Part shown: piece by piece, positions 1 to 64,000 of the stretch
Position numbering within the stretch: the first letter of the stretch is position 1
How the letters are laid out: the number at the start of each line of letters is the position of its first letter
Assembly: GCF_035621475.1 (NCBI RefSeq)
Contig: NZ_CP141799.1
Span: forward strand, 3,770,501 to 3,834,500
Length of the DNA: 64,000 nucleotides
Source: Pseudomonas paeninsulae
GTDB taxonomy: Bacteria; Pseudomonadota; Gammaproteobacteria; Pseudomonadales; Pseudomonadaceae
Reading direction: 5' to 3'
The notes under the pieces: model-generated
The model's input: the letters and a program-made list of their open reading frames with translations, nothing else
What the model was told of the DNA's origin: nothing
Database searches by the model: none
Translations under genes and position numbers: made by a program

Positions 1-137
1 TGGGTGAGGGTTATTGCCGGGTCGCCACAGGCGGCGAGGATGGCGAAAGCAGCCAGCAAGCCGAGCGCCGCCACACGCCGTAGAGTCTGCCTGAGGTACG
101 AGGTCGAATCTCCCCGAGCATTGAGGATTTTCTTCAT
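1..137 (-). CDS. Putative lipoprotein downstream of cusA (partial, runs off window)
   Basis: The ATG (137-135) overlaps the cusA stop codon as ATGA, so it is probably translationally coupled to cusA as the last visible gene of the cus operon. Only 45 codons are inside the window. They encode a basic N-terminus ([11 protein letters not shown]...), a hydrophobic stretch and a lipobox-like end (AILAAC followed by GDP), which is typical of a lipoprotein signal peptide cleaved before Cys. The mature domain lies outside the window, so no function can be assigned. Operon position suggests a periplasmic or membrane-anchored accessory to copper/silver efflux, which is inference only. Confidence 0.6.
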
Positions 138-3100
138 GTTATTTCTCCCAAAGGGATGGTTGCTGCGGCGGGGAGACGCCGCCGACGCATCAGCCGATAG
201 GCCGCCGGCAAGACGAACAGCGACAGCAGCGGCGCGCTGAGCATGCCGCCGACCATAGGCGCGGCGATGCGGCTCATCACTTCGCTGCCGGTGCCGCTGC
301 CGAGGAGAATCGGCAACAGGCCGGCGATGATCACCGCCACCGTCATGGCCTTGGGCCGTACCCGTTGCACCGCGCCTTCGCGGATCGCCTCTATCAGCCC
401 CAGCTCGCTGCTGTCGCCGGCTTCCTCGCGTTCGGCCCAGGCGTTCTTCAGGTAGAGCAGCATGATCACGCCGAATTCCGCCGCCACCCCGGCCAGGGCG
501 ATGAAACCGACGCCGGTGGCCACCGACATGTGATAGCCGAGCAGGTAGAGGAACCAGACCCCGCCGGTCAGGGCGAACGGCAGGGTGGCCATGATCAACG
601 CGGCCTCGCTGAAGCGGGCGAAGCACAGGTAGAGCAGCACGAAGATGATCAGCAGCGTGGCCGGCACCACCAGTTTGAGCCGCGCATTGGCGCGCTCGAG
701 GAATTCGAACTGCCCCGAGTAGCTCAGGCTGATGCCTGGCTGCAACTTCACCTGGGCATCGATCGCAGTGCGCAGGTCGGCCACCACCGAGGCCAGGTCG
801 CGGCCGCGCACATCCACATAGACCCAGCCCGTGGGCCGCGCATTCTCGCTCTTGAGCATCGGCGGGCCGTCGCTGACCTTGATCCGCGCCACCGTGCCTA
901 GGGTGATCTGGCTGCCCTGCGGGGTGTAGATCGGCAGCTGTTCGAGGCGACTCAAGGAGTCGCGCCATTCACGCGGGTAACGCACGCTGATCGGGAAACG
1001 CGCCAGCCCTTCGATGGTCTCGCCAACATTCTCGCCGCCAATCGCGCTGGACACGATCGACTGCACATCGGCGATGTTCAGGCCATAACGCGCCGCCGCC
1101 GCCCGGTCGATATCGACGTCGATATAGCGCCCGCCGGTCAAGCGTTCGGCCAGGGCCGAACTCACGCCGGGCACGTTCTTGGCGACTTTTTCGATGGCCA
1201 GGGTGGCCTCGTCGATCTGCGCCAGGTTGGTGCCGGCGACCTTGACCCCGATCGGGCTCTTGATCCCGGTGGCGAGCATGTCGATGCGATTGCGGATCGG
1301 CGGAATCCAGATATTGGTCAGGCCGGGCACCTGCACCACTCGGTCCAGTTCCTCCACCAATTTGTCCGCGGTCATGCCGGCACGCCACTGCTCACGCGGC
1401 TTGAACTGGATGGTGGTCTCGAACATCTCCAGCGGCGCCGGATCGGTGGCGGTCTCGGCGCGCCCGGCCTTGCCGAACACGTGGGCGACTTCCGGTATCG
1501 TCTTGATCATCCGGTCGGTCTGCTGCAACAGCTGCGCGGCTTTTTGCGCGGACAAGCCGGGCAAGGCCGAAGGCATGTAGAGCAGATCACCTTCATCCAG
1601 CGGCGGCAGGAACTCGCCGCCCAACTGCGACAGCGGCCACAGCGTGCTGAGAAATACCAGCAGCGCGACCAGCAGGGTGGCCTTGGGCCAACGCAATACC
1701 GCATCCAGTGCCGGCTGATAGATCCTGATCAACCAGCGGTTCAGCGGGTTACTCGCCTCGTCGGGAATCCGTCCGCGAATCCAGTAGCCCATCAACACCG
1801 GCACCAGGGTCACCGACAGCCCCGCCGCCGCCGCCATGGCATAGGTCTTGGTGAAAGCCAGCGGGCCGAACAGCCGGCCTTCCTGGGCCTGCAGGGTGAA
1901 CACCGGAATGAACGACAGGGTGATGATCAGCAGGCAGAAGAACAGCGCCGGGCCGACTTCCACCGCCGCGTCGGTAATCACCCGCCAATGCTGTTCGCCC
2001 TTGAGCTCCTCGCCCGGATGTTGCTCACGCCAGGCCTCGATCTTCTTGTGCGCGTTTTCGATCATCACCACCGCCGCATCGACCATGGCGCCGATCGCAA
2101 TGGCGATGCCGCCGAGCGACATGATGTTGGCGTTGATGCCCTGCTGCTGCATCACCGCGAAGGCGATCAGTACACCGACCGGCAAGGACACAATCGCCAC
2201 CAGCGAAGAACGCAGATGCCAGAGGAAGGCCGCGCAGACCAGCGCCACGACGATGAATTCCTCCACCAGTTTCTCACCCAAATTGCGCACCGCACGGTCG
2301 ATCAATTTGCTGCGGTCGTAGGTGGTGACGATCTCCACCCCCTCCGGCAGGCTGCTTTTCAGCTCGTCGAGCTTGGCCTTGACCGCGGCGATGGTGCTGC
2401 GTGCGTTCTTGCCGCTGCGCAGGATCACCACGCCGCCGACCACCTCGCCCTCGCCATCCAGTTCGGCGATGCCGCGGCGCATCTCCGGTCCCAGCTGTAT
2501 ATGCGCCACCTCGCCGAGCGTTACCGGCACGCCGCCGGCATCCAGGCGCAGCGGGATGGCGCGAAAGTCGTTGAGGCTTTGCAGATAACCCGAGGCGCGC
2601 ACCATGAACTCGGTTTCTGCCAATTCCAGCACCGCGCCGCCGGTTTCCTGGTTGGCCTGGCCGATGGCCGCCGTCACCTCGGCCTGGGTGATGCCCAGGC
2701 TGGCCAGCTTGATCGGGTCGAGTTGCACCTGATATTGCTTGACCATGCCGCCGATGGTCGCCACTTCGGCGACGTTGGCCAGGGTTTTCAACTCGAATTT
2801 GAGGAACCAGTCCTGCAGCGCACGCAACTGCGCCAGGTCATGCTTGCCCGTGCGGTCGACCAGGGCGTACTGGTAGATCCAGCCAACCCCGGTAGCATCC
2901 GGTCCCAGCGACGGTTTGGCGCTGTCCGGCAGGCGACTCTGGACCTGGCTGAGGTATTCCAGCACCCGCGAGCGCGCCCAATACAGGTCGGTGTCGTCAT
3001 CGAACAACACATAGACAAAGCTGTCGCCGAAGAACGAATAACCGCGCACCGTCTTCGCCCCTGGTACCGAGAGCATGGTGGTGGCCAGCGGATAGGTCAC

Positions 3101-3292
3101 CTGATTCTCGACGATCTGCGGCGCCTGGCCCGGATAGGGCGTGCGGATGATCACCTGCACGTCGGACAGGTCCGGCAAGGCATCGATCGGCGTGTTTTGC
3201 ACCGACCAGACGCCCCAGGCGGTGGCGAACAGGGTCGCCAGCACCACCAAGAAACGGTTGGCCACCGACCAGCGGATCAGGGCAGCAATCAT
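134..3292 (-). CDS. cusA: Cu(I)/Ag(I) efflux RND inner-membrane pump CusA
   Basis: Heavy-metal RND (HME) permease of 1052 residues, the family's normal length. It uses the proton gradient to move monovalent copper or silver from the periplasm/cytoplasm into the CusC channel. The proton-relay Asp lies in [13 protein letters not shown] (D405). The metal-binding methionine triad of E. coli CusA is present at identical numbering: M573 (LLYMPS), M623 (LEMFET) and M672 (RIDMLATG). This favours Cu/Ag over Zn/Co/Cd pumps. The start overlaps the cusB stop by ATGA, and the stop overlaps a downstream lipoprotein gene in the same way. The gene is the third part of a cusC-cusB-cusA operon. The family call is firm; metal specificity follows from the conserved Met triad. 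Confidence 0.95.
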
Positions 3293-4827
3293 GGCTGCAT
3301 CTCCTGGTGTCCGTCATGCGTGTTATTTTCCTGGGGCGTGGCCGCCAGGTGCTCGATGCGTTCGATCAACATGCCATCGTCATTGGCGCGCACGCCGACC
3401 CGTACCCGATCACCGGCCGCGAAGCCCTCCAGCAGCGCCTTATCGGCGACCGGAAACAGCATGCTCATACCCGGCATGCCCAGGGTCTTGAACGGGCCAT
3501 GGGTGAGCATCACGCCGTCCGCTTCGATGGCGTCGATCTGCCCTTCGGCTTCATGCAGCGCCGCTTCCAGCTTGACCTCAGTCGCCGGCGCGCCCAGTTC
3601 CTGAACCATGATGCCGCGCAGGCTGGCCTCGGAGTCGAGCAGGAACTGCCCGGAAGCGACCACCTGCTGGCCCTCTTCCAGCCCCTCGAGGATCTGGGTA
3701 TTGCCCTCGGCCTCGTGACCCAGGCGCACTTCCACCGGGCGGTAACGCCCCTCGCCTTCGGCCAGCATCACCAGAGCGCGACGACCGCTGCGGATCACCG
3801 CCTCGCTTGGCACCAACAAGGCATCGCGCTCGGCCGGGCGGGTCAGGCGCACCTGCGCGGTCAGGCCTGGACGCAGCCGGCCATCTGGGTTGGCCAGTTC
3901 GACCCGCACGCGCAGGGTGCGACTGTCGAGATTGGCCTGGGGCAGAATGGCGTCGATGCTGCCGCTGAGCACTTCGCCAGGAAATGCCGGCAAACGCGCT
4001 TCGACCACCTGACCTTTGTGCAGGCCCAGGGCCTCGGCCTCGGGCACCGCCACGTCCAGCCACACACTGCGCAGGCCATTGATGGTCGCCAGGGTGTCAC
4101 CCGCCATCAGGCTCATGCCCTCGCGCACGTTAAGTTCTTGCAGCACGCCGGAGATGGGGCTGGTCACGGTCCACAGCGCCTGTACCTTGCCGCTGCGCTC
4201 GAACTGGGCGATCAGCGCCGCCGGCATGCCGGCCAGACGCAGGCGCTGACGCGCCGCCGCCAGCAGGCCAGGATCGCCGGCACCACGCAGGGCCAGATAG
4301 TCTTCCTGGGCGCTGACCCACGCAGGCACCAGCAGGTCGGCCAGTGGCGCGCCGACGGCGAGCAGATCTTCCGGGGCACGGGCGTAGACCCGCTCGACGA
4401 AGCCGTTACTGCGCGCCTGGACCACGGCGATATCGCGGCTATTGAAGGTCAGGTTGCCGACCACCTGCAGGCTGTTGGACAGCGCCCCGCGGGTCACTGG
4501 CGCCAGGCGCATGCCGAGGTTCTGGGTGATGCTCGCATCGATGCTGACGGCGGCGTTGTCGCCGCCCTCCTCGGCATAGCGCGGCACCAATTGCATGTCC
4601 ATAAACGGCGACTTGCCCGGCTGGTCGAATTTTTGCTGCGGCATCATCGGGTCGTACCAATAGAGCACCTCGCCCTTGTCTACCTCCTGGGCAGCCGGGG
4701 CAGCCTCGGCGGTGGTCGAGTTGTGGCCGACGCTCATCGACTGTTGGGCGAGCCAGTAGCCGCCGGCCGCGCCGATACCCAGCACCAGGGTGGCCAGCAG
4801 CGCACCTTTTGCGATTCGAGCACTCAT
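3289..4827 (-). CDS. cusB: Cu/Ag efflux membrane-fusion protein CusB with C-terminal CusF-like domain
   Basis: Periplasmic adaptor of 512 residues linking CusA to CusC. An N-terminal hydrophobic anchor (about 8-27) is followed by a heavy-metal-binding segment [10 protein letters not shown]...[10 protein letters not shown] whose M61/M76/M78 have the spacing of the CusB metal-site methionines (M49/M64/M66 in E. coli). The HlyD-type barrel and hairpin occupy the middle. Residues about 428-494 form an extra CusF-like OB fold: H443, M454 and M456 match CusF H36, M47 and M49, but the position of the Cu-capping Trp44 is M451. The stop overlaps cusA (ATGA) and the start overlaps the cusC stop. The built-in chaperone would replace a separate CusF. 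Confidence 0.93.
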
Positions 4828-6074
4828 TGGCTAATCCCTTCGTAAGCGAAATACAGGCGGGCGCTGGTCAGCGCGCGCGCTTGGGCAAAGTCGATGTGTT
4901 TCAGGCGTGTCTCGATCAGTTCACGCCGGGCGGCGATCACGCCGGCCAGCTCACCGGCACCGGAGCGATAGTCGGCCAGGGTCAGCGCGACCTTTTCCTC
5001 GGCCAGCGGCACCAGGCTGTCCTGGCTGCGGCGCAGCGCACGTTCGAGCCTCTGGTACTCGGCCAGATCATCGGCCAGCTGCTGCGCATGCTCGCGTTCG
5101 CTGGCTTCGCGCTCGGCCTCCAGCTGACTCAGCTTGGCCTGTTTGGCGGCGATTCTGGGGTTCTGCCGGGAGCCAGGAAACAGCGGCAGATCGAAGCTGA
5201 ACTGCACGCTCATCATGTCGCCAAAGGCCGGGTCACGCTTCTGGTAGGCCAGCTGCCAGCTCCAGTCGGATTTCTTGTCCGCCACGGCCTGGCGCACCTC
5301 GGCTTGCGCCTCATCGGTCATGGGCTCGAATAGCGCCAGCTCAGGATGGCGTTGCAGGTTGTGCTGATAATGCTGGGCATCCACCGGCCAGTTTGGCAGG
5401 CGACCCGCCAAAGGTTCATCGGCACGCGGGCCGATCCAGCGCCGCAGGGCGGCGCGCTGCTGCGTCCGGCTTTGCAGCAATTGGTCTTCCTGCTCGGCCA
5501 GCAGCGCCGCTTCCTGCCTCGGTCCGACGCTGTCGGCCGCCTGGCCGCGGCCACCGGCGAGGCGGGCGCGCACGGCTTTGACCAGCAGCTCGTTTTCGCC
5601 ATAGAGGGTCTGGAACAGCGCCAGCTTCTCCTCGACGGCGAGCGCCGAAATCCAGGCCAGCGCAGTTTCCCGGCGGACCTTGAGCAGTTCGACCCGCTGC
5701 TCCAGCGTAGCGCGCTCGATCCCGGCCTGGGCCACCTCCACCCGCGCCCGGCGTTTGGCGCGGTTGGGTACCTCTTGCATGACTCCGACCATCTGCATGG
5801 TCATGGGCTCGCGGTCGAAGCGACCACGGTTGTCACCCTCGATCGGCACGTTCTGCAGCCCCAGTAACAGCTTGGGATCGGGCAACTCGCCGGCGGGTAT
5901 CGCCGAACTGCGCGCCGCCTCGACTTGCGCGGCTTGTGCCGTCAGCGAGGGCGCTTCACGTTCAGCCTGGCGCAGGGCTTCGTCGAGAGTCAGGGCGGCA
6001 GCCGGCTGGCTGAGCAAGGCAGTCGCCAGTACCCCGGCCGCCAGGCGCCCAAGGAGGGGGGAAATGTTGGACAT
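4824..6074 (-). CDS. cusC: Outer-membrane efflux channel of the Cus system (TolC family)
   Basis: TolC/OEP-family protein of 416 residues that would form the outer-membrane duct for CusAB. I chose ATG 6074 because AGGA lies about 10 bases upstream; an in-frame start at 6107 has no better site and would add 11 residues. The signal peptide ends at SQPAAA|LTLDEAL. The mature protein shows the repeated helical pattern of the family (LTLDEALRQAEREAP near the N-terminus, long coiled-coil segments rich in E, A, Q and R). There is no lipobox Cys, unlike E. coli CusC. The stop overlaps the cusB ATG (ATGA). It could equally be labelled CzcC-like by family; the CusA neighbour decides the name. Confidence 0.88.
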   Translation of the reverse strand: MSNISPLLGRLAAGVLATALLSQPAAALTLDEALRQAEREAPSLTAQAAQVEAARSSAIPAGELPDPKLLLGLQNVPIEGDNRGRFDREPMTMQMVGVMQEVPNRAKRRARVEVAQAGIERATLEQRVELLKVRRETALAWISALAVEEKLALFQTLYGENELLVKAVRARLAGGRGQAADSVGPRQEAALLAEQEDQLLQSRTQQRAALRRWIGPRADEPLAGRLPNWPVDAQHYQHNLQRHPELALFEPMTDEAQAEVRQAVADKKSDWSWQLAYQKRDPAFGDMMSVQFSFDLPLFPGSRQNPRIAAKQAKLSQLEAEREASEREHAQQLADDLAEYQRLERALRRSQDSLVPLAEEKVALTLADYRSGAGELAGVIAARRELIETRLKHIDFAQARALTSARLYFAYEGISQ

Positions 6075-6169
6075 GCACGTGATTCCTGTCGATATCCCGC
6101 GCCCCATGGGACGCGCAATGGCCAGCGGGCAGCCGGGGCCGCACAGTGGGGTTTACAACGGAGCAGGAA

Positions 6170-6499
6170 TCAGGCGCGCGGGGGGCGCCAGGGGGAGGTA
6201 AGCGGCCGCGACGGAAGTACGGCCTGGGCATGCAGCAGGGAATGAGAGGAGACCGGCAGCAGTTTGAGCTTCAGCCGCTGACTGTCAGCCAACGGCAGGC
6301 CGGCAGTCGGGCATTTAGCCATATCCGGGCACAACTGACCGTCAGCCTGCATCGTCGTCTCGTCACAGCAGTCAGTCAGCTGTGCAGCCTTCTGGCCCAT
6401 CGGGCAGGGTTCACCGGCCAGCAGCGAACCCGCAAGGCTCTGCAAGGGCAGAACCAAGGCCAGGAGCAGCACTAGACAGAGACGACGGAAGGCATTCAT
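6170..6499 (-). CDS. Small Cys/Met-rich secreted protein at head of cus operon
   Basis: 109 residues from ATG 6499 (MNAFRRLCL...). An earlier in-frame ATG at 6535 would put charged residues before the signal sequence and is less likely. A clear signal peptide (LVLLLALVLPLQSLAG) is followed by a short region with six cysteines: GEPCPMGQ, TDCCDET, GQLCPDM and AKCPTAG. This looks like a small periplasmic metal-binding or disulfide-rich protein. It precedes cusC by 95 bases on the same strand and probably is the first gene of the operon. I do not recognise a named family. A copper-buffering role is inferred from context and the Cys/Met content. Confidence 0.7.
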   Translation of the reverse strand: MNAFRRLCLVLLLALVLPLQSLAGSLLAGEPCPMGQKAAQLTDCCDETTMQADGQLCPDMAKCPTAGLPLADSQRLKLKLLPVSSHSLLHAQAVLPSRPLTSPWRPPRA

Positions 6500-6532
6500 G
6501 CCGAGCAGTCTAGCCCCGCGCCAGGCCGCGGA

Positions 6533-6552
6533 CAATTGATAAGGATCAATTG
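6533..6552. promoter_or_regulatory. Perfect inverted repeat between divergent cus operon and peroxiredoxin gene
   Basis: CAATTGAT, a 4-base spacer (aagg), then ATCAATTG: two perfect 8-base arms. It lies 33 bases upstream of the small Cys-rich gene on the minus strand and about 190 bases upstream of the peroxiredoxin ATG. AT-rich and without a T-run, it looks like an operator rather than a terminator. The binding protein is unknown; no cusRS-type regulator gene is visible in the window. Confidence 0.45.
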
Positions 6553-6744
6553 AGCAGAGTTTGTTGTATCTGCATTGACCTGCATAAGGTTGCGCCGCGC
6601 GCGCCCAAGGGCTGCGGCCCGCGACCTTACGTCAACAGAACCGGGCCGAGGCTGGCAGCGGGCCTATACTTTTTTCTCCAGCAACCCGGACTGGCGAGCT
6701 GCAGTGTTGGCAAGTCGGCCGCGCACCCGCAAGAGGAGCAGACC

Positions 6745-7398
6745 ATGAGTATCCGCATTGGCGACGAAGCCCCCAACTTCAGCGCCGAAACCACCGAAGG
6801 CCCTATCCACTTCCACCGGTGGATCGGTGACAGTTGGGCCATCCTGTTTTCCCATCCCAAGGACTTCACCCCGGTGTGCACCACCGAACTGGGCTACATG
6901 GCCAGGCTCAAACCCGAATTCGACAAACGCAACACCAAGATCGTCGGTCTCAGCATCGACCCGGTCAGCGACCACCGAGCCTGGGCCGGCGACATCGAGG
7001 AAACCCAGGGCCATGCGGTCAACTACCCGATGATCGGCGACCACGACCTCAAGGTGGCCAAGCTCTACGACATGATCCACCCCAACGCCAGCGGCGGCCC
7101 GCGCACCGCGGTGGACAACGCCACGGTACGCTCGGTGTTCATCATCGGCCCGGACAAGAAGGTCAAGGCCATGCTGATCTACCCCATGAGTGCCGGGCGC
7201 AATTTCGACGAGGTGCTACGCCTGCTTGACTCGCTGCAACTCAACGCCAAGCACGCGGTGGCCACGCCGGTGAACTGGAAACCAGGCGACGATGTGATCA
7301 TCCCCACCTCGGTATCCGACGAAGAGGCCAAACGCAAGTACCCGCAGGGCTTCAAGACCCTCAAGCCCTACCTGCGGGTAGTGGCGCAACCCAAGTAA
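6745..7398 (+). CDS. lsfA: 1-Cys peroxiredoxin (LsfA / Prx6 family)
   Basis: 217 residues. Start ATG 6745 has AGAGGAG about 8 bases upstream; the open frame extends further 5' but without a better site. AhpC/TSA fold with the peroxidatic Cys in the FTPVCTTELG motif (C45). No other cysteine is present, so it is a 1-Cys enzyme that reduces H2O2 and organic peroxides using an external thiol or ascorbate. The C-terminal Prx6-type domain is present (TPVNWKPGDDVIIPTS... FKTLKPYLR). Pseudomonas LsfA is known for oxidative and sulfate-starvation responses. It is monocistronic and followed by a terminator-like hairpin. The family call is firm; the symbol is by similarity of architecture. Confidence 0.9.
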   Translation: MSIRIGDEAPNFSAETTEGPIHFHRWIGDSWAILFSHPKDFTPVCTTELGYMARLKPEFDKRNTKIVGLSIDPVSDHRAWAGDIEETQGHAVNYPMIGDHDLKVAKLYDMIHPNASGGPRTAVDNATVRSVFIIGPDKKVKAMLIYPMSAGRNFDEVLRLLDSLQLNAKHAVATPVNWKPGDDVIIPTSVSDEEAKRKYPQGFKTLKPYLRVVAQPK

Positions 7399-7412
7399 CG
7401 GCGGTTGCCGAG

Positions 7413-7438
7413 GCGGAAAACCCGCTGGGGTTTTCCGC
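7413..7438 (+). terminator. Hairpin downstream of the peroxiredoxin gene
   Basis: An 11-base-pair perfect stem (GCGGAAAACCC / GGGTTTTCCGC) with a 4-base loop begins 15 bases after the stop codon. There is no following T-run, so it may be a weak intrinsic terminator or a 3' stabilising structure. Confidence 0.55.
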
Positions 7439-7519
7439 TAGCAGCGGGCGCAGCCGGGCACAAGCGGTGCGGCGGTGCAATTCCCCGGCTGGTATTGGCT
7501 GACGAGCGCTGGGTCGGCT

Positions 7520-7557
7520 GGATGACGCTTGGTTCATCCACCAGCGCGACCTGGTGG
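7520..7557. repeat. Overlapping short hairpins in the gap before the tetR-type gene
   Basis: GGATGA (7520) pairs with TCATCC (7534), and overlapping it CCACCAG (7538) pairs with CTGGTGG (7551). The stretch 7439-7640 has an open frame on both strands but no recognisable protein; it is probably extragenic-repeat or decayed sequence. Confidence 0.35.
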
Positions 7558-7640
7558 ATGGATGGAGCGTCCGCTGTCGCAGCCCTCAGCAATGATCCAG
7601 CCGTCGCCAAGCGCTGTTACAACTGCGCGCTTGCTCGCCG

Positions 7641-7671
7641 TGACCGACAGTCATAGCATGACCGTCAGTCA
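7641..7671. promoter_or_regulatory. Tandem operator upstream of the TetR-family gene
   Basis: Two 13-base copies, TGACCGACAGTCA (7641-7653) and TGACCGTCAGTCA (7659-7671), differ at one base and are centred 18 bases apart. Each is near-palindromic (TGAC...GTCA). Together they form an imperfect 14-3-14 inverted repeat. The site ends 21 bases before the start codon at 7693, so it is an ideal position for autorepression of the operon by the TetR protein. Confidence 0.7.
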
Positions 7672-7692
7672 CAGCCAGACAAGTTCCTGCCC

Positions 7693-8349
7693 ATGCGCCT
7701 TCAAGACCAACTCTTCCTGCAGCGTGAAAGCGTCCTCCTCGACGCCGCGCGCCTGCTGTTTCGCCAGCAACCCTGGGATCGGGTGACCATCGCCGAAGTG
7801 GCGACCCAGGCCGGTATCGGCAAGGGCACGGTGTACAAGCACTTCCCCAGCAAGGAGGCGCTCTATGCGCGCCTGGCGCTGGACATGAGCCGGGCAAATC
7901 TCGCTGAACTGCGCGCGTTGCATGCCACACAGCCGCCGCACCTGGCGATGCGCCAGGTGATCCGCCGCGCCTTCGAGCAGATGCTCGCCGACCCGATCCT
8001 GGCGCAGCTGTGCCAGCACTGCGACCGCCCGGCCTTTCAGGAGCGGCTGGATGCGCCCTGCCGCGAGCAGTTCCTGCAGCTGGAACGCGACTACATAGAC
8101 TTCTTCGGCCAGTTGCTGCACGACACCTTCGATGATCGCGCGCTCTGCCCCGCCGACTGCCAGTACCTGTTGTGGGGCGTGGAGGCCTGCGTCAACGGGG
8201 TGATGGCACGTATCGCCTCCGGCGGCTTCGAGCACTGGGCCGAACCCATTGCCCTGGGCGACTACTTCGACCGCGTCACCGATTTCATCATTGCCGGCCT
8301 GCGTGGTCAGGCCGCCAGCCTTTGTGCCCTACCCGCCAACCACGAGTAA
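7693..8349 (+). CDS. TetR/AcrR-family repressor of the RND operon
   Basis: 218 residues. N-terminal helix-turn-helix at about residues 30-52 (VTIAEVATQAGIGKGTVYKHF), the classic TetR recognition helix ending in TVYKHF, followed by an all-helical ligand-binding domain (about 60-215). The gene is 6 bases upstream of the adaptor gene, so it is co-transcribed with the pump it most likely controls. The tandem operator just upstream supports autoregulation. The inducer cannot be read from sequence. Confidence 0.9.
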   Translation: MRLQDQLFLQRESVLLDAARLLFRQQPWDRVTIAEVATQAGIGKGTVYKHFPSKEALYARLALDMSRANLAELRALHATQPPHLAMRQVIRRAFEQMLADPILAQLCQHCDRPAFQERLDAPCREQFLQLERDYIDFFGQLLHDTFDDRALCPADCQYLLWGVEACVNGVMARIASGGFEHWAEPIALGDYFDRVTDFIIAGLRGQAASLCALPANHE

Positions 8350-8355
8350 CCGCTC

Positions 8356-9438
8356 ATGTTCAGTCAAGTGCCTAAACGTCCGTGGTTGATCGCCGTCGCC
8401 ATCAGCGTCTTGCTGCTGCTCTGGTTGCTCAGCGGCTCGCTGTTCAAGGCGCAGAAAGTCGCCAGCGCCGATCAACCCGTCGCAGAGCAAGGTCTGGCGA
8501 AAGTCGAGATCCAGTGGCTGGAGGCCCAGCCGATGCAGCGCCAGCATGTGGTCCAGGGCCAGGTCGAAGCCTGGCGCCGGGTCGAGTTGCGCGCGCGGAT
8601 CAGCGCCAGCGTGGCGCGCCTGGATCGGGACAAGGGCCAGCCGGTCGAACAGGGTCAGTTACTCCTCAGCCTGTCGCCGGACGACCGCACCGCCCAGGTG
8701 GCGCGTAGCGAAGCCGAGGTGCGCCAGCGCGAGACCGACGTCAGCTCAGCCAAACGCCTGCGCGAACGCAACCTGTTTTCCGCCAACGAACTGCTGCGCC
8801 TGGACAGCGAGCTGGCCAAGGCCCGGGCCGAACTGGCAACGGCCCGCCTGCACCTGCGCAACACCCGGATCGAGGCACCCTTCGCCGGGGTCTACGACGC
8901 GCGCCAGGTCGAACTGGGCGACTTCGTCCAGCCCGGTCAAAGCCTGCTGACCCTGGTCGATATCAGCCAGCTCAAGGTCAGTGCACAGATTGCCCAGCAG
9001 CAAGTGACCCAGCTGACCCTCGGCCAGCAGGTCGCAGTGCAACTGCTCGACGGCCGCGAACTGAACGGTGAGCTGCACTTCATCGCCGCCGCCGCCGACC
9101 CCGACTCACGCAGCTTCCGCATCGAGGTACGGGTCGACAATCCCAAGCTGCTGCGTCTGGCCGGAGCCAGCGCCACGCTGCACATCCAGACCGGCGAGGC
9201 CATGGCCCATCGTCTTTCGCCGGCGTTGCTCAGTCTCGATGAGGACGGCCGCCAAGGGGTGAAGTGGGTCAACCAGCAGCAACGGGTCGAGTTCACCCGG
9301 GTATCGCTGATCAGCGTCGACAACCAAGGCGCCTGGGTCAGTGGCCTGCCGCCGCGGGTCGCGCTGATCACCCTCGGCCAGGGCTTTGTCGAGCCCGGCC
9401 AAGAAGTGCTCAGCCAACTCGCCAAAGAGGGCAGCTGA
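8356..9438 (+). CDS. RND efflux periplasmic adaptor (HlyD/MFP family)
   Basis: 360 residues: N-terminal anchor (PWLIAVAISVLLLLWLLSG), a lipoyl/barrel-sandwich segment (VELRARISASVARLDRDKGQ), a short coiled-coil hairpin (SEAEVRQRETDVSSAKRLRE), then the matching half (NTRIEAPFAGVYDARQVELG) and beta-barrel. It joins the inner-membrane pump to an outer-membrane channel. No outer-membrane factor is encoded here, so it probably borrows a TolC-type protein from elsewhere. The stop is followed by the pump ATG after one base, so expression is coupled. Substrate unknown. Confidence 0.88.
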   Translation: MFSQVPKRPWLIAVAISVLLLLWLLSGSLFKAQKVASADQPVAEQGLAKVEIQWLEAQPMQRQHVVQGQVEAWRRVELRARISASVARLDRDKGQPVEQGQLLLSLSPDDRTAQVARSEAEVRQRETDVSSAKRLRERNLFSANELLRLDSELAKARAELATARLHLRNTRIEAPFAGVYDARQVELGDFVQPGQSLLTLVDISQLKVSAQIAQQQVTQLTLGQQVAVQLLDGRELNGELHFIAAAADPDSRSFRIEVRVDNPKLLRLAGASATLHIQTGEAMAHRLSPALLSLDEDGRQGVKWVNQQQRVEFTRVSLISVDNQGAWVSGLPPRVALITLGQGFVEPGQEVLSQLAKEGS

Positions 9439-9439
9439 A

Positions 9440-12400
9440 ATGCACGCCCTGATCGCCGCGGCGCTGGACCGCAGCCGCACCAGCCTGCTGCTGCTGGCCT
9501 TCCTGATCATCGGCGGCCTGGCCGCCTATGTCGCCATCCCCAAGGAAGCCAACCCGGACGTCAGCATCCCGATCATCTATGTCTCGGTGGCATTGGAAGG
9601 CATCAGCCCGGAAGACGCCGAACGCCTGCTGGTGCGCCCGCTGGAGCAGGAGTTGCGCAGTCTCGAAGCGGTCAAGGAAATGCGCTCGATCGCCAACGAA
9701 GGCCGGGCCTCGGTGACCCTGGAGTTCGATGCCGGCTTCGACGCCAAGGCGGCTCTGGTCGATGTGCGCGAAAAAGTCGATACCGCGCGCAGCAAACTGC
9801 CGGAAGAAGCCGATGAACCAATAGTCACCGAAGTCAACGTGGCGCTGTTTCCGGTACTGTCGATCGGCCTGTCCGGGCCGATCGCCGAAGCGCAACTGGT
9901 GTATGTCGCCCGCCAATTAAAGGAAAACATCGAAGGCATCGCCGAGGTGCTCTCGGTGGAGATCGGCGGCGACCGCGAAGACCTGCTGGAAATCGTCGTC
10001 GATCCGCAGGTACTCGACAGCTACGGCATCGACTACACCGAGCTGTTCAGCCTGGTCAGCCGCAACAATCGCCTGGTTGCCGCCGGCAGCCTGGATACCG
10101 GCGCCGGGCGCATGAGCATGAAGGTGCCCGGGGTCATCGAGGACCTGCAGGATGTGCTGTCCATGCCGATCAAGGTGGTCGGCGACAGCGTGGTGACCTT
10201 TGGCGATGTCGCGACCATCCACCGCACCTTCAAGGATCCAACCGGCTTCGCCCGGATCAACGGCCAGCCGGCCATCGTCCTCGAAGTGGCCAAGCGCAGC
10301 GGCGCCAACATCATCGCCACCATCGAACAGGTCAAGTTGCTGATGGCCCAGGCCCAGCCGTTGCTGCCCGAAAGCCTGCACGTCAGCTACATCATGGATC
10401 AGTCGCAACAAGTCGAAAGCCTACTTGGCGACCTGCTCAACAACGTGATGACCGCCATCGTCCTGGTGCTGATTCTGGTGATCGCCAGCATGGGCCTGCG
10501 CTCGGCGCTGCTGGTCGGCCTGACCATTCCCGGCGCCTTCCTGACTGGCATCCTGCTGATCTGGACGCTCGGTTTCACCCTCAATATCGTGGTGCTGTTC
10601 AGCCTGATCCTGGTCGCCGGCATGCTGGTGGATGGCGCCATCGTGGTCTCCGAACTGGCCGACCGTAACCTGCACCAGGGCCAGAACCCGCGCCAGGCCT
10701 GGGCTAATGCGGCAACGCGAATGGCCTGGCCGGTGATCGCCTCCACCGCCACTACCCTGGTGGTATTCCTGCCGCTGTTGTTCTGGCCCGGGGTGGTCGG
10801 CCAGTTCATGAAATACCTGCCGGCCACGGTGATCGTCTGCCTGCTCGCCTCCCTGGCCATGGCCCTGGTGTTCCTGCCGGTGCTTGGCGCGGTGACCGGC
10901 GGGCGCCCGCAACCACTGCCGAGCACGCCCAGCCGTGGCGCCCAGGCCTACCGCAAACTGCTCGACAAACTCCTGCACCGGCCGGGCCTGACCCTGCTCG
11001 GCATACTCGCGCTGGTTGCCCTGATCTATGTCGGCTACGGCCGTTTCAACCATGGGGTGGAGTTCTTCCCCGAGGTCGAGCCGGAAAATGCGCAGATATG
11101 GCTGCGCGCCCGCGGCGACCTGTCGGTGCAGGAAAAGGACGCCCTGCTGCAACAGGTCGAACGCCGCCTGCTTGGCATGAGCGAGGTCAAGGCACTGTAC
11201 GCCCGCTCCCTGGCTCAGCCGGACGGCCAGCTCGGGGTCGACGTGATCGGTACCCTGCAGTTCCAGTTCGTCGACTGGCATGAGCGCCGTCCAGCCCGGC
11301 AGATTCTCGCCGACATGCGCCAGCGCAGTGCCGACATTCCTGGCGTGGTCCTGGAGTTCCGCGAGCAGGACCAAGGCCCCAGTGGCGGCAAGCCGGTCAA
11401 GCTGCAGATCAGCGCCCTCGACCCGGCCAAGGCCGACCAGTTTGTCGATAAGCTGCGCGCCAACATGCTCACCATCGGCGGTTTCAAGGACATCGAAGAT
11501 GACCGCGCCCTGCCCGGCATCGAGTGGCGGGTCAAGGTCGATCGCGAGGCCGCTGCGCGCTTCGGCGCCGACGTATTGAGCGTCGGTAACGCCGTGCAGA
11601 TGATCACCAATGGCCTGAAACTGGCGACCTACCGGCCGGAAGACGCCACCGACGAGGTCGACATCCGCGTCCGCCTGCCCGGCAACTGGCGTTCCCTCGA
11701 CCAGCTGGGCCGCCTGACCCTGAACACGCCAAGTGGTCAGGTGCCGCTGGCGAACTTCGTCACACTCCAACCCGCGCCCAAGGTCGGCACCCTGCACCGG
11801 GTCGACGGCAGTCGCACCATCACCCTGCAGGCCGATCTGGCCGACGACGCGCGCCTGGATGAACGCCTGCAAGCCTTGCGCGAAGCCATGGGCGAACTGC
11901 CGACGGACATCCAGCTGAAATTCGCCGGTGAGGATGCCGACCAGCGCGAGGCCGCAATCTTCCTGGCCACCGCCTTCGGCGTGGCGATCTTCCTCATGGC
12001 CCTGATCCTGGTGACCCAGTTCAACAGCATCTACCAGGCCCTGCTGGTGCTGTCCGCCATCGTCCTGTCCACCGCAGGAGTACTGATGGGCCTGCTGGTC
12101 AACGGTCAGTCGTTCGGTATCGTCATGGTAGGCATGGGCCTGATCGCCCTCGCCGGGATCGTGGTCAACAACAACATCATCCTCATCGATACTTATAACC
12201 AGCTACGTCGCCAGGGTCTGGAACCACGCGAGGCGGCCCTGGAAACCGGCAGCCTGCGCCTGCGTCCGGTATTGCTGACCGCGGTCACCACCATTCTCGG
12301 TTTAATGCCCATGGTGCTGAGCGTTAACGTCGATCTGTTGACGCCAAGCCTGGGCGTAGGCGCGCCCTCGACCCAATGGTGGACCCAGCTGTCCAGCGCC

Positions 12401-12583
12401 ATCGCCGGCGGCCTGAGCTTCGCCACCGTGCTGACTCTGCTGCTGACCCCCTGCCTGCTGGTGCTCGGCTCACGTTTCGAGCGCCGCCCACCGCCGCTGG
12501 AAACCTACGACGACGACCTGCTCGATTTACCGGAACACTTGCTCGCACCGCGGCCGGGCAAAGCCCGTCTGCGCAGCGACTAG
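9440..12583 (+). CDS. RND efflux pump permease (AcrB/HAE-like)
   Basis: 1047 residues from ATG 9440, one base after the adaptor stop; upstream in-frame codons belong to the adaptor overlap. Typical two-fold RND layout with TM1 near the N-terminus (SLLLLAFLIIGGLAAYV), large periplasmic loops and TM2-6/TM8-12 bundles. In the TM4 proton-relay motif the protein reads GMLVDGAIVVSE: one Asp is kept and the second (AcrB D408) is Gly, as in several non-AcrB RND subgroups. With its TetR regulator and adaptor it forms a three-gene drug or solvent efflux module. The substrate cannot be inferred. Confidence 0.9.
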   Translation: MHALIAAALDRSRTSLLLLAFLIIGGLAAYVAIPKEANPDVSIPIIYVSVALEGISPEDAERLLVRPLEQELRSLEAVKEMRSIANEGRASVTLEFDAGFDAKAALVDVREKVDTARSKLPEEADEPIVTEVNVALFPVLSIGLSGPIAEAQLVYVARQLKENIEGIAEVLSVEIGGDREDLLEIVVDPQVLDSYGIDYTELFSLVSRNNRLVAAGSLDTGAGRMSMKVPGVIEDLQDVLSMPIKVVGDSVVTFGDVATIHRTFKDPTGFARINGQPAIVLEVAKRSGANIIATIEQVKLLMAQAQPLLPESLHVSYIMDQSQQVESLLGDLLNNVMTAIVLVLILVIASMGLRSALLVGLTIPGAFLTGILLIWTLGFTLNIVVLFSLILVAGMLVDGAIVVSELADRNLHQGQNPRQAWANAATRMAWPVIASTATTLVVFLPLLFWPGVVGQFMKYLPATVIVCLLASLAMALVFLPVLGAVTGGRPQPLPSTPSRGAQAYRKLLDKLLHRPGLTLLGILALVALIYVGYGRFNHGVEFFPEVEPENAQIWLRARGDLSVQEKDALLQQVERRLLGMSEVKALYARSLAQPDGQLGVDVIGTLQFQFVDWHERRPARQILADMRQRSADIPGVVLEFREQDQGPSGGKPVKLQISALDPAKADQFVDKLRANMLTIGGFKDIEDDRALPGIEWRVKVDREAAARFGADVLSVGNAVQMITNGLKLATYRPEDATDEVDIRVRLPGNWRSLDQLGRLTLNTPSGQVPLANFVTLQPAPKVGTLHRVDGSRTITLQADLADDARLDERLQALREAMGELPTDIQLKFAGEDADQREAAIFLATAFGVAIFLMALILVTQFNSIYQALLVLSAIVLSTAGVLMGLLVNGQSFGIVMVGMGLIALAGIVVNNNIILIDTYNQLRRQGLEPREAALETGSLRLRPVLLTAVTTILGLMPMVLSVNVDLLTPSLGVGAPSTQWWTQLSSAIAGGLSFATVLTLLLTPCLLVLGSRFERRPPPLETYDDDLLDLPEHLLAPRPGKARLRSD

Positions 12584-12605
12584 CCGCAACCAAAAGGAGC
12601 AATGG

Positions 12606-12935
12606 ATGGACATCCGTGACATCCCCTTCGGCGTCACCGACTGGGAGCAGATCGAGCGCAGCGAACATGCCGGCACAACCGGCAGCGCCTACTGGCGCAC
12701 CCAGCTGTTCGGCTCGCTGCGCGTGCGCATGGTCGACTACACGCCAGGCTACCTGGCCGACCACTGGTGCCAGAAGGGCCATATCCTGCTGTGTCTGGAA
12801 GGCGAGCTGCACACCGAACTGGCAGACGGCCGGCGCTTCGTCATGACCGCGGGCATGAGCTATCAGGTCGCCGACCAGGCCGAAGCGCACCGCTCCTCGA
12901 CGACCACCGGCGCACGCCTGTTTATCGTCGACTGA
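12606..12935 (+). CDS. DHCW-motif cupin-fold protein
   Basis: 109 residues. AAAAGGAG lies seven bases before ATG 12606. A short cupin: LADHWCQKGHILLCLEGELH contains the DH-C motif (DHW C) and the His/Glu positions of a single-domain cupin, and SYQVADQAEAHRSSTTTGARLFIVD closes the barrel. It sits 22 bases after the RND pump and on its strand, so it is probably the last gene of the efflux operon. Function is unknown; small cupins of this type are common in Pseudomonas. Confidence 0.7.
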   Translation: MDIRDIPFGVTDWEQIERSEHAGTTGSAYWRTQLFGSLRVRMVDYTPGYLADHWCQKGHILLCLEGELHTELADGRRFVMTAGMSYQVADQAEAHRSSTTTGARLFIVD

Positions 12936-13139
12936 CTCGCGCCGACGCCACCAGACCGCAACGTGCGCACGGCACATCCTATTCGGCCCGACGGGTGATC
13001 GCGGCATCGTCGGCGCAGCTGCGCCAGGCCGACAGGTATTTAGGAAAGTTTTAGGGATTACATAGGGTCTATTTCGCAATGGCCCGGCGCGGCACGCTCT
13101 AGCATGGAGCTCCTCCAAACACCCCAAAGGAGTACCCCG

Positions 13140-13511
13140 ATGAGTCCCGTTTCGCGTCGCTGGATCTATGTCGCCATCGTTTATTTCTGCCTGGCCGTCA
13201 GCCTGGGCGTGTTCATGGGCACCAGCGGTGATCACCGCCTGATGAGCGTGCATGCCCACCTGAACCTGCTCGGTTGGGTAAGCCTGACCCTGGTCGGGAT
13301 TATCTACCACTACTTCCCCAAGGCCGCCGCCAGCCGCCTGGCCAGCCTGCAGTTCTGGCTGCACAACCTGTGCCTGCCGGTAATGATGGTGGCGCTGACC
13401 CTGGTGATCAACGGCAAGTCGCAGGCTGGACCGGTGCTTGGTGGCGCCGCAGTGGTGATGTTGCTGGCGGTGCTGCTGTTCGCCGGCAATGTCCTCTGGC
13501 GCCGCGCCTGA
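13140..13511 (+). CDS. Small four-helix membrane protein resembling heme-copper oxidase subunit I
   Basis: 123 residues from ATG 13140 (AAAGGAG 7 bases upstream; an earlier in-frame ATG at 13104 lacks a site). Four predicted membrane helices. The motifs SVHAHLNLLGWVSL and GIIYHYFPKAA resemble helices of cytochrome c oxidase or NO reductase subunit I, where His residues bind heme. It is far too short to be an oxidase. Such NorB/CcoN-like fragments recur in Pseudomonas as stand-alone genes of unknown role. It converges on the GAF gene, whose stop is adjacent (13512). Confidence 0.7.
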   Translation: MSPVSRRWIYVAIVYFCLAVSLGVFMGTSGDHRLMSVHAHLNLLGWVSLTLVGIIYHYFPKAAASRLASLQFWLHNLCLPVMMVALTLVINGKSQAGPVLGGAAVVMLLAVLLFAGNVLWRRA

Positions 13512-14864
13512 TCAGCGGGCAGCGATCTGCTGCAGCAGTACCGGGCGTTTGAGCAGCAGGCGCAGACGCCCACGCCCGATCTTCTCCAGCAGGATGTCGT
13601 GACTGCGTTCCGCCAGCCGGCGCTGCAGCAGAATCAGCCGCGCCTCGAGGTTGTCGTCGAGCTCCGGCAGCTTCAACGCCGGATCGATACGCAGTTCGCG
13701 GTTGCTGAACTCGCTGCGCTGCTCCTCGACATGCAGGCTCAGCAGGCGCCAGAAGATGGCGCCAGCCACGCCCTTGATCAGGTAGTCCTCACCGAGGAAC
13801 ACGCTGCTGTTGGCCAGGTAGTAGCGCACCGTCAGCGGCGCTCCCGGCAAGGGTGGCGCGAGCGGCAGCGCGGCGCCCTCCTCGCCTGGGCAATCGGCCA
13901 CCTGCTGCAGCGCCAGGATCGAGGCGCCGAGCAGGCTGGCCAGGCTCATCAGGCTGTCTTCCTCGTCGTAGCCGAAACGGTGTGGTTCGGCGCTTTCGAC
14001 ATGCAGCACGCCGAGCAGGCGCCCGGCAGCGAGGATCGGCACCGACAGCTGGCTATGCGGTTCGGCCAACCCGGGAAAGGCGATCTCGGTCTCCAGCCGG
14101 TTGCCAAGCCCGGCCGCAGCCAGGTGCTCGTGAATGGCCCGGCTGTAGGCGTATTCCGAGGCCAAATGGGCGATGCGAATCGGCGTGCGGAATTGCGCCG
14201 CCACGCCGATGATGCCGCGTCCCAGGGGAAACTCCGAGCCGACCCCCGACAGCGGGTAGCCGTGGCTGGCCACGGTGTAGAGTTTCTGCCCCTGGCTATC
14301 GAGTAGTAAAACCATGGCCTGCGCTATCTCGAGCTGGCTGGCCAAGCCCTCCAGGCACTGCTCCAGCAGGCTGGCCAGATCGCTGCAACCGGACAGGCGC
14401 TGGCTCAGCTGGCGCAAGCGGGCGATGTGGCAAGGCGCGCACTGCGCTGGCGGCACCTCGACGCCAGGCACATGCTCGACATCCAGCACCTGATAGACAT
14501 CCGCGCCACGCAGGCGGAACACCTCGCTCATCCCCGCATTCGAGGCGATTCCAGCGAGCTTGGCCTTCATGCTCTCGAACAGCGGACCCTCGACTTCGGT
14601 GCGCCGGTAGAGCAGCGCCAAGCGGTAGCGCGCGCTGGTCTGCGGATGCAGGAGGAAGACCGTGACCTGCGGATTGACCAGGATGTTCTCGCGAGTCTTG
14701 TTGAAAAACTGGAAGGACAGCGCGACATGGCTGGCGTCCACGTAGTGCACCTGGGAGACCAGGGTGACGTTGGGTGTGCCGTCCGCCCCGCAGGTGGCGA
14801 CCGTCGCCGGCACCGCGCCCTCCAGGCAGGGCCGAATGGCATCCAGACTCCGGCCGGACTTCAT
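13512..14864 (-). CDS. PPOX-GAF domain protein, possible redox/ligand sensor
   Basis: 450 residues. ATG 14864 overlaps the stop of the upstream gene (ATGA). Three regions: residues 1-130 resemble a pyridoxamine-phosphate-oxidase split barrel (PATVATCGADGTPNVTLVS... NPQVTVFLLHP); residues about 170-320 are a GAF domain (LGRGIIGVAAQFRTPIRI... LSVPILAAGRLLGVLHVE); residues about 350-450 are rich in basic/leucine segments and could be a winged-helix output. CAPCH near residue 165 is a possible metal or redox site. No catalytic output domain is visible. A sensor of flavin, redox state or a small ligand is inference. Confidence 0.65.
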   Translation of the reverse strand: MKSGRSLDAIRPCLEGAVPATVATCGADGTPNVTLVSQVHYVDASHVALSFQFFNKTRENILVNPQVTVFLLHPQTSARYRLALLYRRTEVEGPLFESMKAKLAGIASNAGMSEVFRLRGADVYQVLDVEHVPGVEVPPAQCAPCHIARLRQLSQRLSGCSDLASLLEQCLEGLASQLEIAQAMVLLLDSQGQKLYTVASHGYPLSGVGSEFPLGRGIIGVAAQFRTPIRIAHLASEYAYSRAIHEHLAAAGLGNRLETEIAFPGLAEPHSQLSVPILAAGRLLGVLHVESAEPHRFGYDEEDSLMSLASLLGASILALQQVADCPGEEGAALPLAPPLPGAPLTVRYYLANSSVFLGEDYLIKGVAGAIFWRLLSLHVEEQRSEFSNRELRIDPALKLPELDDNLEARLILLQRRLAERSHDILLEKIGRGRLRLLLKRPVLLQQIAAR

Positions 14865-15349
14865 CACCCCTGCTCCAGGCGCGAGCCGGCATTGGGCCCG
14901 GGAGTTTGCTCGAACAGGTCGCTCAGGGTGAAACACAGCGCCCGCAACTGCTGCGCCTGGAACTCGTGGGTGGCGCGCGCGAAGGGCAAGGCGTAGCCCA
15001 AGGGCAGTAAATCCTCGGCAAACGCATCACGGTGACGCGCCGCCAACGCGGCATCGCCCGGCGCCAGCGCTACCTGACAGGCATCGCGACCCTTGAGCTG
15101 CAAGGTGCGGTGGCTGCTGGGCAGACAGAAGACGACGGCCAGTGCCTTGCTCGCCTCGACGTCCTCCAGCAACTGACCCGCCTGCGCAGCGTCGACCAGG
15201 ACCGTAATCTGCTGCCGGTCCGTCGCCACCCGGCAACCCACCACCTTGCTCACCGAGGGCACCCGGCGCACATCGCGCGAAGCCGCACTGATGGATACGC
15301 CGCTCTCGATAAAGCGGACTTGCTCGTCGTTCAGGGTGGCGCCGGACAT
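14864..15349 (-). CDS. PPOX-like (pyridoxamine 5'-phosphate oxidase family) protein
   Basis: 161 residues. I prefer ATG 15349 (GAGGG nine bases upstream) to an in-frame TTG at 15358. The sequence has the split-barrel flavin-binding pattern: VGCRVATDRQQITVLVDAAQ, KALAVVFCLPSSHRTLQLKG. It is ATGA-coupled to the PPOX-GAF gene, so the two proteins are probably made in equal amounts and may act together. The substrate, if any, is unknown; many members bind FMN or F420 without a known reaction. Confidence 0.65.
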   Translation of the reverse strand: MSGATLNDEQVRFIESGVSISAASRDVRRVPSVSKVVGCRVATDRQQITVLVDAAQAGQLLEDVEASKALAVVFCLPSSHRTLQLKGRDACQVALAPGDAALAARHRDAFAEDLLPLGYALPFARATHEFQAQQLRALCFTLSDLFEQTPGPNAGSRLEQG

Positions 15350-15448
15350 GTTGTTCAACCCTCGCTGACAAGAAGCTAATCCTGCGCATCCTTGCCCGGC
15401 TGAAAACCCGAAATCCCCAGGCCGCCGGGGCAGTTCGCCGATAGCACG

Positions 15449-15470
15449 CCCCCGATTGCATCCGGGCTAC
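15449..15470. repeat. REP-like palindrome, copy 1
   Basis: CCCCCGATTGCATCCGGGC forms a short hairpin and matches a second, perfect copy near 20769. Sequences of this form are frequent extragenic palindromes in Pseudomonas. It lies in the gap between the PPOX gene and the end of the aldo/keto reductase gene. Confidence 0.45.
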
Positions 15471-15514
15471 TAACGGAGGATCGGCTGAAATGTCGGACCA
15501 CAGCAGGCCGGCGC

Positions 15515-16345
15515 CTACACCATCTGCAGAGACTGTTTGCAGGTCGGCGCCGGGTAAGCGGCATCGATCAGGGCCAGGTCTGCGCCACTCAGTTGCAAGG
15601 ACGCCGCGGCGGCGTTCAAGCGCAGATGCGCCGGCTCGACCGCCTTGGGGATGGCAATCACCCCCGGCTGGCGCAACAGCCAGGCCAGCGCGACCTGCGC
15701 CGGGGTGACGCCGTGCGTCTCGGCCACCTGGCGCAACGCCGGATGGCGCAGCAGTTGCCCAGCCTGACCCAGCGGGCAGTAGGCCATCAGCGGCATGCCC
15801 TGGCGTTGTTGCCAGGGCAGCAGGTCGAACTCGATGCCGCGCGCCTCGGGGTTGTACAGCACCTGGTTGGTGGCGCAGCCAGCGACGCCCAGATTGTGCA
15901 ATTCCTGCAAATCGTCCAGGTCGAAGTTGGACACGCCCCAACTGCCGATCTTGCCCTCCTCGCGCAGACGCTCGAAGGCCTCGACGGTTTCCGCCAGCGG
16001 GTACTGACCACGCCAGTGCAACAGATAGAGGTCGATCCGCTCGGTTCTCAGCCGTTTCAGGCTACGCACGCAAGCCTGCGCCATACCTTGGCGGCTGGCG
16101 TTGTGCGGATAGACCTTGCTGAGCAGAAATACCTGCTCGCGCAAGCCCGCAAGCGCCTCGCCCACCACCAGTTCGGCGCCGCCTTCGCCGTACATCTCGG
16201 CCGTGTCGATCAGGCGCAGGCCCAACTCGATGCCCTCGCGCAGCGCCGCCACTTCCGCGCGCCGCTGGCTGGCCACCTCGCCCATGTGCCAGGTGCCCTG
16301 TCCGATCACCGGCACCGACACACCGGCCAGTTCAAGCGTACCCAT
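15515..16345 (-). CDS. Aldo/keto reductase
   Basis: 276 residues from ATG 16345 (GAGGAG upstream). A longer frame to 16510 only covers the decayed glyoxalase remnant. TIM-barrel AKR: GQGTWHMGE start, catalytic tetrad Asp/Tyr in IDTAEMYGEGGAE, Lys in FLLSKVYPHN, His in LYLLHWRG, and the NAD(P) region GVIAIPKAVEPAHLR. It reduces aldehydes or ketones with NADPH; the physiological substrate is unknown. Seventeen bases separate its ATG from the stop of the glyoxalase remnant, which suggests they were once one operon. Confidence 0.9.
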   Translation of the reverse strand: MGTLELAGVSVPVIGQGTWHMGEVASQRRAEVAALREGIELGLRLIDTAEMYGEGGAELVVGEALAGLREQVFLLSKVYPHNASRQGMAQACVRSLKRLRTERIDLYLLHWRGQYPLAETVEAFERLREEGKIGSWGVSNFDLDDLQELHNLGVAGCATNQVLYNPEARGIEFDLLPWQQRQGMPLMAYCPLGQAGQLLRHPALRQVAETHGVTPAQVALAWLLRQPGVIAIPKAVEPAHLRLNAAAASLQLSGADLALIDAAYPAPTCKQSLQMV

Positions 16346-16361
16346 CGTCTCGTCTCCTCGT

Positions 16362-16640
16362 TCAATCCGCTCGCCAGGAATCATAGCTGCCGAACGTCCA
16401 CAGATGCCCTTACAGGTCGCGACAGCTGAAAGCGCGGCCACCGTAGTCTTCGTCCTTGAGTTCGTTAAGGATCTCGGTGCCCGCGGCCTAGGCACCCAAC
16501 ACATCGGCATCCTCGACCACTAGTTAGAGGCTCTGGGTGCAGCCGTCAGGCGCATCAGCCGGCCATAGGCCGACTCGGCCAGCGAACCGAGCATCAGCAT
16601 GCCGTTGCCGCCGCTGAGCTGGCCGTGGGCGATGCAGCGC
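16362..16640 (-). pseudogene. Decayed glyoxalase/VOC (PhnB-like) gene
   Basis: Translation of the minus strand gives recognisable glyoxalase-superfamily segments in two frames. The upstream part (about 16640-16545) reads IAHGQLSGGNGMLMLGS and AESAYGRLMR. After a frame change, the part from about 16540 to the TGA at 16362 reads SL*LVVEDADVLGA*, then EILNELKDEDYGGRAFSCRD, then L*GHLWTFGSYDSWRAD. Three in-frame stops, one frameshift and loss of the 5' half show it is dead. The upstream remnant overlaps the methyltransferase 3' end, which now uses a stop inside it. Confidence 0.8.
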
Positions 16641-17325
16641 CGTTGTGCGCGGAGCTCAACAGCAGCAACAACGACACCGGCTGTTCGCTCTCCGGGTGCA
16701 GCGGTTCCTGCAGCCTTTGCAGGCGCCAGCCGCTGGCGTTGAGCAGGCTCAGCCAGGACTCCAGGGTGCGAAAGAACCAGGGCATCGGCTGCTCGAAGCC
16801 CGCGCCGAAGCCGGCGAAGGTTTCCACCCGCCACCCATCGCGGTAGCTCGCATCGTCGCAGGCGCGCCAGGGGTGCAGGGTCTGGATCAACAAACGGCCA
16901 CCCGGCGCCAACACCCCATGCAGGGCATCCAGGGTCGGTGTCAGCGACTCTTCGAGCAGGGCGAAATTGCACACCAGCACATCGAAGCGGCCCAGCTCGC
17001 TGGCCTGGCTTGCCAGCTCGGCATAGCCGCAGACACGGTAACGGGCGCGCGGATCGTCTGCCGCCCGCGCCACCTCGATCAATGGCGCCGAAGAGTCCAC
17101 CCCCACCACCTCAATGCCCCGCGCGGCCAGGCCTCGGCACAACCACCCCTCGCCACAGCCGACATCCAACACCCGCGAAGGCGTCAGTGCCAGCACCGCC
17201 TGCAGAATCGCCGCATCGGTGACCAGGCGCCGGTTTTCGCTGCGCTGCTCGCGCACCGCAGCGGTCCAGGCATCGGCATTGGCCTGCCAACTGAGGGCAA
17301 GCTGCTCACGATAATCGCGCGGCAT
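16594..17325 (-). CDS. Class I SAM-dependent methyltransferase with altered C-terminus
   Basis: 243 residues. Rossmann methyltransferase: motif I VLDVGCGEGWLCRGLAARG (about 53-71), motif II acidic residue in VVGVDSSAPLIE, and FDVLVCNFALLEE for motif IV. Substrate unknown. The last 19 or so residues (SAHNGAASPTASSAAATAC) are not part of the fold and are translated out of frame from the glyoxalase remnant. The original stop codon was probably lost when the two genes were joined by deletion. Confidence 0.85.
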   Translation of the reverse strand: MPRDYREQLALSWQANADAWTAAVREQRSENRRLVTDAAILQAVLALTPSRVLDVGCGEGWLCRGLAARGIEVVGVDSSAPLIEVARAADDPRARYRVCGYAELASQASELGRFDVLVCNFALLEESLTPTLDALHGVLAPGGRLLIQTLHPWRACDDASYRDGWRVETFAGFGAGFEQPMPWFFRTLESWLSLLNASGWRLQRLQEPLHPESEQPVSLLLLLSSAHNGAASPTASSAAATAC

Positions 17326-17446
17326 AAGTCACTCGCCGATGAAATTTATTGTAGTAGCCGTGCCAGCGCCCTTGTGGCACCGTCTCGGCCCAGTGTCGCT
17401 CGATCGCTAACTTCGCCAGCGCATGCAGGCCCAGATGAAATCTTTG

Positions 17447-17474
17447 CGACTTGACCAAGGACACTGGCGTCTAA
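17447..17474 (+). promoter_or_regulatory. Candidate AlgU/RpoE-type promoter upstream of the PBP-like gene
   Basis: CGACTT, a 17-base spacer, then TCTAA resembles the extracytoplasmic-stress consensus GAACTT-N16/17-TCTGA. It ends about 59 bases before ATG 17533. An envelope-stress promoter would suit a peptidoglycan enzyme, but two mismatches make it tentative. Confidence 0.35.
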
Positions 17475-17532
17475 CTCATCAAGCAGCGACTAAGCTGTTG
17501 TGAAGTGCTACTTGAGGGCAGACCAAGCAATT

Positions 17533-20500
17533 ATGGGCGTATTCTCGAAATCCGACGCGTCAGAAAAGGCGCTTCCGACGAACAAACAACCGGCGTACCA
17601 GCTGAAGCCGGTCAAACGCACCAGCAAGCTGCGCATCGCCATCTGGTTGATGCTGTTACTGCTAGTGGTGGCGGCTGCGCTGCTGGTCATTTTCGAGATG
17701 CGTACCGCGTATTTCCAGGCCCACTACTTCAGCCGCTACAGCGATAGCCTGAGCTACCGCGTGCAACCTGGCCCCAGCCCGGCGATCATCTTCCCGCAGG
17801 ACGGCCCCTTCGATAAACGCCAGGGCTACAGCTATCTGCCGCTGATGCTGGAGCGCCTGCAACAGCGCGGTTTCCAGATTACCCAACAGGCACAGTTCTC
17901 CCCGGCGTTGCTCGACTACACGCAACGCGGCTTTTTCACCCCCTACCCGGAAAAAATCCAGGCCGGCCTGAACATCAGCGACTGCCGTGGCACGCCCTTC
18001 TACCAGTTCCGCTACCCGCAGCAGCACTACCCAAGTTTCAGCGCCATACCGCCGCTGGTGGTGGGTAGCCTGCTGTTCATCGAGAACCGCCACCTGCTCG
18101 ACCCCGAACCGGCACAGGCCAACCCGGCGGTGGACTGGCCGCGCTTCGCCAAGGCCGCCTGGTCGCAGGTCGGCAAGGTGCTGGACGTCCAGGATCAGTC
18201 CGCTGGCGGCAGCACGCTGGCCACTCAGCTGGAGAAATACCGCCACTCACCGGGCGGCTTAACCTCTTCCGCCTCGGAAAAACTGCGGCAGATGGTTTCC
18301 GCCAGCGTGCGCGCCTACCAAGGCGGCCCACTCACTCAGAGCGCGCGGGAAAACGTCGTGCGCGACTACCTCAACAGCGTGCCGCTCTCCGCCGCGCCGG
18401 GACATGGCGAAGTGAATGGCCTGGCCGATGGCTTGCGCATCTGGTACGGCGCCGACTTCGCCGAGGTCAACCGCCTGCTCGACCCCAGCCGCTCACCCAA
18501 GGCGAGCAATGCCGAACGCGGCCTGGCCCTGCGTCAGGTGCTGTCATTTATGATTGCCCAACGGCGACCCTCGTATTACCTGGCCCAGGGCCGACATGAG
18601 CTGGACGAGCTGATCGACAGTCATATCCGCCTACTGGCGGGCGACGGTTTGATCGATATGCCACTGCGCGACGCAGCCCTGGCCAGCCAACTGCGCTATC
18701 GCAACTGGGAGCTGCAGCCAAACCTGCAAACGGTGGACGGCAACAAGGGCATCAGCGTGGCCCGCACGCGCCTCTCCAGCCTGCTCAACATGCCGCTGTA
18801 TGACCTCGACCGCCTGGATCTCTCCGCCAGCACCACCCTCAACAACGAACTGCAACAAGCGGTCAGCGACTACCTCGAGCAACTCGCCGACCCTGTCTTT
18901 GCCGAGCAGATCGGCCTGTTCGGTGAGCGCCTGCTGTCTGCCGAAAAAACCGGCGAAGTGCGCTACAGCTTCACCCTGTTCGAACGCACCGCCAATGGCA
19001 GCCGGGTGCGCGTGCAGACCGACAACACCGACCAACCCTTCGACATCAACGAAGGCAGCAAACTGGAACTCGGCTCCACCGCCAAACTGCGCGTGCTGGC
19101 CACCTACCTGGAAATCATCGCCGAATTGCACCAGCGTCATGTCGGGCAGAGCGTGGCCGAGCTGCGCGCCGTGGAGGTCGCCGACCAGGACTACCTGACC
19201 CGCTGGGCCCTCGACTACCTGCGGCAAAATCCCGCTGCCGAGCTGCCGGCCATGCTCGACGCCGCCCTCGAACGCAAGTATTCCGCCAGTCCCTTTGAGC
19301 GCTTCTTCACCGGCGGCGGCCTGCATACCTTTGCCAACTTCCGCCGCGAAGACAACGGCCGCAACCCGACCCTGCGCGATGCGCTGCGCGAGTCGATCAA
19401 CCTGCCGTTCATTCGCCTGATGCGCGACCTGGTGCGCTACAGCACCTACCAGGCACCGGGCAACAGCGCCGAGCTGCTCAAGGACGACAAGGACCCGCGC
19501 CGCCAGGCCTACCTCAGCCGCTTCGCCGACCGCGAAGGCAAGACTTTCCTCCTGCGCTTCTGGCGCAAATACCAGGGCCAGCCGTCCCAGCAGCGCCTCG
19601 ATACCTTCTTGAGCAGCCTTCGCCCTACCCCGGTACGCCTGGCCGCCGTACACCGTTACCTGATGCCGGAAGCCGATCAAGCAACCTTCACCGCCTTCCT
19701 GCGCGCCCACCAGCCCCAGGCCAAGCTGACCGACAAGCGCATCACCCAGCTCTACCTGAACTATGGGCCCGGCGCCTACAGCCTGCCCGACCAGGGCTAT
19801 ATCGCCCGCGTGCATCCGCTGGAGCTGTGGCTGCTCGGCTACCTGCTGGAAAACCCCGAAGCCCGCTTCGGCGATGCGGTGGTCGCCAGCCGCGACCAGC
19901 GCCAGGAAGTCTACGGCTGGCTGTTCCGCAGCCGCCACAAGAGCGCCCGCGACAGCCGGATCCGCATCATGCTTGAGGTTGAAGCCTTCCTCGATATTCA
20001 CCGCCGCTGGCAGAAACACGGCTACCCCTTCGAGTACCTGGTTCCGTCGCTAGCCACCGCCATCGGCAGTTCCGGCGACCGCCCGGCGGCACTGGCGGAG
20101 CTGATGGGCATCATCCAGAACGATGGTATCCGCCAACCCACGGTGCGTATCGACAGCCTGCATTTCGCCGCGGCTACGCCCTACGACACTCAGGTCGAGC
20201 GTAACGCCCTGAACGCCAAGCGGGTGATGCCCAGCGAAGTGGCCGCGGCCCTGCGTGGCGCACTCTCGCAAGTGGTTGAAGGCGGTACCGCACGGCGCCT
20301 GCAGGGCAGCTTCAGCCTGCCCGATGGCCGCCTGCTGACTCTCGGCGGCAAGACCGGCACCGGCGACAACCGGGTCGAAACCGTCGGCCGCGGCGGGCGC
20401 GTACTCAGCTCACGGGCGATGAACCGCACCGCCACCTTCGTCTTCTTCATCGGCGCGCGCCATTACGGCACCCTCACCGCCTTCGTGCCCGGTCGCGCCG

Positions 20501-20640
20501 CGGAGAAATTCACCTTCACCTCGGCGCTGCCGGTGCAGGTGCTCAAAGGCATGGCACCGATCCTCGCGCCTTACCTGGAGCCGGGCAGCCACAGCCAATG
20601 CGTCCCCCCGCTGGCAGCGGTGCAGGCCAGCTGGAAGTAG
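17533..20640 (+). CDS. Large class A penicillin-binding protein-like transglycosylase/transpeptidase
   Basis: 1035 residues from ATG 17533. One membrane anchor (about 36-58). GT51 glycosyltransferase region at about 175-330 contains the catalytic-Glu segment LLFIENRHLL (usually EDRRF) and GGSTLATQLEKY (usually GGSTITQQLAKN). The penicillin-binding domain has all three motifs in order: STAK (about 514), SIN (about 620) and KTGTG (about 939). It would polymerise and cross-link peptidoglycan in the periplasm. It is longer than PBP1a/1b and the GT51 motifs are divergent, so it is probably an auxiliary PBP used under special conditions. Confidence 0.82.
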   Translation: MGVFSKSDASEKALPTNKQPAYQLKPVKRTSKLRIAIWLMLLLLVVAAALLVIFEMRTAYFQAHYFSRYSDSLSYRVQPGPSPAIIFPQDGPFDKRQGYSYLPLMLERLQQRGFQITQQAQFSPALLDYTQRGFFTPYPEKIQAGLNISDCRGTPFYQFRYPQQHYPSFSAIPPLVVGSLLFIENRHLLDPEPAQANPAVDWPRFAKAAWSQVGKVLDVQDQSAGGSTLATQLEKYRHSPGGLTSSASEKLRQMVSASVRAYQGGPLTQSARENVVRDYLNSVPLSAAPGHGEVNGLADGLRIWYGADFAEVNRLLDPSRSPKASNAERGLALRQVLSFMIAQRRPSYYLAQGRHELDELIDSHIRLLAGDGLIDMPLRDAALASQLRYRNWELQPNLQTVDGNKGISVARTRLSSLLNMPLYDLDRLDLSASTTLNNELQQAVSDYLEQLADPVFAEQIGLFGERLLSAEKTGEVRYSFTLFERTANGSRVRVQTDNTDQPFDINEGSKLELGSTAKLRVLATYLEIIAELHQRHVGQSVAELRAVEVADQDYLTRWALDYLRQNPAAELPAMLDAALERKYSASPFERFFTGGGLHTFANFRREDNGRNPTLRDALRESINLPFIRLMRDLVRYSTYQAPGNSAELLKDDKDPRRQAYLSRFADREGKTFLLRFWRKYQGQPSQQRLDTFLSSLRPTPVRLAAVHRYLMPEADQATFTAFLRAHQPQAKLTDKRITQLYLNYGPGAYSLPDQGYIARVHPLELWLLGYLLENPEARFGDAVVASRDQRQEVYGWLFRSRHKSARDSRIRIMLEVEAFLDIHRRWQKHGYPFEYLVPSLATAIGSSGDRPAALAELMGIIQNDGIRQPTVRIDSLHFAAATPYDTQVERNALNAKRVMPSEVAAALRGALSQVVEGGTARRLQGSFSLPDGRLLTLGGKTGTGDNRVETVGRGGRVLSSRAMNRTATFVFFIGARHYGTLTAFVPGRAAEKFTFTSALPVQVLKGMAPILAPYLEPGSHSQCVPPLAAVQASWK

Positions 20641-20768
20641 GCATTTGGATGAGGCATTAACCATCCAGCGATAACCATGGTGGATGAAAAGGCAGCGTCC
20701 ACCCGGCTCTTGTCGTCCGGATCAGCCCAGGCGCAATCCGCAGTACGGCAGCGGCAATAAAGCCAAGC

Positions 20769-20785
20769 CCCGGATTGCATCCGGG
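20769..20785. repeat. REP-like palindrome, copy 2
   Basis: CCCGGAT-TGC-ATCCGGG, a perfect 7-base stem with a 3-base loop between the PBP-like and VF530 genes; related to the copy near 15449. It may also act as a bidirectional 3' structure for the converging genes. Confidence 0.45.
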
Positions 20786-20803
20786 CAGAAACAGTGGCGC
20801 TGT

Positions 20804-21025
20804 TTAGCGCTTCTTCTGCTGCTGGATATACAGCGTCTCGACCTTCTCCCGCGCCCAGGGGGTTTTGCGCAGGAAGGTCAGGCTGGACTTGATGCTCGGA
20901 TCGCTCTTGAAACAGCGGATATCGATGCGCGCTGCCAGGCCATCCCAACCCAGTTTCGCCACCAGCTCGGTGAGGATGGCTTCCAGGGTGACACCATGCA
21001 GCGGATCTTTCGGCGATTGAGTCAT
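20804..21025 (-). CDS. VF530-family DNA-binding protein (DUF2132)
   Basis: 73 residues, the family's normal size. [29 protein letters not shown] and [23 protein letters not shown] motifs (the actual end reads [17 protein letters not shown]) cover the whole VF530 domain. The family was named from a Vibrio fischeri structure and predicted to bind DNA through a basic helical surface. Single gene, minus strand, converging with the PBP-like gene. Regulatory targets are unknown. Confidence 0.88.
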
Positions 21026-21163
21026 GCGGAACCTGTGTCGACAGCGTGGCGAGGCGCACCGGCTGACAAACTTGTGGCACGCGTAGGGGGGATATTCTGA
21101 CCTGACTCACCAGCCAGCTCCAGCGCAAAAGCACCGCCCCGGGCTCGGCGGCCCCAACCAGCC

Positions 21164-21727
21164 TCAACGAGCATCGATGATGAACGGCAGCTCGAGGTTG
21201 TGTTCCGGGTCGAACTGGCGGCGAGCGGTATGGTTCAGGTGACGGCCGTAGACATGGAACGACAGGCTGGTGTGCGAGGTTTCATTGATCACGCTATGGA
21301 TGCTACCGCTGGGCATCGCCAGCACCTGCCCTGCTGAAATGCACTGCTCGTCAAGGCGCTGCAGTTCGGCATAACCGGGGCGCGTGGCATCGTCCAGGCG
21401 TTGCCAGAAAATATTGCGCTCATTGCCCTCGACGCCCACCACCACCGCCCAGGTGTCGTGGTCATGGGGCGGCACGCCGCGTCCGGGCAGCCAGCTATCG
21501 ACCACCACGAACAGCGACTGATCGGCCTCGACGTGCAGCAGACTGGTGCCAAAGCCCAGGGCCGGATCGGCGCTGTACATGTCCGCCCGCAACCAACCGC
21601 GTTCGGCGACGACCCGCTTGGCCAGCGGTGCGACTTGCGCCAGCAAGCTGGCTTCATCGGCGGCGGTCGCGACGATGCGCCGCAGATCGTCGATAAAGCG
21701 TTCCAGGTTGTAACTATCGATGGTCAT
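21164..21727 (-). CDS. Cupin protein related to cysteine dioxygenase
   Basis: 187 residues from ATG 21727 (GGAGAAAA upstream; the longer frame to 21823 enters the terminator of the next gene). The cupin motif VPPHDHDTWAVVVGVEGNER gives two His and a later Glu/Asp, and MPSGSIHSVINETSHTSLSFHVYG gives the third His. This is the 3-His iron site layout of the cysteine-dioxygenase/thiol-dioxygenase group. It could oxidise a thiol or be a related metal cupin. Neighbours give no pathway. Confidence 0.7.
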   Translation of the reverse strand: MTIDSYNLERFIDDLRRIVATAADEASLLAQVAPLAKRVVAERGWLRADMYSADPALGFGTSLLHVEADQSLFVVVDSWLPGRGVPPHDHDTWAVVVGVEGNERNIFWQRLDDATRPGYAELQRLDEQCISAGQVLAMPSGSIHSVINETSHTSLSFHVYGRHLNHTARRQFDPEHNLELPFIIDAR

Positions 21728-21776
21728 CCACTTTTCTCCAGCCCAGTCGCAAGTCCGACCGGCTGCTAGGCAGCCG

Positions 21777-21814
21777 TTATAAAAAAGGCCCGCCTCCGAG
21801 AAGGAGGCAGGCCC
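21777..21814 (-). terminator. Intrinsic terminator of the first BCCT gene
   Basis: On the minus strand GGCCTGCCTCC, a 5-base loop and GGAGGCGGGCC (one mismatch) are followed by TTTTTTATAA. It begins about 24 bases after the BCCT stop codon: a textbook rho-independent terminator. Confidence 0.9.
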
Positions 21815-21837
21815 TGGTTTCACCCCACTCGCGAGGC

Positions 21838-23472
21838 TCAGCTGGCCGAGGCGCGCGGGTCGTCAGCGGTGGTCAATTGCAGGCTGGCCGCAGGTTCGCT
21901 CAGCAGCGCGCGATGCAGGGCCATGGCCATCAGCATCAGGATCACCGCGATCGGCAAGGCAGCGCAGATACTCGCGGTCTGCACGCTCTTGAGTCCGCCC
22001 GACCACAGCAGGGCTGCGGCGATGGCACCCACCATCAGCCCCCAGGCCACGCGACTCCAGGTCGGCGGATGCATATTGCCGCGCGCGGCCAGGGTACTCA
22101 CCACCAGGGTTCCGGAGTCGGCCGAGGTGACGAAGTAAGTCACGATCAGCAGCGAAGCCAGCGCCCCGAGCAGCGTGCCAAGGCTGGCACCGGCGCTCTG
22201 CTCGATCTTGTCGAACAGGGTAAATAGCGAGGAGGTGGCATCGGCCTTGGTCGCCAGCAGGATGGCACCGCCGCTGAACTCGGCGGCTTCACCGCTCAGC
22301 GCCTGACTCGCGACCTGTTCCTGGTGAGCCAGGCGATCGGCCTTCTCGTAATACAGCGCGGCGCCGCCGAAGGTACCGATCCAGACGAAGCTGAACAGCA
22401 CCGGAATAATCAACGACCCCATCACCAACTGGCGAATGGTGCGGCCACGGGAAATCCGCGCGATGAAGGTGCCGACGAAGGGCGCCCAGGTCAGCCACCA
22501 GGCCCAATAGAAGGCGGTCCACCAGTTCTGCCAGCCGGCATCGTTCTGGGTGTCGCTCCACAGGCTCATGCCGATCACGCTCTGGGCGTAACCGGAGGTG
22601 CCTTCGAGAATGGTGTTGAGAATGTAACGAGTCGGTCCGAACGCCATCACAGCGACCAGGATGACCAGCGACAACAGCATGTTCCACAGCGACAGCAGTT
22701 TGATGCCGCGGTCGACGCCGGACACGACCGACATGATCGCAACCAGGGAAATCGCCAGGATCAGGCCCATCTTCAGGCCGATGCCCAGCTCGAAGCCGCT
22801 CAGGGTCTTGATCCCGGTCGCCAGCTGCTCGACGCCGAGGCCGAAGGAGGTGGCGATGCCGAACGCGGTGACGACCACGATCAGGATGTCGAACATGCTA
22901 CCCAGCCAGCCGTTCATCCGCGCCTCGCCGAACAGCGGGGTCAGGGTCGAACGGATCGACAGTGGCTTGCCCTTGCGGAAGGAGAAGTAGGCCAGGCACA
23001 GCGCCGGCAGCAGGTACAGCGCCCAGGCGTGCATGCCCCAGTGGAAGAAGGTCACGCGCATCGCCGACTCGGCCGACTCGGCACTCAGCGTGGTGACGCT
23101 GAAGGGGTTGCCGGCGTAATGCCACATCGGCTCGGCCACCGACCAGAACAACAGGCCGATGCCCATGCCGGCACTGAACAACATGGACAACCAGGAAATC
23201 GTACTGAACTCGGGTTTTTCGCCGTCCTGGCCGAGGGTGACATTGCCGTAACGGCTGGTCATCAGATACAACAGGTAAACCAGCACGGCCGAGGCCATGG
23301 CCAAATAGAACCACTTGAAATTCTGCAGGATAGTCGTGGAAAGCTCGCCGAATAGTGCCCCGGCTTGCTCACCCATAACGGCGCAAAAGCCGACGAAGGC
23401 CGCAATTATCAGGATCGAGATCAAGGTTATCCCGGCATCGACGCCGCGAAAAACCCCGCTGGAATTACTCAT
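21838..23472 (-). CDS. BCCT-family betaine/carnitine/choline transporter (first copy)
   Basis: 544 residues with twelve predicted membrane helices. Family signatures: ISWLSMLFSAGMGIGLLFWS and WWTAFYWAWWLTWAPFVG, followed by RISRGRTIRQ. BCCT proteins import trimethylammonium compounds and related zwitterions (glycine betaine, choline, carnitine, DMSP) with Na+ or H+. The N-terminus is short and there is no long C-terminal osmosensing tail, so it is more likely nutritional than osmoregulatory. A shared 15-base motif lies at 23829, but a 202-base repeat separates it from the gene. Substrate specificity cannot be read from sequence. Confidence 0.9.
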   Translation of the reverse strand: MSNSSGVFRGVDAGITLISILIIAAFVGFCAVMGEQAGALFGELSTTILQNFKWFYLAMASAVLVYLLYLMTSRYGNVTLGQDGEKPEFSTISWLSMLFSAGMGIGLLFWSVAEPMWHYAGNPFSVTTLSAESAESAMRVTFFHWGMHAWALYLLPALCLAYFSFRKGKPLSIRSTLTPLFGEARMNGWLGSMFDILIVVVTAFGIATSFGLGVEQLATGIKTLSGFELGIGLKMGLILAISLVAIMSVVSGVDRGIKLLSLWNMLLSLVILVAVMAFGPTRYILNTILEGTSGYAQSVIGMSLWSDTQNDAGWQNWWTAFYWAWWLTWAPFVGTFIARISRGRTIRQLVMGSLIIPVLFSFVWIGTFGGAALYYEKADRLAHQEQVASQALSGEAAEFSGGAILLATKADATSSLFTLFDKIEQSAGASLGTLLGALASLLIVTYFVTSADSGTLVVSTLAARGNMHPPTWSRVAWGLMVGAIAAALLWSGGLKSVQTASICAALPIAVILMLMAMALHRALLSEPAASLQLTTADDPRASAS

Positions 23473-23532
23473 AGCATGTGCTCCATTGTTATTGTCGGTA
23501 TGCCTCTGGGCACGCTGGGCTCAGGGCGAGCT

Positions 23533-23734
23533 AACAGGCCGTTGAAAAACTACTGCGCTCGGTTATGCGGCGTTGAAATCGGCCTAAAAATGCTCATTTA
23601 CATCACGTAAACTGCGCTTTTGACTCACTACGCTCGCCCTGCGGGCCAGCCTTTGGCTGTTACTCCGCTTCGCTGCGTTGCGGCCGATTTCGCCTTGCCT
23701 AGCCTTCGCTCGCTACATTTTTAAACGGCCTGTT
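23533..23734. mobile_element. MITE-like repeat A (202 bp)
   Basis: Ends are inverted repeats: AACAGGCCGTTGAAAAA (23533-23549) and TTTTTAAACGGCCTGTT (23718-23734), 16 of 17 pairing. Further in, GAAATCGGCC recurs in inverted orientation at the same distance from both ends, so the whole element can fold. There is no coding capacity. It sits between the regulatory motif at 23829 and the BCCT start at 23472. Confidence 0.75.
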
Positions 23735-23828
23735 GATGAATCTGTGCGGCTGCCTCCAGGCTGTTTTATCAGCCCCGATAATTCGATAAAAAACAATTTC
23801 TGACACATGATTTTTATACGTGCAATTA

Positions 23829-23843
23829 ATGCGTTTTAGTCAT
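23829..23843. promoter_or_regulatory. Shared regulatory motif, copy 1 (first BCCT gene)
   Basis: ATGCGTTTTAGTCAT, embedded in a longer similar block (ATTTTTATAC...AATTAATGCG...). It is related to the motifs at 26012 and 34916. The distance to the BCCT ATG is 357 bases, or 155 bases if the 202-base repeat is removed, which matches copy 2. Confidence 0.6.
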
Positions 23844-24092
23844 TAATCGACGCGCAACATCGCGTGTTTCCGCCGCACGAAAAAGCACTCGAGTTTGCAC
23901 GCGGAAACCACCCTGACCGGGGCAATATCACTCTTCATAAGTTTGCTAAGTGAATCCGCACGCCACGCCGAAACATAACGAGCGGATGATTATTTCGCGG
24001 CTGACTATAGGGTCATGGGGCAACCCAAAAGTATTCTATCCACGTCCTCCGCCGATCCATTCGCGCCAAATCCGGCGGTTCAGCGGACGCTA

Positions 24093-24275
24093 GAGGCAGG
24101 CTAGTGGCCTGTACGGCTAGTTGGTTAACTCAAGTTCGGATGACTGAGGTTCTGAGACAAGGCGCTGCGACGAGTCATAGCTGGCTATGGCGAGGAGCAG
24201 CAACGCAGTATCAGGGCCTCAGGCGCCGAAATTGACTAATTGAACTAGCCACACAGGCCACGAGCAGCCTGCCTC
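24093..24275. terminator. Hairpin downstream of second BCCT gene, split by MITE-like repeat
   Basis: GAGGCAGGC (24093-24101) and GCCTGCCTC (24267-24275) are perfect complements directly flanking repeat B copy 1. Without the repeat they would form a 9-base stem about 25 bases past the BCCT stop, as a terminator would. Confidence 0.45.
24102..24261. mobile_element. MITE-like repeat B, copy 1 (about 160 bp)
   Basis: Starts TAGTGGCCTGT and ends ACAGGCCAC (inverted). By eye it is about 90% identical to the reverse complement of 28844-29005. No coding capacity. The flanks form an inverted repeat of their own (see the split hairpin), so it was probably inserted into a terminator loop. Confidence 0.8.
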
Positions 24276-24300
24276 CTCGACCATGCGGCGAAGCCGGAGG

Positions 24301-25854
24301 TCAGCCGCGCGGCTCCTGACTCAGCGCCTTGAGAAAGCCGATCATCAGGAACAGCATCAGCACCATGAACGGCAGGCCCATGGCCACGGCCCCAGCCTGA
24401 ATGCCTTTGAGCGCCGTATCACCGCCAATCACAAATAGCGTGATGGTCACCAGGGCAATCATCACCAGCCACAGCACGCGCTGCACCGGCGAGGTACCCG
24501 GATCGCCACCCGCCGCCAGGTTGTCGACCACCAGGGCACCGGAGTCCATGGAGGTGACCATGAAGATGACCAGCAGGACCACCACCAGCACCGAGGTGAT
24601 GGCCGCCAGCGGCAGCACTTCGAGGAACTGGAAGATCGCCATGTTGACGTCCGTCAAACCGGCGGCCAGCGCGCCACTGCCGTCAATTACCTGGGCAATT
24701 GCACCGCCACCGAAGGCGCTGAACCAGAAGATCGCCACTATGGTCGGCACCACCATGACCACCCCGACCATCTGCCGCAGCGTGCGGCCCCGGGAGACGC
24801 GGGCGACGAACACCCCGACCAGCGGACCCCAGGTGCACCACCAGGCCCAATAGAACACCGTCCAGCCCTGGAACCAGTCCTGATCCGGACGATCGACCCA
24901 GTTGGCCAACGGCAGGAAGAACTCGACAAAGTCGACGGTCGTATCCAGCACGCCCGAGAAGAAGCTCAGCACGCCAATACCCGCGACCACCAACAGGAAC
25001 AGGCCCAGCGCCAGCAGCATGTTGATGTTGCTGAGTAGCTTGACCCCGGCATCCATACCGCGCCACAGCGAGAATCCGGCCACGCCGGTCACCACCAGGA
25101 TGAACAGCAACTGCAGGCCGAAGGAGTTGGGGATGCCCAGCACGTGCGAGATCCCGGCGGTCGCCTGCATGGCGCCGAGGCCCAAAGAGGTGGCAAGGCC
25201 GAACACCGTCAGCACCACGGTGAAGGTATCCACCAGTTGCCCGGGCAGCCCCCTGTGCGCCTTGCCAATCAGCGGCTGCAGGCCGGAACTGAGGGAAAAC
25301 GGCAGACCCTTGTTATAGGCAAAGAAACCCACCACCAGCGCACTGGTCAGGTAGATCGCCCAGGGATGAAAACCCCAGTGGAAGATGGTCGAACCCATGG
25401 CCGCATGCAGCGCTTCAGGGGTCTGTTTGGGTACGTTGAGCGGGGTCTTCCACCACTCGGTGTATTGCGCCACCGGTTCAGCCACGCCCCAATACAGCAG
25501 GCCGACGCCCATCCCGGCGGCGAACAGCATGGAGAACCAGGACAGGGTGCTGAACTCAGGCTTGGCGTGTTTACCGCCCAGGCGGATCTTGCCGAACGGC
25601 GACAGCGCCAGGCCGGCGCAGAACAGCACGGCCAGATTGCCCATGATCATGATGAACCAGTCGCAGTTCTTCAGGATCCAGCCCTTGGTTCCCTCCAGGG
25701 CCTCGCCAAAGGCCGCAGGGTCATTCAGGGCCAGCAACACCAGAGCCAGCACGATAGAAAATGAAGCAGGAAAAATAACCCGATGGAAGTTCAAACCCAG
25801 TATCTGGATATTGAAATTCCGGGGCACTGAAGCATCGGCAGCAATGTCTTTCAC
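24301..25854 (-). CDS. BCCT-family betaine/carnitine/choline transporter (second copy)
   Basis: 517 residues starting at GTG 25854 (GAGGA seven bases upstream; no ATG in reach). Twelve-helix BCCT protein with STLSWFSMLFAAGMGVGLLY and GWTVFYWAWWCTWGPLVG, then RVSRGRTLRQ. It is clearly divergent from the first BCCT gene, so not a recent duplication. It would bring a betaine-like substrate to the catabolic genes upstream. The shared motif at 26012 lies 158 bases before the start. The stop is followed by the hairpin split by repeat B. Confidence 0.9.
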   Translation of the reverse strand: MKDIAADASVPRNFNIQILGLNFHRVIFPASFSIVLALVLLALNDPAAFGEALEGTKGWILKNCDWFIMIMGNLAVLFCAGLALSPFGKIRLGGKHAKPEFSTLSWFSMLFAAGMGVGLLYWGVAEPVAQYTEWWKTPLNVPKQTPEALHAAMGSTIFHWGFHPWAIYLTSALVVGFFAYNKGLPFSLSSGLQPLIGKAHRGLPGQLVDTFTVVLTVFGLATSLGLGAMQATAGISHVLGIPNSFGLQLLFILVVTGVAGFSLWRGMDAGVKLLSNINMLLALGLFLLVVAGIGVLSFFSGVLDTTVDFVEFFLPLANWVDRPDQDWFQGWTVFYWAWWCTWGPLVGVFVARVSRGRTLRQMVGVVMVVPTIVAIFWFSAFGGGAIAQVIDGSGALAAGLTDVNMAIFQFLEVLPLAAITSVLVVVLLVIFMVTSMDSGALVVDNLAAGGDPGTSPVQRVLWLVMIALVTITLFVIGGDTALKGIQAGAVAMGLPFMVLMLFLMIGFLKALSQEPRG

Positions 25855-26182
25855 GCAAGGATCCTCACTGTATTGTTTTTGTAGTCATGCCAATACCGAA
25901 CAGCGTTTTAATGGCGTTAACCGCCAATAAAAACACACCCGCCGAATTGAACAGATAAGTGATGGTCGGGTAGCTACGCGCTCGCCACAAATCATTTTAT
26001 GTGCGCAATTAATGACTTTTGATCATCCATGCGCGTAACCAATCACAGCATCAATCGCAGACACTGGCGCAGGTCAGACCTGCCGCCATTAGCGCCGGTT
26101 AATCAGCCTCCTGAACCCGCGTTCCGGCTATTGTTTATTGGCACATAGGCCCTGACTCAGGACGCGTACTTGGCACGACCGT
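25855..26182. other. Intergenic region upstream of second BCCT gene
   Basis: 328 bases holding the shared motif copy 2 (26012-26026) and presumably the BCCT promoter. I see no gene and no clear terminator for the M24 gene that ends at 26183. Confidence 0.7.
26012..26026. promoter_or_regulatory. Shared regulatory motif, copy 2 (second BCCT gene)
   Basis: ATGACTTTTGATCAT with ATGA...TCAT arms, preceded by ATTTTATGTGCGCAATTA. It lies 158 bases upstream of the GTG start. It matches copy 3 at 14 of 15 bases. Confidence 0.65.
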
Positions 26183-27430
26183 TCATAACCAATCGTCCTG
26201 CCAGGGGTATTGCGACAGTGCCTGGCAGCCATCGCGGGTGATCAGCACCTGTTGTTCGAGCTTGATGCCCTCTTTGCCGCCGCGCTCGCCGATATAACTC
26301 TCGACGCAGAGCACCATGTTTTCCTCGATGATCCCGTCGTAGCCGCTGCTGTCCCAGTCCGCCCCCTTATGCGCCAGGGCCGGGTACTCGTCGGCCAGGC
26401 CGACGCCATGCACCACGCAGCAATAACGGTTGTGCTGATAGGGCTGGGGAATGTCCCAGGCACGCTGGACGAACTCGCGGTGGCTGATGCCGGGGCGCAG
26501 CAGGTCCATGTTGTGATGCACCTGCTCGAAGGCCAGGGCATACAGCTTGCGTTGCTCGGCCGTCGGCGCCACATGGCCGACGGTCCAGGCCCGCGAGATG
26601 TCTGCGCAGTAGCCGTAGGGGCCGATCAGGTCGGTGTCGAACGAGACGATTTCACCCTGCTGCATCAGCCGCTCGCTGGACTCCTGCATCCACGGGTTGG
26701 TGCGCGGCCCGGAGGCCAGCAGGCGAGTCTCGATCCACTCGCCGCCGTGGCGGATGTTCTCGTAGTGCAGCCAGGCCCACAGCTGGTTTTCGCTCATGCC
26801 CGGACGCTGCTCGTCGTGCATGCGCTGGATGCCTTTCTCGCACACGGCGATGGTCCAGCGCATCAGCTGCAGTTCGGCGGCGGACTTAATCTTGCGCGCC
26901 TCCTCCATCAGGCTGTGGCCCTCGACCAGGGTCAGACCCTGCGCCTGCAGCAGTTCGAGCCCCTCGAAGTCGGCCTTGTCCACCGCCAGCCGGGCGCCTG
27001 CGCCGGCGTGCTGACGCAGCAGCTCGACGATTTCCGACGCCCACAGCTTGGCCTTCTCGGAAATCCGCGAACCGGCGCCGAAGTAGCTCCAGCTCACCGC
27101 ATGACGGATCTCGTCGAGCAGGCCGTTGCCCTCGTGCAGGTGCTCGCAGTTGTGGAACTCGAAGAGGATCACCGGGCCCGTGGCAAACACCAGGGCGTAG
27201 CGGGCGAAGTTGTGCAGCGTCCACACCTGCATGTTCGAGGTGTCGGTGGCGTAGCGGATGTTCACCGGGTCGTACAGCAGGATCGCCGCACAATCGGCGG
27301 CCAACAGCTGCTCGCGCACCCGCTGCAGGCGATAGGCCCGCGCCGCCTCCAGGGTCTGGGCGCTGACCGGGTTGCGCAACGGCTGGTTGGCGGACTCGCC
27401 GCTCGGGTACTTATTCTTGTTGTCGAACAT
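26183..27430 (-). CDS. M24-family metalloprotein resembling DMSP lyase DddP
   Basis: 415 residues with a creatinase-like N-domain (about 30-180) and a pita-bread M24 C-domain. All six metal ligands are present: D265, D267 and D277 (SFDTDLIGPYGYCADISR), H341 (VVHGVGLADE), E377 (CVESYIGE) and E392 (KLEQQVLI). The Asp spacing (0, 2, 12) equals that reported for DddP (D295/D297/D307). Blocks such as NIRYATDTSNMQVW and GGEWIETRLLASGPRTNPW closely resemble what I recall of DddP. DddP cleaves dimethylsulfoniopropionate to DMS and acrylate; other M24 proteins are peptidases or ectoine/creatine hydrolases. The fold is certain; DMSP lyase activity is a hypothesis. Confidence 0.8.
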   Translation of the reverse strand: MFDNKNKYPSGESANQPLRNPVSAQTLEAARAYRLQRVREQLLAADCAAILLYDPVNIRYATDTSNMQVWTLHNFARYALVFATGPVILFEFHNCEHLHEGNGLLDEIRHAVSWSYFGAGSRISEKAKLWASEIVELLRQHAGAGARLAVDKADFEGLELLQAQGLTLVEGHSLMEEARKIKSAAELQLMRWTIAVCEKGIQRMHDEQRPGMSENQLWAWLHYENIRHGGEWIETRLLASGPRTNPWMQESSERLMQQGEIVSFDTDLIGPYGYCADISRAWTVGHVAPTAEQRKLYALAFEQVHHNMDLLRPGISHREFVQRAWDIPQPYQHNRYCCVVHGVGLADEYPALAHKGADWDSSGYDGIIEENMVLCVESYIGERGGKEGIKLEQQVLITRDGCQALSQYPWQDDWL

Positions 27431-27477
27431 GCGCTGGATTCCAGTGAACAGACTCGGATTAAAGGGACGCTGTTAGG

Positions 27478-28776
27478 TCAAACGCCCGATCGCTCGGGCA
27501 GTGCAGTCATCGCCGGCTGGGCTGCTGATTGCGGCTCTGCTTCGCTCGGGCTGGCCGGCTCGATCGCAGCGGCCAGGGTGGCGCTGGCCAAGCCGACTGG
27601 CGTGGCCTGGTGATGCAGCGGCGCATCCTCCTGCAGGTGCGCGCCGCTGACCTTGCCCTGGCCGACCGATAGGGCCAGTAGCGCAGCGCAGGCGGCGGAA
27701 AAGTAGTACAGGCTGGAGGCGCCGAACCACTCCATCAGCGCGCCGGCCAGCAACGGGCCGATAGCGGCGCCGACGCCGTAGGTCACCAGCAACAAGCCGG
27801 CCAGGGACACGCGCAGTTCGGCTTCGATATTGTCGTTGGCCAGGGCCACGCCCAGCGGATACAGGCAGAACTGCAGAAAGCCGATGCAGGCGCCGACCAG
27901 CAGCAGGACGCCGAAGGACGGTTGCTGAGAGAAACCCAACGGCAGGCAGGCGAGGACCAGCAGCACCGCCACGCCACGGATCAGGCTGGCTCGCGGCAAG
28001 CGATCGGACAGCCAGCCCAGGGGCAGTTGGGCGAGCAGGCCGGCGCCGATGATCATCGCCATGAACTGGCCGACCTCGGTGGTATCCAGACCCTGGCGAC
28101 TGGCATAGATGGCCGCCAGGCCGAAGAAGGCGCTGTAGATCATCCCGGCCATCAGCACGGTGACCAGCGACTGCGGCACCCGCTGGATAAACAGCTTGAT
28201 ATCGACAGGCGCCGGCTGCAGCGCGGCCGGGTGCATGCTGCGAGTCAGGGCCACCGGCACCAGGCACAGGGCAAAGGCCATGGCCACGCCGAGCAGCGCG
28301 TGGATGCCCAAATCGCCCTTCCAGCTCAGGGCCAGCTGGCCGAGCACCATGCCGACGTATATCGCCACCATGTAGATGCCCAGCACCTTGCCACGCTGGT
28401 CGCTGCGGGCGCGGTCGTTGAGCCAGCTTTCCAGCACCATCAGCTGGCACATCATCGCCAGACCGACCAACGCGCGCAGGAATAGCCAGAACGGCAAGGC
28501 ACTGCTGAATTCGTGGGCCAATACGGCCGCGGAAATCACCCCGCCACAGGCGACATAGGTGCGGATATGCCCGACCCGCTGGATCAGCACGCGCCCGACC
28601 TTACCGCCGGCCACCATGCCCAGGGCGTTGGCGGCCATCAGCGCGCCACCCCAGAACTCGGCCACCCCGTCGGCGCTCAGGCGCAGCGCCAGGTAGGTCA
28701 TCAGCAGGGTCGAGCCCAGCTGCATCAACAGGCTGGCCAGGTACAGGGCGCCGAAGGTCTTAGTCAGTCCGAGCAT
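27478..28776 (-). CDS. MFS transporter
   Basis: 432 residues, twelve membrane helices of the major facilitator superfamily (YcaD/YbfB-like small-solute group). The loop motif GGKVGRVLIQRVGHIR between helices 2 and 3 is a variant of the MFS signature, and LSDRLPRASLIRG is its repeat in the second half. The gene is 47 bases upstream of the M24 gene and on its strand, so the two are probably co-transcribed. It could export a breakdown product or import a related substrate. A strong hairpin (28805-28836) precedes its start. Confidence 0.85.
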   Translation of the reverse strand: MLGLTKTFGALYLASLLMQLGSTLLMTYLALRLSADGVAEFWGGALMAANALGMVAGGKVGRVLIQRVGHIRTYVACGGVISAAVLAHEFSSALPFWLFLRALVGLAMMCQLMVLESWLNDRARSDQRGKVLGIYMVAIYVGMVLGQLALSWKGDLGIHALLGVAMAFALCLVPVALTRSMHPAALQPAPVDIKLFIQRVPQSLVTVLMAGMIYSAFFGLAAIYASRQGLDTTEVGQFMAMIIGAGLLAQLPLGWLSDRLPRASLIRGVAVLLVLACLPLGFSQQPSFGVLLLVGACIGFLQFCLYPLGVALANDNIEAELRVSLAGLLLVTYGVGAAIGPLLAGALMEWFGASSLYYFSAACAALLALSVGQGKVSGAHLQEDAPLHHQATPVGLASATLAAAIEPASPSEAEPQSAAQPAMTALPERSGV

Positions 28777-28804
28777 GCGTGGCTCCTTGGCCAGAACGAA
28801 GAAA

Positions 28805-28836
28805 GCCGCCGCTCCCGGTTAGGGGAATGCGGCGGC
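28805..28836 (-). terminator. Terminator/attenuator between the Rieske operon and MFS-M24 genes
   Basis: GCCGCCGC plus TCCC pair with GGGA plus GCGGCGGC around a 6-base loop. On the minus strand it is followed by TTTCTTCGTT. It lies 29 bases before the MFS ATG, so it either ends the Rieske operon or attenuates read-through into MFS-M24. Confidence 0.65.
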
Positions 28837-28843
28837 GAACAGA

Positions 28844-29005
28844 TAGTGGCCTGTGTGGCTAGTTCACTTAGTCAAGTTCGGCGCCTGAGGTCCCGAGGCT
28901 GCGTTGCCGCTCCTCACCATAGCCAGCTATGACTCGTCGCAGCGCCTTGCCTCAAGCCCCCAGTCATCCGAACTTGAGTTAGCCAACTAACCGTACAGGC
29001 CACTA
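28844..29005. mobile_element. MITE-like repeat B, copy 2 (162 bp)
   Basis: Perfect 11-base terminal inverted repeats, TAGTGGCCTGT (28844-28854) and ACAGGCCACTA (28995-29005). Opposite orientation to copy 1 at 24102. It lies between the cupin stop (29019) and the hairpin that ends the Rieske operon. The two copies bracket the BCCT-M24-MFS block (about 4.6 kb). Confidence 0.85.
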
Positions 29006-29018
29006 GGGCGAAGGCCTG

Positions 29019-29390
29019 TCAGGCCAAACCGTGACGCTGCTTCCAGTCGCCCGGATGGACCACGTAACCGAACAGCGCATGGCCGCCGTAGACCAGCTCG
29101 GTGCCTTCCGGTATCCACAGCAGCTGGCCCGGCTTGACCCGGTACAGCTCACCGTTGGCCTGCAGCTCGAAACAGCCTTCGATGACGAAGATCACCTCGT
29201 CATACAGCAGGGTCCAGTGGACCTCGGCGCCCTCCCAGCGGGCAAAGCCGATACCGATATTCGGCGACACTTCATTGCTGATGGCGCGGGCGACAAAGGC
29301 GGCGCCGGGCGGACCGCCACGCGGGATGAACTCCAGGTCATGGTGATCGACCAGCAGCACCGGACCTTTTCCAGAAACGACCTGACTCAT
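29019..29390 (-). CDS. EutQ-like cupin
   Basis: 123 residues in an ATGA overlap with the upstream FAD oxidoreductase gene. Single cupin domain: EGAEVHWTLLYDEVIFVIEG carries the EutQ-type W-L-YDE signature, and PGQLLWIPEGTELVYG is cupin motif 2. The metal ligands are weak. EutQ-like cupins accompany several amine-degradation operons; their chemistry is mostly unsettled (EutQ itself has been linked to acetate kinase activity). Here it is the last gene of the Rieske operon. It is not one of the longer DMSP-lyase cupins. Confidence 0.75.
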   Translation of the reverse strand: MSQVVSGKGPVLLVDHHDLEFIPRGGPPGAAFVARAISNEVSPNIGIGFARWEGAEVHWTLLYDEVIFVIEGCFELQANGELYRVKPGQLLWIPEGTELVYGGHALFGYVVHPGDWKQRHGLA

Positions 29391-30715
29391 AACTCACTCC
29401 GACTGTTCCAGGCCGCCAGGCGAATGCGCGAGCGCACGCCGAGACCGAGGAAGGGTTCCGGCGGATTCAGCGACGGCATGCCGGTAACTGCCTGGATGTC
29501 GCGCAACTGCGCCGAATCGGCACCCACCGCCAGATCGGCCAGCAGGGTGCCGGAGATGGTGCCCCAGGCTGCGCCGACGCCGTTGTCGCAGGCCGAGGCA
29601 TAGACGCCCTGCTCCAGCTCGCCGAAGAAGTTGGTGAAGTTGCGCGAGATGGCGTAGACGCCGCCCCAGGTGTGGCTGAACGGTACGTTGGTCAGTTGCG
29701 GGAAACGCGCCAGGAAGGCCTTGCGGTGATCCTCGCGCACACTGGCGCGCATGGCATCGCTGGTGCTCTGACCGTACTTGGGCACGTGCTTATAGGTGTT
29801 GCGAATGATCAGACGGCGATCCTGAGTCATGCGCACCGTGGTGCCGGCGTGGTCGGCTGGGGTCAGGCCCCAGTCGAGCTGGCCGCCATACACCTGCAGT
29901 TCGCTGTCGGTCAGCGGCCGGGTCCAGCTGGCGAAGGTCATCACCGGCAGCAGGCGGTTGCGCAGGTAGCCGAACTCCTGGGTGAAGATGCTGGTGCCGA
30001 GCAACAGCTGCGGGGTGCGGATGCGGCCGTTATTGCCGTGCAGAATCCAGCCGCCCTGACCGTCACGCTCCAGGCGCTGGATCGGCGACTCTTCCAGCAA
30101 CTCGACGTTGCCCGGCAGCGAGCGGCCAAGGCCGGTGACCAGCGCCGCCGGCTGCATTAGGTAGCAACCCGGGGTGTAGATCGCCCCGCTGTAATGGCCG
30201 GTGCCAAGCACCTTGGCCAGCTCGGCACGCTCGACCCGGTGGAACGGCTCGCCGAGGTCGCTCATCAGCTTCTCGAAATGATCGAGGTAGGCCAGACCAC
30301 GCGGGCCCACCGCGCCCTGGTACTTGCCGGCATGCGACCACTGGCAGTCGATCTTGTGGCTCTGGATCAGCCCCTGCAACTGGGCGATGGCGGCGCGATT
30401 TAGCGCCAGCAGGCGCTGCTTGTGCGCCGGGTCTGGATGCTCCAGGGCGAACTTGTGCGGCAGGTCGATGACGAAGCCGGAGTTACGCCCGGAGGCGCCA
30501 TAGGCCACGCGCTGAGCGTCGACCAGCAGGATGCGCGCCTCTGGATGGTGCTCGGCCAGGCGCCGCGCGGCAGCCAAGCCGGCGAAGCCGGCGCCGATCA
30601 CCGTGTAGTCGGCGCGCTGCTCGCCCTGCAGGCGGGTGCAGGCCGGTTGCTCGGGCAGAGCCGCATACCAGCCGCAGCTGGCGTCGTCGTAAGGCAACTT
30701 GATGGTATTTTTCAT
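29387..30715 (-). CDS. FAD-dependent amine oxidoreductase (DadA/PuuB-like)
   Basis: 442 residues from ATG 30715 (GAGGG upstream; longer frame to 30832 ignored). N-terminal dinucleotide motif VIGAGFAGLAAARRLAE (G41-G46), then YGASGRNSGFVID, and a C-terminal FAD loop WGGVYAISRNFTNFFGELE, as in the D-amino-acid oxidase/gamma-glutamylputrescine oxidase/sarcosine oxidase superfamily. It oxidises a C-N bond to an imine and releases an amine or formaldehyde. Ten bases downstream of the rubredoxin-reductase gene and overlapping the cupin, it is central to the amine catabolic operon. The actual substrate is not known. Confidence 0.85.
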   Translation of the reverse strand: MKNTIKLPYDDASCGWYAALPEQPACTRLQGEQRADYTVIGAGFAGLAAARRLAEHHPEARILLVDAQRVAYGASGRNSGFVIDLPHKFALEHPDPAHKQRLLALNRAAIAQLQGLIQSHKIDCQWSHAGKYQGAVGPRGLAYLDHFEKLMSDLGEPFHRVERAELAKVLGTGHYSGAIYTPGCYLMQPAALVTGLGRSLPGNVELLEESPIQRLERDGQGGWILHGNNGRIRTPQLLLGTSIFTQEFGYLRNRLLPVMTFASWTRPLTDSELQVYGGQLDWGLTPADHAGTTVRMTQDRRLIIRNTYKHVPKYGQSTSDAMRASVREDHRKAFLARFPQLTNVPFSHTWGGVYAISRNFTNFFGELEQGVYASACDNGVGAAWGTISGTLLADLAVGADSAQLRDIQAVTGMPSLNPPEPFLGLGVRSRIRLAAWNSRSEL

Positions 30716-30725
30716 GCTACCGCCC

Positions 30726-32141
30726 TCAGGCCACGGCCCGTTGCGCGTTCTGACAGGATTGCAGCCAGCTGTTGCGCTGCAATTGTGCTTGGCGACCGAG
30801 CAGGACGAAGCCGTGCAACGCCCCCTCGGCATCGTAATAACCGGCGCTCAGGCCATCGTCGGTAGCCGTGCAGCGCCATTCGCCGGTTACGCCAACAGCA
30901 GGCGGCAACAGGCACAGCGGCGCGGCCGGGGTCTTCACCGTCACCGGCATCAGCGGATAGCTGACCGGCGTCGGCTGGCCGAGCAGGGTCTTGCTCAGGG
31001 CCTGGATGCCCTGGTTGATCGGCGCCAGGTAGGGCAGCAGCTGACCGTTGATCTCGATGCAATCACCGAGGGCGAAGATCCCCGGCTGCGAGCACTGCAA
31101 CTGGGCGTCCACCTGAATGCCCCGACCCACGGCGACGCCGGCCGTCTCGGCCAGGCCCAGGTTGGGCCGCAGACCGACGGCGGACAGCACCAGGTCGGCG
31201 TCCAGGCTCTGGCCATCGGCGAGTGTCAGGCGATAGCCCTGCTCGGCCGAGTCGATGCGCTGCACGGTGTTTTGCAGGTGCCAGCTCACGCCCATCTCGC
31301 CCAGGGCGGCCTGTAACTGCTGACCGGCCTCGACCGGCAGCAGACGCTCCATCGGCCACTGACCGAGGCCGATGACGCTGACTTGGAAGCCGCTGCTGGC
31401 CAGATCGTTGGCAAACTCGCAGCCGATCAGGCCGTCACCGAGGATCGCCACCCGCTGCACGCCGACCAGGCGCTCACGGAAGCTCTGATAGTCGTGCAGA
31501 TTGTTGACGCTGAGCAGCGCGCCAGTGTCGCCCTCGATCGGCAGACGAATCGGCGCCGCACCGCTGGCCAGCACCAACTGGCCGTAGTCCATCTCGCCGA
31601 TGTTGGTGTGCAGGCGCCGCGCCACGGCGTCGATGCGCTCGACCGTGCAATACGGGTAGACGCGGATCTTCAGGCGCTTCTCGATCGCCAGGGCCGACTC
31701 GCCCGACAACGCTGCGGCGCTCTTGCCCTGGGCCAGGCCGATGGACAGCGCCGGCTTGGAATACAGATGACCCGACTCCTGGGTCAGTACGCGGATCTCG
31801 ACCAGCGGATCGGCCCGGCGCAAGGCCTGAGCCAGGCCATAGCCGGCGTAACCGCTGCCGATGATCACGATCGGCTGACGCAGCTGGGAGGCGGCCGGTT
31901 TTGCCGTTGCTGTCAGCGCCTGCGCCGACACGGGAGCGGTAACCGGCACACTGACGGCGGCGACAACCACAGGGCTGATATCGAGCATCTCGAAATCGTC
32001 CTTGCCGACGCCGCACTCGGGGCACTTCCAGTCCTGCGGCACATCGTCCCAGCGGGTGCCGGCAACGATGCCGTCATCCGGCCAGCCGAGGGCCTCGTCA
32101 TAGATCAAACCGCACACTACACAGAGCCAGGTCTTGAACAT
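30726..32141 (-). CDS. Rubredoxin - NAD(P)H:rubredoxin reductase fusion
   Basis: 471 residues from ATG 32141. Residues 1-52 are a complete rubredoxin with Fe ligands C7, C10 (CVVCG) and C40, C43 (CPECG). A Pro/Ala/Val-rich linker (about 55-88) leads to a two-dinucleotide-fold flavoprotein (IVIIGSGYAGYG at 91-102; second GDGLIGCEFAN for NAD(P)H; IFALGDCIEI for FAD). It should carry electrons from NAD(P)H through FAD to its own rubredoxin centre. The gene lies between the aldehyde dehydrogenase and the FAD oxidoreductase in the Rieske operon, so the likely acceptor is the Rieske oxygenase. That is unusual: such oxygenases normally use [2Fe-2S] reductases. Confidence 0.92.
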   Translation of the reverse strand: MFKTWLCVVCGLIYDEALGWPDDGIVAGTRWDDVPQDWKCPECGVGKDDFEMLDISPVVVAAVSVPVTAPVSAQALTATAKPAASQLRQPIVIIGSGYAGYGLAQALRRADPLVEIRVLTQESGHLYSKPALSIGLAQGKSAAALSGESALAIEKRLKIRVYPYCTVERIDAVARRLHTNIGEMDYGQLVLASGAAPIRLPIEGDTGALLSVNNLHDYQSFRERLVGVQRVAILGDGLIGCEFANDLASSGFQVSVIGLGQWPMERLLPVEAGQQLQAALGEMGVSWHLQNTVQRIDSAEQGYRLTLADGQSLDADLVLSAVGLRPNLGLAETAGVAVGRGIQVDAQLQCSQPGIFALGDCIEINGQLLPYLAPINQGIQALSKTLLGQPTPVSYPLMPVTVKTPAAPLCLLPPAVGVTGEWRCTATDDGLSAGYYDAEGALHGFVLLGRQAQLQRNSWLQSCQNAQRAVA

Positions 32142-32146
32142 GTCGC

Positions 32147-33592
32147 TTACTCCCCCGCGATGCGGATTGCCACGTTCTTGGTACGCACGTAGCTGTACAA
32201 GGCTTCCTGGCCCTTTTCCCGGCCAAAACCGGACAAACCGACGCCGCCGAACGGCGTCTCGATGCCGCCGGCATACCACTCGTTGACGAACACCTGGCCG
32301 GCCTTGAGGCGGCGCGCGCAGCGCATGGCGCGGCTAATGTCCTGGGTGAACACGCCGGCGACCAGGCCGAACTCGGTGCCATTGGCAATCGCCAGGGCCT
32401 GTTCCTCGGTATCGAAGGGGATGATCGCCAGGACCGGGCCGAACACCTCTTCCTGGGCGATGCACATCTCGGGGCTAACGTCGCGGAACACGGTCGGGCG
32501 CATGAAATGCCCGGCCCTGTCGCTGAAAGCCTCACCACCGGTGGCCGCTACCGCGCCCTCCTCGATGGCGCGTCGGCACAGGGTTTCGATGCCGGCCAGT
32601 TGCCCGGCGCTGACCACCGGGGTGAGGTCAGGGTTGTCCTGGCCGAGGCCGACACTGAGGCCTTCGGCCAGGGCGACGACGGACTCGACGATTTCTTCAT
32701 AAATCTCGCGTTGCACCAGCAGGCGCGACATGGCCGAGCAAACCTGGCCGGCGTTGAAGAAAATGCCGCCCTTGACGCTGGCCAGCAGCTGCTGACGATC
32801 GGCGTCGGCGAAGGCAATCGCCGCCGACTTGCCGCCCAGCTCCATGACGCTAGGAATGGCGTGCTCGGCGGCGTCACGCAGGATGGTCTGGCCAGTCGGT
32901 ACCGAGCCAGTGAAGACAATCTGATCGATATCCGCATGGCCAACCAGATGGCTGCCGACCTCACGGCCACGGCCGCAGATCAGGTTGACCGCGCCCTGCG
33001 GCAGGCCAGCCTTGGCGATGGCGCGAATCAGTACGCACATGCCCAGCGGCGACAGTTCCGGCGACTTGATCACCACCGCATTACCGGCGGCCAGGGCCGG
33101 AGCCAGCGAGCGGGCACAGATCGACACCGGGAAGTTCCAGGGTACGATCTGCGCCGAGACGCCCATCGGGTCATAGAGGGTGAAGTCCATGTAACCGTTG
33201 CCCAGCGGGATCGAGGTGCCCTCGATCTTGTCGGCCATGCCGGCGTAGTACTCGAAGTAGCGCGCCGCCTCGGTGAACTCGTCCTTGGCGTCATTCAGGC
33301 TCTTGCCGTTTTCCTGGCACAAGACCCAGGCGCCCTCGTCGGCCACCGCGCGAATTTCTTCGGCGATGCGCAGCAGCCAGGTGACCCGCTGCGCCGGACG
33401 CACGCTGCTCAGCGCGCCACTGTCGGCGCAACGTCGGGCCGCCTGCACGGCACGCTCGGCATCGGCGACAGAGGCCTGAGCGATAGTCGCCACGGGCTCG
33501 GCGGTGCCGGGATTGTTCACCGTCAGGCGCGACTCGCTATCGAGCCACTCACCGTCGACGTAGTTCAGCCAATGTTTGGCAATCGGATACAT
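32147..33592 (-). CDS. NAD(P)-dependent aldehyde dehydrogenase
   Basis: 481 residues from ATG 33592 (GGAGG upstream). Catalytic Cys C285 (FFNAGQVCSA), general base E251 (VMELGGKS), oxyanion Asn N153 (VPWNFP) and the cofactor motif FTGSVPTG. It resembles betaine-aldehyde/aminobutyraldehyde dehydrogenases (BetB/PatD type). It would oxidise the aldehyde released by the oxygenase or FAD enzyme. It is 10 bases after the Rieske gene and 5 bases before the rubredoxin-reductase gene, firmly within the operon. Confidence 0.93.
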   Translation of the reverse strand: MYPIAKHWLNYVDGEWLDSESRLTVNNPGTAEPVATIAQASVADAERAVQAARRCADSGALSSVRPAQRVTWLLRIAEEIRAVADEGAWVLCQENGKSLNDAKDEFTEAARYFEYYAGMADKIEGTSIPLGNGYMDFTLYDPMGVSAQIVPWNFPVSICARSLAPALAAGNAVVIKSPELSPLGMCVLIRAIAKAGLPQGAVNLICGRGREVGSHLVGHADIDQIVFTGSVPTGQTILRDAAEHAIPSVMELGGKSAAIAFADADRQQLLASVKGGIFFNAGQVCSAMSRLLVQREIYEEIVESVVALAEGLSVGLGQDNPDLTPVVSAGQLAGIETLCRRAIEEGAVAATGGEAFSDRAGHFMRPTVFRDVSPEMCIAQEEVFGPVLAIIPFDTEEQALAIANGTEFGLVAGVFTQDISRAMRCARRLKAGQVFVNEWYAGGIETPFGGVGLSGFGREKGQEALYSYVRTKNVAIRIAGE

Positions 33593-33602
33593 GCTGGCCT
33601 CC

Positions 33603-34793
33603 TCAGGCGGACGGTACGGTGGCCAGCAGCTGACGCGCAGCCCACTGATGGAAGAAGTGGGTCGGTACATCCATCTCCGGGGAGAAGGCGCCGCCCTTGT
33701 AGCCCGGCGAATGACGACCTTTCTGCATGCCCTCTACCGAGCTGATGTCCTCGGCGAACACCACCTTCCAGGATTCCAGAATGGCGTTACGGCAAGCCGC
33801 GTACTCGTCGCCCAGGGCCTCGTCGCCGACGTAGAACAGGCGCAGGTGCTCGATGGTGCGACCCGGCGCGACCGGCTCCAGCTGCATGGCGAAGGCGTGG
33901 TCGGCCTGGATGCCGAGCAGCACGTTGGGGAAGATGGCCACGTACTCGGCGTTGCGCAGACGGTCCTGCGGCCAGCTCGGGAACTTCGGCAGGTGGGTGC
34001 CGGCGACGTCAGACAGGTTGTAGGCGTAGCTGCCCTGACCGGCGAAACGCTCGTCGAACAGGATGTTGTAGTGGTCTTCCAGGCGCGAATAGGCGTTCAG
34101 GCTCGGGTGCACCCACGGCAGGTGGTAGGCCTCGCAGTAGTTCTCCACTGCCAGCTTCCAGTTGCAGTTGATGTCCAGGGTGGTGGCGTCCATGTGCGCG
34201 CGGCGGCGCAGCAGGCCCATGCCGTCGTCACCGAGGAACTGGCTCCAGCGCGCAGTCAGCGGCGCGAGCATGTCTTCCAAGGCCTCGGCATCGCCGGACA
34301 GGTTGACGAACACCATGTCCATCCAGATGGCACTGCGGATGGCCTTCAAGCCGTGCTTTTCGCAGGCGAAGCGCTCGTCCTTGTGCACGTCGATGCCGCC
34401 GACGTGCGGCGTGCCGCGCAGGCCGCCATTCAGGTCGTAAGTCCAGGAGTGGTAGGGGCAACGGATCACGCCCTGCACGGTGCCTTCTTCCTGCACCAGC
34501 TTCATGCCGCGGTGGCTGCAGACGTTGTGGAACACCTGCACCAGACCCTCGCGATTGCGCATCAGCAGCAGCGGCAGGCCCATGAAGTCGACCGGCTTGA
34601 CCGAGCCGTTCTGGGTCAGGTCGCTGGCGAAACCAACACAGGCCCAGGTCTTGCCCATCACCTGATCGCGCTCCAGCTCGAAATGACGCTGCTCGATATA
34701 AAACTCGTTAGCCAGGCCAGTGGCCTCATGGATCGGGTTGAGGACAGTTTCCAGTTGTTGCACCGGAATATGTTGAGCGATGGAGTTGGTCAT
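33603..34793 (-). CDS. Rieske non-heme iron oxygenase, alpha subunit (quaternary-amine type)
   Basis: 396 residues. Rieske [2Fe-2S] ligands C92, H94, C112, H115 (NVCSHRG ... RCPYHSW). Catalytic Fe ligands H224, H229 and D349 (ENYCEAYHLPWVHP; AEDISSVEGMQ). The residue that bridges the Rieske and iron centres, three before the first His, is Glu (E221), not the usual Asp. A Glu here is known from carnitine oxygenase CntA and relatives acting on quaternary amines. No beta subunit is encoded, as expected for this alpha-only class. First gene of the operon, with the shared motif 123 bases upstream. Likely N-demethylation or C-N cleavage of a betaine; exact substrate unknown. Confidence 0.92.
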   Translation of the reverse strand: MTNSIAQHIPVQQLETVLNPIHEATGLANEFYIEQRHFELERDQVMGKTWACVGFASDLTQNGSVKPVDFMGLPLLLMRNREGLVQVFHNVCSHRGMKLVQEEGTVQGVIRCPYHSWTYDLNGGLRGTPHVGGIDVHKDERFACEKHGLKAIRSAIWMDMVFVNLSGDAEALEDMLAPLTARWSQFLGDDGMGLLRRRAHMDATTLDINCNWKLAVENYCEAYHLPWVHPSLNAYSRLEDHYNILFDERFAGQGSYAYNLSDVAGTHLPKFPSWPQDRLRNAEYVAIFPNVLLGIQADHAFAMQLEPVAPGRTIEHLRLFYVGDEALGDEYAACRNAILESWKVVFAEDISSVEGMQKGRHSPGYKGGAFSPEMDVPTHFFHQWAARQLLATVPSA

Positions 34794-34915
34794 TGTTGTT
34801 CTCCCCTGCTGGGCACGGTGACTGATTGATCGGCAGGCTCGCTGGCCAGGTCCGTTGGCAGCGAGTTTCGAGAATCTGGGGATAGTTCGACAAACGATTT
34901 TTAACAGCTGGATTT

Positions 34916-34930
34916 ATGACTTTTAATCAT
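34916..34930. promoter_or_regulatory. Shared regulatory motif, copy 3 (Rieske operon)
   Basis: ATGACTTTTAATCAT, preceded by GATTTTTAACAGCTGGATTT, 123 bases upstream of the Rieske ATG. The near-palindrome ATGA-N7-TCAT with T-N11-A-like spacing is compatible with a LysR-type regulator site. Confidence 0.65.
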
Positions 34931-35492
34931 CCGTTCAGCAGTACATGTTCAGCGGCTTGATTGGCCGCTGCCAGCCCAGTAACGGGGACTTGCATATGCG
35001 CAACGATCATCAATCCATGACAATAAATGGCTTGCTCGAGGGGCCGGGGAAACGCAACTGTAGCCACCACCAAACCAGCCACGCGGAATCAACAGGAGGC
35101 CTACATCAGCGGACCGCTGCAGCACCCGACTGCGCGCGACAGACGCCCACACGGGTTTGCCTGCCCTGGCGCAGGTCGATAGATTTGAACGGATTTATCG
35201 GGTGCTATTGGTGATGCCGGCAGGCTGGAAAGCATCCAACAGCCATCGATCAGCGAATTCATCCTGCACCTGAGTTTTGTCACGACGCGTTGCTTGCGTC
35301 AGGCAGCTCCGCTGGCCTTCCCACGCCATCACCGGGATACCAGTCGCTAACGCAGGAACACTCCCAGGACGACCCCGGCATTGCGCCTAGGGTCGTGCTG
35401 GGCGGGGCCACTCCCCTCGCGCTACCCGCGCGAAAGGCCTGCTGAGGAATAGCCGCGCATAGTCCAAAACTAGCGCCGCGACTGCTCCATGC

Positions 35493-35527
35493 AACGCTGC
35501 CGCAGGCCACAAGCCTGCGGCAGCGTT
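35493..35527 (-). terminator. Terminator hairpin after the LysR-type gene
   Basis: AACGCTGCCGCAGGC / GCCTGCGGCAGCGTT: a perfect 15-base stem with a 5-base loop, starting 17 bases after the stop codon. Only a short T-run follows. Confidence 0.75.
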
Positions 35528-35543
35528 CGTTTCGGCCCGCTAG

Positions 35544-36479
35544 TTATGCGCCAGCACCGAGCGTTGCGTCGTCCAGCGCAGGCGGCAACTGCTCAAGTAA
35601 CCAGGCGCGGAAGCACTTAACGCTCTGACGCATCGCACCCCGCCCGAGCGGCTCGAGCAGGCAGAACTGCGCATCCGACTGCAACACGGTATCGATCGGC
35701 CTAACCAGGGCGCCGGTCTGCAGGTGGTTGTCGACCAGGTTCGACCAGGCCAGCGCGATGCCCTGGCCACTGAGCGCCGATTGAATCAGCATCGAGTAAC
35801 TGTTGATATTGATCCGCCGCCTGGGTTCGATGCCTTTAAGACCCAGGCGCTGGAACCACTCGGACCAGCCGATCCAGTCGCGCTGCGGATCTTCCAGCCA
35901 CAGCCAGGTGCAGTCGGCCAGCTGCTGCGGGGTGCTCAGCGTCGGGTTCTTGGCCAGATAGCCCGGGCTGCACACCGGGAACACTTCCTCGGCAAACAGC
36001 GGCGTCACCTGCATGTCCTTCGGCGGGGTGCGGCAGTAGTACAGCGCCAGGTCGCAATCCAGGCGGGAGAAATCCTTGACCTGGTCATAGGCGATGATGC
36101 GCAGGTCGATCTCTTCGTTATCGCGCTGAAACTCCGCCACCTTGGGCAGCAGCCACAACGAGGCCATCGCCGTACTGGTGACCACGGTCACCTGCTGGGC
36201 GCCCTGCCAGTGGCGAATCTCACCGGTGGCATGGGCCAGTTGCATCAACGCGGTTCGCACCGTCTCATAGTACTGGCCACCGGTCGGGCTCAAGTTGATC
36301 GCCCGTGTAGTGCGTTCGAACAGAGTCTTGCCCAGGTAGTCCTCGAGCAGGCGCACCTGGCGGCTGATCGCGCCCTGGGTGACGTTCAGTTCGTGCGCGG
36401 CCAGGGTAAAACTCAGGTGGCGCGCAGCCGCTTCGAAAGCCACCAGGCTGTTGAGTGGAGGCAGGGGATGGATTTTCAT
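35544..36479 (-). CDS. LysR-family regulator (GcvA-like), candidate controller of the betaine island
   Basis: 311 residues from ATG 36479 (the frame extends to 36545 without a better site). N-terminal winged HTH, LPPLNSLVAFEAAARHLSFT ... AAHELNVTQGAISRQVRLLE, the GcvA/AmpR-type start. The effector domain (about 95-300) has VTVVTSTAMASLWLLPKVAEF and DCDLALYYCRTP. It lies next to the Rieske operon on the same strand. Three near-identical motifs upstream of the Rieske operon and both BCCT genes are plausible targets. Effector unknown. A weak version of the motif (TGTTTTAGTTATG) also lies just before its own start. Confidence 0.88.
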   Translation of the reverse strand: MKIHPLPPLNSLVAFEAAARHLSFTLAAHELNVTQGAISRQVRLLEDYLGKTLFERTTRAINLSPTGGQYYETVRTALMQLAHATGEIRHWQGAQQVTVVTSTAMASLWLLPKVAEFQRDNEEIDLRIIAYDQVKDFSRLDCDLALYYCRTPPKDMQVTPLFAEEVFPVCSPGYLAKNPTLSTPQQLADCTWLWLEDPQRDWIGWSEWFQRLGLKGIEPRRRININSYSMLIQSALSGQGIALAWSNLVDNHLQTGALVRPIDTVLQSDAQFCLLEPLGRGAMRQSVKCFRAWLLEQLPPALDDATLGAGA

Positions 36480-36594
36480 GCAGGCAAGATCACGCAGTGT
36501 TTTAGTTATGTCCCCGCAGTTTAGAACCATGCTTGCGCTAAACACAGCGCGCGAAGAAGCAATCGTGCCAGATAGGCGTAATCAGTGCCGCGGA

Positions 36595-37734
36595 CTAACC
36601 GGCCCCGGCCGCCCCGACCTCCTCCTCCGCTGCGGGAGCCGCAGGGTCAGGCCCAACGTCGAGGTACGCCTGGTTTTCCTCGCGAATGCGCCGCGCCTGC
36701 TCGTCGTAGAGAAACGGCAGAAACATGTAACGCTGACCGCGCGTCACAGGCATGGCTTCATGCAGCAACCCGCAGGAGAACACCACCGCGCCGCCTGGCG
36801 GCGCGGTATACAGGCCCGGGCCAAATTCGGGGAAGCGCAGAAAACCACCGTCGTACTCGCCACTGTTGAGGAACAGCGATATCGCAAACCGTCGATGCGC
36901 CGTGCCCTTGGTGGTGTTGTCGCGGTGCGCGCGAAAATGCCCTCCCTCACTGGCGTCGTAGCAGCCGACCAGATAGCGCTCCATGCGCGTGACGCGAAAC
37001 TGGAAGGCCTTGAGGATTTCCGGCACTACCCGTTCATAAATCCGCCGCCGACAGGCCTGGCGCAGAGCCTCGTCCTCAAGCGTGCAGTCGCGCCGACTCT
37101 TGTGGTCCTGACCAAGCACCATCACCGTCTTGCCATTGATGTCCTGCATGAAGCCTGAAGGTTCGCCACCCTGGGTGCGGTAATAGTCCATCAACGCCTG
37201 GCATAAACTCGGCTCGAATACCCGTGGCAGCACCAGCACCGGCGCCTGCGACCTGGCCGGGTACGCCGGGCCGATCGCCGGCAAGCGATCCAGCAGCGCC
37301 AGCACAGCCGTTACGTGCGCCTGCGCGGTAGCTGCGAACGGCAGCACGGCCATCACCCGCAACATCGGATCGAGCAGGTAGGTCACCTTGCGGTAACTAC
37401 CATCCTCCTGCAGTGCGCCGTATAGCCCACTGATCTGGCGATCGAAATCCCAGAAGTAACGTATCCCCGGCAACTCGGTGACAACCCGCCGCTGCCGCTC
37501 GTCCTCGGGATCAACCGTGACGCCAAACAACGACAGGTTGTAATCATCGAAACGCGCTCGATTGACGGCCAGCAGCGCCAACACCTGGGCACTGATGGGG
37601 TCGGCGGCGGAATCGAGGAAACTCAGCAGCAGATAGCGACCGGCGACCGTGTCGAAGACGAAGCGTTCGCGGGTTTCGGTTCGGCAGGTGAACCAGGGGG
37701 CAGGCTCGCCTAAGCCCAGCAGTGCAGTGCGCAT
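36595..37734 (-). CDS. Peroxiredoxin-fold domain fused to 2OG-Fe(II) prolyl-4-hydroxylase-like domain
   Basis: 379 residues from ATG 37734 (GGAGG nine bases upstream; the in-frame TTG at 37743 abuts the GGAGG and is unlikely). Residues about 5-150 look like an AhpC/TSA thioredoxin fold (GEPAPWFTCRT, RYLLLSFLDSAADPIS, LSLFGVTVDPEDERQR), but the peroxidatic Cys position is not Cys. Residues about 165-350 are a P4H-type dioxygenase with the Fe triad His/Asp in GGHFRAHRDNTT and His in CGLLHEAMPV, and the 2OG Arg in RGQRYMFLPF. It probably hydroxylates a protein or small molecule. The redox-dead N-domain may bind partners. Single gene. Confidence 0.85.
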   Translation of the reverse strand: MRTALLGLGEPAPWFTCRTETRERFVFDTVAGRYLLLSFLDSAADPISAQVLALLAVNRARFDDYNLSLFGVTVDPEDERQRRVVTELPGIRYFWDFDRQISGLYGALQEDGSYRKVTYLLDPMLRVMAVLPFAATAQAHVTAVLALLDRLPAIGPAYPARSQAPVLVLPRVFEPSLCQALMDYYRTQGGEPSGFMQDINGKTVMVLGQDHKSRRDCTLEDEALRQACRRRIYERVVPEILKAFQFRVTRMERYLVGCYDASEGGHFRAHRDNTTKGTAHRRFAISLFLNSGEYDGGFLRFPEFGPGLYTAPPGGAVVFSCGLLHEAMPVTRGQRYMFLPFLYDEQARRIREENQAYLDVGPDPAAPAAEEEVGAAGAG

Positions 37735-37896
37735 TATGTACAACCTCCATGAAGGCGTAACCGCCTACCGATTTAGCCACGGATCGTTAACAAGAATAGC
37801 TGGCCTGACGCATTCAACCCCCGCCATAGCGCCGCTATGTGTGGGCGAACTGCAGCCATGCGGCGCGAAGCTCTGCGGCCAACAGATCCGCTATAG

Positions 37897-37926
37897 AAAA
37901 CGGCCCATCACCAAGGCAATGGGCCG
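37897..37926 (-). terminator. Terminator after the GYD-domain gene
   Basis: Perfect 8-base stem CGGCCCAT / ATGGGCCG with a 10-base loop; on the minus strand it is followed by TTTTCTATAG. It lies 57 bases after the GYD stop codon. Confidence 0.75.
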
Positions 37927-37982
37927 CTAAACACGAGCGTTGCGCCTGCGGCTAGGACAAACCACGCAGGCAAGGCCAGGCT

Positions 37983-38273
37983 CTAAGGCATGTTGCCGAT
38001 GATCTTGCGTATCTCTTGCTCCGAGAAGCCGCGCAGTGTCTGCGTACGCGTATTGCCGAGCGAGCCGACTTTCAACAGCAGGGAGGTGGCGGCCTCCTCG
38101 TCCCCCTCGACGATCAGCACCAGGTCGTAACTGCCGACGGTCCAGTAGACCGCCTTGACCGCTACGCCCGCCTTTTCACCCAGCGCCTTGAATGCCTGAA
38201 AACGATCCGGTGAGTCTTTGACCGATCGAATGCCCTGATCGGTGAAGTTAACCAGCGAAATGAAGGTTGCCAT
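37983..38273 (-). CDS. GYD-domain protein
   Basis: 96 residues from ATG 38273 (AAGGGG upstream). ATFISLVNFTDQGIRSVKDSP ... VKAVYWTVGSYDLVLIVEGDEE matches the GYD family, named after a Gly-Tyr-Asp motif (here GSYD). These are small ferredoxin-like-fold proteins of unknown biochemical role. It is monocistronic with its own terminator. Confidence 0.85.
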   Translation of the reverse strand: MATFISLVNFTDQGIRSVKDSPDRFQAFKALGEKAGVAVKAVYWTVGSYDLVLIVEGDEEAATSLLLKVGSLGNTRTQTLRGFSEQEIRKIIGNMP

Positions 38274-38647
38274 GATTACACCCCTTGTAGGGTTGCCCAA
38301 TGGCGGTCACAGAGCCGGCAGCGATTACCTGGAAGAGGGCCGCCATTCTTCCAAACCCGCGAGTCCGACCATCGATTACTTGCGCCTGTTGCTGGCGCAG
38401 CACTGGACGGGCTGAGGTCACTGCCCCACTCCACCGGTGCGTCTTGTCAGGCATAGCAGGCTACTGCAGCACACGCATGACCACTGATCCGCACAGGCAA
38501 AAAAAACCGGCCCAACACAACGAGGTGTGGGCCGGTAAAGCACTATCGGGTCGTCGTGGAGCCCGAGCCGGGCATCAGCATTGAAATCCTGACTCGGGCG
38601 CCCCGCCTGCAGACGACCGGCTGCGGGCGGGGATGAAACTCGTTTCC
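38274..38647. other. Gap between GYD gene and putP
   Basis: 374 bases. It contains the promoter side of the GYD gene and the putP terminator (38498-38536). Short open frames on both strands have no recognisable product. Confidence 0.7.
38498..38536 (-). terminator. Intrinsic terminator of putP
   Basis: On the minus strand ACCGGCCC plus ACAC pairs with GTGT plus GGGCCGGT (one bulge), followed by seven or eight T residues. Clear rho-independent terminator about 110 bases after the putP stop. Confidence 0.9.
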
Positions 38648-40132
38648 TCAGGCCAGCTTGCGCTCGACATCGTCGAACTGGGCTTGCACTGCGGCTTCCG
38701 GCTCTTCGGTCAGCAGGCTGACTACGATGATGGCAACGGTCGCCAGGATGAAGCCGGGAATGATCTCGTACAGATCGAAGATCCCGCCGGACAGTTGCTT
38801 CCAGATCACCACGGTCAGACCACCGAGGATGATGCCAGACAGGGCGCCATTGCGGTTCATGCGCTTCCAGTACAGCGACAGCAGGATGGCCGGGCCGAAG
38901 GCGGCGCCGAAGCCAGCCCAGGCGTAGGACACCAGGCCCAGCACGGTATTGTCCGGGTTCAATGCCAGCACCAGGGCGATGATCGCAATCAGGACCACGG
39001 CGCCACGGCCGATCCATACCAACTCGGTATCGCCGGCATCTTTCTTCAGGATGGCCTTGTAGAAGTCTTCGGCCAGGGCCGAGGAGCTAACCAGCAGTTG
39101 CGAGTCGGCGGTGGACATGATCGCTGCCAGCACGGCGGCCATCAGGATGCCGGCCACTACCGGGTGGAACAGGCTGTTGACCAGCACCATGAAGACGGTT
39201 TCGGCGTCGGCCAGATCGGTGTCCAGATAACCCAAGGCTACCCAGCCGATGGACAGGGCAGCAACCAGGGTCAGGGCCGTCCAGCTCACCGCAATGCGAC
39301 GGGCAGTCGGAATGTCTTTGTCATCGGAAATCGCCTTGAAACGCGCGAGGATGTGCGGCTGGCCAAAGTAGCCCAGGCCCCAACCGACCAGCGAGAGAAT
39401 CGCGATAATGCCCAGCGGTTGGCCTTTGGCATCGTTGAAAAAGGTCAGCAACTCGGGGTTCTTCGCGGCAATTGCCAGGTGTGCGGCGTCGACACCGCCT
39501 ACTGCGTTAAGGGCGAATACCGGCACCAATACCAGTGCGGCCGCCATCAGCAGGCCTTGCACCACGTCGGTCCAGGCCACGGCGAGGAAGCCGCCGAACA
39601 GGGTGTAGGAAACCACCGCCAGGGTGCCGACGATCACGGCTATCTGGTAGTCGAAACCGAACACGGTCTCGAACAGCTTGCCGGATGCCACCAGGCCAGA
39701 GCTGGTGTAGAACAGGAAGAAGGTCAGGATGATCAGCGCCGACACCACACGCAGGGCGCGGGATTTGTCGTTGAAGCGATTCTCGAAGTAGGACGGCATG
39801 GTCACCGAGTCATTAGCCGTGTGCGAGTACACGCGCAGACGCTGGGCTACGAACAGCCAGTTCAGCCAGGTACCCGCCAGCAGGCCACCCGCGATCCAGG
39901 TGGCTTCGAAACCGGCCACCAGGGCATAACCCGGCAGACCGAGCAGCAGCCAGCCACTCATATCGGAAGCACCAGCCGACAGCGCCGCCGTGGTCGGACC
40001 GATGGAGCGGCCGCCGAGGATGTAATCGGACAGATTGCTGGTACGTTTGTAGGCCACCAGGCCCAACCACAACATCAGCGCCAGGTAGACCACGAAGGTC
40101 ACCCCTACAACAAAAACGTTCTGCTCGTTCAT
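38648..40132 (-). CDS. putP: Na+/proline symporter PutP
   Basis: 494 residues, SSS family with 13 predicted helices. Characteristic N-terminal half: LSDYILGGRSIGPTTAALSAGASDMSGWLLLGLPG contains the Na+ and proline site residues (Asp/Ser-rich helices 2), and GWGLGYFGQPHILARFKAI is the conserved loop 6. It imports proline for use by PutA, whose gene is 154 bases upstream on the same strand. It has its own terminator. A strong match to the family in length and order of motifs. Confidence 0.95.
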   Translation of the reverse strand: MNEQNVFVVGVTFVVYLALMLWLGLVAYKRTSNLSDYILGGRSIGPTTAALSAGASDMSGWLLLGLPGYALVAGFEATWIAGGLLAGTWLNWLFVAQRLRVYSHTANDSVTMPSYFENRFNDKSRALRVVSALIILTFFLFYTSSGLVASGKLFETVFGFDYQIAVIVGTLAVVSYTLFGGFLAVAWTDVVQGLLMAAALVLVPVFALNAVGGVDAAHLAIAAKNPELLTFFNDAKGQPLGIIAILSLVGWGLGYFGQPHILARFKAISDDKDIPTARRIAVSWTALTLVAALSIGWVALGYLDTDLADAETVFMVLVNSLFHPVVAGILMAAVLAAIMSTADSQLLVSSSALAEDFYKAILKKDAGDTELVWIGRGAVVLIAIIALVLALNPDNTVLGLVSYAWAGFGAAFGPAILLSLYWKRMNRNGALSGIILGGLTVVIWKQLSGGIFDLYEIIPGFILATVAIIVVSLLTEEPEAAVQAQFDDVERKLA

Positions 40133-40253
40133 CTTGTTGTTCTCTTATTTGGCACGGCTCAAGCCGTGGTTCTAGTTTTTAAGCGACTGCTATAGGCGGT
40201 CACTGCGTTGAAACCACCGACCCGGCGCACGCCTGAACATCCGGTCGGAGGCG

Positions 40254-40277
40254 GGGCAGGCCTTGTGGGCCTGTCCC
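40254..40277 (-). terminator. Hairpin between putA and putP
   Basis: GGGCAGGCC-type arms pair around a short loop just after the putA stop codon. No T-run, so it may reduce rather than stop transcription into putP. Confidence 0.45.
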
Positions 40278-40286
40278 TGGATAAAC

Positions 40287-43200
40287 TCAGTCCTCGTCGC
40301 CCAGCGACAGCAGGGAGGCGTTGCCGCCCACCGCGGTGGTGTTGACCGACGTGGTGCGTTCGTTGACGAAGCGCAACAGGTAGCTCGGACCGCCGGCTTT
40401 TGGCCCGGTACCCGACAGACCGCAACCACCGAACGGCTGCACCCCGACCACGGCACCAATCTGGTTGCGGTTGACGTAGAGGTTGCCGACGCGCGCCAGC
40501 GCCTCGATGCGATCTGCGGTTTCCTCGTTGCGGGTATGCACGCCGAGGGTCAGGCCATAACCCGTGCCATTGATCGCCGCGACCACGTTCTCAAGATCGG
40601 CCGCCTGGAAACGCACGATGTGCAGGATAGGGCCGAAGTTCTCTTTCTTCAGTTCGGCGATGCCGCCGATTTCGAACGCCACCGGGGCGACGAAATGACC
40701 GTGCAGACCAGCCGGCAGCGGGGTTTCGGCAATCAGCTTGCCCTCGCCCTTGAGCTGGGCAATATGCGCATCCAGGCCGGCCTTGGCTTCGGCGTCGATC
40801 ACCGGACCCACATCGCTTTCGCGCAGGTGCGTCGGGCCGACTTTCAGTTCGGCCATCGCGCCCTTGAGCAGATCCAGCACGCGCTCGGCGATATCGGCCT
40901 GCACATAGAGCACACGCAAGGCCGAGCAACGCTGGCCGGCGCTGGTGAAGGCCGACTGCACGGCATCCTTGACCACTTGTTCCGGTAGCGCGGTGGAGTC
41001 GACGATCATCGCGTTCTGTCCGCCGGTTTCGGCGATCAGTGCGGCGATCGGGCCGGCTTTCTCGGCCAGCTGACGGTTGATGATCCGCGCGGTGTCGGTG
41101 GAGCCGGTGAAGCACACGCCAGCGACGCGGGCATCGCGGCAGAACACGCCACCCAGGGTGGCGCCATCGCCCGGCAGGAAGGCGATCACATCCATCGGCA
41201 GGCCGGCTTCGAACATCAGTTCCAGGGCACGCGCGGCGATCAGGCTGGTCTGCTCGGCCGGTTTGGCCAGCACACAGTTACCCGCGACCAGGGCGGCGGC
41301 GATCTGGCCGAGGTAGATGGCCAGCGGGAAGTTCCACGGGCTGACGCAGACGAAGATGCCGCGACCCTCGTGGAACAGCTCGTTGCGCTCGCCGGTCGGG
41401 CCTTTCAGCTCTTCGCGACCCAGACGCAGACGCGCCTGCTGGGCGTAGTAACGGCAGAAATCCACCGCCTCGCGCACTTCGTCGATGCCGTCCTGCATGG
41501 ACTTGCCGGCTTCCACGGTGCACAGCGCCATCAACTCGGCACGGTTGCTCTCGAGCAGATCGGCCAGACGCTCGAAGATACTCGCGCGGCTGTCGATGGC
41601 GGTGGCATTCCAGCGCGGCCAGGCAGCGCTCAACCCGTCCAGCGCCTGAGCCGCCTGGGCAGCGCTGGCGAACTGGGCGGTGCCGACGACCTTGCTCAAC
41701 TCATAGGGGCAATACACATCCTGCGCGGCGCCAGGCAGCGACTGCCCGTTGATCACCGGCGTAGCGTGCCATTGACGGCTGAGGTGCGGCTGGTAGGCGA
41801 GTTCAAGCTCAGCCAAAGAGTGCTGGATGTTCATATTGATGCCTTGGGAATTTTTCCGCGCGGCACCGAACTGAGCAGGCGGAAGGGGAATTTTGTCATT
41901 ACCGAGCGTTTTGAACTTGCGCAGTTGCGTCACCGGATGATCAAGAAGTGACTCAATCGGTGTGCTCGGGTCAACCAGCTGGTGGACGAACGAGGAATTC
42001 GCGCCGTTTTCCAGCAAGCGGCGGACCAGGTACGGCAGCAGATCCTTGTGTGCACCGACCGGCGCATAGATGCGCACGGTCTTGCCATGCTTTTCCAACA
42101 CGGTGTCGTACAGCGCATCGCCCATGCCATGCAGGCGCTGGAACTCGAACTCGCGAGGCTGCTGGTACTCGGCGGCCATCGACAAGATGCAGCTGACGGT
42201 ATGCGCGTTATGGCTGGCGAACTGTGGGTAGATCACATCACGGGTGAACTCCGACAGCAGGAAGCGCGCACAGGCCAGGTAGGACGTATCGGTGCCTTCC
42301 TTGCGGGTGAACACCGGGTAGCCGTCCAGGCCCTGGACCTGACACTGCTTGATCTCGGTGTCCCAGTAGGCGCCCTTGACCAGACGCAACGGCATCTTGG
42401 CACCGAGCTCCTTGCCCAACAGGGCCAGCCACACCAGCACCGGCAGGCAGCGCTTGGAGTAGGCCTGGACCACCAGGCCGAACTCGCCCCAGCCTTTGAG
42501 GCCCGGGTCGCGCATCAGCTTTTCATACAGTTCCAGCGACAACTCCAGGCGGTCGGCTTCCTCGGCATCCACCGAGATGCCAACGCCCAGCTTGCGTGCA
42601 CGCACGGCCAGTTCCAGCACATTGGCGAACAGCTCGGTGAGCACGCGCTCGCGCTGGGCCACTTCGTAACGTGGATGCAGGGCGGACAACTTGATCGAAA
42701 TCGACGGCTTCGGCCCCTTGCCCACCTGCGCCTCGGCACCGACGGTGTCGATGGCCTTGCGGTAGTCGGCCATGTACTTCTCGGCGTCGTCGGCAGTCAA
42801 TGCCGCCTCGCCGAGCATGTCGAAGGAGTAGCTGTAGCCTTTTTCGCGCTCGGGACGACCGTTCTTCAGCGCTTCGGCGATGTTGCGACCAAGCACGAAC
42901 TGCTTGCCCATCATCTTCATCGCCTGGTTCATCGCCGCACGAATGACCGGCTCGCCGGAGCGCTTGACCAGACGCCCGATCACGTTCTTCGGCCGGCCAT
43001 CGGCGGCGGACGGATCAACCACCTTACCGGTCATGACCAGACCCCAGGCGGCGAAGTTGACCAGTACATTGTCGCTCTTGCCGAGGTGGCGTTCCCACTC
43101 GGCGGCGCTCAGCTTGTCGCGGATCAGCGCATCGGCGGTGGCAGCGTCAGGGACGCGCAGCAGAGCCTCGGCCAGGCACATGAGCATCAGCCCTTCCTGG

Positions 43201-43466
43201 GTATCGAGGCTGTACTGACGAAGCAGTGCGTCGAGGGTATCGACGGCATTGTCCCGGCCACGTACATCATGAATCAGGGTACGGGCACCGTGGCTGATAG
43301 CCTCGATGCCATTATCACCGGGGTCGGCGAGCTGCAGGAGCTCAGTGAGATAGGCTGCCTCGTCAACGCTGTAGTTGGCGCTGATGACAGGGAAAAAATC
43401 GGCGGCCTTGGCGGCCGAGATCCGGTTAAGGAACTCGTCCTGCAAGACGTGACTGGCTTTAAACAT
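40287..43466 (-). CDS. putA: Bifunctional proline dehydrogenase / glutamate semialdehyde dehydrogenase PutA
   Basis: 1059 residues. I chose ATG 43466 (MFKASHVLQ, AGAGG nine bases upstream) over ATG 43475, which abuts the Shine-Dalgarno. N-terminal arm, then a FAD proline dehydrogenase barrel (about 180-480: SIKLSALHPRYE, RLVKGAYWDTEIK, FASHNAHTV) and a P5C dehydrogenase (about 560-1040) with Asn in VSPWNFPLA, Glu in IAETGGQNA and Cys in SAGQRCSAL. It oxidises proline to glutamate. There is no N-terminal ribbon-helix-helix DNA-binding domain, so this PutA cannot repress its own operon and another regulator must exist, not seen here. Confidence 0.96.
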   Translation of the reverse strand: MFKASHVLQDEFLNRISAAKAADFFPVISANYSVDEAAYLTELLQLADPGDNGIEAISHGARTLIHDVRGRDNAVDTLDALLRQYSLDTQEGLMLMCLAEALLRVPDAATADALIRDKLSAAEWERHLGKSDNVLVNFAAWGLVMTGKVVDPSAADGRPKNVIGRLVKRSGEPVIRAAMNQAMKMMGKQFVLGRNIAEALKNGRPEREKGYSYSFDMLGEAALTADDAEKYMADYRKAIDTVGAEAQVGKGPKPSISIKLSALHPRYEVAQRERVLTELFANVLELAVRARKLGVGISVDAEEADRLELSLELYEKLMRDPGLKGWGEFGLVVQAYSKRCLPVLVWLALLGKELGAKMPLRLVKGAYWDTEIKQCQVQGLDGYPVFTRKEGTDTSYLACARFLLSEFTRDVIYPQFASHNAHTVSCILSMAAEYQQPREFEFQRLHGMGDALYDTVLEKHGKTVRIYAPVGAHKDLLPYLVRRLLENGANSSFVHQLVDPSTPIESLLDHPVTQLRKFKTLGNDKIPLPPAQFGAARKNSQGINMNIQHSLAELELAYQPHLSRQWHATPVINGQSLPGAAQDVYCPYELSKVVGTAQFASAAQAAQALDGLSAAWPRWNATAIDSRASIFERLADLLESNRAELMALCTVEAGKSMQDGIDEVREAVDFCRYYAQQARLRLGREELKGPTGERNELFHEGRGIFVCVSPWNFPLAIYLGQIAAALVAGNCVLAKPAEQTSLIAARALELMFEAGLPMDVIAFLPGDGATLGGVFCRDARVAGVCFTGSTDTARIINRQLAEKAGPIAALIAETGGQNAMIVDSTALPEQVVKDAVQSAFTSAGQRCSALRVLYVQADIAERVLDLLKGAMAELKVGPTHLRESDVGPVIDAEAKAGLDAHIAQLKGEGKLIAETPLPAGLHGHFVAPVAFEIGGIAELKKENFGPILHIVRFQAADLENVVAAINGTGYGLTLGVHTRNEETADRIEALARVGNLYVNRNQIGAVVGVQPFGGCGLSGTGPKAGGPSYLLRFVNERTTSVNTTAVGGNASLLSLGDED

Positions 43467-43622
43467 CACGCCCATCCTCTTATGGAGACTGTTGTTGTAG
43501 GACCTACTGCTAATGGGTTTAGCTCAGATGCACTGGTCTGACCATTGCGACCTGCCAAACACACACGGCAAAGAGTGGATGATGGAATTTAGTTGCATCG
43601 TCATGACAGCTTCTTGCAGAAA

Positions 43623-43653
43623 GCTCTGGAGTTTTTGCGAAAAACTCCAGAGC
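43623..43653 (-). terminator. Perfect hairpin between DUF2905 gene and putA
   Basis: GCTCTGGAGTTTTT / AAAAACTCCAGAGC: 14 perfect base pairs around a 3-base loop, with A5/T5 inside the stem and TTTCTG after it on the minus strand. It probably ends the HicA-like/DUF2905 transcript and insulates the putA promoter. Confidence 0.75.
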
Positions 43654-43738
43654 CTGGAACTAATGGCGAACGGGCGTTCGAGTTTCAGCCTATTTGAGCA
43701 GACGCATACCGCACGGCTTTACCGCTGGAACAGGCCCG

Positions 43739-43942
43739 CTAGCGCCTGAGCAGGTTGATCAGCAGGGTCAAACCGATGCTGACCAGCAACATCGACCTCA
43801 GCGCAATGAATAACTTGCCGGGCGATTCGATACGGGTATCGCCCGGCAAGCGGCCAAACCAGTGCGGCAGCCAGGGCGCGAAGTGCAGTACGGCGCCGAG
43901 CAGCAACAGCGCCGCACCAATCATCATCAACCAACGCGCCAT
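43739..43942 (-). CDS. DUF2905 membrane protein
   Basis: 67 residues from ATG 43942; the longer frame to 44023 adds a low-complexity Arg/Cys/Gln leader and overlaps the upstream gene. Two membrane helices flank the family motif GRLPGDTRIESPGKLF. Function unknown in all bacteria that carry it. It is 61 bases downstream of the HicA-like gene on the same strand. Confidence 0.85.
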   Translation of the reverse strand: MARWLMMIGAALLLLGAVLHFAPWLPHWFGRLPGDTRIESPGKLFIALRSMLLVSIGLTLLINLLRR

Positions 43943-44003
43943 GCTTGCTTCCCACCGCCACCGCTGCAATCTGCAGCCTGCCGCCTGCCGCCTGCCGCCA
44001 CAC

Positions 44004-44282
44004 TCAGCCAAACTTCTCGTCATACACCCTAGAGGTCATGCCGGCGCTGGCCAGGCATTCACGCAGGTGCTTGATTTCCTGCCTGCTGCACTCATTGCTG
44101 TGGTGCGGATGGTGCAGAAAGAACTCGTACTGGTTCAAGACCACGCGAAAACGCGCGCCGAGAATAGGGTCGATAGTTGCACCGAGGTGATGCAGCAAAG
44201 ACTCGACCTCGCGCCAGTGGACGTTGCTGGGCAACGGCCCCTGGCAAATCGAGTGCAGGAGACTCTGGTGTTTGTGGCTCAT
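44004..44282 (-). CDS. HicA/YcfA-like small protein
   Basis: 92 residues. WREVESLLHHLGAT followed by GARFRVVLNQYEFFLHHPHH resembles the HicA/YcfA double-stranded-RNA-binding-like fold, where a His after the second strand is catalytic. C-terminal half (NECSRQEIKHLRECLASAG) also fits. HicA toxins are mRNA interferases paired with HicB, but no hicB is adjacent and the protein is longer than classic HicA (about 60 residues). It may be a non-toxin homologue; function uncertain. Confidence 0.6.
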   Translation of the reverse strand: MSHKHQSLLHSICQGPLPSNVHWREVESLLHHLGATIDPILGARFRVVLNQYEFFLHHPHHSNECSRQEIKHLRECLASAGMTSRVYDEKFG

Positions 44283-44503
44283 GGCTCGACCTCATATCGA
44301 CTGCTCGGCTATTGCTAGGATAGCGGAGTGCACAGTTGTGCTTCATGAATCCAGGGGTAATGGCCGGCGCCGGCAGCAAACCGCTGCCGCTCAAGATGCA
44401 CAAGAGCGGGGGCATGGTGGATAAGCGCTTTGCGGTTATGGCCTAGGGCTCCTAGCGCCGGCTAGGCGTACCCTAAAAATACGTCTCAGTGCGCCCGAGA
44501 CAG

Positions 44504-47152
44504 TTAAGGTGACTCGCGGGAGTAGCCCCTTAATGGCGTCCATCCGGGCGGATGTTGTTGCAGGCCATTAGCAGCCTTGAATTTTCTCCAGTCGAAAGTC
44601 TGCGCGAATTGATCGGCTTGCTCCGCCGGCAGCGGGCGGGCAATCAAGTAGCCCTGCATCCAGTCACTGCCGACTCTATTCATGGTGCAGTATTGCTCGG
44701 CTGTCTCTATGCCTTCGGCAATGACCTTGAGCCCCAAGCGCTGGGCCAAGGTCATCAGGGTTTCGCAGATGGCGAGGCCTTCGTCGGTTTGCATGTCGAT
44801 GACGAAACTGCGGTCGATCTTCAGCACGTCCAATGGCAGTTGGCGCAGGTGGCTGAGTGACGAGTAGCCGGTGCCGAAGTCATCCAGGGCAATCTTCACC
44901 CCGGTCATGCGTATGCTGCGCAGGAGTTGAATGTTGGCCTCCGGCTGCTGCATCAGCATCGATTCGGTCAGCTCAAGACAGAGTGCATCAGGCGCTATGC
45001 CAGCTTGATCTAAGGTGTTGAGCAGCGAGTCGGCAAATGCCGGATGCGCCAGTTGCTTGATCGATACGTTGACGCACATGTGCTTAATCGGTGAGCCCTG
45101 GTCCTGCCATTCTTTCAGTTGCCGGCAGGCCGTTTCCAACACCCACCGCCCGACGTCTGTGATCAAGCCGGACTGCTCCAACAGATGGATAAAATCTGCC
45201 GGGTGCACCAGCCCCAGGAGCGGGTGTTGCCAGCGTATCAAGGCCTCGACCGAGTCGATGTCGCCGGTGGCCAGGTTCAGTTCCGGCTGGTAGTGGAGGA
45301 CGAATTGTTGTTCCGTTAGGGCCGAGTGCAAGTCGGTGAGCAACTGCAGGCGCTGCCGGGATTTGTCGTCGAATTCCTGCTGAAACACCACCGTCTGCCC
45401 ACGTCCCTGGCGCTTCGCCAGGTACATTGCCGTATCGGCGCTGCGTAACAACGAAGCACCCGTTTGGCCATGGTCCGGGTAAGCGGCGATGCCGATACTG
45501 GCATGCACGTAAATCTTGTCCGGGCCCAAGGCGATGGGCTCGCTCAGGCTCGCGTGCAGGCGTTCGGCCACGCCCATGACCTGTTCGAGGTCGGGAAGAT
45601 TGGGCAGCAACACCAGAAACTCATCGCCCCCCAGGCGGCCGACCATCGACTCGTTCTCATTCAGGGGACTGCCGCCTGGATTGCCCAAGGGGTTGTGATT
45701 ATGCAGCTGCAACAGCTGGTCTGAGGCGCGCAGGCTGTGGACGAAGCGCCGCGATACCTCGATCAGCAGACTGTCGCCGACCTGGTGGCCGAGCGTGTCG
45801 TTAATTTCCTTGAAGTCATCGAGATCGATCATCAGCACGGCGTACTGATGATCCAGGGTCAGTTTCCGGCTCAACGAATTTGACAAGTGTTCGGCGACCA
45901 GGCGCCGATTGGGTAAGCCGGTCAGGGCGTCGTAGTTGGCCATTTGCGACAGCTCACGGGTAGACCGACGCTGCATGGCGAAGACACGTTCCACCGCTAG
46001 CGCGAACCCGGCAATCAGCAGGCTTAACAGCGCCAGTCGCTGCCACATGTCTCTGCGGATTGGATCAATTGCCACGTTGAGGTCGGCCACCGACTTATAC
46101 CGATGCAACTGCCACGCCTCGGAGAAGGGCAACCGGATGGTTTGCTCGAGATGAATGGCCGCTTGCTGCTTACCCGTGAGGAAATCCGGCAGGTCTAGGT
46201 TGCGTCTATCCATGATGCGCACGCCGGTCTGGCGATTCTCCAGCAGGTATTCGGCGGCCGGAGTGGCGAGGTCAATCTGCTGCTGGGCCAGAAACGCTTT
46301 GTCCGCAGCGGTGATGGGCAGCCTGGGCCAGCCGTTCAGGACGGCCTCCAGTGCATTGGCCCGCAGCACGGCGGTCACCAGCCCTTTGAACTGTTTGTTG
46401 GCCTGATCGTAGATAGGCACGGACAGCAGAATACCCAAGGTATCGCGCTCGTCGCCGTTGGCAATCGAGGTGTACTGGGAGTTATCGCAGGTTCGCAGCA
46501 GCGATGAAGTCACCGCCGCAATGCCTTCGGGGGCGTCGCGAGGCAATTGGGCATGGTATTGCCGCAAGTAGCTGAGTTGCCGCACATATTCGGCATACTC
46601 GGCAGCTTCGTACTCTTCGGGCTCGTCCTGTTCGTGAGTGTTGTCTGCTTCTTGCGCGTTGGCGATACGCTCCAGCAGCACCTGGTCAAACATCAGGAAA
46701 GGCACTTCACCCCGTTCGGGGGCGAAGCTGTCATATACCAGATACACCTCAGATACCGCGACATCGGTGGAAACGTGGTTATACAGTTGCTGGATGGTAT
46801 TGGCGTCACCATCGCCGAAGTGCCCCAGCTTGACGACGTCGTCATGGATGCTGCGGCGATTGCGCGGGGCCGCACTACGCACTGCCGGCAATAACGAGAT
46901 GGTTTTGATAGTGACGTAGGTTCGCTCCAGCACCCCGGCCAGCTTTTCAGCCATGGTTTGCGCTTCAAGCCGCATCTCGTTGCGGATCTTCTGTTGGGTA
47001 TTGGCGGCTATCTGCTGGGCGTCACGGTAAATGGCCAGCGCAGCGATTATCCACAGCAGCATGAAACCGGCAAGAATGACGTATTTGCCCCATCCATTCA
47101 TGCGCCACTGGGTGGATGTCCCCAGAATTGCTCTGCTCGGTTTACTCGTCAT
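44504..47152 (-). CDS. Membrane GGDEF-EAL protein (c-di-GMP synthesis/breakdown)
   Basis: 882 residues from ATG 47152 (an in-frame TTG at 47173 is less likely). TM1 at about 24-43, a periplasmic sensor region of about 330 residues (Cache-like, with an acidic stretch HEQDEPEEYEAAEYAEY), TM2 at about 370-393, GGDEF domain with intact GRLGGDEF (508-512) and an insert of roughly 20 residues before it, then an EAL domain with SVEALIRW, ELTES, DDFGTGYSSL, KIDRSF and EGIET all present. No RxxD inhibitory site precedes GGDEF. Both activities are possible; the net effect cannot be predicted. Single gene. Confidence 0.9.
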   Translation of the reverse strand: MTSKPSRAILGTSTQWRMNGWGKYVILAGFMLLWIIAALAIYRDAQQIAANTQQKIRNEMRLEAQTMAEKLAGVLERTYVTIKTISLLPAVRSAAPRNRRSIHDDVVKLGHFGDGDANTIQQLYNHVSTDVAVSEVYLVYDSFAPERGEVPFLMFDQVLLERIANAQEADNTHEQDEPEEYEAAEYAEYVRQLSYLRQYHAQLPRDAPEGIAAVTSSLLRTCDNSQYTSIANGDERDTLGILLSVPIYDQANKQFKGLVTAVLRANALEAVLNGWPRLPITAADKAFLAQQQIDLATPAAEYLLENRQTGVRIMDRRNLDLPDFLTGKQQAAIHLEQTIRLPFSEAWQLHRYKSVADLNVAIDPIRRDMWQRLALLSLLIAGFALAVERVFAMQRRSTRELSQMANYDALTGLPNRRLVAEHLSNSLSRKLTLDHQYAVLMIDLDDFKEINDTLGHQVGDSLLIEVSRRFVHSLRASDQLLQLHNHNPLGNPGGSPLNENESMVGRLGGDEFLVLLPNLPDLEQVMGVAERLHASLSEPIALGPDKIYVHASIGIAAYPDHGQTGASLLRSADTAMYLAKRQGRGQTVVFQQEFDDKSRQRLQLLTDLHSALTEQQFVLHYQPELNLATGDIDSVEALIRWQHPLLGLVHPADFIHLLEQSGLITDVGRWVLETACRQLKEWQDQGSPIKHMCVNVSIKQLAHPAFADSLLNTLDQAGIAPDALCLELTESMLMQQPEANIQLLRSIRMTGVKIALDDFGTGYSSLSHLRQLPLDVLKIDRSFVIDMQTDEGLAICETLMTLAQRLGLKVIAEGIETAEQYCTMNRVGSDWMQGYLIARPLPAEQADQFAQTFDWRKFKAANGLQQHPPGWTPLRGYSRESP

Positions 47153-48115
47153 AAGCCTGGCGACTCCCCGCAACTACCCGCTTGTTGAACTAATCGAGTT
47201 ACCGACGCTAAAGGTGTATGCCGACCTGCTCTCGCGAGCGTCTCCAGCCGCCCGGCAATGGAACCTGTTTTTGCTTAGCCTAGCCGCGAGGGAAATTTTA
47301 GCGACAACTGCTCCGCAAGACAGCGGCTGCATAGCTGTTTGGCGAGCATCGCGGCCCTGTAATGTCGAAACGATATCATGACGGGGGTTTGCGCTGTAAC
47401 CAGGGTTAAACGTCCACACCTGGCGGGCATCCGCTGTGACGCACGTCTAGCCCGGATTTTTCATACAAAAAAGGACCCGAAAGGATACGGACTACCTCTA
47501 TCACCTCGATTTGTCTTTCGCACCCGATACAGTCCATAGCTTACTGATATTTATATATATTTTTAGAATTACATTGTTCGACTTTCGCAGCCCAAATAGG
47601 CGGATTCTGAGCCGCTTCGCCCTCATCATCCCGCGACGCCTAAGAGGTTATGAAGGGGATAGATCGGTTCAACTCGAAATGGATCGGGGAACCCAATGGC
47701 TAGGCACGCCCCAGCCTGCGGCATTCGTCGAGAGATTTTTAGTCGGGCCTGCGCAACTTACGCATCTGAGCAGCCAAATTGCGTTGGGGCTGATCACCGC
47801 TTGCATCATGCTTGACCAGCAGGCGGCAGAGACACGACAGGCAGTGATCGCCTCAATTTTGCCGTTCAGGAACGCAAGAAACCGGCCGAAACGGACTCCC
47901 AGCAGCATCGATATCGTGGTCTGCCCCAACTGTTCATCTGGTCAAACTGCCGACAGCCTGCTGACCTCGACCACACCGAGCACCGCCGGTTGGCAATGTT
48001 ACGGGCGCATCGACATAATTCCGCCGGTCTTCCGTTGAAGACGACGCCCTCAGTTTGCCTTTCGGCATGTTGCCCCACCCGCAGTTATTTTTTATCGCAT
48101 ACCGAAGGACTTCAG
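47153..48115. other. Long gap upstream of ampC
   Basis: 963 bases. An AT-rich patch lies at about 47460-47580 and ordinary GC follows. Open frames exist on both strands (for example 47511-48038 plus) but none has recognisable motifs, and I found no ampR-like LysR gene in any frame. It may hold decayed sequence. Confidence 0.6.
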
Positions 48116-49267
48116 ATGACCTGCCATAGATCATTGATAGCCATTGCTCTGATTGCCTCAACGTCTGCCTTGATACCCGCCTTCGCAAGCGGCGACACGT
48201 TTCAAGCGCAGGCCCGGGCCGCCTACGCACAGGCTATTGAGGAATACAAAATCCCCGGTCTTATTGTGGGTGTAACAAGGAACGGTCAACACCGCTTTTA
48301 TGCCACGGGTCTGGCATCGCGTGCCGACAACCGTCCCGTCACCCCTGACACCCTTTTCGAGCTCGGGTCGATCAGCAAGGTCTTCAACGTGACGCTGGCA
48401 GCTCTGGCCGAACAACGCGGCCAGCTCTCCCTTAACGACAAGGTGGCCCATTATCTGTGCGCGGATGCCTGTTCGATCGGCAACGATATGACACTGATGG
48501 ACTTGGCGACCCATCACTCGGGCGGGTTGCCTCTGCAGGTTCCCGATAACATCACCGACACCAAGCAACTCGTGAACTGGCTGAAAGGCTGGAAGCCGCC
48601 CCAGCCCGGCGCACGTAGCTACTCCAACATTAGCGTCGGCCTTCTCGGCCACATTACCGCTGACGCGATGGGCATGAGCTATACACAGGCGGTACAGACC
48701 GTGCTGTTCCCTGAGCTCGGTTTGAAGAACACCTGGATCGATGTTCCCGCGAAAGAGATGCATAGGTATGCCTTCGGCTACGACCGAAAGACCGACAAGC
48801 CTATCCGCGTAACGCCCGGCGTGCTTGACGCTGAAGCTTACGGGGTGAAGACGACCGCCAGTGACATGCTCAAGCTCCTGGATGTGGAGCTCGGATACGG
48901 GAAAGTATCGCCGCAACTCGAGGCAGCAGTGCGCCGCACCCAAGAAGGCCAGTTCAGCACTGCAAAATTCACGCAGGACATGATCTGGGAGCAGTACACA
49001 TGGCCGGCAGATATTGAAACGATGAAGTCAGCGAACGGTTACGACTTCATCCTGCACCCGCAGAAGGTCAATAAGATCCAACCCGCGCTCCCGCCGCAGA
49101 AAAACGTCATCCTCAACAAAACGGGATCGACAAATGGCTTTGGTGGCTATGTTGCTGTGCTTCCGAGCGAGAACCTTGGCATCGTGGTCCTTGCGAACCG
49201 CAACTATCCCAATGAAGCGCGGATTACCGCAACCTACGCCCTGATTAAGGCACTACTTTCGAAATAG
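48116..49267 (+). CDS. ampC: Class C beta-lactamase (AmpC)
   Basis: 383 residues from ATG 48116 (GAAGGA upstream; the frame extends to 47990 without a signal sequence). Signal peptide MTCHRSLIAIALIASTSALIPAFAS. Catalytic motifs in order: S85-I-S-K88 (LGSISKVF), Y169-S-N171 (RSYSNISV) and K335-T-G337 (LNKTGSTNGFGG), with the usual spacing for class C. It hydrolyses cephalosporins in the periplasm. Pseudomonas ampC is normally induced by a divergent ampR; none is next to it here, so expression may be constitutive, low or controlled in trans. The right side borders the cassette-array region. Confidence 0.93.
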   Translation: MTCHRSLIAIALIASTSALIPAFASGDTFQAQARAAYAQAIEEYKIPGLIVGVTRNGQHRFYATGLASRADNRPVTPDTLFELGSISKVFNVTLAALAEQRGQLSLNDKVAHYLCADACSIGNDMTLMDLATHHSGGLPLQVPDNITDTKQLVNWLKGWKPPQPGARSYSNISVGLLGHITADAMGMSYTQAVQTVLFPELGLKNTWIDVPAKEMHRYAFGYDRKTDKPIRVTPGVLDAEAYGVKTTASDMLKLLDVELGYGKVSPQLEAAVRRTQEGQFSTAKFTQDMIWEQYTWPADIETMKSANGYDFILHPQKVNKIQPALPPQKNVILNKTGSTNGFGGYVAVLPSENLGIVVLANRNYPNEARITATYALIKALLSK

Positions 49268-49328
49268 ACTAGGGGGCGCTCCCAGCAGAGAGCGCAGCAG
49301 AACTGGCGACCTGTCATATGTCCGCAAT

Positions 49329-49477
49329 GGTTCGAGGCTGTGTGAAAACGCGGCCATAGCTAATGTTCAAGGGTGCTCTTACCATTCCCGAGTACGAGAA
49401 AATTGCATGCCCAGCGTTCTGGCGGGTCGATATTTCCTGATCCGGTTTGTTTCTGCGTATCCACACAGCCTCGACCC
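49329..49477. mobile_element. Short inverted-repeat element (MITE-like or IS remnant)
   Basis: Left end GGTTCGAGGCTGTGTG... and right end ...CCACACAGCCTCGACCC are imperfect inverted repeats (about 19 of 23). The GAGGCTGTGTG end is typical of IS termini. No coding capacity in 149 bases. Confidence 0.5.
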
Positions 49478-49527
49478 ATAGCGGCCCTTCGTGATGGGCT
49501 GAGAGCGACCAGGAGCGGCCAGTCTGG

Positions 49528-49552
49528 CCTATAAATAAATCCGCCCCCTTTT
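49528..49552 (+). repeat. Flanking inverted repeat, left copy
   Basis: CCTATAAATAAATCCG then CCCCCTTTT; the reverse complement of 57580-57604 differs at one base. Together they bracket the cassette array. The GGGGACGGATTTATTT core is of a kind seen in REP elements linked to IS200-like RAYT transposases. Confidence 0.6.
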
Positions 49553-49555
49553 CGC

Positions 49556-49583
49556 GTTAGCCAAGTTGATTAACTTGTTATAT
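49556..49583. repeat. Truncated attC at the distal end of the cassette array
   Basis: Core-like GTTAGCC (49556-49562) and GTTATAT (49577-49583) remain, but the attC palindrome and stem found in the other sites are missing. It ends the GFA cassette. Confidence 0.5.
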
Positions 49584-49589
49584 GTGCGA

Positions 49590-50006
49590 TTACATTTCTG
49601 CTGCGAAATGAGCCATTATTTCAGCTGTTGTCATTTCTTTTGTTTCATTTGAAAAGCAATAATAACCAGGTCGCATGTCACTAAAATATTGCATATCCAT
49701 TTCCAAACCTTTCAAGTTTGGAAACATGCCTACTGGCATATTATATTCGCCGCTTTCTTTGAATTTATAAAATAAATGAGTCCCACACTCTGTGCAAAAC
49801 CCGCGAGAGGCCCAAGACGATGATTCATACATTTTAACTTTATCATCGCCTTCAATTTTAACTTTAGTACCGCACTTAACAGCAAAGAATGGTGCGCCTC
49901 CCCAAGTTCTACATGATTGGCAATGGCACACTGTGAATTTAGGGTTAATTTCTTCCGCGATAATTTTTACAGCACCACAAAGACACTTTGCTTCTGAATG
50001 AGACAT
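49590..50006 (-). CDS. GFA-family (glutathione-dependent formaldehyde-activating enzyme-like) protein, cassette 1
   Basis: 138 residues. Zinc-binding cysteine pattern of the GFA fold: CLCGAV (two Cys), CHCQSCRTWGG (three Cys) and FCTECGTHLFY (two Cys). Family members bind Zn and may act on glutathione adducts, though true formaldehyde-activating activity is doubtful for most. Lower GC than the chromosomal genes. It is the last intact cassette, with a truncated attC at its 3' side and attC 1 upstream. No pathway partners nearby. Confidence 0.88.
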   Translation of the reverse strand: MSHSEAKCLCGAVKIIAEEINPKFTVCHCQSCRTWGGAPFFAVKCGTKVKIEGDDKVKMYESSSWASRGFCTECGTHLFYKFKESGEYNMPVGMFPNLKGLEMDMQYFSDMRPGYYCFSNETKEMTTAEIMAHFAAEM

Positions 50007-50031
50007 TTTGATAACACCTTAATTGATAGAC

Positions 50032-50108
50032 ATATAACGTTTAGGTCATGGGGCGAATTTTAGCCCGCCCCAGTAAGCGGAGCGAACGACTCGAACCGTT
50101 TGTGATAC
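50032..50108. repeat. attC 1 (degenerate core)
   Basis: ATATAAC (50032-50038) to GTGATAC (50102-50108), 77 bases, with the central CGAATTTTAGCCCGCCCCAG palindrome. The crossover box reads GTG instead of GTT, so recombination at this end is expected to be weak. Confidence 0.75.
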
Positions 50109-50137
50109 GCAACCACTTCATTATAAAAAAAGCAGCA

Positions 50138-50632
50138 TTAGCTACTTACATACTCGAAACATAGATTGCTTTCATTAATTCCAGTCTCCCTGAAGCCACT
50201 AGAAATCAATACTCTTTTAGACGCTTCATTTACCGGTGAAGTGCGAGCAATAATACTGTTTGTTTTTTCAAAAGACAATGCATGAGCAACTAACGCACTT
50301 ACTATTTCTTTTGCAAAGCCACGACGCTGCCACTCAGGCAACACAGAATAACCGATCTCAACTACACCGTTACTATCTGGAGGCCCGAAATAACCACCTG
50401 AACCAACTAGAGACCGTTCTCCTGAAACAGCATCAATATTGATTGCATACCATCCATACCACCCTTGGACAGCTGTACCGCCGCTTTCGAAACAAGATAA
50501 AAAAAACACCATTGCATTTCGGTCGTATTCACCAGACGGCCAGTCCTTTGAAACAACTGAATTCAATTTCTCAGCAAGCAAATGTGGCGTTTCAAGTTCT
50601 ATGCGAATATGCGTTGCTGACGATGAAATCAA
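50138..50632 (-). CDS. GNAT acetyltransferase (RimJ-like), cassette 2
   Basis: 164 residues counted from an in-frame TTG at 50632. GNAT motif A is EIGYSVLPEWQRRGFAKEIVS (acetyl-CoA loop RRGFAK), and the C-terminal GFRETG strand is typical of RimJ/RimL or aminoglycoside/antibiotic acetyltransferases. Reading further upstream in frame gives ATA-AAA-ATT-ATA-GAC-AAC... with GGAG before it, as if the original ATG had become ATA. The start is therefore uncertain and the protein may be poorly made. Substrate unknown. Confidence 0.8.
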   Translation of the reverse strand: MISSSATHIRIELETPHLLAEKLNSVVSKDWPSGEYDRNAMVFFLSCFESGGTAVQGWYGWYAINIDAVSGERSLVGSGGYFGPPDSNGVVEIGYSVLPEWQRRGFAKEIVSALVAHALSFEKTNSIIARTSPVNEASKRVLISSGFRETGINESNLCFEYVSS

Positions 50633-50696
50633 TTCAATACGATTAGATTTAATGTTGTCTATAATTTTTATTTACTCCAATGCTGGAATTAGTAGC

Positions 50697-50768
50697 GTAT
50701 AACGCTTATGTTAAGGCGCGGGCTTTAGCCCGTCCCAGTGAGCGTAGCGAACGGTTTGAATGCTGGGC
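50697..50768. repeat. attC 2 (crossover box deleted)
   Basis: GTATAAC (50697-50703), the standard central GGGCTTTAGCCC, then ...TTTGAATGCTGGGC. Compared with attC 5 (...GAGTGCTGTTAGGC) the TTA of GTTAGGC is missing, so the recombination site is destroyed. Confidence 0.8.
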
Positions 50769-51278
50769 GGCACTATTCAACTTCATAACCATTGGCTGAA
50801 CCATACGCTCTGAACCAATTCTTAGCTCTTCAAGCTGCCCAGCAGCGATAAAACCAAACGATCTATACAAGTTAACTGCTGCTTCATTGCTTGTTGTGAC
50901 TGCAAGTGCCATAAGGCCACACCCTCTGCTGATAGCCCATGCTTCAATTTCACGTAGCAGTGACTTCGCTATGCCTTTTCCTCTCAGCTCTGGCGAAACC
51001 CACATTTGATAGATGTGGGCGATTCGCAAATCTGGCTTATGTATAAAGCCCCAAGCAACACCGACGGGCTTGCCATCTAGCTCTGCAACTAATGGCAGAG
51101 CATCAATATCCCGGAATTTAAGATCTAAGCGTGACTGCCATTCAGCATCCGATAATGTGGTTTCCTGATCGTAAGTTGAGCCAAAAGAGTCAGGTGAATC
51201 CCTAAGAGAACTCAATCTTGCGGATTTGTATAACTCCCAGTTTTTCGCGGTTAATATTTTTATCTCGAATTCACTCAT
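50706..51278 (-). CDS. GNAT acetyltransferase reading through its attC, cassette 3
   Basis: 190 residues from an ATG with no strong upstream site. GNAT core: IYQMWVSPELRGKGIAKSLLREIEAWA (RGKGIA acetyl-CoA loop), then NEAAVNLYRSFGF. The true protein probably ended MKLNSAA: the next codon would be TAA from the attC box GTTAGGC. A three-base deletion in that box removes the stop, adding about 19 residues translated from attC (QHSNRSLRSLGRAKARALT). Function otherwise unknown; similar N-acetyltransferases are common cassette cargo. Confidence 0.83.
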   Translation of the reverse strand: MSEFEIKILTAKNWELYKSARLSSLRDSPDSFGSTYDQETTLSDAEWQSRLDLKFRDIDALPLVAELDGKPVGVAWGFIHKPDLRIAHIYQMWVSPELRGKGIAKSLLREIEAWAISRGCGLMALAVTTSNEAAVNLYRSFGFIAAGQLEELRIGSERMVQPMVMKLNSAAQHSNRSLRSLGRAKARALT

Positions 51279-51293
51279 GGTCAGGGCCGTGTT

Positions 51294-51369
51294 GCATAAC
51301 GTTTGGTTAAGGGGCTGACTTTAGCCCGTCCCAGTGAGCGAAGCGAACGATTTGAACCGCTAGTTATGT
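51294..51369. repeat. attC 3
   Basis: GCATAAC (51294-51300) to GTTATGT (51363-51369), 76 bases, with TTTGGTTAAGGGGC and GGCTGACTTTAGCCCGTCCC. It is the 3' site of the short cassette 4. Confidence 0.85.
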
Positions 51370-51474
51370 GCTTCACTTGAGCCATTGGTTTTACTCGTCT
51401 TGGTTTGTAGCCTTGGCTGATTATATTAAAACCTCACCGTATTGACGGTATTTCTAATTTCAGTAGAGGTTAGT
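51370..51474. other. Body of ORF-less cassette 4
   Basis: Only 105 bases lie between attC 3 and attC 4, with no convincing reading frame. Gene-less cassettes are known in large arrays and may carry promoters or small RNAs. Confidence 0.6.
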
Positions 51475-51576
51475 GCATAACGCCCCAGTCAGCAGCCTAG
51501 CAATGTGCCAGCTTTTACGATTTTTTTTGTAAAACATGGGCGGCGCTGTAGGATTTGTTGAATTGATTCGTTACGC
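51475..51576. repeat. attC 4 (different type)
   Basis: GCATAAC (51475-51481) to GTTACGC (51570-51576), 102 bases. It lacks the GGGCTTTAGCCC palindrome of its neighbours and has a long T-rich centre (CGATTTTTTTTGTAAAAC), so this cassette probably came from another bacterial lineage. Confidence 0.7.
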
Positions 51577-51589
51577 ATAGGCCTGAGAA

Positions 51590-52372
51590 CTACATTCCAA
51601 TTTTTCGGTATGAAACTATGTGAGCAAGAAATAGTTTACAGTACCTTTCGTTAAACCTGATTTTGTACTCGTTTTCATCCTCTGATAGCTTCACCCAGCC
51701 ATCGCCGAAATACTCGTTGATGTTGTCGACAGCTTCACACTTATTAATTAGATGCTTCTTATTCCATTGATAGGTGCATGACAAAACCATAACACCATTG
51801 ATAGCAGTTGCCTCCTTTAAAGCATCAACCATGCTCTGTGGTGATTCACATTGGTCTAGAACGTTTAAGCAAATTACTAAATCAAACTTCCCTGCAACTA
51901 ATCCGCGTTCAAAGGGTGCTTTGATTAGAGAAAAATTAATATGACTACAATCTTTTGTTATAGACTCAGTTTGAAAATATAAACTCTCTAATTCGTTTGC
52001 GCTCTTGATATAGGGAAATTCACAGCCACTGCCGTCAATTAGTATTCGTTTGAAATTTGAGAGCAGTCGTTGAGATGGTTCAACTACAGTAACGGACTTT
52101 ATATCAGCATATTTTTTTACTAGCTCGTAGCAATTCCTGCCAAGAGCAGGTCCTACTTCAAGAACAGTTTCCGGAGAAATAGAGTCACTCTCAAGAGCGC
52201 TGCTTATAAAGCGAGCCACATTACTAGTGTGATCTGATAAAATAAAATAATCGGGTACTGACTTAGATTTGCTTTTTAGGACTTCATGTACTCCGTCATC
52301 TCGTAACTTATCTAGCCACTGCATTTCAAAGTAAGCAGCTAAGCCTTTTTTATCTATGTAAAAATCATCCAT
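51590..52372 (-). CDS. SAM-dependent methyltransferase, cassette 5
   Basis: 260 residues, AT-rich. Class I methyltransferase: VLEVGPALGRNCYELVKKYA (motif I), VTVVEPSQRLLSNFK (motif II, acidic end), FDLVICLNVLDQCESPQ (motif IV). Resembles small-molecule or ubiquinone/biotin-type methyltransferases but no closer match is recognised. Its 3' side carries attC 4, of a different type from the rest of the array, so it arrived from a different source. Substrate unknown. Confidence 0.85.
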   Translation of the reverse strand: MDDFYIDKKGLAAYFEMQWLDKLRDDGVHEVLKSKSKSVPDYFILSDHTSNVARFISSALESDSISPETVLEVGPALGRNCYELVKKYADIKSVTVVEPSQRLLSNFKRILIDGSGCEFPYIKSANELESLYFQTESITKDCSHINFSLIKAPFERGLVAGKFDLVICLNVLDQCESPQSMVDALKEATAINGVMVLSCTYQWNKKHLINKCEAVDNINEYFGDGWVKLSEDENEYKIRFNERYCKLFLAHIVSYRKIGM

Positions 52373-52409
52373 GTATTAAACCTGGTAGGTAATTAATGTC
52401 TTTCGGAGT

Positions 52410-52483
52410 GCATAACGTTTGGTTAAGGGGCTGGCTTTAGCCAGTCCCAGTGAGCGAAGCGAACGATTTGAGTGCTGTTAGGC
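52410..52483. repeat. attC 5
   Basis: GCATAAC (52410-52416) to GTTAGGC (52477-52483), 74 bases, with GGCTTTAGCCAGTCCC. A canonical site with an intact crossover box. Confidence 0.88.
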
Positions 52484-52492
52484 AACCGCTGA

Positions 52493-52966
52493 TTAGCCTG
52501 CAGATCGTTCGCATTTGTGGCCTGAAAAAGTATCAAAAATCTGACGGTGTGCGTGGTACGACCATTGATCTTGACGTTCATAGTAGCCGGCAACCCAAGT
52601 TTGTAGGTTCTCTAGCATTTCATCTTGAGCTTGCTGAGACGAATACTTATGAGGTTCCCATGGGCGATGTCGGTTGTGCTCAAGACAGACCTCAAGCCCA
52701 GGGTTAAGAAAGATCAACTCAGAGCAATAATTTGTAGTTGCTTCAATGAGTTCGCCGTAGCAGCCCTCAATAACCCAATTTTTATGGGTGGTAAGAAATG
52801 CTCGAAGTGATTCGCTTACAGCTTCTGGTGCCCGTGGAACAGCAATTTTGCCGGGTTCCCATACGATTGAATCAAGATCGAGATGGGCCAATCCGTGATC
52901 TTGAACTAGGCACTGAGCAAGCGTGGATTTTCCCGAGCCGGAGTTGCCAAAGATAAGAATTTTCAT
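52493..52966 (-). CDS. P-loop kinase-like protein, cassette 6
   Basis: 157 residues. Walker A GNSGSGKSTLAQCL at the N-terminus, then HLDLDSIVWEPGK and WVIEGCYGELI. This layout belongs to the adenylate/shikimate kinase-like P-loop group (FlaR/topology-modulation-like proteins). There is no clear second substrate motif. It could phosphorylate a nucleotide or small molecule, including an antibiotic, but that is speculation. attC 5 follows it; attC 6 (interrupted by the IS) precedes it. Confidence 0.8.
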   Translation of the reverse strand: MKILIFGNSGSGKSTLAQCLVQDHGLAHLDLDSIVWEPGKIAVPRAPEAVSESLRAFLTTHKNWVIEGCYGELIEATTNYCSELIFLNPGLEVCLEHNRHRPWEPHKYSSQQAQDEMLENLQTWVAGYYERQDQWSYHAHRQIFDTFSGHKCERSAG

Positions 52967-52969
52967 TAG

Positions 52970-53003
52970 GCCTAACGTTTGGTTAAGGGGCGGGCTTTAG
53001 CCC
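52970..53003. repeat. attC 6, left part (split by IS)
   Basis: GCCTAAC (52970-52976) to the central GGGCTTTAGCCC. The rest of the site lies at 54651-54693; joined, they make a 77-base attC. Confidence 0.85.
52992..53003. repeat. 12-bp target-site duplication, left
   Basis: GGGCTTTAGCCC, identical to 54639-54650. It is the central palindrome of attC 6, duplicated by the IS insertion. Confidence 0.93.
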
Positions 53004-54638
53004 AATGTCATCAACTTAAGCTCCCAGCCCTGCCTGGAGCAAGCAAATCCAGGGCTTGAGCGCTCGGTTGCAGCAGCACCGCCACCGGTTTTGCTCCCCG
53101 ATTCAGCGCATGTGTAACCTTGGCGGCAGCTTAATGGGCGCCAATTCGCCTTAGCGAGCGGGTTTCTCTTTTTCCGGGCGAGCGCGTACCGACCGCTTCT
53201 GGCCAGCTTTTTTGCACGGCGTTTTTGGCGGTAGTGCGGGTTCTCAGCGCGTCGGTTTGGCCCCCTCGCAGCCGCGGCTGGCCGGGCGCTTGCGCTTACG
53301 CGGGAAGCTGCGCCCTGGACGCACGGCGCTGAGACTGTTGGTCATCAGCGCCAGCACGTTGGCCAGCCCCTGAGCACAGGGGCGCACCAGCAGCTCAACC
53401 AAGGTGTTCTTGAGGCGCGACACCCCTTGGGTGAAGTTGACCTTCCAGCGCAACTTGCGGCCTTTGTGGCGCTGCTCGATGACCGGTTGCAGCAGGTAGT
53501 TCATCAGCAGCCCCAGATTCTTCAGCAGTTGCCCGGCATGAAAGTCCTGCTTCACCGCTACCACGCTGCGACCGCTGAAGTTGTCCAGACTCAGGGTCTG
53601 CTTGACGCGGCGGTAGTCCGTCTCGATGCCCCATCGGCGGTGGTAGAGATCCGCAAACACCTCGGCCGGGAAGGCCTGCCGGTCCAGCAGAGAGGTCAGC
53701 AACACTTCGCTTTCACCGCTCGCCAGCTCGACCCGAACCAAGCGTAATTCGACCTGGCCCGTGGGATCGACGCCGGCCTCGGTACAAAACAAGCGCGCTT
53801 CTGGATGACTGGCCGCGAAGAACAGCGTGTCCTCGACCTGACCCGACCGGAGAAACTGTTTGACCTGCGCGTTGTAGCCACAAGGCAGGCGCATCAGGAA
53901 ATGCCGCCGTTGCTGCTCGAACAGCGCGAACAACCAGTGCCCAGGGTAGCCGCGATCAAACAGCGTCAGGCTGTCAGGGGGCAGATGCGCGAGATGCAAG
54001 TGGGTGCAATCACGCTCGCCGACTTCGAATGGCACGATCAGGCTGTGCAGCGTTTGGCCGTCGGCGACGTCGTAGAGCATGGACAGGCGGGCAACGGGAA
54101 ACTCGCTGTGGCTGCCAAAGAAGCGCGTCATGGCCGGCTCCAGCGGTAAATGTACGGTGGAGCCATCCACGGCGAGTACGCGTAGCCCGCACCACGTCTG
54201 GCGCAGCCCGAGGCTGTCGATCTGGTGCTGAAGGACTTGGTTAAGGCTCTCGAAGACCTCGGGCTTGAGCTTGCTGCGAGCCTTGCTGAAGGCTTGCGCG
54301 GTAACCACCTGGGTCTCGGCCGAGGCCTGATTTAGCACGCGATAGAACTGATCGAGTTCGGTCTGCAAGGCGGTGCGCGGCTGATTGAGCAAGAACAGGA
54401 CGAGGTTCTTGAAGGTCAGCTGACGTCGGCGGGTAAAGTCTTGAGGGTGCTGGCGGTGGGTATCGATGAAGGCGGGACAATCAAGCTGGCTGGTTATTTT
54501 TTGTACAATTTTCAGGCCAGGGTTTGCTGGGCGGTGTCAAACGGTGTGGAATGAGAGGCCATAAGGAGTTTTCCTATGCGCTAATTTGAGCGCTAATTAT
54601 ATGATATTTATAGAGAAACTGCTTAAGTTGATGACATT
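53004..54638 (-). mobile_element. IS4-family insertion sequence (1635 bp) in attC 6
   Basis: Perfect 18-base terminal inverted repeats AATGTCATCAACTTAAGC (53004-53021) and its complement (54621-54638). It is flanked by a 12-base direct repeat, within the 11-13 range of the IS4 group. It carries one transposase gene, here frameshifted. GC is higher than the surrounding cassettes, so it arrived after the array formed. Confidence 0.95.
53244..54562 (-). pseudogene. IS4-family transposase with N-terminal frameshift
   Basis: The C-terminal 382 residues are open from 54392 to 53244: first Asp in LRVLAVDGSTVHLP, second Asp in LTLFDRGYPGHW, and the YREK signature YHRRWGIETDYRRVK with the catalytic Glu. 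The natural start is ATG 54562 (MASHSTPFDTAQQTLA), but this frame stops after 16 codons. The continuation (LKIVQKITSQLDCPAFIDTH...) lies in another frame, consistent with one base missing in GGCC(C)TG near 54516. Repaired, the protein would be 439 residues, normal for IS4. So transposase is probably inactive unless the shift is programmed or an assembly error. Confidence 0.85.
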
Positions 54639-54650
54639 GGGCTTTAGCCC
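54639..54650. repeat. 12-bp target-site duplication, right
   Basis: GGGCTTTAGCCC, direct repeat of 52992-53003, immediately outside the right inverted repeat of the IS. Confidence 0.93.
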
Positions 54651-54693
54651 GTCCCGAGTGAGCGAAGCGAACGACTTGAACCATTTGTTAGGG
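54651..54693. repeat. attC 6, right part (split by IS)
   Basis: GTCCCGAGTGAGCGAAGCGA... ending in GTTAGGG (54687-54693), whose TAA complement supplies the stop codon of the chorismate-mutase-like gene. Confidence 0.85.
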
Positions 54694-54996
54694 TTTCCCA
54701 CGATTTTCGTTAAGCCGCGAGTGCTCTTTAAGCTCTGCCTCAATAAAAGCCGAAATCATGGCGCGGTAGACGCTTTCTACTACCGCAGGGTTAGCTCCTT
54801 GCTCTTGTGCAAGTGATATGACTTTTGAAATTACTTGCTCTACCCGGTTGGGTGCTTTTACTTCGCTTGTTGTCTTTTTGAAAGATGCTGCTTGGGTGAC
54901 AAAATTACCGCGTGTTGCGAGTAATGCCACGATTTCGCGATCTATGTTGTCGATGTTTTCGCGGACTTCGTTTAGTGAATTACACCTGACATCCAT
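54688..54996 (-). CDS. Chorismate mutase-like protein (AroQ type), cassette 7
   Basis: 102 residues, the length of a stand-alone AroQ chorismate mutase. VRENIDNIDREIVALLATRGNFVTQAASFK gives the family's first helix with its Arg and the Lys at the usual position; VEQVISKVISLAQEQGANPAVVESVYRAMI gives helices 2-3. It would convert chorismate to prephenate, or act on isochorismate. No aromatic-biosynthesis neighbours; as a cassette gene it could supply a spare enzyme. The stop codon is inside attC 6. Confidence 0.83.
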   Translation of the reverse strand: MDVRCNSLNEVRENIDNIDREIVALLATRGNFVTQAASFKKTTSEVKAPNRVEQVISKVISLAQEQGANPAVVESVYRAMISAFIEAELKEHSRLNENRGKP

Positions 54997-55024
54997 GTGC
55001 GCCGTACTCCTATTTTTGCTCTGA

Positions 55025-55100
55025 CCCTAACGTTTGGTTAAGGGGCGGGCTTTAGCCCGTCCCAGTGAGCGAAGCGAGCGATTTGAGCGCCTTGTTAGCA
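55025..55100. repeat. attC 7
   Basis: CCCTAAC (55025-55031) to GTTAGCA (55094-55100), 76 bases, with GGGCGGGCTTTAGCCCGTCCC. Confidence 0.88.
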
Positions 55101-55116
55101 GAGGCGGCGAGAAACT

Positions 55117-55878
55117 CTATACATCATGTGAAATACTTTCTAGTGATGTGACCCTGGACATCAAAACCTTAAGGTCAGCACTTGGGTAGGCATCCAGTTC
55201 AGTTTGAATGAAATTTATTATGTCGGGAATGTCCGCGTCAGATTTTACAAAAATATATTTAATGTCCTGAGGTGAGAACCGTAGAAGGCAATGCTCCTTT
55301 GTTTTGTCATTTTCCGCTCTCAATAGCTCAAAGTCTTCAAAATCCGATCTTCTTAGATATTCTTTTATTTTTTCGTTTCTAGGAACGTAGCGCCATTCTG
55401 ACTCTTGATAAAAGGCTTTTTGTACGGGCGATCCATCTACGACCATTGAACCCTCAAGCGGCTTTGTGTGTGCCAATAAATAGCGCATAGTAACTTTTGC
55501 AAGCTCTACATTAGCCTCCTCTTCATCGCCATCTCCTTCACGATGAAGTTTGTTTGCATGGTCATTAACTTCCCCGAATGCCTTAGAAACTTGATTTCCT
55601 GGGGAGATGTACATTATTGGATTTAAACCATTTGACTCTGCCCATTTTTTGGTTAGCCCTAAACCAAACTCGCCATAGAAGCCAACATGCTCATTAATTC
55701 TAGATAAAGGAATATCACAAAAACACACAATTGGATAAGAGATATATTCGTGATCCTCCTCGCTCATCCAACGTATATCTTCCAAGCAGTATCTTGGCCA
55801 AAAACCACTCTTCAACACATTCTTTAGAGTGTCTCTGCTTTTTGTAAAGTGAAATAGTGTGTGCGATTTCGGCTTCAT
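55117..55878 (-). CDS. AbiGi-like protein (putative abortive-infection antitoxin), cassette 8
   Basis: 253 residues, AT-rich. The N-terminus (SHTLFHFTKSRDTLKNVLKSG...PRYCLEDI) and internal ISYPIVCFCDIPLSRINEHV...YGEFGLGLTKKWA are typical of the family named after lactococcal AbiGi, annotated as an abortive-phage-resistance antitoxin. In Lactococcus AbiGi pairs with AbiGii; no partner gene is next to it here. It may be a free-standing defence component or work with a partner elsewhere. The family call is from motif memory, not a search. Confidence 0.72.
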   Translation of the reverse strand: MKPKSHTLFHFTKSRDTLKNVLKSGFWPRYCLEDIRWMSEEDHEYISYPIVCFCDIPLSRINEHVGFYGEFGLGLTKKWAESNGLNPIMYISPGNQVSKAFGEVNDHANKLHREGDGDEEEANVELAKVTMRYLLAHTKPLEGSMVVDGSPVQKAFYQESEWRYVPRNEKIKEYLRRSDFEDFELLRAENDKTKEHCLLRFSPQDIKYIFVKSDADIPDIINFIQTELDAYPSADLKVLMSRVTSLESISHDV

Positions 55879-55886
55879 TATTTACC

Positions 55887-55963
55887 TGCTAACGATTAAG
55901 CTAAGGGGCTTGCTTTAGCAAGTCCCAGTGAGCGAAGCGAGCGATTTGAGCGCCTTGTTAGCA
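55887..55963. repeat. attC 8
   Basis: TGCTAAC (55887-55893) to GTTAGCA (55957-55963), 77 bases, with GGGGCTTGCTTTAGCAAGTCCC. It overlaps the stop codon of the next gene. Confidence 0.88.
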
Positions 55964-56584
55964 GTCGCTCTCGATAATTACGAGTGGCGTAGCAATCCAT
56001 TCATCGAATGCGCTTTTTGATGAAAAAACTCGTATTAGTGCTCGGACTGGAATATCAACTTGGTGTACAACCGTTCCAAGTAAAGATTGAAAGGAATCAA
56101 TGCCGGAGAAAAAGTAATCAGGCGATGTTATTAGTGCGAAATTAACATTGCCTGTTCCATTTATTTTGAAAAAGCGCTCCTCTGCTAGATGTTCCGTTAC
56201 AGGAGTATCGCTTTTCTTGGGTTCACCGATAAGCGTGTACGTTTGTTTAGTTTGGCTCAGTTTTACTTTTGCGACCGAAAGACTACCTGAAATCCACGCA
56301 ATTTTAGATTTCTGTCCAATTGCATGGTTAAATTTGGAGAACTCATCGATCAGACTTAGGTCTTCGATTAAGTTTGAAAGCATTGCATTTGTAGATATTG
56401 CGTAGGTTTTACTCTCTATTGAGCTTGCGCCTGCACTTAACAACGGGATTCTAACCCCTGCATTGAGCCCTTCGGTTTTAGTTATTGATGTGATGGGGCT
56501 AAAGCCGGAAATCTCTTCATGTTTTGCAGAAATATAATCTTTATCAAGATAAATTAACGATTCAAAAATCCCTTTCTTATTCAC
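55958..56584 (-). CDS. Uncharacterised protein, cassette 9 (first in array)
   Basis: 208 residues, AT-rich; the stop lies in attC 8. No family recognised with confidence. The N-terminus (GIFESLIYLDKDYISAKHEEISG) and the alternating hydrophobic pattern (WISGSLSVAKVKLSQTKQTYTLIG; VNFALITSPDYFFSG) suggest a mixed alpha/beta soluble protein; a DUF6414-like relation is possible. There is no signal peptide or membrane helix. It is the cassette nearest the presumed attI end. Confidence 0.7.
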   Translation of the reverse strand: MNKKGIFESLIYLDKDYISAKHEEISGFSPITSITKTEGLNAGVRIPLLSAGASSIESKTYAISTNAMLSNLIEDLSLIDEFSKFNHAIGQKSKIAWISGSLSVAKVKLSQTKQTYTLIGEPKKSDTPVTEHLAEERFFKINGTGNVNFALITSPDYFFSGIDSFQSLLGTVVHQVDIPVRALIRVFSSKSAFDEWIATPLVIIESDC

Positions 56585-56606
56585 GACTGAGTCCTGTGGT
56601 GGGTTC

Positions 56607-56613
56607 TGCTAAC
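56607..56613. other. Proximal boundary of the array (attI-side core)
   Basis: TGCTAAC, complement GTTAGCA, where the first cassette begins. Beyond it (to 56703) no attC-type palindrome is seen, so this should be the attI side, but no integrase gene follows in the window. Confidence 0.45.
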
Positions 56614-56703
56614 TACAATTAGGCGACATGCCTATATCTGCCACTCTATCCATTTCTAGGAATAAGTGTCCAGATGTGGCCATCGCATATCCATATCTGA
56701 TCA

Positions 56704-57063
56704 TCATATTGGGATGATCCGTTCTTGTAGGCCGAGCTTGATGGCGTCTTCGTAAGGTATCAGCCAAGCCTTTTTCTTCGGGTGCCATATGCCGCCCGCT
56801 TGTTTGACCATAAGTCGCAACTCTTCCTCGCGGAAGAATACGCGTACGGCCACGGTCTGCTGGTTGTACTGTCGCTGGGTGATTGTGTCGGTGAATGTCT
56901 TTCGCGGCTTTTCCTTGCGCTCGACGATCAGTTCGACGGTGGTGAAGCTGATATGGCTTTCGGCATCCCGGCGGTAGCGCACGGCTACGAGGTCGTTGCC
57001 GTAACGTTCGACAAAGCGTTTGGTGCCGTTCTTGCCCGGCTGGAGGGTTTTCACAACGTCCAT
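56704..57063 (-). CDS. Uncharacterised basic protein at array boundary
   Basis: 119 residues. KTLQPGKNGTKRFVERYGNDLVAVRYRRDA at the N-terminus and LRLMVKQAGGIWHPKKKAWLIPYEDAIKLGL near the C-terminus; basic and without cysteines. I recognise the type as a small protein that recurs near mobile or recombined regions in Pseudomonas/Xanthomonas, but no function is known to me. It is encoded where an integron integrase would be expected. A role in recombination is not supported by any motif. Confidence 0.65.
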   Translation of the reverse strand: MDVVKTLQPGKNGTKRFVERYGNDLVAVRYRRDAESHISFTTVELIVERKEKPRKTFTDTITQRQYNQQTVAVRVFFREEELRLMVKQAGGIWHPKKKAWLIPYEDAIKLGLQERIIPI

Positions 57064-57205
57064 GATTGCGCCCCGTTGGTGGGAATGTCCTATGTGCTGG
57101 CAGTGTGCCCGCCATTGTTCGGCAGCTCAAGTCTTCGCGGCTTTTCTAGCGCGCGCAGCGTCGTCGACGCGCTGCGCGCTTAACGGTAGTAGGGATCAAT
57201 GGCGG

Positions 57206-57269
57206 ATCAATGGGGTCAGTGTCATTGATTCTCTTGGACTGCAAAATCAATCACTCTGGCCCCATTGAT
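57206..57269. repeat. REP-like hairpin
   Basis: ATCAATGGGGTCAG... (57206-57230) and ...CTCTGGCCCCATTGAT (57245-57269) pair over 25 bases with about four mismatches. ATCAATGGGGTCAGAG-type palindromes are typical of RAYT-associated elements. Confidence 0.55.
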
Positions 57270-57288
57270 CGGACCCCATTGATCGTAC

Positions 57289-57573
57289 TCAGTGACTGTC
57301 GACCTGCTGCAGCATACCCTCTTGCTCGGTGCTGCAGACGCGGTTGCGGCCTTGTTGTTTGGCCCGGTAGAGACAGCTGTCGGCTTCGGCGATGACCTCG
57401 TTCAGCAGCCTTTGCTGGCGATGCTGCGCTACACCGAGGCTGGCGGTGAGCGGATGTTCAAGCGGTTCGGTATCGCAGCGCAGCGTCGAGATTTTCTCAC
57501 GCAGGCGCTCGGCTAGAGCGCAGGCCTGCTTCAAGTTAGTTTCGGGTAACAGCAGCACGAACTCTTCGCCGCC
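57289..57573 (-). pseudogene. Truncated GGDEF domain (C-terminal fragment)
   Basis: The minus strand encodes the second half of a diguanylate-cyclase domain: DGGGEEFVLLLPETNLKQ (GGEEF active site at about 57573-57550), AERLREKISTL, LTASLGVAQH and ADSCLYRAKQQGRNRV, then a normal C-terminus. Everything before the active site is missing; upstream sequence switches abruptly to the AAATAAATCCG repeat arm at 57580. The fragment cannot make c-di-GMP and is a remnant of a gene cut by rearrangement at the edge of the cassette region. Confidence 0.85.
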
Positions 57574-57958
57574 CCCATCAAAAGGGGACGGATTTATTTA
57601 TAGGACAAACCGCACGCTTCACGTCGGTTTTTCCTTCCGTGCCTTGCAGCCCCCTTTGCAGCCGGTCACAGACCAGGTTCTGGGCCCCTGGCAAATTACG
57701 CCAAGCCTAGCATTCACGATGCCTCGGGTCCGCGAGTGAACCCGAGGCAACTTAGAGTGTCTGTCATCTTGGGATGACACAACGGGCCATGCGCCCCTCC
57801 CGGGAGAACGGTTTCTCCCCAGCAAGCCGCGATCTGCGCAGCAGTCGTGACAAAGCCGTCGCTGTCGCTTGGTGGCAGGGCCTTATCAGGTTCTTGCCGC
57901 AGCGCTTATCGAGCGGCCATCGCAGCCTTTATCTTTTCCTTTTTTATGTGAAGTCATC
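57574..57958. other. Gap upstream of the SH3-domain gene
   Basis: 385 bases, no gene. It contains the right repeat arm (57580-57604) and two perfect hairpins: GCCTCGGGT/ACCCGAGGC (57721-57748) and TGTCATC-TTGG-GATGACA (57762-57779), the latter possibly an operator. Confidence 0.6.
57580..57604 (-). repeat. Flanking inverted repeat, right copy
   Basis: Complement of 49528-49552 with one mismatch. It abuts the break point of the truncated GGDEF gene. Confidence 0.6.
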
Positions 57959-58645
57959 ATGTCCCTATCTCGTCATTTTTTTGCCCTTGTCTCCCGTCTT
58001 GCCTGCCTTGAGGTCAGCGCGCAGCGTCGAGCCTTTGGCGCCAGTCTGCTCGGCGCCCTGCTCGCCGTCTGCGGCCCCGTTCATGCACAGGAGACCGCCG
58101 GCAATCAGCGCTGGGTCAGCGACAGTCTGAACACCTATGTACGCAGCGGCCCGACTGACGGCTATCGCATAGTCGGCACCCTCCAATCCGGGCAGAAGGT
58201 CGAGCTGATCAGCACCCAGGGCGACTACAGCCAGATCCGCAGCGAGGCCGGCACCACCGTCTGGATTCCCAGTAGGGATCTGCAGGAGATGCCCGGCCAG
58301 GCCGAGCGCTTGCCGCAACTGGAGCAGCAAGTGGCCGAACTCAGCGACCAGCTCAAGACCATCGACGACAGCTGGAAGACCCGGACCCAGGGCCTGCAGG
58401 AGACCCTGGACTCACGCAAGGCGTTGATTGAAGAACTGCAAGAGCACCGCAAGAGCCTCGACGTCGAGCTGACCGAGAGCCAATCGGAGCTTCGCACCGC
58501 GCAAGCGCGCCTGGGCGATGAGAACAATCAGCTATTGATGCGCTACCTGATCTACGGCGCCGGCATCGCCGGTGCTGGCCTGCTCCTCGGGCTGATCCTG
58601 CCGGCCATGACCCGCGGGCGCAAACGCAACGACCGCTGGTTCTGA
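57959..58645 (+). CDS. TIGR04211-type SH3 domain protein with coiled coil and C-terminal anchor
   Basis: 228 residues from ATG 57959; the upstream in-frame ATG at 57869 is not near a signal sequence. Signal peptide (SLLGALLAVCGPVHAQ), an SH3b domain (RWVSDSLNTYVRSGPTDGYRIVG... TTVWIPSRDLQ), a coiled coil of about 80 residues (LEQQVAELSDQLKTIDDSW...), a C-terminal membrane helix (LIYGAGIAGAGLLLGLILPAM) and a basic tail. A periplasmic protein anchored in the inner membrane; the family is widespread in gammaproteobacteria. Function unknown; cell-envelope role inferred from SH3b. Confidence 0.88.
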   Translation: MSLSRHFFALVSRLACLEVSAQRRAFGASLLGALLAVCGPVHAQETAGNQRWVSDSLNTYVRSGPTDGYRIVGTLQSGQKVELISTQGDYSQIRSEAGTTVWIPSRDLQEMPGQAERLPQLEQQVAELSDQLKTIDDSWKTRTQGLQETLDSRKALIEELQEHRKSLDVELTESQSELRTAQARLGDENNQLLMRYLIYGAGIAGAGLLLGLILPAMTRGRKRNDRWF

Positions 58646-59063
58646 ACCGCTGCAGAGCTCAGACGTTGTGAAAATATCGAGCGCCCTCGCAGTAGGCGGC
58701 CCGACCTCGGGGCGAAGCTTTTCGCTTCGAGCTTGGCCAGCCCTGCGGGCCGCTTTCGCCGCGATGCTTTCAGCACCTTCAAGGTCAATCACGGCTAAAG
58801 CGGAACGCCGCCCGGCCCCTCCCACGCAAGCCTGGCGTTTAACCGACATATCATCGTTGGCGCGACACTAGCGGCAGAGAGCGCTGATTGACTGGTGCAC
58901 ATGGCGCGCCCTGCCTTGTGCGCGCCCGCCACCCACTGCCGGCTGCCCGGCTAATCAACGCACTGTCGGGCTACCGAAGCCGCCTTGTCACTCGCAAGCA
59001 CGACGAGTGATCTGTTGCCTTCATGGGCCGCCGACCGCCACCTTGATCAACACCGGTAGTCAC

Positions 59064-59079
59064 TGGCATCACTCTTGCT
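59064..59079 (+). promoter_or_regulatory. Candidate sigma-54 promoter
   Basis: TGGCATCACTCTTGCT fits TGGCAC-N5-TTGCW with the required GG-N10-GC spacing (GG 59065-59066, GC 59077-59078). Transcription would start near 59090. Confidence 0.55.
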
Positions 59080-59089
59080 CTCTAACCAA

Positions 59090-59173
59090 GCACATCCGCA
59101 GGATTCGCTCCTGCAAGGCAAAGGCGCCTGAACTCGCTGCGGTTATTTCGCAGAGGCTTCAGGCGCTTTTTTT
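59090..59173 (+). ncRNA. Candidate small RNA or attenuated leader
   Basis: About 84 bases from the predicted start to a T-run. A first hairpin is GCAGGA-ttcgc-TCCTGC (59098-59114). A second is the terminator below. The next gene starts at 59200, so it could be an independent small RNA or a leader that controls the chemoreceptor operon. No Rfam family recognised. Confidence 0.5.
59124..59173 (+). terminator. Intrinsic terminator upstream of chemoreceptor gene
   Basis: GCGCCTGAA (59124-59132) pairs with TTCAGGCGC (59158-59166); inside, CTGCG pairs with CGCAG. Seven T residues follow. It ends 26 bases before ATG 59200, so it must terminate an upstream non-coding transcript. Confidence 0.9.
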
Positions 59174-59199
59174 GGCTACCGCGTTGGAGATTCAGGCAC

Positions 59200-60342
59200 A
59201 TGAAGTGGCTTACCTACCCTGCGTTCTTGCTACTGCGCGAACTGGGCATCGTCGGCATGATCCGCACGCTGCTGGCGATTACCCTGATGGGCGGCGCCAG
59301 CACACTGGCTGCGCCGACGCTGCCAACAGGGCCACTGTGGACAGTACTGGCCTACCTGGCCATTGCCAGCCTGTGGCTGCTGCAGCAGGAGATCGGGCAG
59401 TTGCAACGCTACTGCGAAGACGCCGCCCAGCATGGCGCCCAGGAGTCAGTCAGCGCGACCGCGTGGGTGCTGCTGCAGCCCGTTAGCCGAGGGTTTCAGC
59501 AGTGGCTGAACCGCGCGCAACGGCAACAACAGCTGTTGCAGCAACGCCTGGATGAAATATCCCACTCCTCACACGAGCTCGAGCAAAGCGCGGCACTGGT
59601 GACCCGCAATGCCGAAGGGCAAAGCCAATCGGCCACTGTCGCGGCAGCGGCGGTGGAGCAACTGAATGTGAGTATTGTGCAGGTGGCGGCGCTGGCGGAT
59701 GAGTCGCGGCAAACCAGCGTGGTGGCCAGCGAGCAGCTGGCCGATGGCATCGCTCAGCTCACCAATTTGGTGCAGCAGGTGTCCGAGATGGCGCAGCAAG
59801 CCATCAGCACCAACGAACTGATCCAGCAACTGAACAGCAACTCACGCACCATCAATGAAATGTCCGGCACCATCCGCGGGATTGCCTCGCAAACCAATTT
59901 GCTCGCCCTGAATGCCGCTATCGAAGCGGCCCGCGCCGGTGAGAGCGGGCGCGGTTTCGCCGTGGTGGCCGATGAAGTACGCCGTCTGGCCTTGCACAGC
60001 CAGGAGTCGGCGAGCGAAATCAGCCGCAACATCGAATCGGTGCAACAGCACATCAAGGACGCCACGATCCAGGTGTCCGACCTGACTAATCTGGCGCATC
60101 ACAGCGCTCACAGCTCCGCAGCGGTGCGCACCCTGCTCGATCAGGTGCAGCAGCGCACCCTGCAATTGACCGAGCAGGTCGACCAAGTGGCGGTCAGTAC
60201 CGAACAACAGGGCAAGGCCGTCGCGGAAATCGCCGAACTGGCCGACCGCGTCCGTCAGGGCAATGCCGACAACCTGCTGGCCGCCGATCAGGCGCGCACC
60301 ATCGCCCACCATCTGGCTCATCTGACAGGACAATCAGCATGA
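59200..60342 (+). CDS. Chemoreceptor-like protein with no large ligand domain (MCP)
   Basis: 380 residues. Two closely spaced N-terminal helices ([35 protein letters not shown]) with almost no periplasmic loop, then the methyl-accepting coiled coil. The hairpin tip is intact: [37 protein letters not shown] (tip around residues 228-265), as needed to bind CheA/CheW. So it is a signalling-only receptor that must sense membrane or cytoplasmic cues or a partner protein. The stop overlaps the next start (ATGA), suggesting that the next protein is the partner. Confidence 0.9.
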
Positions 60343-61193
60343 ATGGATTGCCCGGATTCCCCCTCCTGCTCGCTGGCGCCACCGCCCTGGTCATAACGAC
60401 CCTGCTGTTCTACGGCCTGCACCGCCGCCTGCAGCGGCAAAGGCGCCAGCATAGGCAGTTGAACATTGCTCAGCTGGCTCTGTTACGCGCGCTGATCTCC
60501 GGTTTTCAGCGTCATCGCGGCCTGAGCAACGGTGTGCTCTGTGGCGATGCCAGCCTGAGCCAGGATCTTGCCATCGCGCGCCAGGGGCTGGACCAGCATA
60601 TCCGCGCCGCCCAGGAGCTCGACAGCACGCACCGGGACGCCTGGAACAGCCTGATCGATCACTGGTCGCGCATGCGCGTAGGGCGCAGTCGCGACCAGGC
60701 GAACAACCTGACGCAACACCACCTGATCATTCGCAACAGCATCTTTCTGATGGAGGATGTGGCAAGCGAAATCGATCTGAGTGAGGGCCGTGCCGAGCTG
60801 GACTACCTGCCCTGCATCTGGCGCGAGGTGGTTCAGGCCGCTGAATGGGCTGGCCAGGCGCGCGCCTTGGGCACCGGCATCGCGGCGGCCGGCCACAGCA
60901 GTGCCGAGCAGCGCGTGCGGATGCGTTTTCTCTACCAGAAGATCGAGCTACTGGCCGGCACGGCCTTTGCCACCCTGCAGCGTCATGCCACTGAGTACCC
61001 GCAAGCCAGCGGGTTGCGCCTGGAGCATCGCGAACAGGTGGTGGCGGATTTTCTACGCTGCATAAAACAGGAACTGCTCGGCCAGGAACAACCCGTGATT
61101 GCCGCCAAGACCTACTTCCAACGCGCCAGCCAAGCCATCGACGAACTACTGGCCCTGGTCGATGCGGCGCTGGCTCAGCTACAGCGCCGCTAA
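60339..61193 (+). CDS. Membrane-anchored NIT-like sensor protein
   Basis: 284 residues. One N-terminal helix ([19 protein letters not shown]) followed by an all-helical domain. [22 protein letters not shown] resembles the start of the nitrate/nitrite-sensing (NIT) four-helix domain, where an RG-S motif binds the anion. It is ATGA-coupled to the chemoreceptor gene and ten bases before the EAL gene. It probably senses a small molecule and passes the signal to the chemoreceptor or EAL protein. Ligand not established. Confidence 0.7.
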
Positions 61194-61203
61194 GGAACTG
61201 CAG

Positions 61204-62481
61204 ATGCTCAATATCGTCCAACCGTTGCGCTACGACCAGCCAGCACCCGCCCGCCCGGCAGCCCCTGGCCGGCCGGCTGAGCCGATGATTTCCAGCCGCT
61301 ATCGCGGCCTGTCACTGAGCAGCCATTTCCAGCCCATTTTCAGTATCGCGCACGGCCGAGCGGTGGGCTACGAAGGGCTGATTCGGGCCCAGCATGCCGA
61401 TGGCACCGCCGAGCCGCCAGCAACCCTGCTGGCGATGCCGAACAATGGCCGGGAAAGCCTGGAGCTGGACCGCACCTGCCGAACCCTGCATGTGCACAAC
61501 TTTGCGCGCCAGGTCACGGGACAGGCCTGGCTGTTTCTCAACTTGAACTCGCAATACCTGGTCAGCGAACAGCCGGACATTGGCTTTACCCGCAACCTGC
61601 TGCAGGCAAGCGGCATTGCAGCGCATCGGCTGGTGATCGAAATCATTGAAAGTGAGGTCAGCGATCATGTCCAACTGAAGCGCTTCATCAGCCATTTCCG
61701 CCAACTGGGTTGCCTGATCGCCATCGATGACTTCGGCGCCGGGCATTCCAACTTCGACCGCATCTGGGACCTGGAACCCGACATCGTCAAGATCGACCGC
61801 CGGCTGATCCAGGACGCCGGTCATTCGCGCCGGGTGGAGCGGATTCTCACTGGCATGGTCAGCTTGCTGCATGAGGCTGGCAGCCTGGTGGTAGTGGAAG
61901 GCGTGGAAAGCGAACACGAGGCCCTGGTGGCCATTGCGGCCAATGCCGACATGATCCAGGGCTTCTATTTCGCCAAGCCACAGGCCCGCATCAACGCCGA
62001 GCAGAGCTTTGTGACTACCTTCGACAGCCTGCTGCGCGGCCAGCAGTGGCAAACCGTCAAACGCAGCGCCGACTTGCAGCACTATGTGCGCGAAATAGAA
62101 GGCCTGTTTCACCAGGCCATGGCGCATTTTGCCGCCAACCAGCAGTTTGACCACAGCTGCGGCGTACTCTTCCGCGACCCGCGCACGGTGCGCTGTTATC
62201 TGCTCAATGAGGCCGGTTATCAGGTGTCGCGCAATGTCTATGCGCCGCACTACCAGCAGCAGATGAATGCGCGATTTGCGCCGCTGTTATGTGGCGACAA
62301 CGCCAACTGGTCGCACAAGCACTACCACTACCGGGCGCTGAAGCAACCTGGGGTCATTCAGATCAGCCGGCCCTATCTGTCGGTCGCCGATTCACGCATG
62401 TGCATCACCGTCTCGCAGACCGTCAAGGTGGGCGGCACGCTCTATGTCTTCTGCTGCGACCTGGATTGGCAGGAACAATGA
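61204..62481 (+). CDS. EAL-domain c-di-GMP phosphodiesterase with C-terminal sensory domain
   Basis: 425 residues from ATG 61204 (AAGGAA upstream). EAL domain at about 35-280 with all catalytic positions: ExLxR (YEGLIRAQ), Asn (FLNLNSQ), Glu (VIEIIESEV), the DD pair (AIDDFGAGHSN), Lys (IVKIDRRLI) and Glu (VVEGVESEHE). Residues about 300-420 form a YkuI_C/Cache-like domain (NVYAPHYQQQMNARF; HYHYRALKQPGVIQISRPYLS). It hydrolyses c-di-GMP, probably in response to a ligand. Third gene of an operon that couples a chemoreceptor to c-di-GMP turnover. Confidence 0.9.
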   Translation: MLNIVQPLRYDQPAPARPAAPGRPAEPMISSRYRGLSLSSHFQPIFSIAHGRAVGYEGLIRAQHADGTAEPPATLLAMPNNGRESLELDRTCRTLHVHNFARQVTGQAWLFLNLNSQYLVSEQPDIGFTRNLLQASGIAAHRLVIEIIESEVSDHVQLKRFISHFRQLGCLIAIDDFGAGHSNFDRIWDLEPDIVKIDRRLIQDAGHSRRVERILTGMVSLLHEAGSLVVVEGVESEHEALVAIAANADMIQGFYFAKPQARINAEQSFVTTFDSLLRGQQWQTVKRSADLQHYVREIEGLFHQAMAHFAANQQFDHSCGVLFRDPRTVRCYLLNEAGYQVSRNVYAPHYQQQMNARFAPLLCGDNANWSHKHYHYRALKQPGVIQISRPYLSVADSRMCITVSQTVKVGGTLYVFCCDLDWQEQ

Positions 62482-62599
62482 GGAGATCCGCCTCGAGGGC
62501 GAGTCGAGATCGGATGATCTGAGCGTGCTTGATAACCTGAGCGAATCGGTGATTCACGTGACGAGCCCGCATTGACCTGCAAGCCCCCTGCTCGCTTCG

Positions 62600-63373
62600 T
62601 CAGCTCAGGGCTGGATGCCCTCGCCGCGCTTCGGCGGGAACATAGAACAGCAGGCGATCGGTTTCTTTCTTGACCACGGCGTAACACTCGCAACTCAGCT
62701 GCTCGAGTTTGCCCCGATCCAGCACCCTGATATGCCCGCGGCTGTATTCGATCACGCCAAGCTTCTGCAACTTGCCGGCGGCCTCGGTAACCCCTTCGCG
62801 GCGTACGCCAAGCATGTTGGCGATCAGTTCCTGGGTCATGCTCAACTGGTCGCCTGGCAGGCGATCCAGCGACAACAGCAGCCAGCGGCACAGTTGCTGG
62901 TCAATCGAATGGTGTCGGTTGCACACGGCCGTCTGCGCCATTTGCGTCAGCAGCGCCTGGGTATAGCGCAACATGAGGTGCAACATCTCGCCATGGCGGT
63001 TGACCTCATCCTTGAACTGCTTGCCTTGCAAGCGGAAGGCATAGCCGGCGCTCTGCACGATCGCCCTGCTCGGGGTGCTTTCGCCGCCCATGAACACGGC
63101 GACGCCGATCAGGCCTTCATTGCCCACCACAGAAATCTCCGCCGACGCGCCGTTTTCCATCACATAGAGCAACGACACGATGGCGTCGATCGGAAAATAG
63201 ACGTGGTGCAAGGCGTCCCCGGATTCATACAAGACCTTGCCGAGCGGCAGGGGGATCAACTCGAGATTCACCAGCAGGCGTTGCTGCACGTCGGCTGGCA
63301 AGGCCGCCAGAAGGTGGTTCTGTTGCGGCGTGGGCATCGTGGACATAGCTGCCACCGTTCGATTGAAGACCAT
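62600..63373 (-). CDS. Crp/Fnr-family transcriptional regulator
   Basis: 257 residues from ATG 63373 (AAGGG upstream); ATG 63346 is an alternative. Cyclic-nucleotide-binding-like beta barrel (YESGDALHHVYFPIDAIVSLLY, ISVVGNEGLIGVAVFMGGES), a dimer helix and a C-terminal winged HTH (MTQELIANMLGVRREGVTEAAGKLQ). The barrel lacks the cAMP Arg/Ser pair and no N-terminal Cys cluster of FNR is present, so it senses something else. It converges with the EAL gene. Targets unknown. Confidence 0.9.
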   Translation of the reverse strand: MVFNRTVAAMSTMPTPQQNHLLAALPADVQQRLLVNLELIPLPLGKVLYESGDALHHVYFPIDAIVSLLYVMENGASAEISVVGNEGLIGVAVFMGGESTPSRAIVQSAGYAFRLQGKQFKDEVNRHGEMLHLMLRYTQALLTQMAQTAVCNRHHSIDQQLCRWLLLSLDRLPGDQLSMTQELIANMLGVRREGVTEAAGKLQKLGVIEYSRGHIRVLDRGKLEQLSCECYAVVKKETDRLLFYVPAEARRGHPALS

Positions 63374-63614
63374 GGGAAATACCCTTCCCCACCACACAGG
63401 ATAGCCCCAGGTCGTCCTGCCTGCGTACGTTTACGCACAGAAAGGAGCACTGGGGGCACTGGCGAATGCCCGCGTCCAGGCGCCGAGGTTCGGCTGCCCG
63501 CAGGAAAAACCTGATCAATGGCAGGCGACCACGATTTATCCGCGCCGTACTGCCGCGAAGATCGTGACCGCCCATCCCTGTACTGTCAGCCGACGGTGAA
63601 TGGCCCCACTCGGT

Positions 63615-64000
<386 letters not shown>

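Follow-up and report, generated by a model that had tools for sequence, protein, structure and literature searches.

The minus strand of the 64,000-nucleotide window (the whole stretch of DNA that was analysed) carries five adjacent genes, encoding a Rieske oxygenase (ROx), an aldehyde dehydrogenase (ALDH), a rubredoxin-rubredoxin reductase fusion (RdRR), an FAD amino-acid/amine oxidase (DAO) and a EutQ-like cupin, whose grouping is not due to chance. In 76 of 80 named relatives these genes are collinear and point the same way, and two of the four exceptions were too short for scoring; the 80 are the top-ranking part of 292 confirmed matches, so the sample is biased to this clade. On balance, sequence comparison leads us to read the locus as an operon that breaks down a zwitterionic quaternary ammonium osmolyte, which would be imported by BCCT transporters, attacked by ROx with electrons from RdRR, and oxidized further by DAO and ALDH. 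All genes named in the sequence-only reading were located at 21838-36479 on the minus strand, and its inventory of the island was borne out both by this collinearity and by a Pfam scan of the ten proteins at 21838-36545, in which gathering scores were passed for Rieske, Ring_hydroxyl_A, Rubredoxin, Pyr_redox_2, Rbx_binding, Aldedh, DAO, EutQ, Peptidase_M24, MFS_1, BCCT and LysR_substrate. The features are as follows.

35544..36479, minus strand: LysR-type regulator, GcvA-like (284.7 bits vs cut-off 288)
33603..34793, minus strand: ROx, Rieske oxygenase alpha subunit, 396 aa (Pfam, alignment)
34131..34133, minus strand: E221 codon of ROx, Glu at the bridging position (alignment)
32147..33592, minus strand: ALDH, betaine-aldehyde-dehydrogenase-like (Pfam, NCBIfam)
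30726..32141, minus strand: RdRR, N-terminal rubredoxin, FAD/NAD rubredoxin reductase and C-terminal rubredoxin-binding domain (Pfam; start shifted to the ATG at 32141)
31992..32129, minus strand: rubredoxin domain PF00301 of RdRR, CVVCG and CPECG motifs (Pfam)
30756..30968, minus strand: Rbx_binding domain PF18113 of RdRR (Pfam)
29387..30715, minus strand: DAO, FAD amino-acid/amine oxidase (Pfam, profile, structure model)
29019..29390, minus strand: EutQ-like small cupin, 4-nt overlap with DAO (Pfam)
27478..28776, minus strand: MFS transporter, accessory, 43/80 loci (Pfam)
26183..27430, minus strand: M24 protein of the DddP (DMSP lyase) group, accessory, 20/80 loci (NCBIfam, PDB match)
24301..25854, minus strand: BCCT transporter 2 (Pfam, NCBIfam)
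21838..23472, minus strand: BCCT transporter 1 (Pfam, NCBIfam)
21164..21823, minus strand: thiol-dioxygenase-like cupin, 14 nt after BCCT transporter 1, 3/80 loci (PDB matches)

The core genes are separated by 10, 5, 10 and -4 nt, and the LysR gene lies 750 nt upstream of ROx on the same strand. LysR and BCCT were each scored in 77 of the 80 named loci, LysR being seen additionally in L010, which is too short for that scoring. Carriers of the operon include Pseudomonas, Acinetobacter, Vibrio, Photobacterium, Pseudoalteromonas, Oceanimonas and others; the cluster is common to many water and soil bacteria. ALDH falls under the cut-off of every one of the 25 NCBIfam models shown, and its pairing with ROx is compatible also with CntA-like C-N cleavage.

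In ROx, the Rieske ligands C92, H94, C112 and H115 and the iron-site residues H224 and H229 are conserved in 191/191 aligned rows, a set that was not deduplicated and includes three Rieske paralogues of the same genome; D349 is the likely third iron ligand. E221 is Glu in 190 of these rows and aligns with the Glu of the MECYH motif in CntA, which has the bridging role there; the residue thus marks a wider class and not CntA alone, and the earlier placement of a Glu at the bridging position stands. With its CxH...CxxH motif, two-His site and bridging Glu, ROx belongs to the quaternary-amine (Glu-bridge) class of Rieske non-heme iron oxygenases; its predicted structure is poor (mean pLDDT 48.6). 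The nearest NCBIfam model, and a member of the same class, is GbcA (NF058607). ROx reaches 133 bits where the cut-off is 670, whereas a true GbcA (804.7 bits) is encoded elsewhere in the same genome, and the reading of ROx as a glycine betaine enzyme of the GbcA/GbcB type was therefore rejected.

Among PDB sequences ROx matches carnitine monooxygenase best (116.5 bits), and this, taken with BCCT genes at 77/80 loci, upholds the earlier proposal of an uptake and oxidation operon for a betaine-like compound. The CntA/CntB operon likewise combines a Rieske oxygenase bearing the aligned Glu with ALDH, BCCT and LysR genes, but here the oxygenase is only a distant relative, the rubredoxin/reductase fusion takes the place of CntB, a flavin/[2Fe-2S]-type reductase, and the cluster has additional DAO and EutQ genes. 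No Fer2/FNR-type (CntB-like) reductase was matched by Pfam among the ten proteins at 21838-36545, and ROx was rejected as CntA because the cluster is without a CntB-type reductase. An operon in which ROx splits the C-N bond of an acyclic betaine (γ-butyrobetaine, valerobetaine, β-alanine betaine or similar) to give a tertiary amine, handled by DAO, and a semialdehyde for ALDH would fit the carnitine monooxygenase match and the A. baumannii carnitine operon, which, in the accessible part of its description, likewise comprises lysR, bcct, cntA and a gene for a semialdehyde dehydrogenase (PMC11353897). We consider it quite improbable, given the distance of ROx from CntA, the failure of the ten-protein scan to show an mdh-type gene and the lack of a DAO in that same partial account of the carnitine operon. 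In addition, one relative (L089) carries, next to its ROx operon, another Rieske-ALDH pair of only distant similarity (25% and 34%), which may be a candidate cnt pair.

RdRR contains PF00301, PF07992 and PF18113 above their cut-offs in one chain. The rubredoxin is fused to the reductase with all four Cys residues in 89/89 loci (CxxC-CxxC pattern, same reading frame). The closest solved relative of the reductase part is PDB 2V3A (282 bits), the rubredoxin reductase from P. aeruginosa, where the rubredoxin is a separate chain (2v3b). Since the same genome encodes two tandem rubredoxins and another rubredoxin reductase elsewhere, the RdRR copy is extra. In 76/80 loci RdRR has ROx-ALDH on one side and DAO-EutQ on the other, and in three genomes of one genus (L188-L190) it remains contiguous with ROx-ALDH while DAO-EutQ sits on the opposite strand beyond LysR, an arrangement that links it more closely with ROx than with DAO. 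A gene for a VanB-like reductase is found beside LysR-ROx in 5 of 41 alphaproteobacterial neighborhoods (L111, L118, L119, L251, L257) and was not found in the other 36; both of the two VanB-like proteins scanned contain a Fer2 [2Fe-2S] domain. The persistence of RdRR beside ROx-ALDH after DAO-EutQ moved, and the [2Fe-2S]-type reductase in its stead in these five, suggest that RdRR is probably the dedicated electron donor of ROx.

It is unlikely, in our estimate, that RdRR instead serves another partner or oxidative stress protection, with ROx fed by an unlinked [2Fe-2S] reductase such as that of GbcA. Rubredoxin reductases do have other known partners, a genome with a true GbcA is expected to hold the matching reductase elsewhere, and one relative (L116, genome G054) has ROx-ALDH-DAO-EutQ without RdRR and a single rubredoxin-binding reductase located elsewhere, so that a dedicated RdRR is not essential. 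Set against this are the position of RdRR within the core, its company with ROx in L188-L190, and a ten-protein scan that showed no further reductase of the Rieske type. The earlier claim of a rubredoxin donor is supported as to the donor and weakened as to novelty: the accessible part of PMC5209329 names rubredoxin with naphthalene and o-xylene oxidation by Rieske dioxygenase systems of Rhodococcus, and rubredoxin supply is therefore not new in kind. Those systems act on aromatic substrates in an actinobacterial host, whereas here a one-polypeptide rubredoxin-reductase accompanies a quaternary-amine-class oxygenase; for that class, listings of open-licence PMC papers gave no report of rubredoxin supply. 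If RdRR does feed ROx, the quaternary-amine Rieske oxygenases would gain a new class of electron supply, and in vitro work an NADH-driven donor contained in one polypeptide.

We infer the electron route, reaction order and substrate as follows. After import of a betaine-like compound by the BCCT transporters, ROx would use O2 to hydroxylate the carbon next to the ammonium nitrogen, leading to methyl removal or opening of the C-N bond, with electrons passing from NADH to FAD, to the covalently attached rubredoxin of RdRR and on to the Rieske cluster. The N-methylated or cyclic amino acid produced in this way would then pass to DAO for oxidation, and ALDH would act on the aldehyde that arises; LysR is the probable substrate sensor. 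Such an assignment would give the operon a pathway and would bear on the consumers of methylated osmolytes in soil and sea.

DAO had been described as a DadA-type FAD oxidoreductase; the glycine oxidase / sarcosine oxidase / proline dehydrogenase fold group is the better placement. Its sequence alone gave no match by phmmer against PDB sequences; its profile and structure model gave matches. Other N-demethylase-type genes follow ROx-ALDH in relatives, namely a DMGDH-like gene with a folate domain in L111 and soxBDAG-like genes in L137 (soxA and soxB below NCBIfam cut-offs). DAO (E<=1e-60) occurs in 36 sampled alphaproteobacterial genomes (289 searched) at 30-46% identity to that of the window; 21 of the 36 also have ROx (E<=1e-80), which is found in 48/385 sampled alphaproteobacterial genomes overall (Fisher p 5.9e-10 for co-occurrence, from a conservative table uncorrected for kinship). 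An adjacent ALDH match is present in 3 of the 41 alphaproteobacterial ROx neighborhoods (L111, L119, L240).

As to substrate, we weakly hold that it is a proline or hydroxyproline betaine, whose products would enter glutamate or 2-oxoglutarate metabolism. One gene beyond LysR, at 38648-43475, lie putA and putP (1602 bits, cut-off 747, and 689 bits, cut-off 515.5, respectively). We rejected this adjacency as proof of proline betaine because, apart from the window, just 7 of 80 close relatives show it, and retain it as a hint. A DHDPS-ALDH-DAO set, which resembles the hydroxyproline breakdown pathway, adjoins ROx in L240 and lies some 10 kb away from it in L292; the window's operon contains no DHDPS gene. 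The full set is present in only 6 of 18 alphaproteobacterial DAO neighborhoods, where it accompanies more distant DAOs and is missing from the eight nearest to that of the window (40-45%; L286-L291, L295, L296), and as proof of a hydroxyproline-type substrate it was rejected on that ground. That this is an undescribed, widespread gamma-/betaproteobacterial operon for a proline-type betaine, in which a one-iron rubredoxin fused to its own reductase is the dedicated donor and replaces the [2Fe-2S] carrier of quaternary-amine Rieske enzymes along one family branch, strikes us as rather unlikely.

Homarine (N-methylpicolinate), also an N-methylated zwitterion, is a serious rival substrate, albeit one of low probability: ROx would attack the pyridinium ring, ALDH would act on the ring-opening aldehyde, and DAO or Mgd would demethylate N-methylglutamate, making the operon the gamma/betaproteobacterial version of that pathway. 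A 2026 study reportedly describes an operon homABCDER with N-methylglutamate and glutamate as products. The five core genes plus LysR equal the number of letters in that name, the order ROx-ALDH-RdRR-DAO-EutQ-LysR occurs in L059, L065 and L112, and ROx homologues are present in alphaproteobacteria whose single-contig genomes measure 1.2-1.4 and 2.75 Mb, the kind of clade that the study's abstract reportedly mentions, so that gene count and taxonomic spread possibly agree. Yet ROx lies outside such an operon in the 2.75 Mb genome (L243), L241 and L242, and no RdRR was found in the 41 alphaproteobacterial ROx neighborhoods apart from a 24% match in L253. Mgd has a role in homarine catabolism, on which the 2026 pathway paper has appeared (Nat Microbiol 2026, doi 10.1038/s41564-026-02313-7). 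No paper linking hom genes to Rieske or rubredoxin was found by a search whose reach ended short of the 2026 paper itself.

The sequence-only reading overlooked putA-putP, the thiol-dioxygenase-like gene and the DddP-like nature of the M24 protein. The latter matches PDB 4b28, which we take to be RdDddP, at 346.6 bits. It keeps all eight DddP residues, the six metal ligands D295, D297, D307, H371, E406 and E421 together with Y366 and D377 (4rzy numbering), as named in PMC4108388, and these are invariant in 13/13 aligned proteins. The protein nevertheless falls below the DddP equivalog cut-off (NF043017, 429.1 vs 600 bits), its function being predicted from sequence. The thiol-dioxygenase-like cupin has 3-mercaptopropionate dioxygenases as best PDB matches (73 bits) and no Pfam match. 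An island mainly for DMSP, cleaved by the M24 protein with the cupin handling 3-mercaptopropionate, would suit both sets of matches but is very unlikely, the two genes being present at only 20/80 and 3/80 loci; DMSP was rejected as main substrate of the core because it leaves DAO without a role. The far-end genes (M24/DddP-like, BCCT and thiol-dioxygenase-like) may constitute a second, DMSP-related module.

On the minus strand of the window (contig C1, 3770501-3834500; genome size 5.35 Mb) lie, in order, the genes for LysR, a Rieske oxygenase (ROx), an aldehyde dehydrogenase (ALDH), a rubredoxin/rubredoxin reductase fusion (RdRR), an FAD amine oxidase (DAO), the cupin EutQ, an MFS transporter, the DddP-like protein M24, the betaine-type transporters BCCT2 and BCCT1, and a further small cupin. 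The island named in the sequence-only reading is real, and its anatomy is sound. The core from ROx to EutQ is likely a single transcription unit because ROx and ALDH are 10 nt apart, ALDH ends 5 nt before the RdRR start (ATG at 32141), RdRR and DAO are separated by 10 nt, and DAO and EutQ overlap by 4 nt. Spacing is looser for EutQ-MFS (242 nt), M24-BCCT2 (328 nt) and BCCT2-BCCT1 (828 nt).

A genome scan confirmed 292 ROx relatives, the best 80 of which are the named loci, a sample biased toward close relatives. The ROx-ALDH-RdRR-DAO-EutQ core is collinear on one strand in 76/80 of these. The remaining four are two loci under 6 kb that were left unscored (L010 and L025), one that stops within the cluster (L072) and one where EutQ found no match (L088). 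LysR was scored in 77/80 (the unscored L010 also has it), BCCT in 77, MFS in 43, M24 in 20 and the thiol-dioxygenase-like cupin in 3. The nearest named relatives are Pseudomonas, and in Pseudomonas sp. CC6-YY-74 (L018) the nine genes from LysR through BCCT2 are 94-100% identical to those of the window. Other hosts include Stutzerimonas, Massilia, Thauera, Denitromonas, Vibrio, Photobacterium, Pseudoalteromonas, Oceanisphaera, Oceanimonas, Zobellella, Acinetobacter and one Pluralibacter. The distribution of ROx is patchy: with the own genome counted each time, it occurs in 5/57 relatives (E<=1e-60), 17/390 genomes of the order (E<=1e-110), 13/369 of the class and 22/398 of the phylum (both E<=1e-80).

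Across 191 aligned ROx rows, with duplicates and own-genome paralogues kept, the Rieske and two-His motifs are intact in all, and the Glu reported earlier at the bridging position, E221, is present in 190. Among solved proteins, carnitine monooxygenase is the nearest to ROx in sequence (116.5 bits). The best NCBIfam model is glycine betaine monooxygenase (GbcA), but ROx scores 133 bits against a cut-off of 670, and a glycine betaine enzyme is ruled out. ROx has another function, since a true GbcA (804.7 bits) is encoded elsewhere in the genome, as is a further GbcA-like protein that stays below the cut-off at 497.7 bits. A 110-row tree, built by a quick method and with several long branches uncertain, places the window among Pseudomonas inside a 59-row clade (SH-aLRT 98) nested in a 71-row clade (SH-aLRT 96).

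A single RdRR chain contains rubredoxin, an FAD/NAD reductase and a tail that binds rubredoxin. The CxxC-CxxC motif lies in frame with the reductase in 89/89 loci with RdRR, namely 78 named loci plus 11 from plasmid records and further genomes (L112-L115, L138, L139, L187-L191), which may repeat named species and of which L191 is cut by a contig end. RdRR is an extra copy, because the genome also encodes a tandem pair of stand-alone rubredoxins and a further rubredoxin reductase. The proposal that RdRR would serve as electron donor to ROx is strengthened by relocation and reductase replacement. Three genomes from a single genus (L188-L190), which may reflect one event, keep ROx-ALDH-RdRR contiguous but have DAO-EutQ on the opposite strand, beyond LysR. 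Among 41 alphaproteobacterial ROx neighbourhoods (L111, L117-L136, L239-L258), no RdRR was found beyond a 24% match in L253; a VanB-like reductase gene adjoins LysR-ROx in five (L111, L118, L119, L251, L257), with Fer2 in 2/2 scanned, and 36 have neither reductase, some being cut by contig ends. Against a donor role we count L116, where ROx-ALDH-DAO-EutQ occur without RdRR, although RdRR is present in its congener L187. Rubredoxin is mentioned with Rieske systems of Rhodococcus in PMC5209329, and our searches of open-licence PMC papers listed no report that pairs rubredoxin with a Rieske system tied to betaines or BCCT transporters.

As substrate we tentatively favour a proline- or hydroxyproline-type betaine. 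The putA-putP pair lies at 38648-43475, one gene beyond LysR, an adjacency seen in only 7/80 named relatives. A DHDPS-ALDH-DAO set resembles hydroxyproline breakdown, and the odds of a proline-type substrate are reduced because the DAOs nearest that of the window lack this set. Just upstream of the island, 36595-43475 encodes an AhpC/TSA and 2OG-Fe(II) oxygenase-domain protein, then putP and putA. A serious rival, which we consider unlikely, is that the island is the homarine pathway operon, reportedly a six-gene operon leading to N-methylglutamate; in L241-L243, which we take to be the genomes most like the clades of that 2026 work, ROx lies outside any such operon. The 2026 paper (Nat Microbiol, s41564-026-02313-7) does exist and is cited in PMC13390433, and the newness of the present operon holds unless it is already described there.

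The last gene of the island was missing from the earlier gene list:

21164-21823, minus strand, thiol-dioxygenase-like cupin, 14 nt after BCCT1

This protein has no Pfam match, and its closest PDB entry is 3-mercaptopropionate dioxygenase (73 bits). M24 is a relative of the DMSP lyase DddP (346.6 bits to 4b28), under the DddP cut-off (429 vs 600). It keeps all eight residues named as metal ligands or candidate bases in PMC4108388, invariant in 13/13 aligned proteins. Both genes are accessory, and their sequence relationships suggest a possible second module linked to DMSP chemistry.

Several neighbours were also recorded. Near ROx in the alphaproteobacterial L111 (18584-25073) and in L113 (2532-10237) are genes for DUF3726, a ~560-aa protein, an M19 dipeptidase, BCCT and a KGSA-dehydrogenase-like ALDH; parts of the DUF3726/M19 dipeptidase/BCCT module recur near ROx in L241 (about 3000-6000) and at the start of L192. 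A ~80-aa protein without a Pfam match (L111, 14619-14858) follows ROx or ALDH in 14/21 alphaproteobacterial neighbourhoods. MTHFR-like and DmdA-like folate protein genes precede ROx in L241 and L242 (alphaproteobacterial genomes of 1.2-1.3 Mb; the domain scan covered L241 only). DAO homologues in loci L280 and L284 adjoin MttB-superfamily methyltransferase genes (PF06253, >700 bits), possibly a corrinoid route feeding the same oxidase. Within the window, 47990-49267 encodes a serine beta-lactamase-family protein (PF00144, 236 bits), perhaps a resistance enzyme, perhaps a serine hydrolase of another kind.
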